Shown: positions 1 to 64,000 of the stretch, piece after piece | Numbering within the stretch: position 1 is the first letter of the stretch | How the letters are laid out: every line of letters starts with the position of its first letter | NCBI GenBank assembly: GCA_003024785.1 | Contig: PUQB01000180.1 | Span: 62,001-126,000, forward strand | Length of the DNA stretch: 64,000 nt | Direction of reading: 5' to 3' | Origin: Selaginella tamariscina | Lineage: Eukaryota > Streptophyta > Lycopodiopsida > Selaginellales > Selaginellaceae | Translations under genes and position numbers: made by a program | The notes under the pieces: model-generated | Database searches by the model: none | What the model was told of the DNA's origin: nothing | The model's input: only the letters and a program-made list of their open reading frames with translations

Positions 1-1035
1 GCATTCTGTTGAAAAACTGTTCTGCTTTAGAACTGTGCCCACACTCACCATATGCAGTTACCATTGCATTCCACGAAGAAACATCTCTCTCAGGGCACGA
101 ACTGAACACTCTCAAGCCTTCTTGCAGATGCCCTCTCTGGGCATGTGCTACAATCATGGCATTCCAGGAGATAACATTAAACAGAGGCATTTTATCGAAT
201 GCAGCTTTAGCCAGATTCACTAAGCCACTCTCTGCACATGCAACGAGAAACGCGGTCCAGGATACGACATTCCTCGTAGGCATCGTAACGAAAGTTTTCT
301 GAGCTTCTTCCAGATGCCCCGACTGGGCATATGCATTCATCAATGAAGTCCATGTGGCTACGTCCCGCTCTTGCATCTTTTCAAACAAAGACAGTACTTG
401 GTCGATACAGCCATCCTTGCATAGACACTAATGATAGCATTTACCGGATAAACATTCCACTGAGGCATCTTCTCGAGTAAGTACCTTGCTTCCTGCAAAT
501 GCCCTTCTTGGGCATATGCTTGAATGATTGAGGACCATGACATATAGTTCCTTTCGGGCATGTTTTGAAGATCTTCTTACATCATCATAACACTTGGCTT
601 TGGTGTACACTCCAAGAGTTGCATTCCATGAAATGTTATCGTGTAGAGGCATTCTCTCAAATGTTTCTAGTGCATCTGCAAGATGCGCATTCTGGGCATA
701 TGCTGCAGACAAGGCATTCCAGGAGACTACGTTCCTCTGAGGCATCACTTCGAATACAGTCTTGGCTTGTTCAAGATGACTGTTTTGGCATATACTGTAA
801 ACATGGAGTTCCAGGAAACAATGTCTTGTTGAGGCATTTTGTCGAAAACCAGCTGCGCTGCATGGGGATGCCCTTTGTGGGCATATGCAGACATGAGTAT
901 GCTCCAAGAGAAAGCATTTCGATAAGCCATACGTTCGAACACCTTGTGTGCTGCTTCTGCACTGCCGCATTTTGCATATGCCTGCATGAGTAGATTGATG
1001 TGATAAACATCCCATCTTCGTCCAAGAAGCATCCA
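1..1035 (-). pseudogene. PPR protein gene remnant, copy 1
   Basis: The minus strand encodes successive pentatricopeptide repeats with the land-plant S-type signature (for example MPQRNVVSWNALSAAYAQN, MPERNYMSWSSIIQAYAQEG). PPR proteins bind organellar RNA and act in editing, splicing or stability in plastids and mitochondria. About eight repeats can be followed from about 1035 down to the window edge. They fall in different frames: the frame changes near 780, near 560 and again near 410, so the reading frame is broken several times. No start with a transit peptide and no E/DYW tail is visible, and the 3' part may lie left of base 1. The same gene, with different breaks, sits at 36339-37325. 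Both look like decayed copies of one ancestral PPR gene. Confidence 0.85.
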
Positions 1036-1044
1036 CCAAGTGAT

Positions 1045-4000
1045 TTTAATAGAGGGTCATTTCAGATATTTTGAAAATATCAAGGTCATTATTAAATATA
1101 TATTAATTATGTCTATGCATTATTCTCCAACGATTTTAGAGTGTAAAACTTCTGGTTATGCTTATATAACATATTCAATTGTTCAGTCCAATATTGAGTG
1201 TTGAATATCAACTAATTCCATTTAATATGTGTGTAAGTTTGGAGACAAGTCATATAGTAGGTATACTGTTTCCACATGTATAATATGCACTCCAATATTG
1301 AGTGTTGAATATCAACTAATTCACTTAATATGTGGAGACAAGTCATATACTGTTTCCACATGTATAATATGGACTAGTGTGTATACAGCTATATATAGAA
1401 ATACTCGATTACTCTTGTATATTAAAAAACTATAATTTAAAATGCTTTTTTCCATTGTATATGTTTAATGATTTATACCATTACAAAAAATTTAAATAAT
1501 ATTATTCATAAAATGAAATATTTTCTTATTATAATTATTTATACATTAATTTTTCATTAATTTACATACCATACTTAAGAAATTAAAAGCTGCAAGAGAT
1601 GTAATTTCTGCACGATTAAGTTTTACAAGCGAAGGAAAGTATGTGTTTTAATTTATTTTTTTTAAATATAAGTATTTAACTTTTTTTCTTTATCAAGATT
1701 TATTATTGTTAACTAGTGAAATCAGCATTTTGAAGGAGTAATAAATAATTTTTTTAATGCTTTTAAATTTTTACAATAACTTTAATAAAGATAAAACTTA
1801 CTTTTTATAAATTTTTTCCTCTTATAAGTCTATAATTAGTTTATGTAAAGTTCCAAAGTGTTTTAAATGTATTAAATTAAAAATATAATTAGAAGTGTTT
1901 AATGTCGTTACAAAAGTCAAATTATTTCAAGATTGTGTTAAAATGTGAGAATTTAAATTAAAAATGCTTAAAAATATGATTGATTCTTTGTAATAACTAA
2001 TAAAAATAAAAATAAGGAATTAAGTCCGAATAATGATTAATAAAGAAACAAAAAAATTACATATCAACTAATTTAGTTTGTGGATTTAAATTTTTATGTA
2101 ATAAATAAATATAAAGTTTAACAAAAGCTCTTGTAATACTATTATCATATCTAAGATAATTTTATTTATATTATAAATTGGAAGGCGAAGTTATAAATAA
2201 TTATCTTGAATATGATTAAATTTCATTTTATACTAGTTATGAATTGGTTTAATAAGTATGTAGTAAAAATAATGAGAATAAGAATTAATTAAAATTCTAC
2301 TTATGAAACTCAAATGAGATCTTATGTTAAAAATGAAAACGTTAATTAATAAGAATTAGAATTATACATTTCTTATTTTGACATAGTTATATAAAGTAAT
2401 TAAATGTTAGGAATAAGTATTTATAATGATGGTTTTAAGAATTAACAAAACTAAAGTTGAAAATGAATAAAAACTCATTTTTGATTATATGTTAAAGGTT
2501 CTAAACATGTTAAAATGACTTATCACTTTTATTACATAGTTTATATTATAAGTTGAAATTTTATTAAGATTTTCTCCTTTAATAAGAATCTTTATTGGTT
2601 AATACTTTAAAAACTAACAAAGCTAAAATAATAATTGACATAGTTAATCAAACAAATACATATTTATCATAATTATTCATTATATTTTATTTACGATAAA
2701 AAAGATGACAAGATGCATATATATAAATTATGTTACTATTATTAAGAATATATATATTTTTGTGAGTGGTTGATTTGTTTAATATATTAATTTAAATAAT
2801 GTCTTTCTCAAGAATAAACTATTTAAGATCTGGGTATTACATATTTAAAAAAAAATGATGTTAATATGTTTAGCTTATGGGATATTGAGTTTTAAGAATT
2901 ATTTTTTACATAATGATAAAAATAAGAAAATGCACATTTTAGTAAACCAAGATAAAATTTTTAAGACATTTATTTTAAGTGGACAAGTCATAATAAATTT
3001 TAAAAAGATAAAAGTTATCATTAAATGATTAACATTAAAATTATTTTTTAATTTAATTTAATATTTTTAAATTTATAAAAAAGTTTTTTAGAGTACTAAT
3101 GTCATTTATAAATTTTATAAAAAATATGTTCCACCCTTTAATGTCAACAACATTTATCAAATTTAAAGAAGTTATTTTTATTGAATATCTATTACAATTA
3201 TTAAAATTTGATGAACCATTTAATGTAGATTTAATTTTATAATTGAAATAAAACAATTTTTTACTTTAAAAAATTAAATGTAACACAAGTTTGATGATTT
3301 ATTTATGACAAAAAATACTATTATTACATTTTTATATGATTGACAACCTTATCTTTCAAATTATATTATTGTGGTTTAAACATAATATAACTCTTGAAAC
3401 ACAGCCAAAATTATCATCAAAATATAATACATAATATAAAAAAGTTAATTTCATTCTAGTTTAATATTAGATGTAAAAGTAATAAAAATAATGTGATAGT
3501 AATGTTCAGGTTCAACTTCATATTATGTTAAATATATTAATAGATAAAGTTGTTCATTAATGCATTCTTTATTAGATAAGTTTTGAGCTTAGTAACAAAA
3601 ATTATTTCTAAAGAAATCATGTTACTTCAACAAAGTTGATATAATATATAAATGCACTTAAGTGAATTTTGTAATGCAATATAAAATTCTTTAATACAAA
3701 GAGAATAAACTTTATATTTTAAAAGGATCACAATGGTATAATTATTAAGCAGGAATAATTATAATTATAACAAGATGAAAAACACAATGTTAACATAAAC
3801 AAAGATTTTATTGGTAAGGAATAATATATTTTGTTAACGAGCATGTTAAGATATTAGCAAGTGAGTCAATTGTAAAAATAAATTGAGAAGTTATAATATT
3901 TATTTATTCTAAAATAATTTTTCCAAAGTGTCATTTTAAACTTTATTACAAAATTGTTTAAGTCTTATAATTTTATTTAATTATTTTATGATGGTGATTA

Positions 4001-4300
4001 AAGCCTTAAAGGTTGCTCATTTATTTCTTAAGTAAAGACAATGAATGTGAAATAATTACAATGTTAAAGATGGTGATACATTTTATTTATGAGTAAAAAC
4101 AATAAATGTAAAATAAGGGGCAAATTTATTCTTTTATAAGGTTATAAATGAATTAAGACTATGTTATGTGTTATGTTGAAGGGGATTAATTTGCCTTAAT
4201 CTCTCTTTATTTTGGTTGAGCAAGTTACCTGCAAATTTTCAATGTGTCAATAATTAAACATGCATCTAATTATAAACATTTAAGGATTTAATCACTAATA
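1045..4300. other. Very AT-rich intergenic block, copy 1, no gene seen
   Basis: More than 3 kb of strongly AT-rich DNA without a convincing reading frame, RNA gene or mobile-element protein on either strand. It is alignable along most of its length with 37330-41260, including many short oligo-A/T runs. The paralogous block holds about 0.5 kb more sequence near 40560-41140 and a local 138-bp rearrangement near 38.2-38.4 kb. It lies between the 3' end of the LAX-like gene and the PPR remnant. Confidence 0.7.
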
Positions 4301-5216
4301 AAATTTATTAACAACCATAACAACTTGCAAAGAAATGCACTCCATTTATCTTGGTGAATTCAATCATATTGCCCCAAGTTGCTAATCCGCTTTCCATAAC
4401 TATCATCCATAAAATAATCCCCAGGGTAACACTTAAGTCCATCTCCCAACTCAACTTTGTCAACGGTTTGGATTGCTGCCTATGGTTGTTAGACCAAAAG
4501 AATATAATATAGGCCATACAAGGTATAATGTATAAGGTCCACGACACAAATAAAGAGTCTACTAATCTCTGAAATGTCCCAAACACTGGAAACGCTAATG
4601 CCGATAACCAAATTATTAAAAACACAGGCACCCTTGACAGTGTTCTTTTTATATAACTCGGACACTCGTGTACGCGTAGGACTTTCTCCCATGTTATATA
4701 CACAGCATATTGATACATTCCAAAGTTGATAAACTAATGAAACATTATAAATTATAATTTAATCACAAAAGAAATGCATATTTACTTACCGAGTGAATAA
4801 CTAATAAGACAATAGTGTGTCGCGGAACTTAGATTCTGGAAGTAAGGACGTAGCTGTTGTTGTTGTTAACAACTTATCTCCAAAATTGATATTCATAGTA
4901 ATACTTGGAAGCATAACTATTAACATAATAAAAACACTTCCATAAAAGTATGCAATATTATATTGTTGTGGTTTTGACATTGCATCCATAATTTCCCTGT
5001 AATAAGTAAAATGTTAAAATTTTAAAACTAACTAAATAAAATATTTACCACTTACACTGGAATAGGAACCTGCCCAATAAATGTCATCCCAGAAATGCCT
5101 GTGAAATACTCTCGATAGCTATGTGGAGCAGTTCTCTTCACATTTTCAATCTATTTTGAAGAACATTCAATATAATCTTATATATATATATAATATTAAT
5201 ATATATATATATATAT

Positions 5217-5268
5217 TATATATTGTAAGGTAACTACGGTAAATATGTAGGTTACCTTACAATATATA
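5217..5268. repeat. Perfect 18-bp-arm hairpin in a LAX intron, copy 1 only
   Basis: Arms at 5217-5234 and 5251-5268 are perfect reverse complements (core GTAAGGTAAC/GTTACCTTAC), separated by a 16-base loop and preceded by a TA-repeat tract. The intron is 162 bp here, against roughly 70 bp in copy 2, which lacks the hairpin. A tiny MITE-like insertion or a palindrome born from the TA tract would both fit. Confidence 0.75.
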
Positions 5269-5935
5269 ATTGAAGTTATTATTTAATAAATGTTATTGGA
5301 TTAGTCTCTTACCTTTCCATTAAGTAAAGTAGCAATTGTTAAATAGCCCGAAGCAAAAATTATAGTAATAACACCAATAAAGGACCAAACTCTATAGTTG
5401 CGAGCACTTGGAACAAAGACTGACAAAGAAAAAATTGCACCAACTATTAATACCCAGGTTCTCTTATTAAGTCTTTCGTTCATGAGGTACACATTACTGC
5501 ATATTCAAACACATTATTATATATATTCTTTAATATATAGTATATCTATTATAGAAAAGATAATATTTTACTTGCTAGAGCCATAAATTTGAGAAGACGA
5601 AATTAAAACAAGTGATATGATGTTAAAAAAGAAAGTAACTGCTTTCCATTTGCGTCCCAAAAGTCCACCGATGACTTCGTGAAGCTACAATATAAGACCA
5701 AAATTAAACTTTAATTAAGTATTATATAGAAATCTTACTTGAATAGTATGGCTCTCGTGTCCATTACGTTGCAGAAGTAATGTATATTTTAAATATAAGA
5801 AGTTAATAATAGACTGTGCCCACAATCCTAGGACCATTTGAAACAGTTGAATCACAATAGCAGAAGGTAATCCTAATTGAGCAGCTGTTTGTGGAATATT
5901 TAAAAGCCTGGTTGCAAGCTGTTTTATAAAAATAT

Positions 5936-5937
5936 GC

Positions 5938-5994
<57 letters not shown>

Positions 5995-5995
5995 T
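5936..5995. repeat. (TA)n(GA)n microsatellite in LAX intron 1
   Basis: A run of TA dinucleotides passes into a run of GA dinucleotides inside the first intron. The same compound repeat, with different lengths, is in intron 1 of copy 2 near 42811-42850. Confidence 0.9.
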
Positions 5996-6137
5996 AGTAG
6001 CAAACCTTGGCCGCTGAAATGTTTAACCACGCATCAAATGCAGAACTTCCATACCACAATGCTTGAAGTAGAAATTCTCGGAAAGACTCTCTTCTGTTGT
6101 TGTCCATAGGAAGTGCATGACTTATCTCTTCAGTCAT

Positions 6138-6557
6138 ATATATTTATTATATACACACACATAGATATGTGGAAAGTCATATACGACTGCAACAGTTGCG
6201 GCTGATACTTTATGTAAAGAATGTTCTATATAAAAAATGTGTACACTAGCACATATATAAATGGGCCCATATATAACTGGATATTATATTATTATTTTCA
6301 TATGCAAATTTTATCTCTTAATATATATTAACATTTCTAAACCTTAAGTTTATAGCCTTATACTAACTAGCTACCAGGCTCTCGACGGCCTCCGTATGTG
6401 CAGGTACTGTGTCTGTGTGTGGGAGTTCGTTCTTAAATCTGCAGGCTCCTACGCGAGTTGTATATAATGTTGAGTTGTTCACGAAACAATAATATTTCCA
6501 GTCTGTGTTTGTACACTTTATATGTTCAGGATGTATTTATATTCATTGTGGTAATCT

Positions 6558-6624
<67 letters not shown>

Positions 6625-7302
6625 GAGGGGGAGGGGGGGCGGTCATCCTGTATATTCTGTATATGTTGCTTGTGTAAGTATAATATGGTAGAATGAAGCT
6701 GTGTATCTAGATTCTAGATTTATAAATGTACTTTTTTTTCTTTCTTTAAAGAAAAATCCATTTCCGAATGTGTGCCCATTTCCCCCTAAGCTGAACACAC
6801 CACACATCCCTACCTGTCATTAATTCCAACACTCCCTCCACCACACATCTCTATTCTCCAGGCCTACCACATCATCCAACCACACATCCCTATGGATTTG
6901 GACAGGTCTTGGGTACATCCCTACGGATCTGGACAGGCCGGGGATTGAACCCAAGACCTCTTCTACTCCAGTCCTACCACACACACCTCCCTACGGTGAT
7001 CCTGTGCGACCTGGTTCTACGAGGATGGCTGGGCCTCTAACAACATGGACGAGCTCAATGGACGGGGAGGTGACTCCCTTTCAACTCTCTTGCTTCCTAG
7101 GGAAGCACTAAGGGAGAGTGGTTTAGTCCATTAGACGCTTATCTCACATTAAGTGCATGGATGGGTCCCAGTGGACGGGGAGACAACTCCCTTTCAACTC
7201 TCCCGTTTCCCCAAGGGAGCCTAAAGGGAGAGCAGTTAAGTCTGCTTGGCACTAGTCCCGGTGTGAAGGAGCAACTCTGGTCGTCTAAGTAGGATTGTAT
7301 GG
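6138..7302. other. LAX upstream region with microsatellite and tRNA-SINE fragment
   Basis: This is the 5' flank of the LAX-like gene. It holds a (ACAT)n(TA)n(GA)n tract at about 6560-6625. At about 6890-6990 (minus sense) there is a piece of the same tRNA-like SINE found at 9588-9660: a B-box-like GGTTCAATCCCC followed by GGCCTGTCCAGATCC. The segment 7001-7250 is low-copy and matches 43880-44147. No coding sequence is recognised. The equivalent of the transposon target site in copy 2 (AGTCTGCTTGG) is empty here at 7239-7249. Confidence 0.65.
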
Positions 7303-7307
7303 CAGAG

Positions 7308-9158
7308 TGTCAGAGTTTTAACCCAAAGGGCCAACACGTGGCAACACGTGGCTGCCATATGGCCATTCGGCGTTATCACCCTGTGTGAGCAACGCTAAGT
7401 TTCCCAGAACAACCCCAATGACCCCTAGGGTTAGACTCTAATGCCCAAGTGGACAAGAGACTTAGGGTTTAGTCTAAGTCTCCCTAGAATGTCTGCCCCC
7501 ATAACCCTTGAGGGATAACCCTAGTTGACTTAGGGTTTAGCCTAAGTCTCCCTAGAGTGTCTACCCCAAAACCCTTGAGGGATAACCCTAGTTGACTTAG
7601 GGTCTTGCCCTAGAAGACCTAGACAGGCTCATGCCCTAACCCCCATCAAGGAGACGTGTGTTCCACACATACCCCTGGACAGAGCTAAGGCATCGTCACT
7701 TACCCCTTGAGGAATCACCCTCATCCGGGAATACAACCCCTTTAGGGCAACAAGGGGTACCCTGAACCACAACTAACCCCTAAGGGTTTGAGTGGCTAAG
7801 TTATACCCTAGACCTAGGGCTAGTACTTAGTGAGGACACGAGTGTGCGCCGTAGGCAGACACGAGTGTTCTGCTAAGCAAACTCCCTAAGACTAGGTTTG
7901 GGATAACCCTAAGCACATGACCTTGCGAGTGCCTCACGAAAGGGCTCCTGCTAACACGCTTAGGTTGTTCAACCCTTGAATTCCAAGGAGAACACTCCCC
8001 TAGCCAAGTGTGTCAAAGCACACCTAGTTATGAGAGTTAACCTCTCTTGAGCAGATGCCCAAGGCTTAGCACCCTAGTGCAAGCACAAGCATGTCTATTT
8101 GCTAAGGTATCCAACCCCTTAGCGACAAGCCCATGACATAACCCCAAAGGGCGTGCCTTAGGTGTTGCACCATGTGACATTTAGCCCAGTGTCACATCTC
8201 CATGTGACACTGCCTTCCCTAATGTGGGCTATCATGCCATAGCCCTTAGATTCAAGAGTTGCACCAAGTGCCACAAACGTGGCTCCTAAATGCCAACTCT
8301 AGAACCCCTCAATTATCCCTCAAGACCCGGTAAGGAAACCCTTGTCAATCAAGAACCCACGACCACAGTTGGACAAGGAACGTGCCCTAGTTAGCTGTGA
8401 GTGTTGTTCCTAACTTGACGTGGAGGAGGAGGCTGGAGACAAGCCTCAACCTCTGCTTCTTGGAACGTGCATCCCGACCAGTCCTTCCAGGCATGGATTC
8501 GCCATCGTTAAGGGTAAGCTACCCCGAAGGTGGGACGTACCCCTGTCGTCTGGAAGTTAGGGCGGTACAACAGAGGGTTGTACCTTAACGACACAAGCTG
8601 AAGCTTGCACCGGCAGAAGAGCAACGAACTCAGTCATGAACCCAGGAGCTCTCCTACGTATACTCTACCTTATTTATGTGACGGAGCCCCCCCCCCCTTT
8701 TCCTATATGTGTTAGTGGGCTGGCACTGAATTTTAGCCCCTTAGACAAATTAGCAATATGAGCTTATAACTCACCCTTACTCCTACCCTTAAACCCTACC
8801 CAAGGGGGTGGGGGTTTTAGGGCGTGGGTTAGGGCAACCCTAGGGTTAGGTCAACCCTAGGGGTGTTCCCAACCCTAGGGGTGTTCCTAACCCTACTTAA
8901 CACGCCAAACTCATCTGTAAAGACCAATCAGCCTATTCGAAACGTCAAAATTGGGGGTGGGTTTCTAGAAGGTAAGTTCTAGCTTCGCTTAGAGTTTCCT
9001 ACAAATACCTAATGACACCCGGCCGGACCATCACTAGATACCCAAGTGCACTAAGCGGGCCTGTTTCCGACTACATTTAGGGTCCATCAACATAGTACAG
9101 TAGGTAACAACAGTCAACGTCCAAAGTAAAGGGTCGAGTCATAGTAAAAACTATGACA
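7308..9158 (+). mobile_element. Solo LTR of an LTR retrotransposon, TSD CAGAG
   Basis: The insertion starts TGTCAGAG, ends TATGACA, and is flanked by CAGAG at 7303-7307 and 9159-9163. Copy 2 holds one CAGAG at the corresponding point, which is an undisturbed empty site. Both termini and the target duplication are therefore clear. Length is 1851 bp, with no gag or pol inside, so this is a solo LTR left by recombination between LTRs. It contains many CCCTAGGG/AACCCTA-type stretches and a poly-C run near 8690. Shorter, decayed relatives lie in reverse orientation at 21.4-23.9 kb. It inserted after the segmental duplication. Confidence 0.85.
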
Positions 9159-9342
9159 CAGAGTCTATGGATCCTCCTTGAGGATGATTTTCCCTGTGTG
9201 AACCTGACTGAGAAGAGTAAGACTGGCTTGAGGCTGGATTGCCCATGTGGAGTAGAGGATTTAGAACGAAGCTACAGAGCTCCTTAGTGCACTCCAGAGT
9301 AGTCCGTAGGGATAGCCAACGTGGTTATGACATTGCAATCAG

Positions 9343-9462
9343 GATGACGTGGAGGATGAGGTGGAGAATGACGTGGCAGATGATGTGGAGGATAATGTGG
9401 CAGATGATGGGGAGGATGACATGGAGAATGACGTGGAGGATGATGTGGAGGATGACGTGGCA
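9343..9462. repeat. 12-bp minisatellite, about ten units, copy 1
   Basis: Ten consecutive degenerate 12-mers of the form GATGACGTGGAG. Read on the plus strand they would encode an acidic (Asp-Asp-Val-Glu)-like run. The repeat is shared with copy 2 (52668-52787), with unit-by-unit differences, so it predates the duplication. No flanking coding sequence supports translation. Confidence 0.85.
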
Positions 9463-9587
9463 CTTTGTATATACAATTTTTGCTAAAGTAGTAGAGATAG
9501 GTAGGCGGCTAGGACATGCAAAATTAGGAAGAGTGTGCTTGTATATGCCCCATGAATAAACACATAAACTTCCAACACATGTCCCTA

Positions 9588-9660
9588 CGGATCTGAACAG
9601 GCCGGGGATTGAACCCAAGATCTCCTACACCAGTACTCTACCACTGAGCTACCTGCCCCA
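9588..9660 (-). mobile_element. tRNA-derived SINE head, copy 1
   Basis: On the minus strand the sequence starts GGGGCAGGTAGCTCAGTGG, with an A-box-like TAGCTCAGTGGTAGAG and, about 35 bases later, a B-box-like GGTTCAATCCCC. These are the internal RNA polymerase III promoter elements of a tRNA. Acceptor-stem pairing and a clean anticodon arm are not convincing, so I read it as a tRNA-derived SINE head rather than a working tRNA gene. The SINE body probably continues leftward to about 9530. The same unit is at 52912-52984, and fragments occur near 6890-6990 and 43795-43880. Confidence 0.65.
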
Positions 9661-9701
9661 ACTGTGCTGGAAGCTTAGAAGTTTATTCAAGGGGCATACA
9701 C

Positions 9702-10290
9702 ATGTACAACAATGTTGGTTGGCATACTCAATGTATATGCACGAGGGAGCGCGTGCGGCTATGGAGGCAACTAATGGTGTGGGCATCGGATGATGTAGAT
9801 GAGTGGATAGGAGGAGACTTCAACATGGTGGAGGCTGAGGTGGACTCGTCGAATCCGACGGTCGCAGGACGAACCTTGCATGCGGTAGGAGGGCAAACTG
9901 AGATGCAAGTGTGGAGATTGCTACGGGTAATCTTTGGGATCTTGATGCATATGGGCTAGAGGGGTATGTGCCACACACTCCTAGGTTCACATGGACTGGC
10001 GTGTTGCCAGGTGGCAGGCCAGTTCATGGATTGACTATATCTCTCAAGTTGGTTCTTGTCATGCAGCGGGTGCATGACTAGATGGTGGGGGTTCCATGTG
10101 TCAGACCATGCTCCGCTATCGGTGCGAGTGAAGGTCTCGAACCATCTGACAACTCAACGTAGACCCCCCGGGATCACTCGTCAATTCCCATTTGGAGGAG
10201 GAATGGACAAGGTGTGGAGAAGCTGGAACGACAAACTTGGGAGCTTTCTTGGAGTATTAGTATTGTCGGGAGATCCAAATGTGTAGACAT
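9702..10290 (+). pseudogene. LINE endonuclease remnant, copy 1
   Basis: Short plus-strand frames carry the APE-type endonuclease landmarks: a GGDFN motif near 9815 (WIGGDFNMVEAEVDSS) and a later SDHAPLSV motif near 10100, which is the conserved SDH block that ends the domain. In LINEs this domain nicks the target DNA to prime reverse transcription. The N-terminal part, including the first catalytic blocks, is absent, and the rest is split over several frames. Confidence 0.75.
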
Positions 10291-10615
10291 CATAGGGTAT
10301 TTAGCAGGACACAGGCAATTTGAGCCAGTCTTGCTGCAAGTGAACAGTTGTTGGGCAGGTACCTAAGACATCAGTGGCTAACAACTCAACAAGAAGCTCG
10401 AAGCGGAGAAGGCAATGGATTGCCACAAGCTTAGAGACCTTCGATGGTATACGAGTGAGCGCACTCTCAAAGCAGAGTTCTTTCGAGCCATTCGCCCGAT
10501 GACAAGAGGAAAGCCCATTTTTGGACTTACAAAGAACGAGACAAATATGTGAGGACATGGATGAAATGTTGGAGATAGGCACGACATACTTCCAGCAACT
10601 CTTCACAGTTGAGCC

Positions 10616-11702
10616 GTGGACAACCGACCGCTCTCGGGGTGTGAGGCTGTGCTTTTAACTGTCCCCTCAGTAGTCACAGATGAAATGGCACAACAATTGA
10701 TCCGGCCTTTCATTGAAGCCGCGCTGCTTGCAGCAGTACGTGAACTCAATCAACGAGACAAGTCGTCGGGCATAGATGGCATCCCCATGGAGTTCTTTGT
10801 ACATGCTTGGAGATGGTTAGGAGGTGTGGTACTTGCTGAATGGATTGTAGCAAAGGAGATACACCCAGTGTAGACATGGAGTGCGGTCTTCACGGACGGG
10901 CTGGTGACGTTGATCTCAAAGGATGGTAGTGCAGATACGTCAGAGGTGCGATGCTAGAGACCAATCTCGATGATGAACTTGATCTATAAGATCTTTGCAA
11001 AGACATTAGCCAACCATTGCAGCCAGTCATGCGAACACGAGGGGGAATGAGTGCGATCCGACCGTGCCGGCCGGGGCGAACTCAAGAGCTGATAGCTCTA
11101 TGAGAATGTGATCATGATGATCATAGTTGGAGAGTGGGCCTCCTAGAGCCTTATTGCTTGCTGTTGTTGGATGGGGAGAAAGCATATGACCGAGTGGACT
11201 GGCGATTCTTAGAGCTTGTGATGAGACAACTTGGTTTTCCAACCAGGTTTGTGAGGTGGACGGTGAGGCTCTATAGGCAGTCGTCTAGCCGGTTGGTCAT
11301 CAACGGATGGATGGGCATGCTAATACGTCTCTCTAGATCGGTACGACAAGGCTGCCCGCTTGCCCTGTACCTTTTTTTGATGCAAGCAGAAGCATTGCAT
11401 GCATACATGCACTATGACCGACCGTCCAAGTGAGGGGAATTCCACTACCTGATTGCCAAGGACCTTTGCATGACCTTGGCCCACCGTCAGAGAGAACGGT
11501 TCTTGACAGCCTGTTTGCGGATGACACAGGGTTACTGGTGTTGGGAACCACTGAGAACCTGGATCGCATGAAGCAGCTGCTTGATCACTTTAATTTTGTG
11601 GCAGGGGGTAGGACGAATTGGCACAAATTGCACGGTCTGTGGCTTAGTGCACATGCAAGGCCAGATTGGGGAGCGAACTGGGGATTTATATGGGTCGAGT
11701 AG
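10616..11702 (+). pseudogene. LINE reverse transcriptase remnant, copy 1
   Basis: Reverse transcriptase blocks occur in order: SSGIDGIPMEFF (the 'GxDGIP' block), LLLDGEKAYDRVDW, SVRQGCPLALYLF and FADDTGLLVL, the catalytic YADD-like box. The order and spacing fit the non-LTR L1 clade of plants. Stops (for example near 10873 and 11431) and frame changes separate the blocks, so no working enzyme is encoded. Confidence 0.85.
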
Positions 11703-12464
11703 GGGAGTACAACCAGATACCTAGGGTTCCAATTGGGGGACAAGTATGATGCAAACCGGCAGAACACATTCATTCTGTAGCAACTTCTTGCTCATATGTG
11801 TAGCTGGGGCAACCGCTCGCTTTCCCTTCCATCAAGACTCGTGGTGGCAAATGTGGTACTCTTGGGCAGCCTCTAGTTTTATATAGGAGTATGGAGTCTT
11901 AGTGCGACAACTGTAAAGAAGATCGAGCAGCTTCTTTGGTGTACATCTAGAAAGGATCAAGCCACAAATAGAGGTACCAAGCTCGTGTGCGATGGATTCC
12001 TATGCGCGATCGCGAGCAGAAGGGAGGAGTAGGATTGATCTCACCAGGCCTGCCGCACGTGCTCTAATAGTCAAGATGATGGTAAGATGCTTCTTCCTAG
12101 GTGACATGATGCTCCATGCCTTGTGCTTGCAAGTCAAGCCTCTTTGCTCATCCACTGCAACAACGGCTTAGTGGGCCGAAATCCCCATTGGATATTCAGT
12201 ATGCCACCCTTCAAGATTTTGGTACCCTGCGATTCATATAGTGGGACATTGTTGCGGTATTGGATGGGGCTTCAGACAGCCCTTGTCCTCATGCAACCAT
12301 CATGAATCAAGGAGCTGGTGTCCTTGCCACTATTCCTCCATGAGCTGGTGCATCCAGTAGGCATCGGTATATCTCTTGGAGATGAGTGTATGCCACAAGG
12401 AGTTAAGGTTGTATACAGGTGGTGGCATGCAATGGGGCTGCGTACAGTGTGACAACTCAAGGAG

Positions 12465-13268
12465 TTGGACATGCAGCCAGATCGAGTGCTAGCATGGGTC
12501 TACAAGTGGGAACGGGATAGGAATGCATCTCGACTAACGGATAGTGAGACAACAGCAATTGGTATCATGTTGTCAGCACGTGAGCAGGCGTTAAAGGAAT
12601 TCGGGGGTACTTGGCCAGAACATGAAACCCGAGCAGGGGACTGGTGCCGCATTAGAACGATGGTTTGGTATGTAGCTGATGTTGATGCCATGGAGGGAGT
12701 AGGATTCCAAGTGGGACCAAATGGCCTCCTTAACCCGCAAGTAGTCTGCTTCTCTCCCCTCCCAGAGCTAGTCAATATCACGTTGGTGCGTGTCATCGAC
12801 ATGGCGAAGAAGAGGCCAATAGTAGACTCGGAGGTAAAGCATGGACAGTGGCGGCACTTAATGGTCTTTTGGAATCAATTGGTTGAAGAATTGGAAGTAG
12901 ACCCGAAGATGTGGAGATGGACAAGTGTGGCGGCATGCGACTTCTTCAGTTATGAGCCACGAGTGGGAAGAAAGGCCTTCACAGGTCAGCTGCCTCCATC
13001 CAAACTAGAGGAACACATGGGTAGAATAGGGCTTCCTAGGGCGCTTGCACAGACGCCGGGGAGAGAGATCTGGATAGGCTACTGGTCGAGCGATATCAAA
13101 GCCTTCATGTGGCTTTTGCTGCAAGACAGCTTAGCAGTCCAAGCCAACGTACGGGGATTACCTTGTAACACATGTATGTGCTGTGGAGAAGTGGAGACTG
13201 AGAGGCATTGCTTATGGGACTGTTGTGATGCCAAAGCAGTATGGAGTAGAGCGATGACCTTGGTTTAG
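12465..13268 (+). pseudogene. LINE ORF2 C-terminal region with zf-RVT domain, copy 1
   Basis: A 267-codon open stretch is the longest surviving piece of the LINE. Its C-terminal third has the plant LINE zinc-binding (zf-RVT) pattern: KAFMWLLLQDSLAVQANV, then CMCCGEVETERHCLWDC, with Cys/His spacing C-x-C-C...H-C...C. The opening ATG is internal to the original ORF2, so the start has no biological meaning. Copy 2 holds the first half of this piece at 55918-56379. Confidence 0.8.
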
Positions 13269-13269
13269 T

Positions 13270-14050
13270 AGTTGGGTCATAGTGATGATGTTGTAATAGA
13301 ATGGGAGACCGCCTGCCTTGGTGAACATGTGGCACATGTGCGTGCAACAGCAGGTGTCTAGCAAGTACATGGGAGACGGGATACCAGACCGGTATTTGAT
13401 CCTGGGGGATGGCAAGAGGTAATGGAAGAATCACATGGGCTTTTGGCTAAACCAATGGTACTTCTTGCATGGTGTGACCATGTGAACAATTTGGCCAGAA
13501 ACACAGAAGTGTTCCAAGGGCATAGGTGGAGCTTGTAGAGACAACAGCCTTTATGTGGGTGACCTTGGTTTCACTGGTGGCAGGATCATATGAAGAAGCA
13601 TGCAACACATGTGACATAGGGGAGTATCGAGTGTATGAGGAACAATGGTTACCAGCTCTCTTGGCCACCTGGTGAGATCTATGTGCATCCATCTATTGGC
13701 GGTGGCAACCGCCCTTGTGGTTTTTAGAGGGAGATGCATTGTTGGATCCAGCTTGGAAAGACTAACGTACATCTCAACGGGAATTCTATAGTTAAGGGAT
13801 AGGTGATGTGGCAGATGGATGACATGACAGGGCATATAGGGGACGTGGCAGACATAGATAAGTATATAGATACACATTAGGAGTTAGTGGGAAGTAGGAA
13901 TAAGGTAACTTCTATTCGCAAAAGAAATCATCTCATGTACATTACTACACTAGTGAATAAGATACTTACACTTCCACCATATACACGTACAACAAGCACT
14001 TCTAGTGTTTTGTGTCTACTCTTATCTCCTAACCACCTACCTAGTGCTCA
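13270..14050. other. Probable LINE 3' region and unassigned DNA
   Basis: No gene is supported. The first part, to about 13880, continues the LINE and holds short stop-ridden frames in its sense. The rest (13880-14050) is unique within the window, without motifs that I recognise. Confidence 0.5.
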
Positions 14051-14054
14051 CAAC

Positions 14055-14722
14055 CGCTCCATCAAGTCCCGTGAGTTCAAATCCCCTCGTTCCCAGATTA
14101 CCTCATGGTATGATGAGACTGCAGAGACTAGTGTAGTCCAGAAAAAAGGTGATTGTACGTTGTGTGGACCACCTACGCCCCTTAAAACACACCTGCATTC
14201 TTCGCACGCCATATAGCCCACAAAGCACACCCGTGCATAAAATACCATTGTATAGAAGAGAGTCCCGGTGGCTCCTCCACCACATCCAGCACCAAACCTG
14301 ATATGAAGCTCGTTGTTCCTCCCCTTCCACACGCACAGCCCACACGCCTGGCGAGGTTGGGATATATCCTGCATGCTCCCCCAAACATACCAACTCCCAG
14401 CTCACTAAGGCATCCAAACGGCTCAAGTGTCGAACCAGTCGCATCACGTGCGCCCACACCTCTCTTGCATACACGCATTCCCAGAAGCAATGTCTCTCGG
14501 TCTCCAACAACCCACACGCCTGGCATCCCTGAAACGGTAGCCCCCACACATTTCCCCGAACCGCTAGACTGTTTTGCAACATTAGCCACATGAAACTCTT
14601 AATAGAGGATGGCCACGGGCCTGCCCATAACTCCTTGCCAAAGCTCCTGTTAAGACCCCTTGGAAGCCCTGCCGCGTGTAGCTGGTCTGCCAGTTTTGAA
14701 GCTAGCATGCCCAGCTTGTCCC
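14055..14722 (-). mobile_element. LINE 3' fragment, minus strand
   Basis: The minus strand encodes another LINE ORF2 C-terminus of the same family as 12465-13268: SIKSFMWLMLQNSLAVRGNV and CQACGLLETERHCFWEC match it closely. In a second frame the ALWAIWRAKN motif typical of the extreme C-terminus of plant L1 ORF2 proteins is present. Only the last roughly 650 bp are present, as expected for a heavily 5'-truncated insertion. Its left (3') end is not marked by a clear poly-A. It is joined in frame to the PPR remnant upstream. Confidence 0.75.
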
Positions 14723-15308
14723 CCATGAGCACATAAGCAGAAGAGTTTTTCTTATCTCGAGCAACTAATGCATCAAAAGCAACCTTGCCAACATCCATGT
14801 TGTTCCAGTTTCGACATGCCCACAGTAAAGCTCTCCACACAACACTGTCGCCTTCAAATGGCATGCTCCTCACAGTTGACAGTGCTTCTTGCAATCTATT
14901 GGCTCTTCCCAGCATATCAACCATGCAAGTATAGTGCTCCACCGTTGGAACGATACCATATCTGGACATATTCTGGAAGTACTTCCTACCTTCTTCTACC
15001 AAACCACCATGACTACACATTGTAAGTATCAACACCCATGTGATACCATTCGTCTGTAAACCACCCTGGTGCATAGTCCTTACCAGGTTAAATACTCGAG
15101 TCGAGTCCCCAGTAGAGCTATACGCTGCTACCAAAACATTCCAAGATACCATGTTATCGAGTGCAGCAACAAACGTAAACGAGTCTGGCTCACATTTCAT
15201 GTTCATGAACAAATCCATGGCCAATGAGCTCTCCCTGTTCTCCACATATCCCAGAATGAGGATATTCCATGAAACAACATCTATTATCGAAAACAGCTCG
15301 TGCGTCAC
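14103..15308 (-). CDS. Chimeric open frame: PPR C-terminal part fused to LINE zf-RVT tail
   Basis: This is a 401-codon uninterrupted frame. Residues 1 to about 195 are PPR and E-motif sequence (NMVSWNVLVAAYS, then CSHGGLVEEGRKYF, HYTCMVDMLGRA and SAYVLMGD). From about residue 197 (KLGMLASKLADQ) the sequence becomes LINE ORF2 C-terminus with its Cys/His zinc-binding region. The switch falls inside the E motif, exactly where PPR proteins usually continue into E+/DYW domains. The ORF start is internal, because more PPR repeats lie upstream in other frames. It is most probably a truncated PPR pseudogene into which a LINE inserted, but the frame has stayed open across the junction. Translation is unproven. 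Confidence 0.6.
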   Translation of the reverse strand: MTHELFSIIDVVSWNILILGYVENRESSLAMDLFMNMKCEPDSFTFVAALDNMVSWNVLVAAYSSTGDSTRVFNLVRTMHQGGLQTNGITWVLILTMCSHGGLVEEGRKYFQNMSRYGIVPTVEHYTCMVDMLGRANRLQEALSTVRSMPFEGDSVVWRALLWACRNWNNMDVGKVAFDALVARDKKNSSAYVLMGDKLGMLASKLADQLHAAGLPRGLNRSFGKELWAGPWPSSIKSFMWLMLQNSLAVRGNVWGLPFQGCQACGLLETERHCFWECVYAREVWAHVMRLVRHLSRLDALVSWELVCLGEHAGYIPTSPGVWAVRVEGEEQRASYQVWCWMWWRSHRDSLLYNGILCTGVLCGLYGVRRMQVCFKGRRWSTQRTITFFLDYTSLCSLIIP

Positions 15309-16079
15309 TCATGCTTCCGCTACATATCCACCAAGTTACTTGCCACTTTCCCATCTGTAGCAAGCCCCCATTCTTTCACTCTTCTATGAATGTCCATCCC
15401 CTTCTCTATACAAAACTGCCTGTTTGATCGTTCCTCAGAAGCTAGACCTGCACATGCAAATAGTCCGGTTCACAGTCCATCCTTAAGAACAAATCCATAG
15501 CTTACGCGCTTTTCTCATTTTCCACATATCCCAGTAGCAGATTGGTCCAAGAAACAGCGTTTTACAAGCCATCTTATTGAAAACATCCGGAGCATTCATC
15601 ATGCTCCCGCTTTCCACCAAGCTGGTCGCCACAAAGATATCTGCATCAAATCCTCGTTCCTTGACTTGTCTATGAAGTGCCGTCCCCTTCTCTAAACAAA
15701 ACTGTCTGTCCATTACAGCCAAGCTGGCACATGCCTTCAGAGCTACAAGCAACGAACGTCACAGAGTCCAGCTCACAGTTGAACAAGTCCATAGCTAACT
15801 GGATTTGCCCACTCTCTGCATATCCCAGAATGAGACTAGTCCATAAAACAACATCCGGCTGAAGCATGGTATCGAAAACATCCCGAGCATCCCCCATGCT
15901 CCTGCATTTGGCATACATGGTGACCAGAGCGTTGGCAACGTACTTGTTAGTTTGATAGCCAGCTTCAAGTATATTCGAATGTAGCCTTCTCTCTTTTTCT
16001 AAATCGCCTTTCTTACCGCATTGTTTAAGTGCAGCCAGAATTACAGATACACTACTTCCTTTGCCTGGATTTACATAGT
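14722..16079 (-). pseudogene. PPR protein gene remnant, 3' part (interrupted by an LTR element)
   Basis: Minus-strand PPR sequence reads from 16079 downward: YVANALVTMYAKCRSMGDA, DVVLWTSLILGYAESGQ, DVVSWNILILGYVENRE and NMVSWNVLVAAYS, ending with an E motif. The pattern is that of a PLS-class organellar RNA-editing or processing factor. The frame is broken at least twice (near 15750 and 15480-15310), and tandem near-duplicate repeats suggest local rearrangement. The gene is split at 16080 by a Ty3/gypsy element and resumes at 20914 on the far side of it. Its 3' end is replaced by a LINE fragment. Confidence 0.8.
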
Positions 16080-16084
16080 GTGTT

Positions 16085-16292
16085 TGTTATGACCCATATA
16101 ACGAATCAAAGAATATTCCCAGAAAGGTATAAGCTAGAATATTCCTAGGAGCTATACCTAGATCTAAGAGAATTAAGGGCACACTATTATTGGAAGCCTT
16201 TCTTGGAGAGCAGCGTGTGGAGACTAGAGACAGCTCGGGGGAGGTCGGGGGTATTGTGAGGGTCTCTAGATTGTACGTAGAGGTGCCTAACA
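16085..16292 (+). repeat. 5' LTR of element A
   Basis: Begins TGTTATGACC and ends CCTAACA. It is nearly identical to 20695-20908. It is unusually short for a Ty3/gypsy LTR. Confidence 0.95.
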
Positions 16293-16295
16293 ATT

Positions 16296-16307
16296 TGGTA
16301 TCGGAGC
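16296..16307 (+). promoter_or_regulatory. Primer-binding site of element A
   Basis: TGGTATCGGAGC lies three bases after the 5' LTR. It matches, with one difference, the TGGTATCAGAGC complement of plant initiator-methionine tRNA used as primer by many Ty3/gypsy elements. Confidence 0.85.
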
Positions 16308-16317
16308 GAGGTTCGAG

Positions 16318-17148
16318 ATGAGTGACCGGTGGGAAGGAGAAGACAACACCAATGAGGAGTGGACGAACCAGGAAATCGTGCTCGAATTATACGCTATGGC
16401 GAAGGATTCCAAGCAATTTCAAGAGTACGTGACTGGTTCCTTGGAGGTGATTCGTGAGCGGTTGGATACTATTGAAGATCAACTTGCTCAAGGAACCGTG
16501 ACTGGTAAGAGCAGGGTGCTAGATCGTCTTCGCGTTCCACCTTTTACCGGTAAAGAATCTGCGGATGAGGCTATGAGTTGGCTTGAGATAGCAGCGAACT
16601 TGCTCACTGCACAGGGAGTAACTACCGAGCAGGCTATGATAGCTGTATCAGTAGCCTTGAAGGATAAAGCTGCGAGGTGGTGGACACGCATTCGAAATCA
16701 GCGCCAGTTAGCTCACCAGGAGATGATTGCAACTTGGGAGGAGTTCTCTGAGCTATTTAAGAAGGAGTATGCTCCTCGGTTCGATGTGTCTCATGCAAGG
16801 CGTGAATTGCGACATTTAGAGCAAGGGAAGATGACCTTGGACGATTACATTGAGAAATTGAGTCAATTACTTTGCCGTGTACCTGACGTGTCTGTCAACC
16901 AGCAGAAGGATTATTTTGTAGATGGGCTGCGAAGTGCTAACTTGCGTAGACATCTTAACTCGGTAATTCAGTCCAAGACTTTAGAGGAGCTGTTCGAATA
17001 TGCTCGCTTGCTAAATGAGGAGGATAAGGTGTTTAAGGAGAATGACGACATGGCAAGAAGCGTGGTAGGAGCACCTCTCCAAGTCCTCGTGAGCACCAGG
17101 AGTATAGAGGGAATAGCCATCGTGCTAGGCCGAAGTCCAAGCTGGTAG
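16318..17148 (+). CDS. gag region of element A
   Basis: Encodes a Retrotrans_gag-type capsid region: [26 protein letters not shown] and [11 protein letters not shown] are typical of Ty3/gypsy gag. A CCHC zinc knuckle ([14 protein letters not shown]) lies just downstream near 17210. Fossil copy; no further detail is given. Confidence 0.9.
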
Positions 17149-17195
17149 CTTCTAGTTCTTATCGCACCGACAATCGGCCTAAGAAGATTGTCAAG

Positions 17196-20100
17196 GTGTT
17201 TGATAGTGAACGTTGCCACCTGTGTGGAGAGGTGGGACACTGGAAGGCCAATTGTCCCAGGAGGAACAAGCCCAAGGGCAAGGGGTTCAATGGTGACAAG
17301 GACAAGGAGACACCTAAGAAGCTTCAGGAGATGGAGCGTGGAGAGGAACACAAGGGAGATAGTTCTAAACCACGAGGTAAATTTTTGTCTGTTCTTGCTC
17401 GACAGGTAAACTGCATGGCACGGGAGGAGCCACACACACGTGCTATTGTGGTGGAGGGACGACTTGGTGAACGTCCAGTGCGAATCCTCTTGGATAGCGG
17501 AAGTAGCGATAACTTTGTATCAGCAAAGTTAGTGCAGGAGTGCAGCTTGCCCATGAAGACTGTGCCTCAATACGAGATTGAGGGCTCAGCTACTGTCACA
17601 CAGAGCTGGAATGCTTGTGTGGAGGAGTTACAGCTGACGGTTGGCAAAACTCAGCTGGTGGAGACTTTCTTTCTTGCGGAGCTAGCGCGTGTGGACCTCA
17701 TCCTTGGGATGAGCTGGCTGGAGCGTGTGGATCCTGAGATCAAGTGGAGCATCAAGCGAGTGAAGCTTGAGTACAGTGGAGTGAAAGACACTTGGTTTGG
17801 AACAAGGCTTGAGTCTCCAAACAAGTATCTTTCTACTATGTCTTTGAAGAAATATCTCCGTAATAAAGAAGATCAAGTCTTTCTGATGTATATACGTGAG
17901 TTAGATTCTTCTAATGTCACATTGGGCGAGGCTGCTGTGCAAGTTGTCCTTGAGGAATTTGCTGATGTCTTCCCTCCTGAGCTACCTCATGGCTTACCAC
18001 CTGCAAGAGGTGTGGAGCATGAGATTGTGTTGGAACAGGGTACGAAAGCCATTTACCGTAAGCCGTTCCGACTGAGCCATGCTGAGGAGCAAGAGGTTAA
18101 GAGACAAGTGATGGAGCTATTGGAATATGGCTTCATACAACCGAGCAAGTCTCCATTTGGTGCACCAGTATTGCTTGTCAGGAAGAAGGATGGCACCATG
18201 AGGATGTGCATAGACTACAGAGCTCTCAACAAGCAAACAGTGAAGGACAGGATGCCCATGCCACGTGTGGATACTATCATGGATCATCTCGGTGGAGCCA
18301 GAGTGTTCACCAAGATAGACTTGCGTAGCGGGTATCATCAGATTGCTGTGAAGGAGGCAGATATCTACAAAACTGCTTTCAACACTAGCTTCGGGCATTT
18401 TGAGTTCACTGTTATGCCATTTGGCTTAACAAATGCCCCAGCCACATTCACTCGGTTGATGACTGAGGTGTTTGGTGACTACTTGCATGACTTTGTGGAG
18501 ATCTTCCTCGACGATATTCTTATTTACAGTAAGAATATGAAGGAGCATGTGGAGCATTTGCGGAGAGTTCTTCAATTGCTGAGGAAGAACAAGCTCTATG
18601 CAAAGAAGAGCAAATGTGCATTTGCTCAGTGCGAAGTGGAGTATTTGGGTCACATTGTGACGCCAAGTGGAGTGAAGACTGATCCACAGAAGGTGGCAGT
18701 GGTGGAGCAATGGCCAGTTCCTAGCAATGCACAAGAGTTACGGAGTTTCTTGGGCATGGCTGGTTATTACCGGCGGTATGTCAAGGATTATGCCAAGAAA
18801 GCTTCTCCGTTAACTAGGTTGCTAAGGAAGGACGTTCCCTTTGCATGGAGTGCTTCAGAGGAGAGCAGTTTCCAAGCTTTGAAACAAGCTTTGGTACGTG
18901 CACCAGTTTTATGTATTGCAGATCCCTCTAAGCCTTATGAGGTATCGTGTGATGCAAGTGGAGTGGCCATTGGAGCTGTACTTATGCAAGAGGGAAGGCC
19001 TATTGCTTATGAGAGTCGTACTTTGAATCCTGCAGAGCAACGGTACTCAACGTATGAGCAAGAACTACTGGCTATTGTTAATGCATTACGAGTTTGGAGG
19101 CACTATCTTTATGGTGCAAGTTTCAAGGTGTTTACAGATCACAAGCCTTTGGTGTATCTGTTCACACAGAAAGAGTTAAACTCTCGGCAAGCTCGCTGGA
19201 TGGTTAAGCTCATGGAGTTTGGCGAATTTCCTATTGAGCATCGCGCAGGAAAGACTAACGTGGTGGCAGATGCTTTGTCACGCGTTAGGAGAGCCACAGT
19301 AGTGGGAGAATTCCAAACACGCTTATGTAATGCATTAACAAGGACGGTCAGTGAGTTTAGCCAAGTAGTTCAACATGCTCAAGCACAAGACGCCGAGGTG
19401 CAGGAGCTCAAAGGACAGCTAGAGCCACCATTCTCATTTCAGGATGGGGTTTTGTACTACAATGGCCGTGTGTACCTTCCTCGTGTGGACCATTTGATCA
19501 ACCAGGTACTATATTTTCATCATGATCGCCCGGAGGCTGGTCATTTTGGGGGAGGAAAACGTATGAGTTGATCAAGAGGAGGTTCTACTGGAGGAATATG
19601 AAAGCTGATATCATAGAGTACTGCAGGACTTGTGACAAGTGTCAGCAAGTAAAGGTGCCCAGGGAGAAACCAGGTGGGCTATTAGTACCATTGCCTATTC
19701 CAGACAGGCGATGGGGCAGTATCTCTATGGACTTTGTCACCCATTTGCCAAGGACACAGAGGCAGAATGAACAGGTGTGGGTCATTGTGGACAGGTTGAC
19801 AAAGTTTGTCAAGTTAGTTCCCTTGGGGAAGAATGTGAATGCATCCGAGCTGGCTACGATGTATTTACAACATGTATTTCCTATCCACGGATTTCCAGAT
19901 GATATTGTAAGTGATAGGGACTCCAAGTTCACTTCTAGCTTTTGGAGAGGCTTTTCTAAGTGCATAGAAGTGAAGCTTAAGCTGTGTGCGGAGATCATCC
20001 CGAAACAGATGGGCAAACAGAGAGGGTGAACCAAGTTCTGGAAGATATGCTAAGGTGCACTATTAACCAGAAGGAAGGTCAGTGGGATAAGTATATTCCA

Positions 20101-20649
20101 TTACTCGAGTTTGCTTATAATAACAGCCAGCACAGTGGCATTGGAATGAGTCCATACTATGCTATGTTTGGACGACATCCCAAGACAGCTTTTGAGCTCG
20201 GTTTAGCAAGTAAGAAGGCTCAAGGCAACATGGATGAGGAAGCTAAAGATCTGAGTGTTGAACTTGAAAACATTCAGAGTTTGTGCAAGAAGAACTTACA
20301 AGCAGCTCAGAGCCGAGCTATCAAGTTTGCTAATGAGCACAGAAGCTTCCGAGAGTTCCAGGTGGGGGATTATGTATATCTCCGAGTGGTATTTGCCACA
20401 CATGTAAGGCGGAACACAGTTGTGGCCTTACGGAAGGGACGCAATGATAAGTTGTCTCCCAGGTACTCAGGTCCTTATGAGATTCTGGAGCGTATCGGTA
20501 AGGTGGCATATCGACTACGGCTGCCAGAAGGAGTGAGGGTGCACCCAGTGTTTCACGTTAGCCAGTTAAAGAGAGTACTCACAAGGAACGAGTCCCGGGT
20601 AGATTCTTTGTGGATGTACGAGGCTAATGATACAGGACCAATTGAGTAA
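17196..20649 (+). CDS. pol region of element A (protease, RT, RNase H, integrase)
   Basis: Domains in order: zinc knuckle; aspartic protease ([12 protein letters not shown]); reverse transcriptase ([31 protein letters not shown]); RNase H ([19 protein letters not shown]); integrase with its zinc-binding head ([18 protein letters not shown]) and core. The order RT-RH-IN is that of Ty3/gypsy. The region is mostly open, with a small number of breaks. Confidence 0.9.
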
Positions 20650-20680
20650 GTTATACTGCCCTTGAGGACAAGGACTTGCT

Positions 20681-20693
20681 AATGGGGGGAGGA
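20681..20693 (+). other. Polypurine tract of element A
   Basis: A purine-rich AATGGGGGGAGGA run lies immediately before the 3' LTR, where plus-strand DNA synthesis is primed in this family. Confidence 0.8.
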
Positions 20694-20694
20694 T

Positions 20695-20908
20695 TGTTAT
20701 GACCCATATAACGAATCAAAGAGATATTTCCCCAGAAAGGTATAAGCTAGAATATTCCTAAGGAGCTATACCTAGATCTAAGAAGAATTAAGGGCACACT
20801 ATTATTGGAAGCCTTTCTTGGAGAGCAGCGTGTGGAGACTAGAGACAGCTCGGGGAGGTCGGGTGGTATTGTGAGGGTCTCTAGATTGTACGTAGAGGTG
20901 CCTAAACA
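20695..20908 (+). repeat. 3' LTR of element A
   Basis: Begins TGTTATGACC and ends CTAAACA, followed by the right target duplication GTGTT. Confidence 0.95.
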
Positions 20909-20913
20909 GTGTT

Positions 20914-21400
20914 GGAGATGTTGTAGCTACAAGAGCTGAGCGCATTCTAAATGGACACGCGACATGGAATTGTATGCAAAGCCGGGATAGCACAGAACCA
21001 TCTAGTATCTTTTACTTTAAAAATAATAATAATAATAATAATAATAAATTTAGTTGGCATGTTAGCAATATTTGTATGAACAAGTGAAAAATACAATATA
21101 GAAAAACACGTGTACTGGTGAATGCAAGTTAACCGTATGTTTGACTACACTTCATGAACCTTATAGCAATAAAGTAAACACATTAAACTACCTCCACTTT
21201 ATTGCGATCCACCGTTATCCTTCTTGCACACAATATGTTCAAGTAGTAGTCCGGATTTTACGCCAGAAAAGCACTTTCTAAGTTTAATCCTATATTATTT
21301 AATCGACACTTTTTGTCATAATTTTGATTAGAGTGTTCTTTACTTTGGATGTTAATTGTTATTACATATCGAATTATATTTATAAGTTTTAGGTGTTGTA
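20914..21400 (-). pseudogene. PPR gene remnant continued, and flank
   Basis: Sequence from 20914 continues the minus-strand PPR locus interrupted by element A; the single GTGTT target joins the two sides. Only a short coding-like piece, to about 21000, can be argued. It is followed by an (AAT)n microsatellite at about 21023-21046 and then AT-rich DNA in which I see no gene. Confidence 0.5.
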
Positions 21401-21409
21401 AAAAATAGG

Positions 21410-21919
21410 TTGGCTTAGTGCACTTGGGTATCTAATGTTGTAAAAAATAGGTTGGCTTAGTGCACTTGGGTATTTAATGATGGTTTAGCCGCCTGTTGTT
21501 AAGTATTTACAAGAAACTCTAGCCAAAGCTAGCACTTCCATTTAAAAAATTCTTACTCTCGTTTTTCGTATTGCAGTTAGGTTCTTGTTTAGTTCCGATG
21601 AGTTCGGCATGAGGGTTGACCTGGCCCTAGGGTTGCCTTAACCCCACAAGTTAAACTTACAAAATATATTCCCATTGAGAACGATATTTTGTGTTAACCC
21701 ACTTTATAAAAAGGAAACAAGGGGCCTTTATCACATGTGTTATGTAGTATATGTAATGATAGTTTTTGGGTTCATGATTGAGCTTGTTATGCTTTTACTA
21801 GTGCAAGCTTTAACTTGTGTCATTAAGGCAAATCTTCTATTGTGCTACTTCAACTTCTAAACAATAGGGGTACATCCCACCTTCGGGGTAACCTACCTTT
21901 AACATTGATGAATCTATAT
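21410..21919 (-). repeat. LTR fragment 1 of the solo-LTR family
   Basis: Reverse-oriented, decayed relative of the LTR at 7308-9158. It shares GTGCACTTGGGTAT, a CCCTAGGG-type segment and the GCAAGCTTTAACTTGTGTC-like part. The opening GTTGTAAAAAATAGGTTGGC...GGGTAT segment is itself present twice in tandem (about 21390-21475). Confidence 0.7.
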
Positions 21920-22810
21920 TGTCTAGTTTTTACTATGGACTCGATCCTTTACTTTGGGGTTGACTATTGTTACTTATTGAGTTGTGTGAAAAACCCTAAA
22001 TGTAATAGGAAACAGTCCTGTTAGTGCACTTGGGTATCTAGTGATGGTTTGGTTGGGTGTTATTAGGTATTTGCAGGAAACCTAGGCGAAGCTAGAACTT
22101 ACCTTCTAGAAAACTCTTTTCCGGTTTGACGTTAGGTTTTTTTAGTATAGCTTGTCAAAAGAGGGTTAGGGACACCCTAGGGTTTCCCTAACCCCACACC
22201 CTAATACCCCTGACATTTCCGTGCCAACCACTTACTCACTTAAGAAAACAAGGGGGGGGGGGGTCCGTCACATAATAAGGTAGAGTATATGTAGTGAGGC
22301 TTCCTGTGTTCAAAGAGAACTCGTTAACTCCTACCGGTGCAAACTAAGCTTGTGTCGTCAAGGTGCAACCCTCTGTTGTGCCGCCCAAACTTCCATACGA
22401 CAGGGGTACGTCCCATCTTTGGGTTAGACTATCCTTATCGTTGGCAGGATCTCGCCTTTGTGACAGGGGTACGTTACTTCCAAGGAGTTAGTCAAATTCC
22501 TTGGGTTGAAAACATGCTTGCAAGCTCAAAGGCATTGCTCAAGTCCACGTTCCTAGAACTAGTGGTTGAGGCCTTGCTCCGGTCGCCTCAACCACACCAA
22601 GCTAAGAACGACACCTATAACTCGGCTTGTTCGCATATCCTGATTCACAAGGTGAGCCTTGTTGGTGGACTTGGTCAGCTAGGGGCTTAAGTTCCTAAGG
22701 GTTAAGTTCTAATACGGGTTACTTTACAGATTCCATGGGGTTTCCAAAGAGGGGATTCCAGGTTGACACCTAGCAAGTCGCCTTTGTGGCACTAGGTCAA
22801 AACTCTGACA
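21920..22810 (-). repeat. LTR fragment 2 of the solo-LTR family
   Basis: Starts TGTCTAGTTTTTACTATGG and ends AACTCTGACA. Both termini correspond to those of the 1851-bp solo LTR read in reverse, but this copy is only about 890 bp, so it is internally deleted. No matching target duplication is visible. Confidence 0.75.
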
Positions 22811-22989
22811 ATTGTTATCACAGCAAGTTCTCTATGGTTAGTAGGATTGTCTTAAGTCATAGGGTGTTTCAGTGTTTAGATAACTCTAAATTCTCGACTA
22901 CTCTATCACTTTTGGTTAACATGTCTATACTTTGCGTAGAGGAATTTGATCCTGTGAATTATCAAACTTCGGAGAACACTTGCTGAGTG

Positions 22990-23904
22990 AGTCGGCATGT
23001 GACTCGACCCTTTACTTTGGGTTTGAGTTGTTGTTACTGGTCTGGTCGGGTGTCATAAACTCTAGGTGAAGCTAGAACTTACCTTTTAAAAAACTCTCCC
23101 CATTTGATGTTAAGTTTTTCTAGTATAGCCTAGGGTTGCCTAATCCCACGCCCTAATACCCCTAGGGGTTTAAGGTTAGGGTTAGGCATCTGGTTTAGGG
23201 AAAGTGGCTTATGGGTTAGATCTTCCTCCAGAGTTGGGAACAATACACAATGTGTTCATATCGATTTGCTCGAGCCATTCCACATGGATGAGAAACATCT
23301 AAATTTCCATGCCAACCCACTTACTCACTTAGGAAACGGGGGGGGGGGGGGGGGGGGTCCGTCACATAAATAAGGTAGAGTATATGTAGTGAGGCTTCCT
23401 AGGTTCAAAGAGAGTTCGTTAAACCTCCTACCGATGCAAGTTAAGCTTGTGTCATCAAGGCGCAACCCTTTGTTATGCCGCCAAACTTCCACACGACAGG
23501 GGTACATCCCACCTTTGGGTTAGACTATCTTATCGTTGGCAGGATCTTGCCTTTGTGATAGGGTATGTTACTTCCGAGAGTTAGTCAAATTCCTTGGGCC
23601 AAAAACCTGCTCATAAGCTCAAAGGCATTGCCTGAGTCCACGTTTCTGCAAAACTAGTGGTTGAGGCCTTGCTCTTGTCGCCTCAACCATGCCAAGCTAG
23701 GAACAACACCTATAGCTCGGTTGTCCGCGTATCCTGATTCACAAGGTGAGCCTCGTTCGTGGACTTGGTCAACTAGGGGCTTAAGTTCCTAAGGTTGGGT
23801 TCCTAATACGGGTTACTTTACCAGATTTTGTGGGGTTTCCAGAGAGGGATTCTAGGGTTGGCACCTGGCAAGCCGCCTTTGTGGCACTAGGTAAAAACTC
23901 TAAC
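22990..23904 (-). repeat. LTR fragment 3 of the solo-LTR family
   Basis: A third head-to-tail relative, from the GTGACTCGACCCTTTACTTT region to AAAACTCTAACA. It includes a long poly-G run near 23338-23357. It is closer to fragment 2 than to the full-length solo LTR. Confidence 0.7.
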
Positions 23905-24410
23905 ACTACCTAGGAGGTTTTATCGGATTGCACGTTCCAAGGGCATGTCTCCAACCTCTTCCTCCATGTCAATTAGGAGTAGCACTCAAAGCTAAATAGA
24001 GCACATCCGTGTTCTTATTCAACTATGGGCGTGGGATCTTGACTAATAGGTTTTTCTTTATTAGTTTATGAAGGTTGTTGAGCTAAAATTTCCTAAGCCT
24101 AAAAACATATTTATGGTTGCCACCGTCACTAGGGTCATTGGCATCTAAGAACGGTCCATGCGGAGTGGTTGTACGAATGACATTTCAAAAGCTGGGGGGG
24201 GGAGTATGGCCCATAGAATAAATATTCCATAAAAAGGCAGCCATGGAATAGAATATTCTATAATAAAAGTCATATATTCACTAAGTCCATATGTGGCCAA
24301 TGGCCATGGCCATGGCACATTACTATCCCGTGCGGTACGATGGGGCACGGCGTACCATTCCAGAAATGCGCTCCAAGCCCTAGAATGCTGAGCCCGGTGA
24401 CCCTGCTGTC
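23905..24410. other. Spacer with no gene seen
   Basis: Contains a G-run (GGGGGGGG near 24195) of polypurine-tract type and a self-complementary GGCCAATGGCCATGGCCATGG segment near 24295. A short piece at about 24078-24120 resembles 33697-33740, so it may belong to the outer LTR element that follows. Nothing coding is supported. Confidence 0.45.
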
Positions 24411-24790
24411 AACTTGAAATAAGGATTGAATGGAATAAGAATAATATGTAATAAGATCAGACTTTAGAAGGTTGAGATAGAGTAAGGATGGTAAGGTATA
24501 TAGCAGGTAGTAGTATTGTAATCCCATTGTAGTAGTGAAGTAAGAAAAATATATTAAGAAACAGAGAAACAAGCAGAAAGATGCAGTGAGAGTAAGATGA
24601 AAACTTATATTATGTCACACAAGGTATATAGTACAATAAACAATATATTCAAGATCCTTTTCTAGTTCTATTTTGGTTTATATACTTATACTTTCAGTCT
24701 CATACTAGTAGTTATTGTAACTTTCTCTTATCCTTATCCAATCAGTTACATAACCTCCTCCCTGCCATTATGGATAACTCCTGCATAAGC
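24411..24790 (-). repeat. Left terminal-type direct repeat of element D
   Basis: Similar over its length to 33741-34129 (shared landmarks: ATCAGACTTTAGAAGG, CAATGAGAGTAAGATG-like segment, CCTCCTCCCTGCCAT). The last roughly 35 bp, including a CCTCCTCCC tract, are also shared by the right copy, so the LTR/internal boundary is unclear. Confidence 0.65.
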
Positions 24791-25864
24791 TGTAACCTTG
24801 TTGATGCATATTTTGTCTTAGCCTTATATATTACAATGATAGCCCATAATCTTGTGTTCTCGTCTGACTCTTGTATTTTTACAATATGCATTGTTTTTGG
24901 TGTTTTTCCCATTATATGCCCCAAGGAAAGAAACATAACTAAAAACTCCTAGGTGATTAAATATGACCCTAACATCCCATAGACTAGAACTGTTGCATTG
25001 CCCTAATGCAATCTTAAGACGATCCTACGGTAATCCTACAAATGGAGGCATTAACTATTTCTAACTTTTGATTGTGCTCTCAAAGTTTTTGTAAATTCCT
25101 TGTATTCCTCTAGAGTAGCTGTGTTTATTGAAGTGGGACTCTCAAGTTCAGTGACAATGTATCCTATTTGTTTCCTTTGAGCTCGAAGTTGCTCTCCTTA
25201 TGCTTGGATCTCACACAATTGTTGTTGTGACTCCCTTCAAATCTTTATAACTCCATGCAAACACACGTGCATTTTGCCGTAATATATTTATGACCTTCAA
25301 TTGGTACTTGATTCCAACTTGACTGCAATTTGTACTTTGTGTGGCCCTTGTTCACTTATCTTGATTTTTATTTCTTTCATCTTTTTGTTACTCGTAATTT
25401 CCATTCATTATTTGGCTCATGTTAATTGCTCGTTCTCCATTTCATATTTTGACTGTTGTTTCTTTGTTTGTTCGGACTTGTCTATTAATCCCAATGCTTC
25501 CATGTATTGTTGTGGCACATCATTTGTAAGTGTATCCTCTTCTCCATTATTCTTTGTGTTGCAGTGACCCTCGTTTTCTTGTGTTCTAATATAAATCAAT
25601 TTGTGCAATCTCTACTAGTTCTAGATTACTGTCTAACAATTTTGCCTCTTTCTTGGTATTGTAGATTGTTTCCTTTTTACTTGATTCCATTTGTACTCGC
25701 TTAGCTTGTGTTACGGCATATATTTCTGCAAAGGGTAATTCCATGTCATTATCCCACTTGGGTGGATTGCTTTTATGATTTGCTCCTCTCGTTTGTCTTT
25801 TGTTTGCACTTAACTCTTCGTGATTCTGATTTTTATGGTGGTATTCCTGAGTTAAATTTGCAAT

Positions 25865-26227
25865 TCAAACATCCCGATGAATAATGACCCCATTCTCCAC
25901 ACGTATAGCATCGTTCATTCTGTAATCTTGTACATTTCGTAGAGTAATGTCCCTTTCTTCACATTTGAAGCACATTATGTTTGGATTCCCACTATGATGA
26001 CTTGGTGGAGCTGGTAATAGTGGTGGCCCCGTTTGTGGAGGTGCTAGCAATAAGGGTTGTCCTCCCCATGATATTTCTTTGTTGTTGTTCTGATGGTAAT
26101 ACACGAGGGTATCTTCTAGCATTCTCGTTCCTTCAATCCCTGTTATATTATCTTTGTGGATAATCAAACTGCTTAGTACTCCGTGTTGCGTCCCATCTGG
26201 GTGGTGGGTAGCCTTCAACGTGCCCAA
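25865..26227 (-). pseudogene. gag-like remnant of element D
   Basis: A 120-codon minus-strand frame with a Pro-rich stretch (PLLLAPPQTGPPLLPAPP) followed by CFKCEERDITLRN, reminiscent of the knuckle region of a plant LTR gag. Assignment rests on position and weak resemblance only. Confidence 0.35.
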
Positions 26228-26359
26228 TCATCAACTGTGGTTTATACCCTGTACTTTGGCACAGTCTCACTCCATGTCCTACTCCTCCACACAATTGACA
26301 TTTCGATATTTTACATTCCGAAGCACTGTTTCTTCATTCTTACATGTTGTGCATATTAC

Positions 26360-27017
26360 TGTCACGACCGATACATGATATAGGATTTTGGATACAGAAT
26401 TCTAGATATAGGATACAGGATACAAGATATGCATGCAGGATATTCCTACAATATATACCTACAGAATATTCCTAGAGGATATGCCTACAGGATATTCTTA
26501 CAGGATATGCCTAGAGGATAAGGGACATGTGGACTCATTTTAGCCTCTACATGCATATAACCACTTTTAGATGCATGCAACCACTTTTAACATTCATGCT
26601 TAGATTAGCTCTTGGAGTTATGAGCATAAAAGCTCTGACCTAATTGTTGTACAATCAGTTACTATTAACACCAGTCATTCTACGATCATTCTTGTTCTTG
26701 CCTTGTTCGTGTCTTGCTCCTTGCCTCTTGCTCTTGTCTTGCTCCTGGTTCCAGTCCTGCTCTTTTGCTCTCGGATCTTGTCTTGCTTCCGGATCTTGTC
26801 TTGCTCCCAGATCCTGTCTTGCTCCTGGATCCTGTCCTGCGCCTTCCTGTCATGCTCCTGTCTTACTCCGAATCCTATCCTGTTCCTGTTTTGCTCCTGG
26901 ATCCTGTCCTGCGCCTTGTCTTGCTCCTGAGTTCCTACTTCCTGTCCTGGTCCTGAGTCAAGCCTTCTTGTTCTTGGAACCCTACTCTCTTCCTGGTTCC
27001 TGGATCGTGGCTTGACA
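26360..27017 (+). repeat. 5' LTR of element C
   Basis: Begins TGTCACGACC and ends GGCTTGACA. Its first part holds repeated GGATATNCCTACA units, and its second part holds a degenerate 15-17-bp minisatellite built on CTTGCTCCTGGATCCTGT. Confidence 0.9.
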
Positions 27018-27122
27018 GTTTGATAGTAACTGATTTTATAGCTCTTCGATTCCTAGTTACTTTTTTTTTTTTCCTTGGTTTTTCTCCTTCGTTTTCCTCT
27101 TTTTGTTTTTCTTTTCATATAT

Positions 27123-28100
27123 CATGGCCGATTTTGAGCACTTTCAATGCGAGCACCAAATGTTGCTTCATGAGCTGGCCACTTTGCGCCAAGTGGTCAC
27201 AGATCTGCAAAGTTCCACCAACGCGGCACATGCAGCTGCTGATGCATGCTCCAAGGCTGCTGCACAGGCTCTCTCTCAAGCATCGGTGGTTTCCTCTCCA
27301 TCGAACTTTTCTTCGGAGCCGAAGATCAGCATGCTAGAAAAGTTCAATGGCAATCGCATCGATTTCCAAGGTTTCCTAAATCAGATCCGGCTCTTGATCC
27401 GCATGCAACCACGCTGCTACTCGACTAATGCACAAAAGGTTGGCCTTTTGGCATCCTTACTAATTGGATCTCTACGAGCTTGGGTTGCCCCCTTGCTGGA
27501 GCGTGATGACCCGTTGATGGAAGACTTTGAAGGTTCGTGGCTGCCTTTGAAGCTTGCTTTGGAAATCCTGATAAGTACCATTCCGCATGCACGAAGTTAT
27601 GAAAGCTCACTCAAGGATCCCGACCAGCTTCTGTTTATGCATCCGAATTTCAGCAACTTTGCACGAACATTCCATGGGACGAGACTACATTGATCGAACA
27701 CTTCTGTTTTGGGTTGAGGGATGACGTGAAGGACCTTCTCCTTATATTACCAAATGCCCAAACATTAGCAGAGATCATGCAACAAGCCGTTCGCTGCGAC
27801 AACCGTTTGTTCGAGCATTGTTAAAAAAGATCCCATCAGCAGTTCTTGCAAACCAATCCTACAACTGTGGTACATGTTCCTGCAACACCTTCTGGAGTAG
27901 TTCCTATGGAGGTTGAGAAATTCAAGCGTGGCTCTCTTTTCGCTACTAAGAAGCAACATCGCCGCAGTGAGAACCTATGCTTGTATTGTGGTGAAGCAGG
28001 ACACAAGGTGGCAGAATGTCCTATTAAAGCCAGAAAGTTCAAGACACGTGAAGTTGAAGCTGAAGTTCAGTCGGAAAACTTCAATGTTCACTTTATTTAG
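27123..28100 (+). pseudogene. gag region of element C
   Basis: Retrotrans_gag-type sequence (ADFEHFQCEHQMLLHELA, FQGFLNQIRLLIRMQPR) followed by a CCHC knuckle (CLYCGEAGHKVAEC near 27980). Fossil; broken. Confidence 0.85.
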
Positions 28101-28569
28101 GAGCTACGAAGTTGGACGTATGTGCAGGCTCCATTGGTGCTGCTCATAGCAATCCATCACTCAAGTTTCCTGTATATATTCATCTCAATAATCGAGAGCT
28201 CAAGGAGACACTGGTGCAAATGCATGCTTCATAGATGACACTTTTGCAACTCAACATAGCATTCCGGTGGTGGAGTTGAAGTGTGCAGTTCCTGTAAAGG
28301 TGGCCGATGGTCGTCTGATTACTTGTGGTGCAATTATCCATGCTACCAAACCTCTCTCTTGCAGTCATGGAGCATTCAACTGTTCAATTATCTTCAACTT
28401 GATCAAGACTCGGTCGACTCCCATCATTTTGGGCACGCCATGGTTCGTTGTTGCAAATCCACAGATCGACTGAAGGTCTAGGACGCTCACGTTTTCCTCT
28501 CCGGCAGCCAAGATTAATCTTGTATCTTCATGCGTGCAGGATACATCCTTAGTATCTGAGGCAGTACAA

Positions 28570-31500
28570 GCTACATGATTGACCGTGCCTGTTCCTGTAT
28601 CAGTGTTGAAGACTCCTCTTCGACAGGATTCACCTCATGTCAGTTCCTCAGCACATCCGCATGCTCTCTCCACTCATGTAAGTTTGCGGATTCCTGTACA
28701 GGGTTTTCCAATCCTGTATCAGTGTCAAAAGGTTCCTCCTCAACAGAATCCACCTCTTGTTGGTTCATCAGCACACTCACAGGCTTTCCTCACTCCTGTG
28801 CAACCACGGACTTCTGTACAGGATTTTCCAATCCTGTACATTCGTCAACATCCACACAGGTTTTTCCCAATCCTACCTCCTTTTGTTACTTTGCTTCTGT
28901 TCCACCCCCAAGATCCTTCCTCTTTTCAGTCACAGCTCCCTCCTTCTCCTCTCCGAGTTCTTATCACTACCATGCATAAACTTGCCACTGATCCTGCTCC
29001 TTTCCATCTTTTTGCCTTTCAAGTAACTCCTACGTCCTCTTTTACCTTTCCTGTATCTGACTCTCCTGTTTTTCAATCTTCTTCTCCTTCTCCTTCTCCT
29101 TCTCCTTCTTCTTCCTACCATCCAAGTATCACTCCTTTCAGGACGTTTTTGACAAGCACAAGGCTGCAGTTCTTCCTGTTCATAGGTCCTACGACTGTCC
29201 TATTGATCTTGCAGAAGGAAAGACTCCACCGTTCGGACCAATCTATGCACTGTCACCCACAGAGTTGGAGGTTCTTCATCAGTACATTGAGGACAACTTG
29301 GCATCCAACTTCATTCGTCACTCAAAGTCCCCTGCAGGAGCACCTATCTTTTTTGTCAAGAAGAAGGATGGGAGTTTATCTTTGGTTGTGGACTACAGGG
29401 GTTTGAATCTAGTCACCATTCGGAACCGGTACCCGTTGCCATTGATCCCGGAACTTCTCGATCGGCTGCGAGGAGCAAAGCTTCATGAAGATCGACTTAC
29501 GAGGGGCCTACAATCTTGTACGGATTTGTCCAAGCGATGAGTGGAAGATTGCCTTTCATACAAGGTATGGACACTTCGAGTACACGGTGATACCTTTCGG
29601 ACTTACCAATGCCCTAGCTGTGTTCCAACACATGGTGAACGACATCTTTTGCGACTTCTTGGACCAGTTTGTGGTGATCTACCTGATGACATTTTGATTT
29701 TCTCCAAGGACCAGGCGGCACATAAAAGCATGTACGATTTGTTCTACAGCGATTTCGTGAGCATGGCTTGTATACGAAGTTAGAGAAGTTTTTTCGATAG
29801 GGATTTTGTGGAGTTCTTGGGCTACATCGTCTCTCCTGCTGGCGTTTCCATGAACATGCACAAGGTGAAGACCATCGTGGAGTGGGAGAGGCCCAAGTCT
29901 ATACGAGACGTACAATGTTTCCTTGGCTTTGCAAACTTCTACAAGTGGTTCATACAGGACTTCTCCAAGCGTGTACTTCCACTCACGGAACTCACCAAGC
30001 ACACATGGGTTTTCTCTTGGTTTGACAAGGCGGAACATGACGCCTTCACGACAGCTCCAATCCTAGTACATCCTGATCTTTTCCATCCCTTCTTCGTTGA
30101 AGCAGATGCCTCGGATTTTGCAGTAGGTTCTATCCTATCACAAGTTAGAGAAGACAAGTTACTCCATCCTGTAGCCTTTCACTCTCGTAAGTTTCTTTCG
30201 GCGGAGATTAATTATGAAATTCATGACAATGAACTAAAGGTCATTATGGATTCGTTCGAGGAGTGGCGGCACTTCCTGGAAGATGCTGCGCATCCTGTAC
30301 AAGTTCTTACGGATCACAAAAACTTGGAGTTTTTTTCAAATGGCTCGAGTTCTCAGTCAGTGACAGGCTAGGTGGCAGAATTCCTATCATTTTGATTTTA
30401 TCATCGTCTACATGCCCGGTTTCTAGAATGGTAAGGCGGACGCATTGTCTAGGCGCTCTTACCTTGCATTGACCTGGCGATCCTGCATATGATTGTCAAA
30501 GGCAAGTGTTGTTGGGTCCTGATCATTTTCAGCTTACGACACTATTTCATCAGGCTCCAGCAAATTCAACACTTCTACAGGACATCCGTTCGCAGTTGGC
30601 TATAGACGACTTGGTAAGAAATGTGTTCTCACACATTAGTCTTGACATCGCAAGCTCCTCTTCCTCTAGTTCCCATACAGACTATAAGTTGTTTGCCATA
30701 CAGGACGGACTTTGTACCGGAAGGTCTTCTGTACGTTCCTGTTGGTGTTTGCAGGACTCGTGTGGTACAGGATTGTCATGATACACCGGCTACAAGACAT
30801 TTTGGTGTGGCCAAGATAGTTGAGTTGGTGACTTGCAACTATTGGTGGCCTGGGTTGTGAGGTTTTGTGGACAAGTTTGTACGAAGTTGTGACACCTGCA
30901 ATAGGTCGAAGATGCCTCGTCACGCGCCTCTGGTCTTCTTCGTCCTCTTCCTGTTCCTCTCTACTTGGAGATCCATTTTTATGGATTTTCTCACAGATCT
31001 CCTTTCTCGTGGATTTGATGCAGTTCTTGTGGTGGTTGACCGTTTTACCAAACAGGCCTACCATGTAGCAAGACTGCTACATGCCAGACAACTGCTGTTG
31101 GTGATCCGAGTGTTCCGACACCATGGTTTCCTGAGAGCATTGTTTTTGATCGAGGTCCACAATTTATGTCCAAGTTTTAGCGAGAGCTTCTTTGAAGTCT
31201 ACAGGTTAAAGCAGATCTTTCTTCAAGATATCATCCGCAAATTGATGGGCAGTTAGAATGGACAATTCAGACTTTAGAACAATATCTTCGTTACTTCATC
31301 AATTATCAACAGGACAACTAGTTGGACCTTCTTCCAATGGCGGAGTTTGCCTACACAACTCCGTTCATGCATCTACATGCCAGACACCTTTCCTTGCTCT
31401 TATAGATTACCATCCACGTTTTGACTTTGCTCTCCTGTTCTCTTCTTCCGCTCCTACAGTATAGGATCGTCTCCGCATCTTCGTCAGGTACAAGAGGATA

Positions 31501-31830
31501 TCCATATTCATCTTTAATAGGCAAGGAACGGTACAAGCATCATGCTGATGCTCATCGCCAGCCGGCACCTGCATACAAGATTGGTGATCTCGTGTGGCTT
31601 CTTTGTCGACATATTCACCAACATGCTTCTTCTAAATTGGATTTTCAACGATTGGGCCCTTATAGGATTGCAGCGGAGGTCAATCCTGTAGCTTTCAGAC
31701 TCGAGTTACCATTTACGGTGAAGCTTCACCTTGTGTTTTACACTTCTTTGTTAGAGCCGTATCATCCTTCTTCTCTTCCTGGTCGTGCTTCTTTCCTCCC
31801 TCCTGTGGTCATTGACAATGACTGAGTACA
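28570..31830 (+). pseudogene. pol region of element C
   Basis: Protease-side linker rich in Ser/Pro, then reverse transcriptase, RNase H ([22 protein letters not shown]), integrase head and core, and a C-terminal chromodomain-type segment. Domain order is that of Ty3/gypsy. Fossil; broken in many places. Confidence 0.85.
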
Positions 31831-32013
31831 AAGTTGCAGCCATCCTTGATTCTATCTTATCACCGCCACTTTAATACTTGGTGGATTGGAAAGGTTATTT
31901 GCCTACCGATCGCACTTGGGAACCTGCATCTAACTTACTCACGCTTCTTCCAAAGTTGCTATTTATAGCATATTCTGCTAAACCTCGTGGAACTTGTCCT
32001 TAGGGGGAGGTGC

Positions 32014-32663
32014 TATCACGACCCGATACATGATACAAGATTTCGGATACAGAATTCCGGATACAGGATACAAGATACATGATATGCCTGCAAGATATTC
32101 CTACAAGATATACCTACAGGATATTCCTAGAGGATATGCCTACAGGATATCCTATAGGATATACTACAGGATATGCCTAGAGGATAAGGGACATGTGGAC
32201 TCGTTTTAGCCTCTGCATGCATATAGCCACTTTTAGATGCATGCAACCACTTTTAACACTCATGCCTAGATTAACTCTTGGAGTTGTGAGCATAAAAGCT
32301 CCGACCTAATTGTTGTACAATCAGTTACTATCAACACCAGTCATTCTACGATCATTTTTTTCTTGCCTTGTTCGTGTCTTGCTCCTTGCCTCCTGCTCTT
32401 ATCTTGCTCCTGATTTCGGTCCTACTCTTGTCTTGCTCCCGGATCCTATCCTGTTCCTGTCTTGCTCCTGGATTCTGTCCTACGCCTTCCTGTCTTACTC
32501 CCGGATCCTATCTTTGTTCCTGTCTTGCTCTTGAATCCTATCTTGCGCCTTGTCTTGCTCCTAAGTTCCTACTTCATGTCCTGCTCCCTGTCCTGCTCCT
32601 GAGTTAAGCCTTCTTGTTCTTAGAACCCTGCTCTCTTCTTGGTTCCTGGATCGTGGCTTGACA
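32014..32663 (+). repeat. 3' LTR of element C
   Basis: Preceded by a GGGGGAGG purine tract and followed by the right target duplication ATTAC. It retains the same internal minisatellite as the 5' LTR. Confidence 0.9.
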
Positions 32664-32669
32664 ATTACC

Positions 32670-33740
32670 ATTTGGGGTCATACTTGTACTTCGATCTCTC
32701 TCCTTTGTGGTCCCAAGGTTTACGTTCCTCATCATTCATATAAAGCTGTGATATCAACATCTCAATTTGTTCCATCTCCTTTATGTCATCCCTTAGATCG
32801 TGTGGTCTAGCTAACCAAACTTGTAATTGCAATTTTCCATACTCTTTGACATACCATTTCTTTGCTAAATTGTTGCTAACTTTGCCCTTTTCGCATCGAT
32901 TGTATATTCATCAAAAGCTAAAGGTGTAATTTTCCACTGCCTCTATGAGTCCTTACAGTAATTCCTGCAATTGAGCTGTTGGATCTCACTTGTGATACTT
33001 TTGAATATAGTAATTTTTAAATAACATAAATAGTGTTTTGTACTTATCAATTGTGATAGCATTCTCATAGTATCAATCATTGGCATCACCCTTAAGTGTA
33101 AACAGAAATATTCAAAGTTTCTTATACTCATCCATAAATTCATTGGCCTCGCACACCTTCTCAAATTGTTGAATATGCCGATTCATATCCTCATGCTCCA
33201 GAAGGTATCACTTTCCCCATAATTGTTAACATCCCCATTTCTTCTGGTGCCTCAATCGCCAGTACATCCCATAAATGTTGTGTTGATACACGTAACTCTT
33301 TATTTTCGTATTTTTCTTTTCGTCCTCCTCTCTGTCCGACTCCCCGTGCTCTAGGTGTTGTTGCACTACCTCTCATGCTTCTAATTACTCCTTATGCTGT
33401 TGTTCTCTCGTTCCTTTAATCTCCTCCAGGTCTCTATTATAGCTTGTCATCGTAAGTATCACTCCTTGCATTCTTCTTGTTGTAATTGTCTTATTTCCTC
33501 ACGTCCGCAAAAATTCATCGATAGTTATCCATTCATTTTAGAGTCTATTAAAAGCCTCAAATTTCTTCTTTCATTTGTTTTCTCTTTGAACTCCAACACT
33601 TAGGTAATGGGCTACCCATTCCGGTACATTCCTACACACAATCCGTTAATACTTGTTAATATGACCATCCCTCTGTGGTAGCCATAATGTTGAGCTAAAT
33701 TTTTTCTAAGCCTAGAAACATATTTGTGGTCACCATCCTC
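32670..33740 (-). pseudogene. gag-like remnant of element D, right part
   Basis: The minus strand between element C and the right direct repeat holds scattered gag-like coding fragments in several frames. It resumes sequence interrupted at ATTAC by element C. No whole domain is left. Confidence 0.35.
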
Positions 33741-34129
33741 AACCTAAAATAAGGATTGAAAAAATAAGGATAATATATAATAAAATAAAGATCAGACTTT
33801 AGAAGGTCAGATTAATAAGGATGGTAAGGTATATAGTAGGTAGTAATACTACAGATCTCGTTGCAGTAGTGAAGTAAGAAAAGTATACTAAGAAATAGAG
33901 AAACATCAAGTAGAAAGATGCAATGAGAGTAAGATGAAAACTTATATTATGTTCAACAAGGCACATAGTACAATAAACAGTATACTCAGGATCCTTCTCT
34001 AATCCTATTTTGGTTTATTTATACCCGTACTCCCAGTCCTGTACTAGCAGTTATCATAACTCCCTTTTACCCTTATCCAATCAATTATGTAACCTCCTCC
34101 CTGCCATAATGGATAACTCCTGCATAAGC
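33741..34129 (-). repeat. Right terminal-type direct repeat of element D
   Basis: Partner of 24411-24790. The divergence between the pair is clearly higher than between the LTRs of element A, so D is older. Confidence 0.65.
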
Positions 34130-35434
34130 CTAGAAACATATTTTGGTAAGTGAGTGTGGGTTATGGACTCTAATGTCAAGGGTAGCACTCGGAAGGCAAC
34201 TTCCAAATTGCATGCTAGGTTACTTTACCTTACAATTGTTCAAGTTACTTTACCTATAGTTGTCCATGTTACTTTACTTTATATTTGTGCAGGTTAGTTT
34301 ACCAAACACTTTTATAAGATATGGCAAGTTAATTTATTCTAACTTACAAACTAACTTTTGTAAAGTGGATAATGTGATATGCTAATTGAAAATTTTTCTT
34401 TTTTTTTTTCTTTAAGGTATTTAAAGTTGGAATAACACATGATTTGAGAATGGGCAATGTGCATTGAGTTTTGGCTTGTTAAGATTCAATATCGAGTTTA
34501 ATAATAGTGTTCAAATGGGGAAATGTTTATGTTCAAATATGCGTTCTTAACTTCGAAAAAAGGAGCATATTCAAACATAAGAATGAACACTACATTCTGA
34601 CAAAAAATGCGAAAAGAGAATGCCTATGTTCGAAAGTGTAACTTAAGAAGCCAACTATGGTGATGGACTTATGATACAATAAAAGTTGGTTATTAATATA
34701 TGAAAAATATGTTAAGTAACTAGATCAAAAATTCAATGTAATCAAAGTATTGTCTAATGTTTGTAATATTTTAATAGCATTAATTGCAAGAAATATTTGA
34801 TGGAATAGTTTTTAAGTTCAAGTCCCTTAATTTAAACAAAGAATAACATAAACCTTAATTAGTTGTAAATGTGCACTCTATGTTAAAGTTAACTAACTTG
34901 GCTAACTCAATTACAATGGTATCTCATATAAAATCATAAGAAAGACTTCAGATAATAGCTTGTGGATTCCACATTTTTATTGATATAGTTTTGGAGTAAA
35001 TGGCATGATCTATTAGAAACATAAATATTAAAACATACATTTACATTTTTCAGTTTATTGAGTAATGGAGGATTGCATAATGAAGGTATTTGGCGCACAT
35101 TTGTACATTTTCATTTTTAACTCTTTAAGTTTGAAATTGGTAATGTTGTTTGCATTATGAGAATAAGCTCTTGAACAAGAGTGATTCCTTGGTTACCAAA
35201 AGCATTAATTAAGATTTTCCACTCTACTTATCAGCTAAGTAAGAAAATTTACTAAGTTTGATAAGTTATTTAGAGGTATTGATGAGTCAAAAGTAGTTAA
35301 ATATTCATTTTGGAGGTTTAAGTGTATGCACTTTCTTAGAAAGTCAATGTCCAGTGGGATTTAAAAGTCGAGTTTTCGGTATTGACTTCATCTTGAAGTC
35401 GAATACAGTTATTCAAAAAATTGATTTCTTTCGT
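34130..35434. other. AT-rich spacer with a short tandem repeat
   Basis: No gene seen. At about 34211-34303 a unit of about 26 bp built on GTTACTTTACCT(T)AC is repeated roughly three and a half times. It resembles the arms of the hairpin in LAX copy 1 (GTTACCTTAC). The rest is low-complexity AT-rich DNA. Confidence 0.6.
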
Positions 35435-36125
35435 TGACGGTGGTTTGACCACCGTCAAACATCCAGCTGGTGCGAATGAGCGGTAGCCCATAAGGGACGC
35501 TGAACAAAAGAGTGAAGGACGTACAGTGGGTGCAGACCGACAGTGATGACTATTAAACAGTGTGACAACAGGTTAGATCCGATTATCTGGACCAACTACC
35601 AAGGTACTAAGGATGGCACGTGTGAGAGGGGTGCATTAAGTCAATAGGACAAGACCACAGCATAGGCGGCAGTCCAATGGGGAGTGTCACATGTCCTACG
35701 TCCTAGTAACACCCAATCCACTATATAAGCAGGAAAGTAAATAGTGGGTTGGGGTCTTTTAGTCTGTCTTCTTGTATATATCTTGCTTCAACCATCTTTG
35801 GGGAAGAGGCCACCTTGTATCTTTAAGAGGCAATATATACATATTTTCTGTCTATTGTCGCCATCCCCATTCTCCTTCCTCTCATTCTCTTGTTCCCACT
35901 CCTACAGGAACCCAAACTCCATCGAAGGGGAACTCCACTCCACAGGTACACAAACCCTAATGGCATCCGAGTAGAGGCCACTACTACACCTTCTAGTGCA
36001 TCTCGAAGTAACGGCCGAACCCCCGACTTGGAACCTTAGGATTAGGTGTTGGCAATAACGTCCTGGTGACCATCGAGACCACCTAAGTTAACCCACATTT
36101 GGCCTACGGAGTCCTTGATAACCAT
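35435..36125 (+). mobile_element. Solo-LTR-like repeat, family E, copy 1
   Basis: Starts with the perfect 9-bp-arm palindrome TGACGGTGG-TTTGA-CCACCGTCA, contains a TATA-type CCACTATATAAGCAGG at about 35719, and ends GATAACCA. It aligns over its length with 62827-63503. A TG...CA element with a core promoter and no coding capacity is best read as a solo LTR. No convincing target duplication was found. Confidence 0.6.
35719..35734 (+). promoter_or_regulatory. TATA-type core promoter in family E LTR, copy 1
   Basis: CCACTATATAAGCAGG is conserved in the otherwise diverged copy near 63096, as expected for the U3/R promoter of an LTR. Confidence 0.6.
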
Positions 36126-36338
36126 TTTTAAAATATACAAAAGTATGACTTTACTTGACTCAAGGTTTGATAATGATTCCTGGGTTTATTGTTAGTTTTA
36201 TCTCAAGGATTGATGGTATTCCTTGAGTTTAGTTTTATATCTATAAAAAATAAGATAACTCAAGAAGATGGTCTCCTTTCTTAATAATCATGATCTAAGC
36301 ACATGGAGTTTTAAGAAGTTGTGTTTTAAGTAAGCATT

Positions 36339-37325
36339 TTGTTGAAAATTGTTCTACTTTATAACTCTGCCTACACTCACCATATGCAGTTTACCATTGC
36401 ATTCCACGAAGAAACATCTCTCTTAGGGCACCAACTGAACACTCTCAAGCCCTCTTGCAGATGCGCATGTGCTACAATCATGGCATTCCAAGAGATAACA
36501 TTAAACAGAGGCATTTTATCAAATGCAGCTTTAACCAGATTCACTAAGCCACTCTCTGCACATGCAACGAGAAACGCGGTCCAAGATACGACTTCCTCGT
36601 AGGCATCGTAACGAAAGTTTTCTGAGCTTCTTCCAGATGCCCCGACTGGGCATATGCATTCATCAATGAAGTCCATGTGGCTACGTCCCGCTCTTGCATC
36701 TTTTCAAACAAAGACAGTACTTGGTCGACACATCCATCCTTAGCATAGACACTAATGATAGCGTTTACCGGATAAACATTCCACTGAGGCATCTTATCGA
36801 GTAAGTACCTTGCTTCCTGCAAATGCCCTTCTTGGGCCTATGCTTGAATGATTGAGGACCATGACATATAGTTCCTTTCGGGCATGTTTTGGAAGATCTT
36901 CTTCACATCATCGTAACACTTGGCTTTGATGTACACTCCAAGAGTTGCATTCCATGAAATGTTATCATGTAGAGGCATTCTCTCAAATGTTTCTAGTGCA
37001 TCTGCAAGATGCGCATTCTGGGCATAGCTGCAGACAAGGCATTCCAGGAGACTACGCTCCTCTGAGGCATCACTTCGAATACAGTCTTGGCTTGTTCAAG
37101 ATGACCGTTTTGGGCATATACTGTAAACATGGAGTTCCATGAAACGATGTTTGTTGAGGCATTTTGTCGAAAACCAGCTGTGCTCCATGGGGATGCCCTT
37201 TGTGGACATAGGAAGACATGAGTATGCTCCACGTTCGAACACCTTGCTGCTTCTGCACTGCCGCATTTGCATATGCCTGCATGAGATTGGTGATAAACAT
37301 CTCATCTTCGCCACCAAGAGATTTT
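36339..37325 (-). pseudogene. PPR protein gene remnant, copy 2
   Basis: Minus-strand PPR repeats corresponding to 1-1035: ARYLLDKMPQWNVYPVNAII, DVATWTSLMNAYAQSGHLEE, SWTAFLVACAESGLVN and NVISWNAMIVAHA. The frame changes near 37090, 36900 and 36600-36680, and some repeats are shortened relative to copy 1. The breaks are not all shared with copy 1, so part of the decay followed the duplication. No transit peptide, E or DYW region was recognised in the piece seen. Confidence 0.82.
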
Positions 37326-37329
37326 AATA

Positions 37330-40300
37330 GAGGGTCATTTCAGGTATTTTGAAAATATCAAGGTCATTACACACATTATTAAATATAATTAATTATATCT
37401 ATGCAACGATTTTAGAGTGTAAAACTCCAAAGTAGTTAAACATTTTTCTGGTTATGCTTATATAACATATTCAATATTGAGTGTTGAATATCAACTAAAT
37501 CCACTTAACATGTGCGTAAGTTTGGAGACAAGTCGATTATTACATATACATATTAATTTAATCAGTAGTAAGGTATACTGACATGTATAATATGCACTAG
37601 TGTGTATAAAGCTATATATAGAAATAATCGATACTCTAATATGCTAATCCCCTCCCTCATACACATGTACAATTGACTTTAAAACTTGTAATGATAAACA
37701 TTTGAATTAAATAATTTATAAAAGAAAATAAAGATATAATACAAAAACTATAATCTAAAATGCTATTTTCCACTATATTGTTTAATGATTTATACCATTA
37801 CAAAACATCTAAATAATATTGTTGATAAAAATAAAATACTTCCTCATTATAATATTTATACCATTAATTTTTCATCAACACATATGTCACACTCAAAAAA
37901 TTAAAAGTTGTAAGAGATGAAATTTCTACACGATTAAGTTTTACAAGTAAAGAGAAACACATGTTTTAAATTATTTTTTTAAATGTAAGTACTTAACTTT
38001 TTTTCTTTATCAAGATTTATTATTATTAACTAGTGAAATCATCCTTTTGAAGGAGTAATAAATAACTTTTTTAATGCTTTTAAATTTTTACAATAACTTT
38101 AAATAAAGATAAAACTTACTTTTATTTATTATTTTTCTCTTATAAATCTATAATTAGTTTAGGTAAAGTTTCAAAATGTTTTAAATGTATTAGTTGAAAA
38201 TGTAGTTAAGAGTGTTTAATGTCATTAGTTATTTAAAGACTATGTTAAAAGGTGAGATTTTAAATTAGAAATACTTAAAAGAATGATTAGTTATAATAAA
38301 AATTAATCATATCTTTTAAGTATTTCTAATTTAAAATGTAGTTAAGAGTGTTTAATGTCATTAGTTATTTAAAGATTATGTTAAAAGGTGAGATTTTAAA
38401 TTAGAAATACTTAAAAGATATAATTAATTTTTATTATAACTGACAAAAATAAAAATAAGGAATTAAGTTCGAATAATGCTTGTGGATTTAAATTTTGATG
38501 TAATAAATAAAAATAAATTTTAACAAAAAGGTCTCGTAATACTATTAATATAGCTAAAACAACTTTATTTATATTATAAATTAAAAGGCTAAGTTATAAT
38601 TAATTATCTTGAATATGATTAAATTTCATTTTGTACCAGTTATAAAATTGGTCCAATAAGTATGTGGTGAAAATAATGAGAATAAAAACTAATTAAAATT
38701 ATACTTATGAAATTCAAATGAGGTCTTAAAATTAATGTTAAAAATGAAACATTAATTAATAAGAATTGGAATTATATATTTCTTACTTTGACATAGTTAT
38801 ATAAGGTAATTAAACATTGAAATGAGTATTATAATGATGGTTTTAAGAATTAACAAAATTAAAGTTGGAAATGAATAAAAACTCATTTTTGATTATATAT
38901 TAAAGGTTTTAAACATGTTATAATATTTTAAAAACTTATCACTTATATTACATAGTTTGTATTATAAGATTGAAATTTATTAAGATTTTCTCTTTTAATA
39001 AGAGCCTTTATTAGTTAATACTTTAAAAACTAACAAAACTAAAATAATAAATGATATAGTTAATCAAACAAAGACATATTCATCCTAATCATTCATTATA
39101 TTTTATTTACGATTAAAAAGATGACAAGATGCATATATATAAATTATTGAGATTTAAATGTTATTATTATTAAAAATTAAATATTATTTTCTGTGAGTGG
39201 CTGATTTGTTCAATATATTAATTAAAATAATGTATTTCTCACAAATAAATTATTTAAGATTTGGGTATTACATATTTGAATCAAAAATGATGTTAATATG
39301 TTTAGATTATAGGTTATTTGAGTTTTAATAATTATTTCTTACATAATGATAAAGACAAGAAAATGCACATTTTGGCAAATCAAGATAAATTTTTTAAAAC
39401 ACTTGATTTTAGGTGGACAAGTCATAATAAATTTAAAAAAGATTTAAGTCATCATTAAATAATTAACACTAAATAATTTATTAATTTAATTTAATATTAT
39501 TCAAATTCATAAAAAATTATTTGGAGTACTAATGCCATTTATAAATTTTATAAAAAATTGTTCCATGGCACTAGTGTCAATAACATTTATCAAATTTAAA
39601 AAAGTTATTTATATTCAATATGTATTACAATTATTAAAATTTGATGAACCATTTAATGTGGATTTAATTTTACAATTGGAATAAAGTAGCTTTTTACTTG
39701 AACAAATTAAATGTAACACAAGTTTAATGATTATTCATGACAAAAATGTATATTATTGTTGCATTTTTATACGATTAAATAACCTTATCTTTCAAATCAT
39801 AGTATTGTGGTTTAAACATAATCAAAATAATTTTCAAAGTACAATACATGACATAAAAAAAGTTAATTTCGTTTTAACTTAACATTATATGTAAAATTAA
39901 TAAAAATAACTTGATAGTAGATCCTCACGTTCAACTTCATCTTATGTTAGGTATATTAATGATAAAGTTATGTCATTCTTTATTAGAGAAGCTTTGACCC
40001 TAATAATAAAAAATTATTTCTAAAGAAATTATGTTATTTCAACAAAGTTAGTGTAATAAATAAATGTACTTTTAAGTGAATTTTGTAGTGTAATATAAAA
40101 TTCTTTAATAAAAAAGAAGAAACTTTATATTTTAAAAGGATTGTGGTGAGGGAGCATCATCAAAATGTTTTATTAATATGACACGGTTGAAAAACACAAA
40201 ATATTGACATAAACAAAGATTTTATTAGTAAGGAATAATATATTATGTTAATGAGCATGTTAAGACATGCTTGATGTGTTAACAAGTGAGTTGTAAAAAT

Positions 40301-41260
40301 AAATTAAAAAGTTATAATATTTATTTATTATAAAATAATTTTTTCAAAGTGTTATTTAGACTTTATTATAAAATTATTTAAGTCTTATAATTTTGTTTAA
40401 TTCTCTTGTGATGGTGGTTAAAGGTTGCCCATTTATTTCTCAAGTAAAGCCGATAAATGTGAAATAAGTGATGATGATTAAAGATTATATATTTTATTTC
40501 TTGAGTAGAAATAATAAATGTGAAATAAGAGGCAAATTTACGCTTGTATAGGGTTATAAGAGTACTCAACTTATTGAAAATAATAATCTTAATTATAGAG
40601 ACCCTAAGTTTATGTGGAAGTTTATTTAAATAGTTTAATACAATGTTAAAATTTACTATATCTTATTGTTCAAAGATAAATAGTTGAATTAAAAAGGTGA
40701 ATTAACATGTTGAAGATTAATGGGATTAATTCGATTAGGTTGAACACTTTAATATTATTAAGCTATATTATAATAATTCAATGCAAACAATAATTAAGTG
40801 TAATTCAATGAAAATGCTGACTAGCAGTAATAATGGTATCTACAGGGTTTCACGATGTTAAAATAACATTAAACAAGTTATATTTGTAACATAATTTCCA
40901 AATTTTGAATGTATTACCCTTATTTAATACTTTATTTATTAAATACGTTTAAACACCTTTAACTTCCTTTTTCATTCAAAAATGTTGATCATATTGAATC
41001 TATTATACCGTATGCATGTTGTTATTCATCTGAAAATATTATTAATTTATTAACACGTTCTTACCTAGTAGACTTAAGTTTCTAGTCAGATAGCCTAGGT
41101 AGCCTTGAAGAAATACTGGATAAAAGATTATTTTTTCTGTGTTTTTTCTTGCCTAATCTTTCTTTATTTTGGCGCAAGTTACCTGCAAGTTTTCAATGTG
41201 TCAATAATTAAACATGCGTCTAAACATTTAAGGATTTAATCAGCACTTGAACTTAATACA
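37330..41260. other. Very AT-rich block, copy 2, no gene seen
   Basis: Alignable with 1045-4300. Near 38199-38421 a segment of about 85 bp is present twice in direct orientation, with a partial inverted copy between the two. Copy 1 has the segment once. About 0.5 kb at roughly 40560-41140 has no counterpart in copy 1. No coding region, RNA gene or element protein is recognised. Confidence 0.7.
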
Positions 41261-41265
41261 ACTTA

Positions 41266-42810
41266 CTAGCAATTGTAACAACTTGCAAAGAAATGCACTC
41301 CATCTACTTTGGTGAATTCAATCATATTGCCCCAAGTTGCTAATCCGCTTTCTACAACTATCATCCATAAAATAATCCCGAGGGTAACACTTATGTCCAC
41401 CTCCCAACTCAACTTTGTAAAGGGTTTCGATTGCTGCCTTTGGTCTTTAGACCAAAATAATATAATATAGGCCATACCAGGTATAACGTATAAGGTCCAC
41501 GACACAAAATAAAGAGTCTACTAATCTCTGAAATGTCCCAAACACTGGAAGTGCTAATGCCAATAACCAAATTATTAAAAACATAGGCACCCTTGACAGT
41601 GTTCTTTTTATATAACTCGGACACTCGTGTACACGTAAGACTTTCTCCCATGTTAGATACACAGCATTTGAGTACATTCCAAAGTTGATAAACTAATAAA
41701 ACATTATAAATTATGATTTAATCACAAAAGAAAATGCATATTTACTTACCGAGTGCATCAGTAACAAGACAATAGTGGTGTCTCGGAACTTAGAATCTGG
41801 AAGCAAGGACATAGCTGTTGGTGTTGTTAACAACTTATCTCCAAAATTGATATTCATAGTAATACTTGGAAGCATAACTATTAACATAATAAAAACACTT
41901 CCATAAAAGTATGCAATATTATATTGCTGTGGTTTTGACATTGCATCCATAATTTCCCTGTAATAAGTAAATGTCAAAATTATTAAACTAAGTAAAAAAA
42001 ATATTTACCACTTACACTGGAATAGGAATATGCCCAAGAAATGTCATCCCAGAAATGCCTGTGAAATACTCTCGATAGCTATGTGGGGCAGTTCTCTTCA
42101 CATTTTCAATCTGTTTATAAAAAAATATATATATAAAATTTAAGTTATGTTATTGGATAAATATAAATATATAATAGTCTCTTACCTTTCCATTAAGTAA
42201 AGTAGCAATTGTTAAATAGCCCGAAGCGAAAGTTATAGTAATAACACCGATAAAGGACCAAAAGTTGCGAGCGCTTGGAACAAAGATTGACAAAGAAAAA
42301 ATTGCACCAAATATCAAAGCCCAGGTTCTCTTATTAAGTTTTTGGTTCATGAGGTACACATTACTGCATATTCAAACACATTATTATATATATTCTTTAT
42401 ATATAGTATATCGATTATAAAAAAGATAATATCTTACTTGCTAGAGCTGTAAATTTGAGAAGACGAAATTAAAACAAGTGATATGATGTTAAAAAATAAA
42501 GTAACTGCTTTCCATTTGCGTCCCAAAAGTCCACCAATGACTTCGTGAAGCTACAATATAAGACCAAAATAAAACTTAATTAAGTATTACATATAGAAAT
42601 CTTACTTGAATATGTTTATTCGAGCTTTCGTGTCCATTACGTTGCAGAAGTAATCTATATTTTAAATATAAGAAATTAATAATAGATTGTGTCCACAATC
42701 CTAGGACCGATCGAAACAGTTGAATCACAATAGCAGAAGGTAGTCCTAATTGAGCAGCTGTTTGTGGAATATTTAAAAGCCTGGTTTCAATCTGTTTTAT
42801 AAAAATACGC

Positions 42811-42850
<40 letters not shown>

Positions 42851-42990
42851 TAGCAAACCTTGGCCGCTGAAATGTTTAACCACGCATCAAATGCAGAACT
42901 TCCATACCACAATGCTTGAAGTAGAAATTCTCGGAAAGACTCTCTTCTGTTGTTGTCCATAGGAAGTGCATGACTTATCTCTTCAGTCAT
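41266..42990 (-). pseudogene. LAX: AUX1/LAX-like auxin permease gene, copy 2 (one frameshift)
   Basis: Same seven-exon plan as copy 1. The start is at 42990, exon 1 is 42990-42859, exon 2 is 42791-42606, and the last exon is 41692-41266. Exon 6 is in frame here (FRDTTIVLLLMHS leads properly into FINFGMYSNAVY), unlike copy 1. Exon 2 has two extra codons and exon 4 lacks two, all in frame. In the last exon one extra base in an A-run (near 41508) shifts the frame at VDSLF, removing the last membrane segments and the FFASCYNC end from the main frame. Each copy therefore has one disabling change, at different places. A single polymorphic or mis-sequenced base in either would restore a readable frame, so pseudogene status is probable, not certain. 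Confidence 0.85.
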
Positions 42991-43469
42991 TATATACACA
43001 CACATAGATATGTGGAAAGTCATATACGACTGCAACAGTTGCGGCTGATACTTTATGTAAAGAATGTTCTATATAAAAAATGTTACACTAGCACATATAT
43101 AAATGCATATATAACTGGATATTATTATTATATTTTCATATGCAAATTTTATCTCTTAATATATATTAACATTTCTAAACCTTAAGTTTATAGCCTTATA
43201 CTAACTAGCTACCAGGCTCTCGACGGCCTCCGTATGTGCAGGTACTGTGTCTGTGTGTGGGAGTTCGTTCTTAAATCTGCAGGCTCCTACGCGAGTTGTA
43301 TATAATGTTGAGTTGTTCACGAAACAATAATATTTCCAGTCTGTGTTTGTACACTTTATATGTTCAGGATGTATTTATATTCATTGTGGTAATCTTATTT
43401 ACATACATACATATATATATAGAGAGAGAGGGGGCGGTCATCCTGTATTTATATTCATTGTGGTAATCT

Positions 43470-43505
<36 letters not shown>

Positions 43506-44147
43506 GATAGAGAGAGGGGGGGCGGTCATCCTGTATATTCTGTATATGTTGCTTGTGTAAGTATAATATGGTAGAATGAAGCTGTGTATCTAGATTCTAG
43601 ATTTATAAATGTACTTTTTTTTTTCTTTCTTTAAAGAAAAATCCATTTCCGAATGTGTGCCCATTTCCCTCTAAGCTGAACACAGCACACATCCCTACCT
43701 GTCATTAATTCCAACACTCCCCCCACCACACATCCCTACCTGTCACTCCAGGCCTACCACAGGTCATCCAACCACACATCCCTACGGATTTGGACAGGTC
43801 TTGGTACATCCCTACGGATCTGGACAGGCCGGGATTGAAACCAAGACCTCTTCTACTCCAGTCCTACCACATGATCCAACCACACCTCCCTACGGTAATC
43901 CTGTGCGACCTGGTTCTACGAGGATGGCTGGGCCTCTAACAACACGAACGAGCTCGATGGACGGGGAGGTGACTCCCTTTCAACTCTCTTGCTTCCCAGG
44001 GAAGCACTAAGGGAGAGTGGTTTAGTCCATTAGATGCTTATCTCACATTAAGTGCATGGATGGGTCCCAGTGGACGGGGAGACAACTCCCTTTCAACTCT
44101 CCTGTTCCCCAAGGGAGCTTAAAGGGAGAGTGGTTAAGTCTGCTTGG
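42991..44147. other. LAX upstream region, copy 2
   Basis: Corresponds to 6138-7249. It contains a duplicated (ACAT)n(TA)n(GA)n tract with flanks repeated in tandem (43375-43440 and 43441-43520) and a tRNA-SINE fragment around 43795-43880. Bases 44137-44147 (AGTCTGCTTGG) form the left target duplication of the transposon. Confidence 0.65.
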
Positions 44148-44167
44148 GTCTCGGCGAAAAGGAGGCT
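44148..44167 (+). repeat. Left terminal inverted repeat of the MULE-type element
   Basis: GTCTCGGCGAAAAGGAGGCT matches the reversed right end at 13 of 20 positions, most strongly in the inner GGAGGCT. A further CAGGAGGC and a run of ATTCTAG/AATATTC-like motifs follow inward at both ends. Confidence 0.7.
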
Positions 44168-44247
44168 CCGGCTCAGGAGGCTTCATATTATTCTAGTATA
44201 TTCGCGGATATTCCAGGGTTATTCTAGCATATATAAGTTTTTTAATA

Positions 44248-44276
44248 TGCCGACTGGCTTAATATATGCCGACTGG
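44248..44276 (+). promoter_or_regulatory. Left subterminal TGCCGACTGG pair
   Basis: TGCCGACTGG occurs at 44248-44257 and 44267-44276, embedded in a repeated ATATGCCGACTGGCTTAATA unit. The same core appears near the right end and in the central array. It is a candidate binding site for the transposase or for the ParB-domain protein. Confidence 0.55.
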
Positions 44277-44309
44277 CTTAATAAAACATTATCCTAAACC
44301 CTAAACCAT

Positions 44310-47300
44310 TTATCCTTGTAGCACCGGTGGGTCATGAACTCTGTTGCAATTCACCAGCAAACGGTGGACCTCCATGTCACTGAGCGATCGCCTTTGTAGA
44401 AAATATGTGACTTCCGGGTTCAAGCCAAGCACACGGCTATAGACGAAGTACATGTGTACACATGGGCTCCAACTTTTGCTCTTCTGAAATGTAGAACAAC
44501 TGCATGAAGGATAAGTATTAATAGTCACCTTTGCAGAGTCATTTCCTGCCGACACAACGAAAGCCTCCTTCCGTCCTCTAGCTGTCACTTCAACATTTCG
44601 CACACAACCTAAAAACGTCTTGGCCTTGCGGAAATTCTTCTCTTGTTCCTTAGACATTTTTGTTGGAGTCCGAACCATACGTCCTTCGAAAGGTGGAATT
44701 GTTGTAGATCCAGCTCCACGTGGTGGCGATGGTGTTTTGTCCTTCTGACCCTCATCTACTCTTCCTGCCATCCCCTGTAAACCTTCCAGAACAAAGCCTG
44801 CATCCTGTAGTTCTCTGACCTCCTCACTTGTCAGCTTCGTTTCCTTGAGCACAGGCCAAACCGTTGGTGGTGTTGGAATTCGTGACCGAAGAATTTTGCC
44901 GTTTGGCCGCGTGAAACACCCTGAATCTTTTGGGCAGAACCACATCATCTGTTGTACATACTCCTCATTCCCCAAGGCATCAATGTACATTCGTTTTCCA
45001 TAGAATCCTGGTGCTGGCACTCTGCTTGGATAACCGATTGGTTTTCCACACAGAGCAGTTCCTTCCTGATTCATCCCCAAACACTTAACCTTACTGGATG
45101 CTCCGATTCGTCTGATGGCCCACTCTGTTTGAGCAATCTCTCTCTCCGAAACCTCTTCGAACCTTAACCTCTTTCTCCTGTTGTTTTGGACCACCCGCTC
45201 TGTGTACTCTACATCATGTCTGTGTGAACGTCGAGCATCAGACTGTTCTGTTCCTGTGACTGTTCTCCTAACAGTTTGCACTCGAACGTTAGTGGTACTC
45301 GTGAACTCCGGGCTGGTCAAGTGTTCCTCGCCTTCCACCAGATTAATAATTGTTGATGGAGATACACTTTTCCCCTCAGAGAGTTTGCGTTGCACTCGTT
45401 TCAACAGAGTTTCCTTCGAAGGCCCTGACCCTGTATACCTCCCTTCTATTGCCGCTTTCACCTTCGCACTCTGCATAACTGCATCGGTGAGGTCTAACAT
45501 TGTCGCCTCCAGCAGTGGTACTCTTTTGGCCAATCTTGCTCTTCTTGCTCTCGCGTGAATCACTTCAGCATTGTTTGTAGTTGGAACGCTCGCGAGTCCT
45601 TCTTCTGTCATGTCTCCCAGTTCCGCCATGGAGATGTGGTCCTCATGCCTGATCCACCAAGACAGCCATGTCTTCAAAGCTCGAATGTTTGACGCTCGTC
45701 CTTCCCAAAAGACTCGAGAATTGCCAGTTGTTCTTTCTTAGATTGTTCATTCAGTGCTGCAGGCCAGGCACGAGCAAGCTTCATGTGTTCTTCGCGATGT
45801 TCTTCTGCGATCCATTTCTTTGTCACCTGACGCACGGATTGCATAAAGTGAAACAGACAGCTTCTTTCCCTCCCTTTCATCTTTGCTCCGTTGTTGAATA
45901 CTTGGCGCAAGGCTATCCATATCGCTCCAGCCTCATCCGACATGAAACCAGCAAAGTTGACATTCTCCAAACCCTGCTTCTTACAAACCTCTAGCATTGT
46001 GTTCAAGAACTTCAGCACTGCAACATTATCTTCGCGGCACATATCTGCGTAAGCTATAGTCACCATGGATCTGACACTGCAAGAGAGCGTTAGATAACGA
46101 AGATTAGAAAGTGTTATGAAGAGTTTTACAACTTACAATGGGTCATAAAGGTGTATTCCAATTGTCGCCCAGTCTGGTATGCGGTGCGTGTGGTCCAGAA
46201 CAACCCATTGATCATGAAGGTCTCCTCCACTTTGACACCTTCTGATGTACTCAACTCCTGAACCCGGTCCCTCAACTGTCATTTTGAAGATCAGAGGCTG
46301 CTCCTCAGCACCATGCAGTTCCATCCCTGGAACATGTATGACGTGAATGAAAGGTATTGGCAGCTTTGTCTTCAGCTCCAGAAGACCCTCGTAACCCTCT
46401 CTAAAGTGTGTCTCCTTCTGTCTTGATTGTGTAATCCAGTCCCGAGTCCTAAAGAAAAGGTCACGTCAGTGTGTAGAGATCTAAAAAAAAATACCTTCGA
46501 TGGTTTGTTAGAGGTTCAAGTTTTGAGAGTAAACCAGTGTACGAGACTTCTCCTTCTTCCTTGAAAAGTTCTTCAAAGATGAGCTCACGCGCGGCTTGAA
46601 ACTCAATCACTCGTTGATTGGTTCGCGGACTGCTCTTTACCACGTTGCTGACACTAGATCTGGCTCGCTGAACGTTTGAAGCTGACACTGAGGGGCTGAC
46701 TGGATGCTGATGAACACCTCTGTGAATGAACAACCTTGTAAAAGAAATGTCGTCTGGCAGAATGTAGTACACATAAGCCGGACAAGTGTGCACCAGCAAT
46801 GGCTCCTCTCCACAATGCTTACATTTTATGCCTATTACTTTGCCTGTCTCAGTTGTCTTTGCCTTCTCCACAGCACCCTTGAAGTGACATTCATTTGCTT
46901 TCTTCTCAAAAGCCAAGTAGGGGCAGGTAGGATTGATGCATTGGAGATGTCCGACACATGAACTTCGACTGACTCGCGCCGGAACATGCCAGTGTGTTGT
47001 GCTCGGGTGTGTCCAATGGTAGCAGCCATCCTTGCGATTCATCCCCGAGTACTTCTCTGTGCTTTCTGTCTTAGGGGGAAGTTCGAAAATGACATTTCCA
47101 TTGTATATCTGCGGTAGTTCAGAGACTCGTTTAACTTCAGACGAACCAATGAGATCCTTCCCTATCCTACATTTGTCTGCTCTTAGAAGACACACCAGCA
47201 TGGATTCCTCACGCTCCTCTGTCCGCAACCTGAACAACGGGCCCTTTGCCGGGCACAATGTGTAAAAGACAAACTGGTTTGATGCATTGCCTTCTGGTAA

Positions 47301-47474
47301 CAACTCCACATCTTCTCCAGAACTCGCAGAAACTGACATCAATTGAACCACATGTATACTGAACCAACAAGGAATGTTGAAAGCAATGTGAAGATCATGT
47401 TCAAACACAAAAGCATTTCCATCTTCATCGACTGGGAAATCTTTGTCAATGCCTTCATAGGTAACTCTGGCCAT
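44310..47474 (-). CDS. MULE transposase (GCM/WRKY-like zinc finger, DDE core, SWIM finger)
   Basis: Four coding pieces on the minus strand: 47474-46495, 46448-46137, 46076 to about 45675, and about 45677-44310, about 1020 residues in all. The two introns (46494-46449, 46136-46077) have GT-AG ends and join in phase. Residues 170-260 hold C-x4-C (GHLQCINPTCPYL), C-x2-C (KCKHCG) and an H-x-H-P end (GVHQHP), like the GCM/WRKY-type fingers of MULE transposases. The catalytic core follows: first Asp near 412 (VVLDHTHR), second Asp near 478 (GFMSDEAGAIW), the MULE-specific C-x2-H near 504-507 (SCLFHFMQ) and Glu near 601 (TTNNAEVIH). A SWIM finger (C-S-C...C-V-H) lies near the C-terminus. A one-base frame change near 45676 has no plausible intron, so it is either an inactivating lesion or an assembly error. 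Confidence 0.85.
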
Positions 47475-48070
47475 GACAACGCAAGGAGAAAGCTCGGTGG
47501 TTTAGGAAAGCAAAGCAAAAGATTAAACACACTTTCCTTACCAAAAAAAAATTACAATCGTTAAATAAACGTGAATACACGTTTGTATATAATTAATTCT
47601 ATGCTGCCCAGTTCACAGTGTTCTTAATGATGTCCTCTCTAGTATCACCGATTTAATTTAATTTCTACCTTTTATGATTTGAAATATCTTCACATTTACC
47701 AATTATTCACATATTTTAAAATAAACCCTAAATATTAATGTCACATTTATTCCGTAGGGTTCACTGTTTTCATTGCGGCTAGGGTTTTTTGGTAGATAGG
47801 GTTTACTGTTTCCATTGCGGCTAGGGTTCTTTCAATCTCAGATCTGTTTCCACTGCGGCAGATCCAGAGGGTTTCTTCAATCTCAGATCTCAGAGTTACG
47901 GTTTCCACGGCGCCATCCATTTCGACTCGATTCGTGCAGCGCCCAAGTATAACAATGGAGATTTCTGTGCCGATTTAGATTCTCGGCACCATCCTGCTCA
48001 GCCGGCGGCCACAAGGTATGTGTAATTTCTGTATTTTATGATTTGCGGCTCAAAGTATTTCTTTTTCCAG
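47475..48070. promoter_or_regulatory. Bidirectional intergenic region of the MULE-type element
   Basis: Lies between the two divergent start regions, so it must hold promoters for both genes. It contains plant telo-box motifs (AAACCCTA at 47723-47730, TAGGGTTT at 47780-47787 and 47797-47804) and about three copies of a CATTGCGGCTAGGGTT unit. A degenerate first member of the downstream exon-like array ends at a CACAAG|GTATG splice donor at 48015. No TATA box stands out. Confidence 0.55.
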
Positions 48071-48930
48071 AGATATAGGGTCTTCTTATTTGTGCCGACT
48101 GAGAGCAACGGCACCATCCTGGTTCAGTCGGCAAACACAAGGTATCGTCGATTTATTTATTTTTTTCCTTGCGGCTCAAGTATACGTGTCACAATGTTTT
48201 TTTTTCAGAGTTAATGGGTCTTTCCATTTGTGCCGACTGAGAGTGACGGCACCATCCTGGTTCAGTCGGCAAAAACAAGGTATTTTCGATTTGTTTTTTT
48301 TTGCTTTCTGGCTCAAGTATTCGTATCACAAGGTTTTTTTTTCAGAGTTAATGGGTCTTCCCATTTGTGCCGACTGAGAGTGACGGCACCATCCTAGTTC
48401 AGTCGGCAGCCACAAGGTATGTTCGATATTTTATTTTTTGCTTTCTGGATCAGTATTCGTATCACATTGTTTTTTTTCAGAGTTAATGTGTCTTCTCATT
48501 TGTGCCGACTGAGAGTGACGGCACCATCCTTCTTCAGTCGGCAGCCACAAGGTATTTTGAATTTGTTTATATTTTGCTTTGCGGCTCAAGTATCCGTATA
48601 ACAATGTTTTTTTTCAGAGTTATAGTGTCTTCCCATTTGTGCCGACTGAGAGTGACGGCACCATCCTTCTTCAGTCGGCAGCCACAAGGTATTTTGAATT
48701 AGTTTTTTTTTTCTTTGCGTCTCAAGTATTTCTTTTAAAACAGTTAATGGGTCTTCCCATTTGTGCCGTCTGAGAGGGACGGCACCATCCTATCTCAGTC
48801 GGCACCATTATCTCTTCAGTGCCGTCTGACAGAGTCGGCACAAACTATCTCAGTCGGCAGGTTTTTTCTTCTACATCTCTCTGCCGACTGAGAGGGTCGG
48901 CAGCATCTAGCTTGAGTCGGCAGCCACAAG
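48071..48930 (+). repeat. Tandem array of exon-like units upstream of the methylase gene
   Basis: Five units of exactly 71 bp (48071-48141, 48209-48279, 48346-48416, 48481-48551, 48618-48688) are each preceded by a pyrimidine tract ending CAG and followed by AAG|GTAT. They are separated by intron-like spacers of 64-67 bp. Two altered members follow (48744-48860 and one ending at 48930 with AAG|GTTAG). The spacers themselves are similar to one another (TTGCGGCTCAAGTAT...). Each unit carries TGCCGACTGA, an internal GTGCCG/CGGCAC stem and TCAGTCGGCA in inverted orientation. The array lies in the 5' untranslated part of the methylase gene; the last acceptor, at 48997, opens the exon with the ATG. 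Confidence 0.85.
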
Positions 48931-49007
48931 GTTAGTCATCTTTGTTTGTTTTTTTATTTTGACTCCTCATCAATTGACTTGTGTGTTTACTTTCCAGAGT
49001 TTACAAA

Positions 49008-52000
49008 ATGGTGAGAGCTTCAAAACGTCTACTAGAGACTGCGCCTGATGAAGAGCCACGGGAAGAGAAGAGGATATCGAAGCAGAAGCGAGGCAAGAGA
49101 GGAGAACCATCTAATGTAGCAAAGGAGGATCCTCCAGTGACTCAGTCTGGAGTAGTAGCAGTTGAGCAAGAACAGCCTCCACCAACAATCACAGATTTCC
49201 CGGAGAGCTCGTCGCAGTTGCCTCCTTCATCCGCTGAGGTTGCAGTCCTGAACGAGCAAGTGCAGATGACAGAGGCAGCTGAAGCTAGCGAGGACGACTT
49301 GGAGGAGGCAGTCAGCAAAAAGAGAGGCCGCGGGAAAGCTGATTCAAAAGGCAAGAAGGCGAAGAGCGATAAGGAGCCGAAGGAGTTATACAGCATACCG
49401 GCGAGCCTGCATTTGGAGAGCTCAGCAAACCTGCTCGACAAAATTACTATCAAGGGACTTGGTGATCCTCCTGATGTGCCCATCTGCAGAATACATTCCA
49501 ACGAGGTGGTTCGACGAGTGAACCCAGGGGACTTGGACAGGCTGGTGTCATCGTTGAAGAAGGCTGGTTATCTACGCAACACGGCCTTGTTCATTCTGTC
49601 CATCGGAGATCGACTCACTGCTGAGGAGCTATCGGAGCTGTCGAAGGACACGATTCAGTACGAGCAGCACCGGTCTTTCGAGCAAGCTCTTACTCAGCCG
49701 GAGTACAAACAGTGGGCTTCAAGGCTCTCAAACAGGAAGTTTAGCTGCTGGGACGGGAACCATAGGCTACAGGCTTTGCAGAAGCTGTACCGAGAGGATG
49801 CAGAGGACAACCAGCGATGGGCTATTCGCGTTCGATCGAGTTTCATCTCCACGGAGAACCTCGACATTCTTCAACTGGTTTCGATGTTCCAATCGATTAA
49901 CATGTGAGTATTTTCTTTTCTTTTTGTTAAGAGTTTAGACTTACAGTTTCGTTGAACAGATCTTCAGCAACATCTGTGGAAACAACGCTACCACATATTC
50001 TCCTCGCTGTAAAGGCGGTCTGCACTAGTACAGAAGGAACTCAGAAAATCCTCGAGTCACTCACGGAGGTTGATCGTCTTGAGGTGCGGAAGTGGAAGGA
50101 GAGTTCATCAGGAAAGACGGCTTGGCATCCTCTTCCGAACCTGATCTGCGCAAAGATACTTTTCAAGGTAACCTCCGATTTAATTTATAGGAAAGAAATT
50201 TTTAACTTGTTCTATGTGCAGAACGAGATCGACGATGATCTCGACAGAGCAGTCACCAGTGCTAAGGGCAATTCACAGGTTGAGGTGAACCTAAAGCAGC
50301 TAGTGTACAAGAAGCATGACAAGCGTATGCACAAGTTCCTCTCCATCATAGACCCAGACTTGGGGGAGGAGTGGTTCCAGAAGGTGACAAACATCTCTCA
50401 TAAGCAGTGTCGCTGGATGGGCATTGAGAAGCTGTATGCGATGTCAAGGGCGAAGATTCCAAACATGCTGCGACTCCGATACCTGAACAAGCTCACCCGT
50501 CTCGAATCCAAGGCAGAACAACAGACACTTGGGCTACCGGGCATGCAGGACAAAGAGTGGATCAAGTGGTTCACCTTGGACTTATATTGGAAGGCTGTGC
50601 GCGAGGAAGCCATTCAGATCCTTAAGGGGTTGCGAGAGGATGGTGAAGAAGTTGGAACGGATGTCGACTTCATGAGCTGGTTTGACGAGATGAGAATTCG
50701 GAGCAAGTGCCTGGTCTTTCAGCCCTTCCATGACTGCATACGGTTCACTTATTCGATGGAGCCGAATGAGTTTCTGGAGCGTGAGGAATCTGCGCGTCGG
50801 ATGATATGGAGGTAAGCTTTCAATCCAGCATTGCTACTGTCTGACTTTGTGTTGCAGGTTCATACTGGCGAAGCAAATGACACCGTCCCATACGATGAAG
50901 CTGTGGACAGATCATACAAGCGAGCCTCACATGTGGTCGAAGAGCAGAGGAGCTCTAACACCGTTCGAACGGGAGCATGTTCCATTCTGGCTCGACTGTC
51001 CGTCGCAACAGCCACCAGCTTGGGAGAGCACACTATTCGACATGCACGCCAATGATCTACCAGCGATTGTTTGGGAGCCAGAAGAAGTAGAGGCTATCAA
51101 GAAGAGCAAGATGAAGAAGACGGTGCGGAAGACAACTACACCTGCAAAGGGATCGGGAGCGGGACCAAGCTCTTCTACAGCACCTCCGCCGGCATTCGAC
51201 TTTACAATCAATGAGGTACAGCCACTTGTAGCTAGTTTGGACATCAAGGACGACCTGATGACCTTCATCCCGACCCTGGCTGCATCCCGTGGATCCTACG
51301 ACCTAGCTGTGTGCGACATGGAGGAGATGAGCAGGTCTTTCTTCGAGCCAGGTGCTTCCCAGACAGAGGTGTACACCAAGCTCCGAGAACAGGTTGACAG
51401 ACTACATACGGTTGAGTCACAAACGTTGTTCCAGGAAGTGGTAGGTGAATACGGCTTCAACCTCATCATCCTCGACTTGCCCAATGAGCTTGTATATGGA
51501 GGTGCTAGCATCAACAAGGACATTGTGCAGCTAGATCCGGTGAAGTTTGAGGAGGCCTTGCAGTTCAGTGGAATGCACTTGGCAGCGAGTGGTTTCATGG
51601 TCGTCTTCGCGAGTTCTCCTTCTGTTTCGGCGGTGATTCAGGCGGCTGCAGTAATCAACTTGGAGGTTGCAGGGACTTACAGCGTCTACCGTGCACGAGG
51701 CTGGGGATACCGTGACAAAATTAAGGTAAGCTAGCTATTCAAGTTCAAGTTTAACTTGGTCTATGTGGCAGGATAACTTGTTAGTTCTCTTGGTGCTGCA
51801 AAGCTCTGAGAAGAAGTCGAAGAGGCCAAACCCTCTGGCGTTGACGAACACGATCCTCGTCGACACTGCCGACCGTTATCAGGAGGCTTGGTAAGGAAGT
51901 GCTTTGCTATGTTTATCCTAATGGAAGATTGTGCAGGATTATGATTCAACCGAAGAGTGTTCGACTCATGCAGCTTTTGATCGAGCGTCTCAGTAGACCT

Positions 52001-52234
52001 GGCGACCTAGTCTGGGATATTGGTTCCGGAACCGGGTCATCATTGTTAGCTGCCGTCGAGCTCGGAAGGAATATTATAGGAACCGAGAAGAGTTTCGAAC
52101 TCTCTAGGTTGGCAACAAACAAGCTTGCAGAGAACATTAGACCAGAAGAGTTACCTACTCAAACACCTCCACGTCCAAGCGTAACTGGTGGTTCGAGAAC
52201 TGCAGCTTTACTTAAGATGAAGAAGAAACTTTAG
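49008..52234 (+). CDS. ParB-domain protein with C-terminal N4/N6 DNA-methyltransferase-like domain
   Basis: Six exons (49008-49903, 49960-50167, 50222-50811, 50858-51725, 51772-51890, 51937-52234) join in phase through 46-56-bp GT-AG introns to give 992 codons and a stop. Residues 1-130 are charged, low complexity, with a basic nuclear-signal-like stretch near 104-122. Residues about 158-300 resemble the ParB N-terminal domain, with CWDGNHRLQALQKL at 247-260 as the conserved GxxR-type box. The middle (300-720) is unassigned and helical-looking, with Lys/Pro-rich linkers. Residues about 720-965 have the order of beta-class aminomethyltransferases: a motif-IV-like strand LIILDLPNE near 771, then PGDLVWDIGSGTGSSLLAA near 921 (AdoMet motif I) and GRNIIGTEKS. 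Motif IV reads DLPN, not DPPY/SPPY, so catalysis is uncertain. The start is the first ATG after the last 5' intron. Confidence 0.82.
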
Positions 52235-52314
52235 CTAATGTATATTGAGTAATAAATTAAGCTAATATAAAAAAAAATAAAAAAGAAATACAACATTTTA
52301 ATAGAATTCTTTTT

Positions 52315-52341
52315 TGCCGACTGAGGCCAATACTGCCGACC
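52315..52341 (+). promoter_or_regulatory. Right subterminal TGCCGACTGA motifs
   Basis: TGCCGACTGA at 52315-52324 and TGCCGACC at 52334-52341 mirror the left subterminal pair and the motif of the central array, about 90-110 bp inside the right end. Confidence 0.5.
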
Positions 52342-52407
52342 AGAAAGAATATTCCAAAATATTCTAGAATATTCTTGAATATTCGAGCCCAGGCCTCCTG
52401 GGCCCCA

Positions 52408-52427
52408 AGCCTCCAAAATGGCGACAC
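52408..52427 (-). repeat. Right terminal inverted repeat of the MULE-type element
   Basis: Reverse complement GTGTCGCCATTTTGGAGGCT pairs with the left terminus. Two more bases (TC) lie between it and the AGTCTGCTTGG target duplication at 52430-52440. Confidence 0.65.
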
Positions 52428-52440
52428 TCAGTCTGCTTGG

Positions 52441-52667
52441 CACTAGTCCCGGTGTGAAGGAGCAACTCTAGTCGTCTAAGTAGGATTGTATGGCAGAGTC
52501 TATGGATCCTCCTTGAGGATGATTTTCCCACTGAGAAGAGTAAGACTGGCTTGAGGCTGGATTGCCCATGTGGAGTAGAGGATTTAGAACGAAGCTACCG
52601 AGCTCCTTAGTGCACTCCAGAGTAGTCCGTAGGGATAGCCAACGTGGCTGGATGACATTGCAATCAG
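52441..52667. other. Flank between transposon and minisatellite, copy 2
   Basis: Corresponds to copy 1 sequence on both sides of the solo LTR: the CAGAG at about 52495 is single and unoccupied here. No gene is seen. Confidence 0.7.
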
Positions 52668-52787
52668 GATGACATGGAGGATGAGGTGGAGAATGATGTG
52701 GTAGATGATGTGGAGGATAATGTGGCAGATGATGGGGAGGATGACATGGAGAATGACGTGGAGGCTGATGTGGAGGATGACATGGCA
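52668..52787. repeat. 12-bp minisatellite, about ten units, copy 2
   Basis: Partner of 9343-9462, with the same unit number and order and scattered substitutions (for example GATGACATGGAG for GATGACGTGGAG). Confidence 0.85.
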
Positions 52788-52911
52788 CTTTGTATATACA
52801 ATTTTTGCTGAAGTAGTAGAGATAGGTAGGCAGATAGGACATGCAAAATTAGGAAGAGTGTGCTTGTATATGCCCCATGAATAAACACATAAACTTCCAA
52901 CACATGTCCCT

Positions 52912-52984
52912 ACGGATCTGGACAGGCCGGGGATTGAACCCAAGATCTCCTACACCAGTACTCTACCACTGAGCTACCTGCCCC
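52912..52984 (-). mobile_element. tRNA-derived SINE head, copy 2
   Basis: Same A-box (TAGCTCAGTGGTAGAG) and B-box (GGTTCAATCCCC) arrangement as 9588-9660. It is flanked on both sides by inverted relatives of a TTTATTCA(A/T)GGGGCATA segment. Confidence 0.65.
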
Positions 52985-53009
52985 AACTGTGCTGGAAGCT
53001 TAGAAGTTT

Positions 53010-56000
53010 GTTCAAGGGGCATACACATGTACAACAATGTTGGTTGGCATACTCAATGTATATGCACCAAGGAAGCGCGTGCGGCTATGGAGGCAACTAA
53101 TGGCGTGGGCATCGGATGATGTAGATGAGTGGATAGTAGGAGGAGACTTCAACATGGTGGAGGCTGAGGTGGACTCGTCGAATCCGACGGTCGCAGGACG
53201 AACCTTGCATGTGGTAGGAGGGCAAACTGAGATGCAAGTGTGGATTGCTACGGGTAACCTTTGGGATCTTGGATGCATATGGGCTGGTATGTGCCACACA
53301 CTCCTAAGTTCACATGGACTGGCGTGTTGCCAGGTGGCAAGCCAGTTCATGGATTGACTATATCTCTCAAGTTGGTTCTTGTCATGTAGCGGGTGCATGA
53401 CTAGATGGTGGGGGTTCCATGTGTCAGACCATGCTCCGCTATCAGTGCGAGTGAAGGTCTCGGACCATCCGACAACTCAACGTAGACCCCCCGGGATCAC
53501 TCGGCAATTCATGCGAGAAACCCATTTGGAGGAGGAATGGACAAGGTGTGGAGAAGCTGGAACGACAAACTTGGGAGCTTTCTTGGAGTATGTATCGTAG
53601 TATTGTCGGGAGATCCAAATGCATAGACATCGTAGGGTATTTAGCAGGACACAGGCAATTTGAGCCAGTCTTGCTGCAAGTGAACGATTGTTGGGCAGGT
53701 ACCCAAGACATCAATGGCTAACAACTCAACAAGAAGCTCGAAGCGGAGAAGGCAATGGATTGCCACAAGCTTAGAGACCTTCAATGGTATACGAGCGAGC
53801 GCACTCTCAAAGCAGAGTTCTTTCGAGCCATTCGCCCGATGACAAGAGGAAAGCCCATTTTTGGACTTAGGAACGAGACTGAACAAATATGTGAGGACAT
53901 GGACGAAATGTTGGAGGTAGGCACGACATACTTCCAGCAACTCTTCACAGTTGAGCCGTGGACAACCGACCGCTCTCGGGGTGTGAGGCTGTGCTTTTAA
54001 CTGTCCCCTCAGTGGTCAAAGACGAAATGGCACAACAATTGATCTGGCCTTTCATTGAAGCCGTGCTACTTGCAGCAGTACGTGAACTTAATCAACGAGA
54101 CAAGTCGTCGGGCATAGATGGCATCCCCATGGAGTTCTTTGTACATGCTTGGAGATGGTTAGGAGGTGTGGTACTTGCTGAATGGATTGTAGCAAAGGAG
54201 ATACACCCAGTGTAGACATGGAGTGTGGTCTTCACGGACGGGTTGGTGACGTTGATCTCAAAGGATGGTAGTGCAGATACGTCGGAGGTGCGATGCTAGA
54301 GACCAATCTCGATGATGAACTTGATCTATAAGATCTTTGCAAAGACATTAGCCAACCATTTGCAGCCAGTCATGCGAACACGACGGGGAATGAGTGCGAC
54401 CCGCCCGTGCCGGCTGGGGCGAACTCAAGAGCCGACAGCTCTATGAGAATGTGATCATGATGATCATAGTTGGAGAGTGGGTAGGGAACCTCCTAGAGCC
54501 TTATTGCTTGCTGTTGTTGGATGGGGAGAAAGCATATGACCGAGTGGACTGGCGATTCTTAGAGCTTGTGATGAGACAACTTGGTTTTCCAACCAGGTTT
54601 GTGAGGTGGACGGTGAGGCTCTATAGGCAGTCGTCTAGCCGGTTGGTCATCAACGGATGGATGGGCATGCTAATACGTCTCTCTAGATCGGTACGACAAG
54701 GCTGCCCGCTTGCCCTGTACCTTTTTTTGATGCAAGCAGAAGCATTGCATGCATACATGCACTATGACCCACCGTCCAAGCTGAGGGGAATTCCACTACC
54801 TGATTGCCAAGGACCTTTGCATGACCTTGGCCCACCGTCAGAGAGAACGGTTCTTGACAACCTGTTTGCGGATGACACAGGGTTACTGGTGTTGGAACCA
54901 CTGAGAACCTGGATCGCATGAAGCAGCTGCTTGATCACTTTAATTTTGTGGCAGGGGGTAGGACGAATTGGCACAAATTGCACGGTCTATGGCTCAGTGC
55001 ACATGCAAGGCCAAATTGGGGAGCGAACTGGGGATTTATATGGGTCGAGTAGGGGAGTACAACCAGATACCTAGGGTTTCCAATTGGGGGACAAGTATGA
55101 TGCAAACCGACAAACACATTCATTCTGCAGCAACTTCTTGCTCATATGTGTAGCTGGGGCAACCGCTCGCTTTCCCTTCCATCAAGATCGTGGTGGCAAA
55201 TGTGGTACTCTTGGGCAGCCTCTGGTTTTATATAGGAGTATGGAGTCTTAGTGCGACAACTATAAAGAAGATCGAGAAGCTTCTTTGGGTGTACATCTAG
55301 AAAGGATCAAGCCACAAATAGAGGTACCAAGCTCGTGTGCGATGAGATTCCTATGCGCGATTCCGAGCGAAGGGAGGAGTAGGATTGATCTCACCAGGCC
55401 CTGCCGCACGTGCTCTAATGGTCAAGATGATGGTAAGATGCTTCTTCCCAGGTGACATGATGCTCCATGCCTTGTGCTTGCAAGTCAAGCCTCTTTGCTC
55501 ATCCACTGCAACAACGGCTTAGTGGGCCGAAGATCCCCGTTGGATATTCAGTATGCCACCCTTCAAGATTTTGGTACCCTGCGATTCATATAGTGGGACG
55601 TTGCTGCGGTATTGGATGGGGCTTCAGACATCCCTTGTCCTCGTGCAACCATCACAAATCAAGGAGCTGGTGTCCTTGCCACTATTCCTCCATGAGCTGG
55701 TGCATCCAGTAGGCATCGGTATATCTCTTGGAGATGAGCGTATGCCACAAGGAGTTAAGGTCGTATACAGGTGGTGGCATGCAATGGGGCTGCGTACAGT
55801 GTGACAACTCAGGGAGTTGGACATGCAGCCAAATCGAGTGCTAGCATGGGTCCGCAAGTGGGAACGGGATAGGAATGTATCTCAACTAACGGACGTGAGA
55901 CAATAGCAATTGGTATCATGTTGTCAGCACGTGAGCAGGCGTTAAAGGAATTCGGGGGTACTTGGCTAGAACATGAAACCCAAGCAGGGGACTGGTGCCG

Positions 56001-56408
56001 CATTAGAATGATGGTTTGGTATGTAGCTGATGTGGATGCCATGGAGGGAGCAGGATTCCAAGTGGGACCAGATGGCCTCCTTAACCCGCAAGTAGTCTGC
56101 TTCTCTCCCCTCCCAGAGCTAGTCAATATCGGGCTGGTGCGTGTCATCGACATGGCGAAGAAGAGGCCAATAGTAGACTCGGAGGTAAAGCATGGACAGT
56201 GGCGGCACTTAATGGTCTTTTGGAATCAGCTGGTTGAAGAATTGGAAGTAGACCCGAAGATGTGGAGATGGACGAGTGTGGCGGCATGTGACTTCTTCAG
56301 TTATGAGCCACGAGTGGGAAGAAAGGCCTTCACCGGTCAGCTACCTCCATCCAAACTAGAGGAACACATGGGTAAATAGGGCTTCTAGGGCGCTTGCACA
56401 GACGCCGG
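53010..56408 (+). mobile_element. L1-type LINE, 5'-truncated, copy 2
   Basis: Copy of the LINE at 9684-13059. The endonuclease remnant (GILNVYAPRKRVRLWRQL, WIVGGDFNM at 53037-53357) and the reverse transcriptase (54394-54921: LLLDGEKAYDRVDW, SVRQGCPLALYLF, LFADDTGLLVL) are somewhat better preserved than in copy 1. The C-terminal region is at 55553-56379 and lacks the zf-RVT end, because the sequence is cut at 56408 by LTR element B. Several stops and frame changes remain, so it is inactive. Confidence 0.85.
54394..54921 (+). pseudogene. LINE reverse transcriptase core, copy 2
   Basis: A 175-codon open piece covers the fingers and palm of a non-LTR reverse transcriptase, including the AYDRVDW block, RQGCPL and the catalytic FADD box. 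Copy 1 has a stop within the same stretch. Frame changes at both ends keep it from forming a full domain. Confidence 0.85.
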
Positions 56409-56973
56409 TGTCAAGCCACGATCCAGGAACCAGGAAGGGAGTAGGATTACAAGAACAGGAAGGCTTGACTCAGGACAGGACCGAGTGCAGGACATGAACT
56501 AGGAATAAGACAGGAACAGGACGGATCCAGGAGCAGAACAGGATCAGGGTAGGATCCGGGAGCAAGACAGGAAAACACAGGACAGGATCCAGGAACAAGA
56601 TAGGAGCAGGACAGGATCCAAGAGAAAGACAAAAGCAGGAGGCAAGGAGCAAGACACAAAGAAAACAAGAACAAGAATGATTATAGAAAGACTGGTGTTG
56701 ATTGTAACTAATTGTACAACAATTAGGTCGGAGCTTTTATGCTCACAACTCCAAGCTAATCTAGTATAAGTCTAATTAGTCAGAGTCTAATCTAGTCATG
56801 AGCTAAGAATAGTGACCCTTATCCTCTAGGCATATCATGTAGCATATCCTATAGGAATATCCTGTAGGTATATCCTGTAGGAATATCCTGTAGGCATATC
56901 TTGTAGGTATATCCTGTAACCTGTATCCTGTGTCCGAAATCCTGCATCCTGTATCCTGTATCGGGTTGTGACA
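56409..56973 (-). repeat. 3' LTR of element B
   Basis: Runs from TGTCAAGCCACG to GGTTGTGACA on the plus strand. A CCTCCTCCC tract just inside (56977-56986) is the complement of the polypurine tract. Confidence 0.88.
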
Positions 56974-56989
56974 GCACCTCCTCCCTAAG

Positions 56990-59900
56990 GACGAGTTCCA
57001 CGAGTCTTAGGACCTGGTTTAGCAGGATAATGCCGATGAAAGGCAGCAACTTTGGAAGAAGCATAGAGTAGGTTGGATGCAGGTTCCAAGTGCGATCGGT
57101 AGATAAATAACCTTTCCATTCCACCAAGTATTGAAGTTGGGCGGCGATGAAGACGAGAATCAAGGATGGCTGCAACTTCGTACTCAGGTTCACCAGCAAT
57201 GACCACAGGAGGGGGAGGAGAACAAGCACACCAGGAAGAGAAGAAGGATGATACGGCTCTAACAAGGAGGTGTGAAACACAGGATGAAGTTTCACCGTAG
57301 ATGGTAACTCAAGTCGGAAAGCTATAGGATTAACCTCCGCCACAATCTTGTAAGGCCAATCGTTGAAAATCCAACTTAGAAGAAGGCCTGTTGGTGCGAA
57401 TGTGTCGACGAAGAAGCCACACGAGATCACCAATCTTGTATGCAGGTGCCGGCTGACGGTGAGCATCGTTCTTGTGCCTGCTGAAGATGAACCGGAGATC
57501 ATCCTGTACCTAACGAAGATGGAGGCGATCCTGTACTACAGGAGCAGAAGAAGGAGAAAAGTCAAAACGTGGATGGTGGCCTGTAAGAGCAAAGAAAGGT
57601 GTCTGGCCTGTAATGGCGTGAATGGAGTTGTTATAGGCAAATTCCGCCATTGAAGAAGGTCCAACTAGTTATCCTGTTGGTAACTGATGAAGCAACGAAG
57701 ATACTATTCCAAGGTCTGAATTGTGCGTTCTGACTCCCATCAATTTGCGATGATATCCTGAAGAAAGATCCGCTTTAACCTGTAGACTCCGAAGAAGCTC
57801 TCGCCAAAAACTTGGACATGAATTGTGGACCTCGATCGGAAACAATGCTCTCAGGAAGACCATGATGTCAGAACACTTCACGGATCACCAACTCAGCAGT
57901 TGTCTGTCCTGTAGCTGTCTTATTGCAGGGTAGAAAATGAGCCTGCTTGGTGAAATGTCAACCACCACAAGAACTGCATCGAATCCACGAGAAGGAGGAA
58001 GATCTGTGAAGGAAATCCATAGAAATGAATCTCCAAGGAGCAGAAGGAACAAGAAGAGGACGAAGAAGACCAGAGGGTGCATGATGAAGCATTTTTGACC
58101 TGTTACAAGTGTCACAGCTCCGTACAAACCTTTCCACAAAACCTCGCAACCCAGGCCACCAATAGTTGCGAGTCACCAACTCCACTGTCTTGGCCACACC
58201 AAAGTCTGTAGCCGGGGTATCATGACAATCCTGTACCACACGAGTCCTGGAAATACCAACAGGAACGTACAGGAGACCTTCCCGGTACAGGAGTCCATCC
58301 TGTATGGCGAATAACTTGTAGTCTGAACGGGAACTGGAAGAAAAGGAACTTGCAATGTCAGGATGAATGTGTGAGAACACATTCTTTGCCAAGTCGTTTG
58401 TAGCCAACTACGAACGGATGTCCTGTAGGAGTGTTGAATTTGCTGGAGCCTGATGAACCTGTAGTGCTGCAAGCCGGAATCGATCAGGACCAACAACACT
58501 TGTCTTTGACAGTCATATGCAGGATCACCTGGGACCGGTGCAAGGTAAGAGCGCCTAGACAATGCGTCTGCCTTGCCATTCCAAAAACCGGGCCTGTAGA
58601 CAATGACGAAATCAAAACTTGATAGGAACTCTGCCCACCTAGCCTGTCGCTGACTAAGAACTCGAGCCGTTTGAAAATACTCCAGGTTCTTGTGATCCGT
58701 AAGAACTTGTACAGGATGCGCAGCACCTTCCAGGAAATGCCGCCACTCCTCTAACGAATCCACAATGGCATTGAGTTCCTTGTCATGAATCTCGTAATTG
58801 ATCTCCGCTGAAAGGAACTTACGAGAGTGAAAAGCTACAGGATGAAGCAACTTGTCTTCTCTTCAACTTGTGATAGGACGGATCCTACTGCAAAATTCGA
58901 GGCATCTGCTTCAACGAGAAAGGACGAAAGGGTCAGGATGTGCTAAATCGGAGCTGTCGTGAAGGCGTCCTTGAGTGTTGTGAATGCATGTTCTGCCTTG
59001 TCGGACCAAGAGAAAACCTTGTGCGTTTGGTGAGTTCCGTGAGTGGAAGTACATGCTTGGAGAAGTCCTATATGAACCGCCTGTAGAAGTTTGCAAAGCC
59101 AAGGAAACATTGTATATCTCGTACAGACTTGGGCCTCTCCCACTCCACGATGGTCTTCACCTTATGCATGTCCATGGAAACGCCAGCAGGAGAGACGATG
59201 TAGCCCAAGAACTCCACAGAATCCCTATCGAAAAAACACTTCTCCAACTTCGCATACAGGCCATGCTTGCGAAGCCGCTGTAGAACCAATCGTACATGCT
59301 TGTCATGTGCCGCCTGGTTCTTGGAGAAAATCAAAATGTTCGAGGTAAGATCACCACAAACTGGTCCAAGAAGTCACAAAAGATGTCGTTTACCATGTGT
59401 TGGAACACGGCTGGGGCATTGGTAAGGCCGAAAGGCATCACCGTGTACTCGAAGTGTCCATACCTTGTACGAAAGGCAATCTTCCACTCATCGCCTGGAC
59501 GAATTTGTACAAGGTTGTAGGCCCCTCGTAAGTCAATCTTCATGAACACCTTTGCTCCTTGCAGCCAGTCAAGAAGTTCCGGGATCAATGGCAACGGGTA
59601 CCGATTCCGAGTGGTGACTTGATTCAAACCCCTATAGTCCACAACCAAACGTAAACTCCCATCAAAGAAAATAGGTGCTTCTGTAGGAAACTTTGAGTGA
59701 CGAATGAAGCCGGATGCAAGTTGTCCTCGATGTACTGACGAAGAACCTCCAACTCTGTGGGTGATGTGCATAAATCGGTCCGAACGATGGAGTCTTTCCT
59801 TCCGCAAGATCAATAGGACAGTCGTAGGACCTATGAATAGGAAGAACTGCAGCCATGTGCTTGTCAAAAACGTCCTGAAAGGAGTGATACTTGGATGGTA

Positions 59901-60450
59901 GGGAGAAGGAGGAGAAGGAACAGGGTAGGAGAAAGAGATTTGAAAAACAGGAGAGTCAGACACAGGAAAGGTAGAAGAGGATGTAGGAGTTACTTGAAAG
60001 GCAAAAAGGTGGAAAGGAGCAGGATCAGTGGCAAGTTCATGCATGGTAGTGGTAAGAACTCGGAGAGGAGAAGGAGGGAGGTGTGACTGAAAAAGAGGAA
60101 GGATCTTGGGGGGTGGAACAGAAACAGAGTAACAAAAGAGGCAGGATTGGGAGAAACTGTGTGGATGTTGACGAGTGTACAGATTGGAAGAATCCTGTAC
60201 AGAAGTCCGTGGTTGCACAGGAGTGAGGAAGCCTGAGTGTGCTGACGAACCAACAGGAGGTGGATCCTGTTGAGGAGGAACCTTCGACACTGATACAGGA
60301 TTGGAAGAACCCTGTACAGGAATCCGCAAACTTACAGGAGTGGAGAGACCTGCGGATGTGCTGAGGAGCTGACATGAGGTGATCCTGTCGAGAAGGAGTC
60401 TTAATACTGATACAGGAACATGCACGGTCAATCCTGTAGCTTGTACTGCC
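56990..60450 (-). pseudogene. pol region of element B
   Basis: Chromodomain-type end (YLVEWKGYLSTDRTW near 57040), integrase, RNase H (LTDHKNLEY), reverse transcriptase ([38 protein letters not shown]) and a Ser/Pro-rich linker, in minus-strand order. Fossil; broken. Confidence 0.85.
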
Positions 60451-60649
60451 TCAGATACTAAAGGATGTGTCCTGCCGCAGGATGGTACAGGATTGATCCT
60501 ACTGTCGGAGAGGAAAACGTGAGCGTCCTAGCCTCCAGTCGATCTGCGGATTTGCAACAACGAACCATGGCATGCCAAAAATGATGGAGTCCGACGAGTC
60601 TTGATCAAGTTGAAGGAAATGAACAGTTGAATGTGCCATGACTGCAAGA

Positions 60650-61221
60650 NNNNNNNNNNNNNNNNNNNNNNNNNNNNNNNNNNNNNNNNNNNNNNNNNNN
60701 NNNNNNNNNNNNNNNNNNNNNNNNNNNNNNNNNNNNNNNNNNNNNNNNNNNNNNNNNNNNNNNNNNNNNNNNNNNNNNNNNNNNNNNNNNNNNNNNNNNN
60801 NNNNNNNNNNNNNNNNNNNNNNNNNNNNNNNNNNNNNNNNNNNNNNNNNNNNNNNNNNNNNNNNNNNNNNNNNNNNNNNNNNNNNNNNNNNNNNNNNNNN
60901 NNNNNNNNNNNNNNNNNNNNNNNNNNNNNNNNNNNNNNNNNNNNNNNNNNNNNNNNNNNNNNNNNNNNNNNNNNNNNNNNNNNNNNNNNNNNNNNNNNNN
61001 NNNNNNNNNNNNNNNNNNNNNNNNNNNNNNNNNNNNNNNNNNNNNNNNNNNNNNNNNNNNNNNNNNNNNNNNNNNNNNNNNNNNNNNNNNNNNNNNNNNN
61101 NNNNNNNNNNNNNNNNNNNNNNNNNNNNNNNNNNNNNNNNNNNNNNNNNNNNNNNNNNNNNNNNNNNNNNNNNNNNNNNNNNNNNNNNNNNNNNNNNNNN
61201 NNNNNNNNNNNNNNNNNNNNN
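60650..61221. other. Assembly gap (572 N)
   Basis: All N. It lies within the gag/protease part of element B. Frames that run through it are not evidence of coding. Confidence 0.99.
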
Positions 61222-61930
61222 TCTTTCCTGACGACGCTCGAACAAACGGTTGTCGCAACGAACAGCTTGTTGCATGATCTCCGCTAATGTTTGGGCATCC
61301 GGTAACGTAAGGAGAAGGTCCTTCACGTCATCCCTCAACCCAAAACGGAAGTGTTCGATCAATGCAGTCTCGTCCCATGGAATGTTCGTGCAAAGTTGCT
61401 GAAATTCGGATGCATAGACGGAAGCTGGTCGGGATCCTTGAGTGAGCTTCCGTAACTTCGTGCATGCAGAACGGTACTTATCAGGATCTCCAAAACAGGC
61501 TTCAAAGGCAGCCACGAAACCTTCAAAGTCTTCCATCAATGGGTCGTCACGCTCCAGCAAGGGGGCAACCCAAGCCCGTGGAGATCCACTTAGTAAGGAT
61601 GCCAAAAGACCCACCTTTTGAGCATCAGTCGAGTAGCGCCGTGGTTGCATACGGATCAAGAGCCGGATCTGATTCAGGAAACCTTGGAAATCGGCACGAT
61701 TGCCACTGAACTTCTCTGGCATGCTAACCTTCGGCTCCGAAGAAAAGTTTTGATGAAGAGGGAACCACCGATGCCTGGGAGAGAGCCTGCGCAGCAGCCT
61801 TGGAGGATGCATCAGCAGCTGCATGTGCCGCAGTGGTGGAACCTTGCAGGTCGGTGACCACTTGGCGCAAAGTGGCCAGCTCATGAAGTAACATTTGGTG
61901 CTCGCGTTGAAAGCGCTCAAAATCAGCCAT
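61222..61930 (-). pseudogene. gag region of element B
   Basis: Retrotrans_gag-type sequence (ADFERFQREHQMLLHELA, FVAAFEACFGDPDKYRSA, ASEFQQLCTNIPWDETAL) running into the assembly gap. Closely related to gag of element C. Confidence 0.85.
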
Positions 61931-62015
61931 GATCTAGGAAAGAAAAAGGAGGAAAATGAAGGAAAAGAATCAAGAAAAAGGTAGCTGGAAAACTATGAAG
62001 CAGTTACTATCAAAC

Positions 62016-62647
62016 TGTCAAGCCACGATCCAGGAACCAGGAAGAGACAGGATTCCAAGGACAGGAAGGCTTGACTCAGGAACAGGACCGAGAGCAGGAC
62101 AGGAACTAGGAATAGAAAGGAACAGGACGGATCAGGAGAAGGATCAGAGATCCAGCAAGGACAGACAGGAAAGCACAGGATCCAGGAACAAGAAGGACAG
62201 GACAGGATCCAGGACAGGATCCAGGAGCAGGACAGGATCCAGGAGCAGGACAGGAACAGAGCGAGACAGGACAGGACAGGAAACAAGACAAGAACAAGAC
62301 AAGACGAGATTGATCGTAGTAAGACTGGTGTTGATAGTAACTGATTGTACAACAATTAGGTCGGAGCTTTTATGCTCACAACTCCAAGAGCTAATCTAGG
62401 CATGAGTGCTAAAAGTGGTTGCATGCATGCAAAAGTGACATGCATGCTGCAGAGGCATATCCGTGTATCCTGCCCTATCCTGTGCATATCCTGTAGGAAT
62501 ATCCTGTAGGAATATCCTGCAACCAATTGTATCCGGAATCCTGTAGGAAAGTCCTGCAACCCATATCCTGTATCCGGAATCCTGTAGGAAAGTCCTGCAA
62601 CCCATATCCTGTATCCGGAATCCTGTATTCTGTATCGGGTCGTGACA
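62016..62647 (-). repeat. 5' LTR of element B
   Basis: Partner of 56409-56973. It contains repeated CAGGATCCAGGA(G/A)CAGGA units and, near its other end, tandem AATCCTGTAGGAAAGTCCTGC units. Confidence 0.88.
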
Positions 62648-62826
62648 CCGCTTCCTAAAATGGTGGGCAGGATTAATCCCACACACAACTTTCTTTGATG
62701 AGGAAGGTGGCGGATTGATCCCGCCAATGCTTTCTTGCCTCCTAGAATTAGGGGCAGGATTAATCCCACCCACCATTTAGGAGGCGAAGCATGGTGGGAT
62801 TAATCCTCGCCTCCTAGAATTATGGT
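62648..62826. repeat. GGATTAATCC palindrome array, part 1
   Basis: Perfect GGATTAATCC at 62670, 62758 and 62798 and a variant GGATTGATCC near 62711, often inside longer GGCGGGATTAATCCCGCC-like palindromes. They alternate with CCTAGAATTA/GGAGGCGA segments. Confidence 0.8.
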
Positions 62827-63503
62827 TGATGGTGGTTTGACCACCATCAAACTGCCAACCATCTCAAACAAGCGACGGACAGAGCACCAAGCAAGGAAGG
62901 TACTGCAGGTATGGACTGATAATGATAGCTGTCAGGTGGCACTTAACTAGGCGTAGATCCAATTGTCTGGATCAACTACCAGGTACTTGGACAACACATG
63001 TAAGGAGGCGCATAAATGTGACAGGCAGGACTCTGTCACATGATGGCAAACCAGTGAGAGAGTGCCACCTGTACCTAGGTCTAGCACTAGCCGACCCACT
63101 ATATAAGCAGGAAGGTTGGTAATGGGTCGGGTTCCTTCTAATCTAGTTTTCATCTTGTATCTTGCTTCACCTTCCTGAGGTAGCTTGTGCTCAGGCAGGC
63201 AATATATATACATAAATACATGTTCCTTCTGTTCACCATCTCTCCGGTGACTCTCCTCTCGCTCCACTCCTAGGCCAACAACGTACTTATTACCAAGCGG
63301 CAGCATTGCTCTAGGATAACTCCCCACCCATGTACAAGGACCCTTGTGGTGTCCAATAGTCCATTTAGCACCTTTTAGTATTCCGAGGTAAGGTTGGCTT
63401 ACCGGCGTGGACCCCCAAGATTGGACGCTATCCATAGCATCCTGGAAACCACCGAGACTTCATAGCAAGCACCACATTTGGCATGCAAAGTCCCCGACGA
63501 CCA
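62827..63503 (+). mobile_element. Solo-LTR-like repeat, family E, copy 2
   Basis: Starts TGATGGTGG-TTTGA-CCACCATCA (perfect 9-bp arms), has CCACTATATAAGCAGG near 63096 and ends GACGACCA. It aligns with 35435-36125 with considerable divergence. It sits inside the GGATTAATCC array, splitting it in two. No target duplication was recognised. Confidence 0.6.
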
Positions 63504-64000
63504 AATTGAGAGTGGGATTAATCCTGCTCACCAGGTTAATTCACCTCTTAAAATGGTGGACGTGATTACATATTGGCTCGTAGTGATGTGCCATTTGGTG
63601 AAACTGTTTTATGGGTTTAAAATCCATTAAGATTGCACTAGAATTCATTAAGGATTTGTCCGTTCACATATCCCCTTTAATTAGAATTTCTAGTTAGCCG
63701 AGATTTTAGAGAAATCTCAATGGGGTGGCGAGATTAATCCCACTACCCCTTCCCTGCCTCCTAGAATGATGGGCGGAATTAATCCCACCCATAACTGTTT
63801 GAAATTAATTCTACAAGCTCTTCATTGTTTTAAAGAGTTGTGGGCGGGATTAATCCTGCTGCCCTTTCTAGGAGGTGGAGAAGCATTGACTGGATTAATC
63901 CCGCCACCCCTTCCCTATTTTAAAAAGTTGTGTGCGGGATTAATCCCGTTGATCATTCTAGAAGGTGGGAAATGAATGGCCAGATTAATTTCGCCACCCC
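63504..64000. repeat. GGATTAATCC palindrome array, part 2
   Basis: Perfect copies at 63515, 63847, 63892 and 63937 and near copies at about 63731, 63774 and 63973, spaced by roughly 45 bp or multiples, with intervening CTAGAA(T/G)G and TTTTAAA(A/G)AGTTGTG segments. It runs off the window end. No gene is seen. Confidence 0.8.

Follow-up and report, generated by a model that had tools for sequence, protein, structure and literature searches.

Transposons that carry a DNA-modifying accessory gene have been described in several eukaryotic lineages. The closest case is Sola1-1_Ec32 of Ectocarpus, described as having a gene that lies opposite the transposase and encodes a protein of 1104 aa, with a ParB-like part and an N4/N6-type DNA-methyltransferase (PMC12477816). 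Green and red algal transposon proteins of this kind are cited there to Iyer 2011 and Petroll 2025. The VANC protein of VANDAL MULEs is described as inducing methylation loss and binding YAGTATTAY in one-orientation arrays, the targets differing between related elements (PMC5735166). TET/JBP dioxygenases have also been reported from DNA transposons of fungi (PMC12730594), C5-cytosine methyltransferases from dinoflagellate and charophyte retrotransposons (PMC5890265), and a 4mC system from bdelloid rotifers (PMC8885841). The original prediction on the DNA analysed here, that no MULE with a ParB-methylase gene is known, stands in so far as no report of such a gene in a MULE or a land plant was found in the open-licence literature; it was too broad with regard to algal transposons, whose ParB-methylases are already in print (PMC12477816).

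The Selaginella element appears to be a MULE-like, land-plant variant of the kind described from algae. It resembles Sola1-1_Ec32 in having an accessory gene opposite the transposase and a methyltransferase domain in its product, here of 992 aa and with a ParB part recognised by motif only. However, Sola1-1_Ec32 is a Sola1 element of 21.5 kb from a brown alga, whereas the present element is MULE-like, about 8 kb long, flanked by 9-bp duplications and resident in a land plant. Compared by description only, it also stands apart in its several families, hundreds of copies, common candidate target site and DLPN motif IV. What is described of VANC is alike in the MULE-borne accessory gene and in a dense 9-base motif, often in tandem repeats, in non-coding regions (PMC5735166). 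The Selaginella protein differs by its methyltransferase domain, and its sites by being mostly inverted pairs with a core common to two divergent families. The TET/JBP elements are likewise DNA transposons with a DNA-modification enzyme, but one of oxidation, not methylation, and in fungi; the C5-methyltransferase elements share an element-encoded DNA methyltransferase but are retrotransposons with 5mC enzymes. The rotifer 4mC enzyme is a host gene: it too is a prokaryote-type amino-methyltransferase in a eukaryote, but it is not carried by a transposon. We give a probability of roughly 0.5 to the reading that the accessory protein recognises arrays of a short site, TGCCGACTG, and modifies or coats its own element, thereby countering host silencing.

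The window, i.e. the whole 64-kb stretch of DNA analysed, contains one complete copy:

44146 to 52429, unstranded: complete MULE-like element of family 1, 8284 bp, limits set by comparing copies
44137 to 44145, unstranded: target duplication, left 9-bp copy AGTCTGCTT
52430 to 52438, unstranded: target duplication, right 9-bp copy AGTCTGCTT
44146 to 44213, plus strand: imperfect terminal inverted repeat, left end, beginning GGGTCTCGGCGAAAAGGAGGC (best local alignment about 44160-44213 against about 52347-52399)
52347 to 52429, minus strand: imperfect terminal inverted repeat, right end
7187 to 7308, plus strand: empty site in a paralogous segment (left flank, single target copy, right flank)

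An insertion of 8.28 kb at 44148 to 52429 with terminal inverted repeats had been predicted. Its size was about right and its limits required a small correction, while the repeats are real but imperfect in local alignment. The paralogous segment holds the target once, as expected of an empty site. The duplication is of 9 bp and not of 11 bp. The extra GG precedes GTCTC at differing target sites in all 17 fetched copies whose left end is readable (L014, L025 and L028 being unreadable there), and is therefore the element's own end. Read by eye, the flanks of 11 of 19 other independent copies show a perfect 9-bp duplication, as do those of the window's copy. None was found in L010, L020, L021 (8 of 9 bases), L024 and L026, and one end was unjudgeable in L012, L025 and L028. 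The element thus combines the MULE hallmarks of terminal inverted repeats, here imperfect, and a target duplication within the 8-11 bp range.

The insertion contains two divergent genes, as predicted, a transposase and a methylase. The transposase is read from the minus strand:

46495 to 47474, minus strand: exon 1 (intron position the same in L029, by eye)
46137 to 46448, minus strand: exon 2, with the probable first catalytic D (VVLDHT)
44310 to 46076, minus strand: exon 3, with the second D (FMSDEAG), CxxH (SCLFH), E (TTNNAEV) and a SWIM-like C-terminus
45707 to 45710 (plus-strand numbering), minus strand: short T run, TTTT on the coding strand, shifting the transposase frame

This frameshift lies immediately before the catalytic E. 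The T run is short in 13 of 20 copies and one base longer in the other 7, and the transposase of family 2, a second high-copy family, reads uninterrupted across the position. In none of the 20 family-1 copies is the transposase model open to its end; the longest open model, in L009, covers 919 of about 1019 codons. The predicted MULE D-D-CxxH-E core was borne out by alignment with two distant relatives, P0001 (30% identity) and P0002 (25%), in which the columns of the second D, CxxH and E are kept; the first D could be aligned with P0002 only, P0001 being without that part. As to the proposed SWIM finger, the C-terminus is SWIM-like but its PF04434 score is below the Pfam cut-off (E 0.0083, 16.1 bits against 19.6), and the match in P0001 (E 0.0029) is likewise below it. 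Pfam transposase profiles gave no match up to E = 10 with the transposase core of the two families. Therefore we label the element only as MULE-like.

The methylase gene lies head to head with the transposase:

49008 to 49903, plus strand: exon 1 (ParB-like region from 49395, motif WDGNHRL from 49749)
49960 to 50167, plus strand: exon 2
50222 to 50811, plus strand: exon 3
50858 to 51725, plus strand: exon 4 (motif IV DLPN at 51474-51485)
51772 to 51890, plus strand: exon 5
51937 to 52234, plus strand: exon 6 (motif I DIGSGTGSS at 52016-52042, PF01555 match)

The six-exon model, with GT-AG introns of 46-56 bp, is open over all of the 992 codons predicted; the frame is uninterrupted in only 3 of 20 family-1 copies. 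The C-terminal domain matches the Pfam DNA (N4/N6) methylase family PF01555 (E 1.1e-8, 35.8 bits against a cut-off of 26.7) over residues 898-953, with motif IV preceding (order IV ... X-I). It had been called aminomethyltransferase-like, which is the name of another enzyme; amino-methyltransferase is correct. Its best solved relatives are MboIIA, DpnA and CcrM. With NCBIfam, all matches of this part were far under the cut-off, and the non-DNA methyltransferases CpaM and CbiT scored about as CcrM did. The predicted ParB-like domain was not confirmed by any profile: no ParB profile in Pfam, PHROGs or NCBIfam matched at usual thresholds, and PF18763 (ddrB-ParB) reached only E 0.21 on a trimmed piece. 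The DGNHR-type box WDGNHRL is kept in all four aligned rows and, like the motif order, we take it to resemble ParB. Structure predictions had a mean pLDDT of 48.6 and 37.6 and were unusable for the fold. A DOCK_N match in one family-2 member (E 0.00056) was taken as spurious.

Motif IV of the methyltransferase domain is a conserved DLPN in families 1 and 2, L037 and L038, instead of (D/N/S)PP(Y/F/W), so that the enzyme may not methylate. The domain could then be catalytically dead yet conserved as a scaffold for SAM or DNA binding, the protein being a plain DNA-binding regulator. An altered motif IV is a feature of inactive partners such as METTL14, and families 1 and 2 both keep an intact motif I (DIGSGTGSS). 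However, the D and P of motif IV are kept at saturated silent divergence, and the decayed copy L030 has DPPM. Moreover, rRNA dimethylases use NLPY-type motifs, so a leucine in the second place need not kill activity. We regard a dead domain as a real possibility, although a somewhat doubtful one.

The reading in which the protein recognises its own element draws on the distribution of TGCCGACTG:

47475 to 49007, unstranded: leader common to the divergent genes, 13 TGCCGACTG sites
48093 to 48133, unstranded: inverted pair 1 of TGCCGACTG, 41 bp across
48231 to 48271, unstranded: inverted pair 2, 41 bp
48368 to 48408, unstranded: inverted pair 3, 41 bp
48503 to 48543, unstranded: inverted pair 4, 41 bp
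48640 to 48680, unstranded: inverted pair 5, 41 bp
44248 to 44275, plus strand: two subterminal TGCCGACTG sites, left end
52315 to 52323, plus strand: one subterminal TGCCGACTG site, right end

All 16 occurrences of TGCCGACTG in the window are inside the element, as are 18 of the 19 occurrences of TGCCGACT, against 0.22 expected there. Family 2 has the site as an 18-bp palindrome, CAGTCGGCATGCCGACTG. The pair span is about 40 bp in both main families although the spacers differ (41 bp in 5/5 pairs of the window, 39-40 bp in 5/5 pairs of L029, family 2). Genome-wide, 2314 inverted pairs were counted, compared to 0 for a reversed-pattern control. One of 20 copies, L023, has 4 leader sites only and no inverted pair. 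The leaders of L030, L037 and L038 contain the site or CpG-decayed forms of it, forms admitted only after the data had been seen. Sites are few in decayed copies (2-3 per leader stretch); every one of the three in L037 is a decayed form, and the 3 sites of its whole locus were reached by 22 of 200 shuffled sequences, which is not unusual. C-to-T changes gave no sign of site protection, either in CG (5/858 in sites, 63/12181 elsewhere) or in CHG (6/957 and 50/15243). We consider TGCCGACTG a candidate self-recognition site, resembling the targets of VANC in VANDAL MULEs.

The sequence does not by itself assign the sites to the accessory protein in preference to the transposase or a host factor. 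In the first case, TGCCGACTG would be the transposase's own subterminal or promoter binding site, serving end recognition and autoregulation, and the accessory protein would have another role. Transposases of other plant elements (Spm TnpA, Ac) bind close to the ends, and in families 1 and 2 TGCCGACTG, or at minimum the initial eight bases of it, is repeated close to either end, oriented alike at left and right. Yet 13 of the 16 window sites are in the leader, largely as inverted pairs and away from the ends, and one protein might serve both jobs; we find this assignment unlikely. In the second case, the sites would belong to host transcription factors and, Selaginella tamariscina being a resurrection plant, drying might activate the element. 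The sites contain exactly the DRE/CRT core GCCGAC, to which DREB/CBF factors bind, and the arrays lie within a bidirectional leader. However, conservation exceeds this 6-bp core, since most GCCGAC occurrences are within TGCCGACT, 18 of 22 for the element in the window and 15 of 19 for L029. The pair span is also nearly constant, and the subterminal copies are downstream of both genes and not at the promoter. Host factors are thus a quite improbable explanation. Finally, the pairs might act in RNA, folding into hairpins within 5′ leader exons that are spliced into the methylase transcript. Their arms are complementary, and acceptor-like and donor-like splice sites enclose each of the five window pairs in a cassette of exactly 71 nt. 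This is very unlikely to account for the sites, as the subterminal ones are not inverted pairs and the L029 leader keeps sites and span but, by eye, has no repeated splice cassettes.

Copies were sought in the 300,702,823 bases (300.7 Mb) of the genome. For family 1, exact matching gave 335 methylase 18-mers and 274 transposase 30-mers; the best 40 of 575 left-end and the best 40 of 540 methylase candidate matches were scored. The patterns for family 2 gave 220 methylase matches (a few from other families) and 209 transposase matches (up to 3 mismatches allowed). Each of the 20 stretches retrieved through a left-end match covers both genes. With exact matches alone, a divergent transposase lies within 12 kb of 64 of the first 100 family-1 methylase matches listed, and 64 of the 86 transposase matches in the contig range of those 100 have a methylase partner. 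Six of the 36 unpaired methylase matches were checked, and five have the transposase. Pairing in family 2 amounts to 88 of the first 100 methylase matches listed and 87 of 93 transposase matches. Its methylase is 58% identical to that of family 1, and the layout is identical in L029, L037 and L038 and kept in older decayed copies. Between families 1 and 2, pS is 0.84 (saturated) and dN 0.37 for the methylase, compared to pS of 0.80 and 0.76 and dN of 0.27 and 0.28 for two transposase pieces. Judged from these values, both proteins are conserved despite saturated silent sites. The two genes therefore recur as neighbours, framed by similar ends and 9-bp duplications, in hundreds of copies of the two high-copy families and also in older decayed ones, and the original prediction withstands the refuting test that it had set itself. 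That a methylase gene was captured once, or came to nest in a transposon by chance, is favoured only by L032, the sixth of the unpaired copies checked, which has no transposase at the expected place. This reading is refuted by the presence of both genes in the window and 19 independent copies, and also in L029, L037 and L038, and by their conservation at such divergence. The stable gene set of this cut-and-paste, MULE-like lineage appears to be two: a DDE transposase and a head-to-head accessory protein.

If the accessory protein does act on its own element, it would do so through a ParB-like N-terminal region and a beta-class amino-methyltransferase domain. The former would bind TGCCGACTG sites as a dimer or higher assembly. 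The protein would then use S-adenosylmethionine to modify the element's promoter and ends, or would simply coat them. Such a mark or coat could single the element out for its own machinery and stop host silencing from closing the promoter, much as VANC acts on VANDAL MULEs. The least certain step is that binding leads to methylation (N4-cytosine or N6-adenine), because of the DLPN motif. The element had been suggested to mark, recognise or protect its own DNA. The repeated short site in its non-coding DNA gives recognition a more concrete and testable form, while marking and protection are what we infer the element may achieve. The fullest version would be a vascular-plant transposon with self-recognition, in which a ParB-like methylase acts on a private operator, TGCCGACTG, at the promoter and near the ends. 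A non-5mC mark would there sustain expression or direct transposition, operator and protein having stayed matched across families saturated at silent sites. We put this forward tentatively, as rather unlikely in its entirety.

These results appear to extend the range of ParB-methylases carried by transposons beyond algae, to a high-copy element of a land plant that has apparently been active recently and in which accessory gene and transposase have been under joint selection over a long time. They also supply a concrete predicted target site. With this site, the published speculation that such proteins bind and modify their own element becomes directly testable. Should methylation be demonstrated, a vascular plant would be seen to contain a non-5mC mark encoded by the transposon itself, and MULE-type elements could have, beside VANC, a second route to escape silencing.

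The MULE-like element carries two genes facing away from each other. The following features were assigned in the window.

44146-52429: MULE-like element (family 1), first bases GGGTCTCGGCGA, limits from comparison with other copies
47474-44310, minus strand: transposase gene, three exons
49008-52234, plus strand: accessory (methylase) gene, six exons, 992 codons

Gene modelling reproduced the divergent pair, with its 992-codon member, of the original prediction. The 11-bp target duplication proposed there is in fact one of 9 bp, the additional GG being the element's own. Among the fetched copies, the left end could be read in 17, and all of these keep the GG next to flanking DNA that varies. 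The window shows a perfect 9-bp duplication, as do 11 of 19 further independent copies; of the remaining eight, five lack it and three are not readable enough to judge. L014 was excluded from these counts as a duplicate of the same insertion, its flanking DNA being identical to that of the window. This contig end (C476), with the window's insertion in matching flanks, is probably an allelic or duplicate contig. The empty site claimed for the paralogous copy was also recovered, segment 7187-7308 holding the target once. Just past the compared stretch, this paralog has its own insertion (7309-9158), with TG...CA ends and CAGAG on either side as judged by eye; direct repeats of at least 40 nt included no terminal pair, only short internal ones. 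The window further contains a large direct duplication (1-13059 versus 36334-56408, 82-96% identity) and other, largely inverted, repeats (26359-32666 versus 56409-62647).

The genome of S. tamariscina, a desiccation-tolerant lycophyte, was searched in an assembly of 1391 contigs totalling 300,702,823 bases. From 40 scored matches to the left end of the element, twenty stretches (L009-L028) were picked and fetched; they are not a random sample, and they cover 98-100% of the element with both genes. Leaving out L014, the two genes lie side by side in 19 independent copies and in the window, as expected for a recurrent pair, and one-off capture and chance nesting were dropped on these grounds; a Pack-MULE gene fragment was also considered and dropped. 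Genome-wide, exact family-1 patterns match 335 times for the methylase (18-mer) and 274 times for the transposase (30-mer). With these patterns, a divergent transposase lies within 12 kb of 64 of the first 100 listed methylase matches (median distance 3.9 kb), and the methylase lies beside 64 of the 86 transposase matches within the contig range of those 100. Such counts miss some pairs, because mutated copies escape exact matching: when six of the 36 "unpaired" methylase matches were inspected, the transposase was present in five. The sixth (L032, C449:1018513) has no transposase where one is expected and is either a rearranged copy or a solo methylase.

The window differs from the other copies by few substitutions (identity mostly above 99% per segment), which speaks for a recent burst of family 1. 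The reading frames are frequently broken. The T run preceding the catalytic E is one base short in 13 of the 20 copies, including that of the window, and one base longer, as the frame requires, in seven; family 2 is open at this position. The transposase model is open to its end in none of the 20, the longest reaching 919 of about 1019 codons (L009), and the methylase frame is uninterrupted in three (window, L021 and L025). A review table gives the S. tamariscina assembly as 300.73 Mb, obtained from PacBio data with Falcon (PMC8558194). Homopolymer errors may occur in such a long-read assembly and bear on the observed frameshifts. Either most copies are helped by intact ones outside the sample, or the assembly contains many small indel errors. 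Protein searches with the transposase retrieved two distant relatives, P0001 (644 aa) and P0002 (976 aa), which have the core MSDEAG ... SCxFH ... E in common with it. They point to a wider transposase group that would be invisible to Pfam.

A search with the WDGNHR pattern, excluding the window's codons, returned 220 matches, and 96 of the 100 listed are mutually identical. One of the 220, in stretch L029, belongs to a second family.

L029, about 855-8736: family-2 element, 9-bp duplication ATTAAAACC, ends similar to those of family 1, one copy only

L029 has the same divergent layout as family 1 and, by eye, the same intron positions where frames are comparable; both of its genes contain frame breaks. 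The methylases of the two families are 58% identical over 853 aligned columns. The family-2 transposase is found within 12 kb in 88 of the first 100 listed matches of the family-2 methylase pattern, and the methylase lies beside 87 of 93 family-2 transposase matches in the contig range of those 100. Two older copies, L037 and L038, are decayed (protein identity mostly 30-56%) and have both genes head to head, although only the transposase start lies inside the stretch fetched for L038 and the middle part of the L037 transposase is unrecognised. In L030, which is more decayed, the methylase is the sole recognised gene. A comparison of the two families shows saturation at silent sites (methylase pS 0.84), with dN of 0.37 in the methylase and 0.27-0.28 in the transposase; selection has therefore maintained transposase and methylase alike through the family split. 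Pairwise dN/dS values among the 20 copies, with group values mostly of 0.3-0.5 in the methylase and 0.15-1.2 in the transposase, were set aside, since these copies were picked by transposase-end similarity and many have indels.

Of the proposed ParB-methylase fusion, a methyltransferase-type domain was recovered. The C-terminal part of the accessory protein matches PF01555 (N6_N4_Mtase) at 35.8 bits for a cut-off of 26.7, and a search of solved structures with a two-family profile gave MboIIA, DpnA and CcrM at E 2e-4 to 2e-3. Every NCBIfam match was far under its cut-off, and two enzymes that do not act on DNA, CpaM and CbiT, scored about as CcrM did. Both families keep motif I (DIGSGTGSS) intact. 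Motif IV reads DLPN in both families, L037 and L038, and is thus a conserved departure from (D/N/S)PP(Y/F/W) rather than the decay of a single copy; it reads DPPM in decayed L030. That the methyltransferase domain serves as a scaffold is a main rival to an enzymatic role. The ParB part was not confirmed by any profile in Pfam, PHROGs or NCBIfam; one member gave a DOCK_N match (E 0.00056). The N-terminal series VPICRI...NP.DL...GYLRN...WDGNHRL is conserved in families 1 and 2, with the WDGNHRL box in 4/4 rows, and it resembles ParB by motif only. Two AlphaFold predictions of this region are of low confidence (mean pLDDT 48.6 and 37.6), and its comparison with solved-structure sequences gave alpha-Rep proteins only (E 0.49 and 1.6). 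"ParB-like" is therefore used as a working label. Protein searches over about 5.8 billion proteins, with about 8000 candidates scored each time, found no relative of the methylase. Two short peptide patterns gave 137 matches in viral contigs and 119 in prokaryote genomes, none confirmed. Phage searches found no relative of the ParB-like part; for the methyltransferase part, 386 records matched weakly, each over less than 80% of its length.

The claim that no MULE was known with such a gene is partly right, none having been found in the open-licence literature searched; the class of ParB-methylase transposons is itself not new, as a paper on Ectocarpus (PMC12477816) already describes it. Passages of a MULE survey (PMC6446971) list extra genes, none of the ParB-methylase kind, and its main text contains no word starting with "methyl"; that of a review from 2026 on how plant transposons capture genes (PMC13317346) contains neither "ParB" nor "methyltransferase". 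Our searches of that literature turned up no earlier report of the MULE-like carrier, the land plant host, the joint selection on both genes, the site shared between families or the DLPN motif.

Within the 64-kb window, the candidate 9-base site TGCCGACTG is found 16 times, always inside the element: 13 times in the leader, the non-coding DNA between the divergent genes, and three times near the ends. Its first eight bases, TGCCGACT, occur 19 times, 18 of them within the element, where first-order Markov sequences predict 0.22; L029 has 15, for a prediction of 0.13. Near its right end L029 has the full 9-mer without mismatch, and near its left end the first eight bases only. The window and L029 have five inverted pairs each, 41 bp across in the window and 39-40 bp across in L029, and the spacers of the two families are not alike. 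In L029, adjacent sites also abut five times to form an 18-bp palindrome. Genome-wide, 2314 inverted pairs (gap of 2-30 bases) were counted, and none with the reversed control. The 20 copies have 7 to 18 sites each, L023 having the fewest and no inverted pair. For leaders of decayed copies, where 0.1-0.3 sites are expected, L030 has three intact eight-base sites, L038 one intact and one CpG-decayed, and L037 three decayed, decayed forms having been admitted post hoc after being seen in these copies; counted across the entire L037 locus, three sites are within chance, as 22 of 200 shuffled sequences reach that number. Each inverted pair of the window's leader (47475-49007) is enclosed in a cassette that always measures 71 nt and runs from an acceptor-like polyT-CAG to a donor-like AAG/GTA, as though the methylase 5′ leader consisted of micro-exons repeated in series.

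These arrays could serve the transposase, or else host DREB factors, GCCGAC being the DRE/CRT core; both are main rivals to recognition by the accessory protein. A methylation footprint, sought by comparing C-to-T changes inside and outside the sites of the copies examined, was uninformative and revealed no protection of sites. Outside the sites, C-to-T changes in the 20 family-1 copies (63/12181 CG, 50/15243 CHG, 88/47018 CHH) are in excess at CG and CHG over CHH, a pattern that ordinary 5mC on the element would produce.

VANC, the anti-silencing proteins of VANDAL MULEs, offer a parallel: according to passages of PMC5735166, VANC binds a 9-base motif arrayed in the non-coding parts of VANDAL21, leading to loss of methylation over the element. 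By analogy, the likeliest reading, with a probability of about 0.5, is that the accessory protein recognises the site arrays. Methylation by this protein is a more tentative proposal than recognition. Having recognised the arrays, the accessory protein would then, on the VANC model, mark or open the element.
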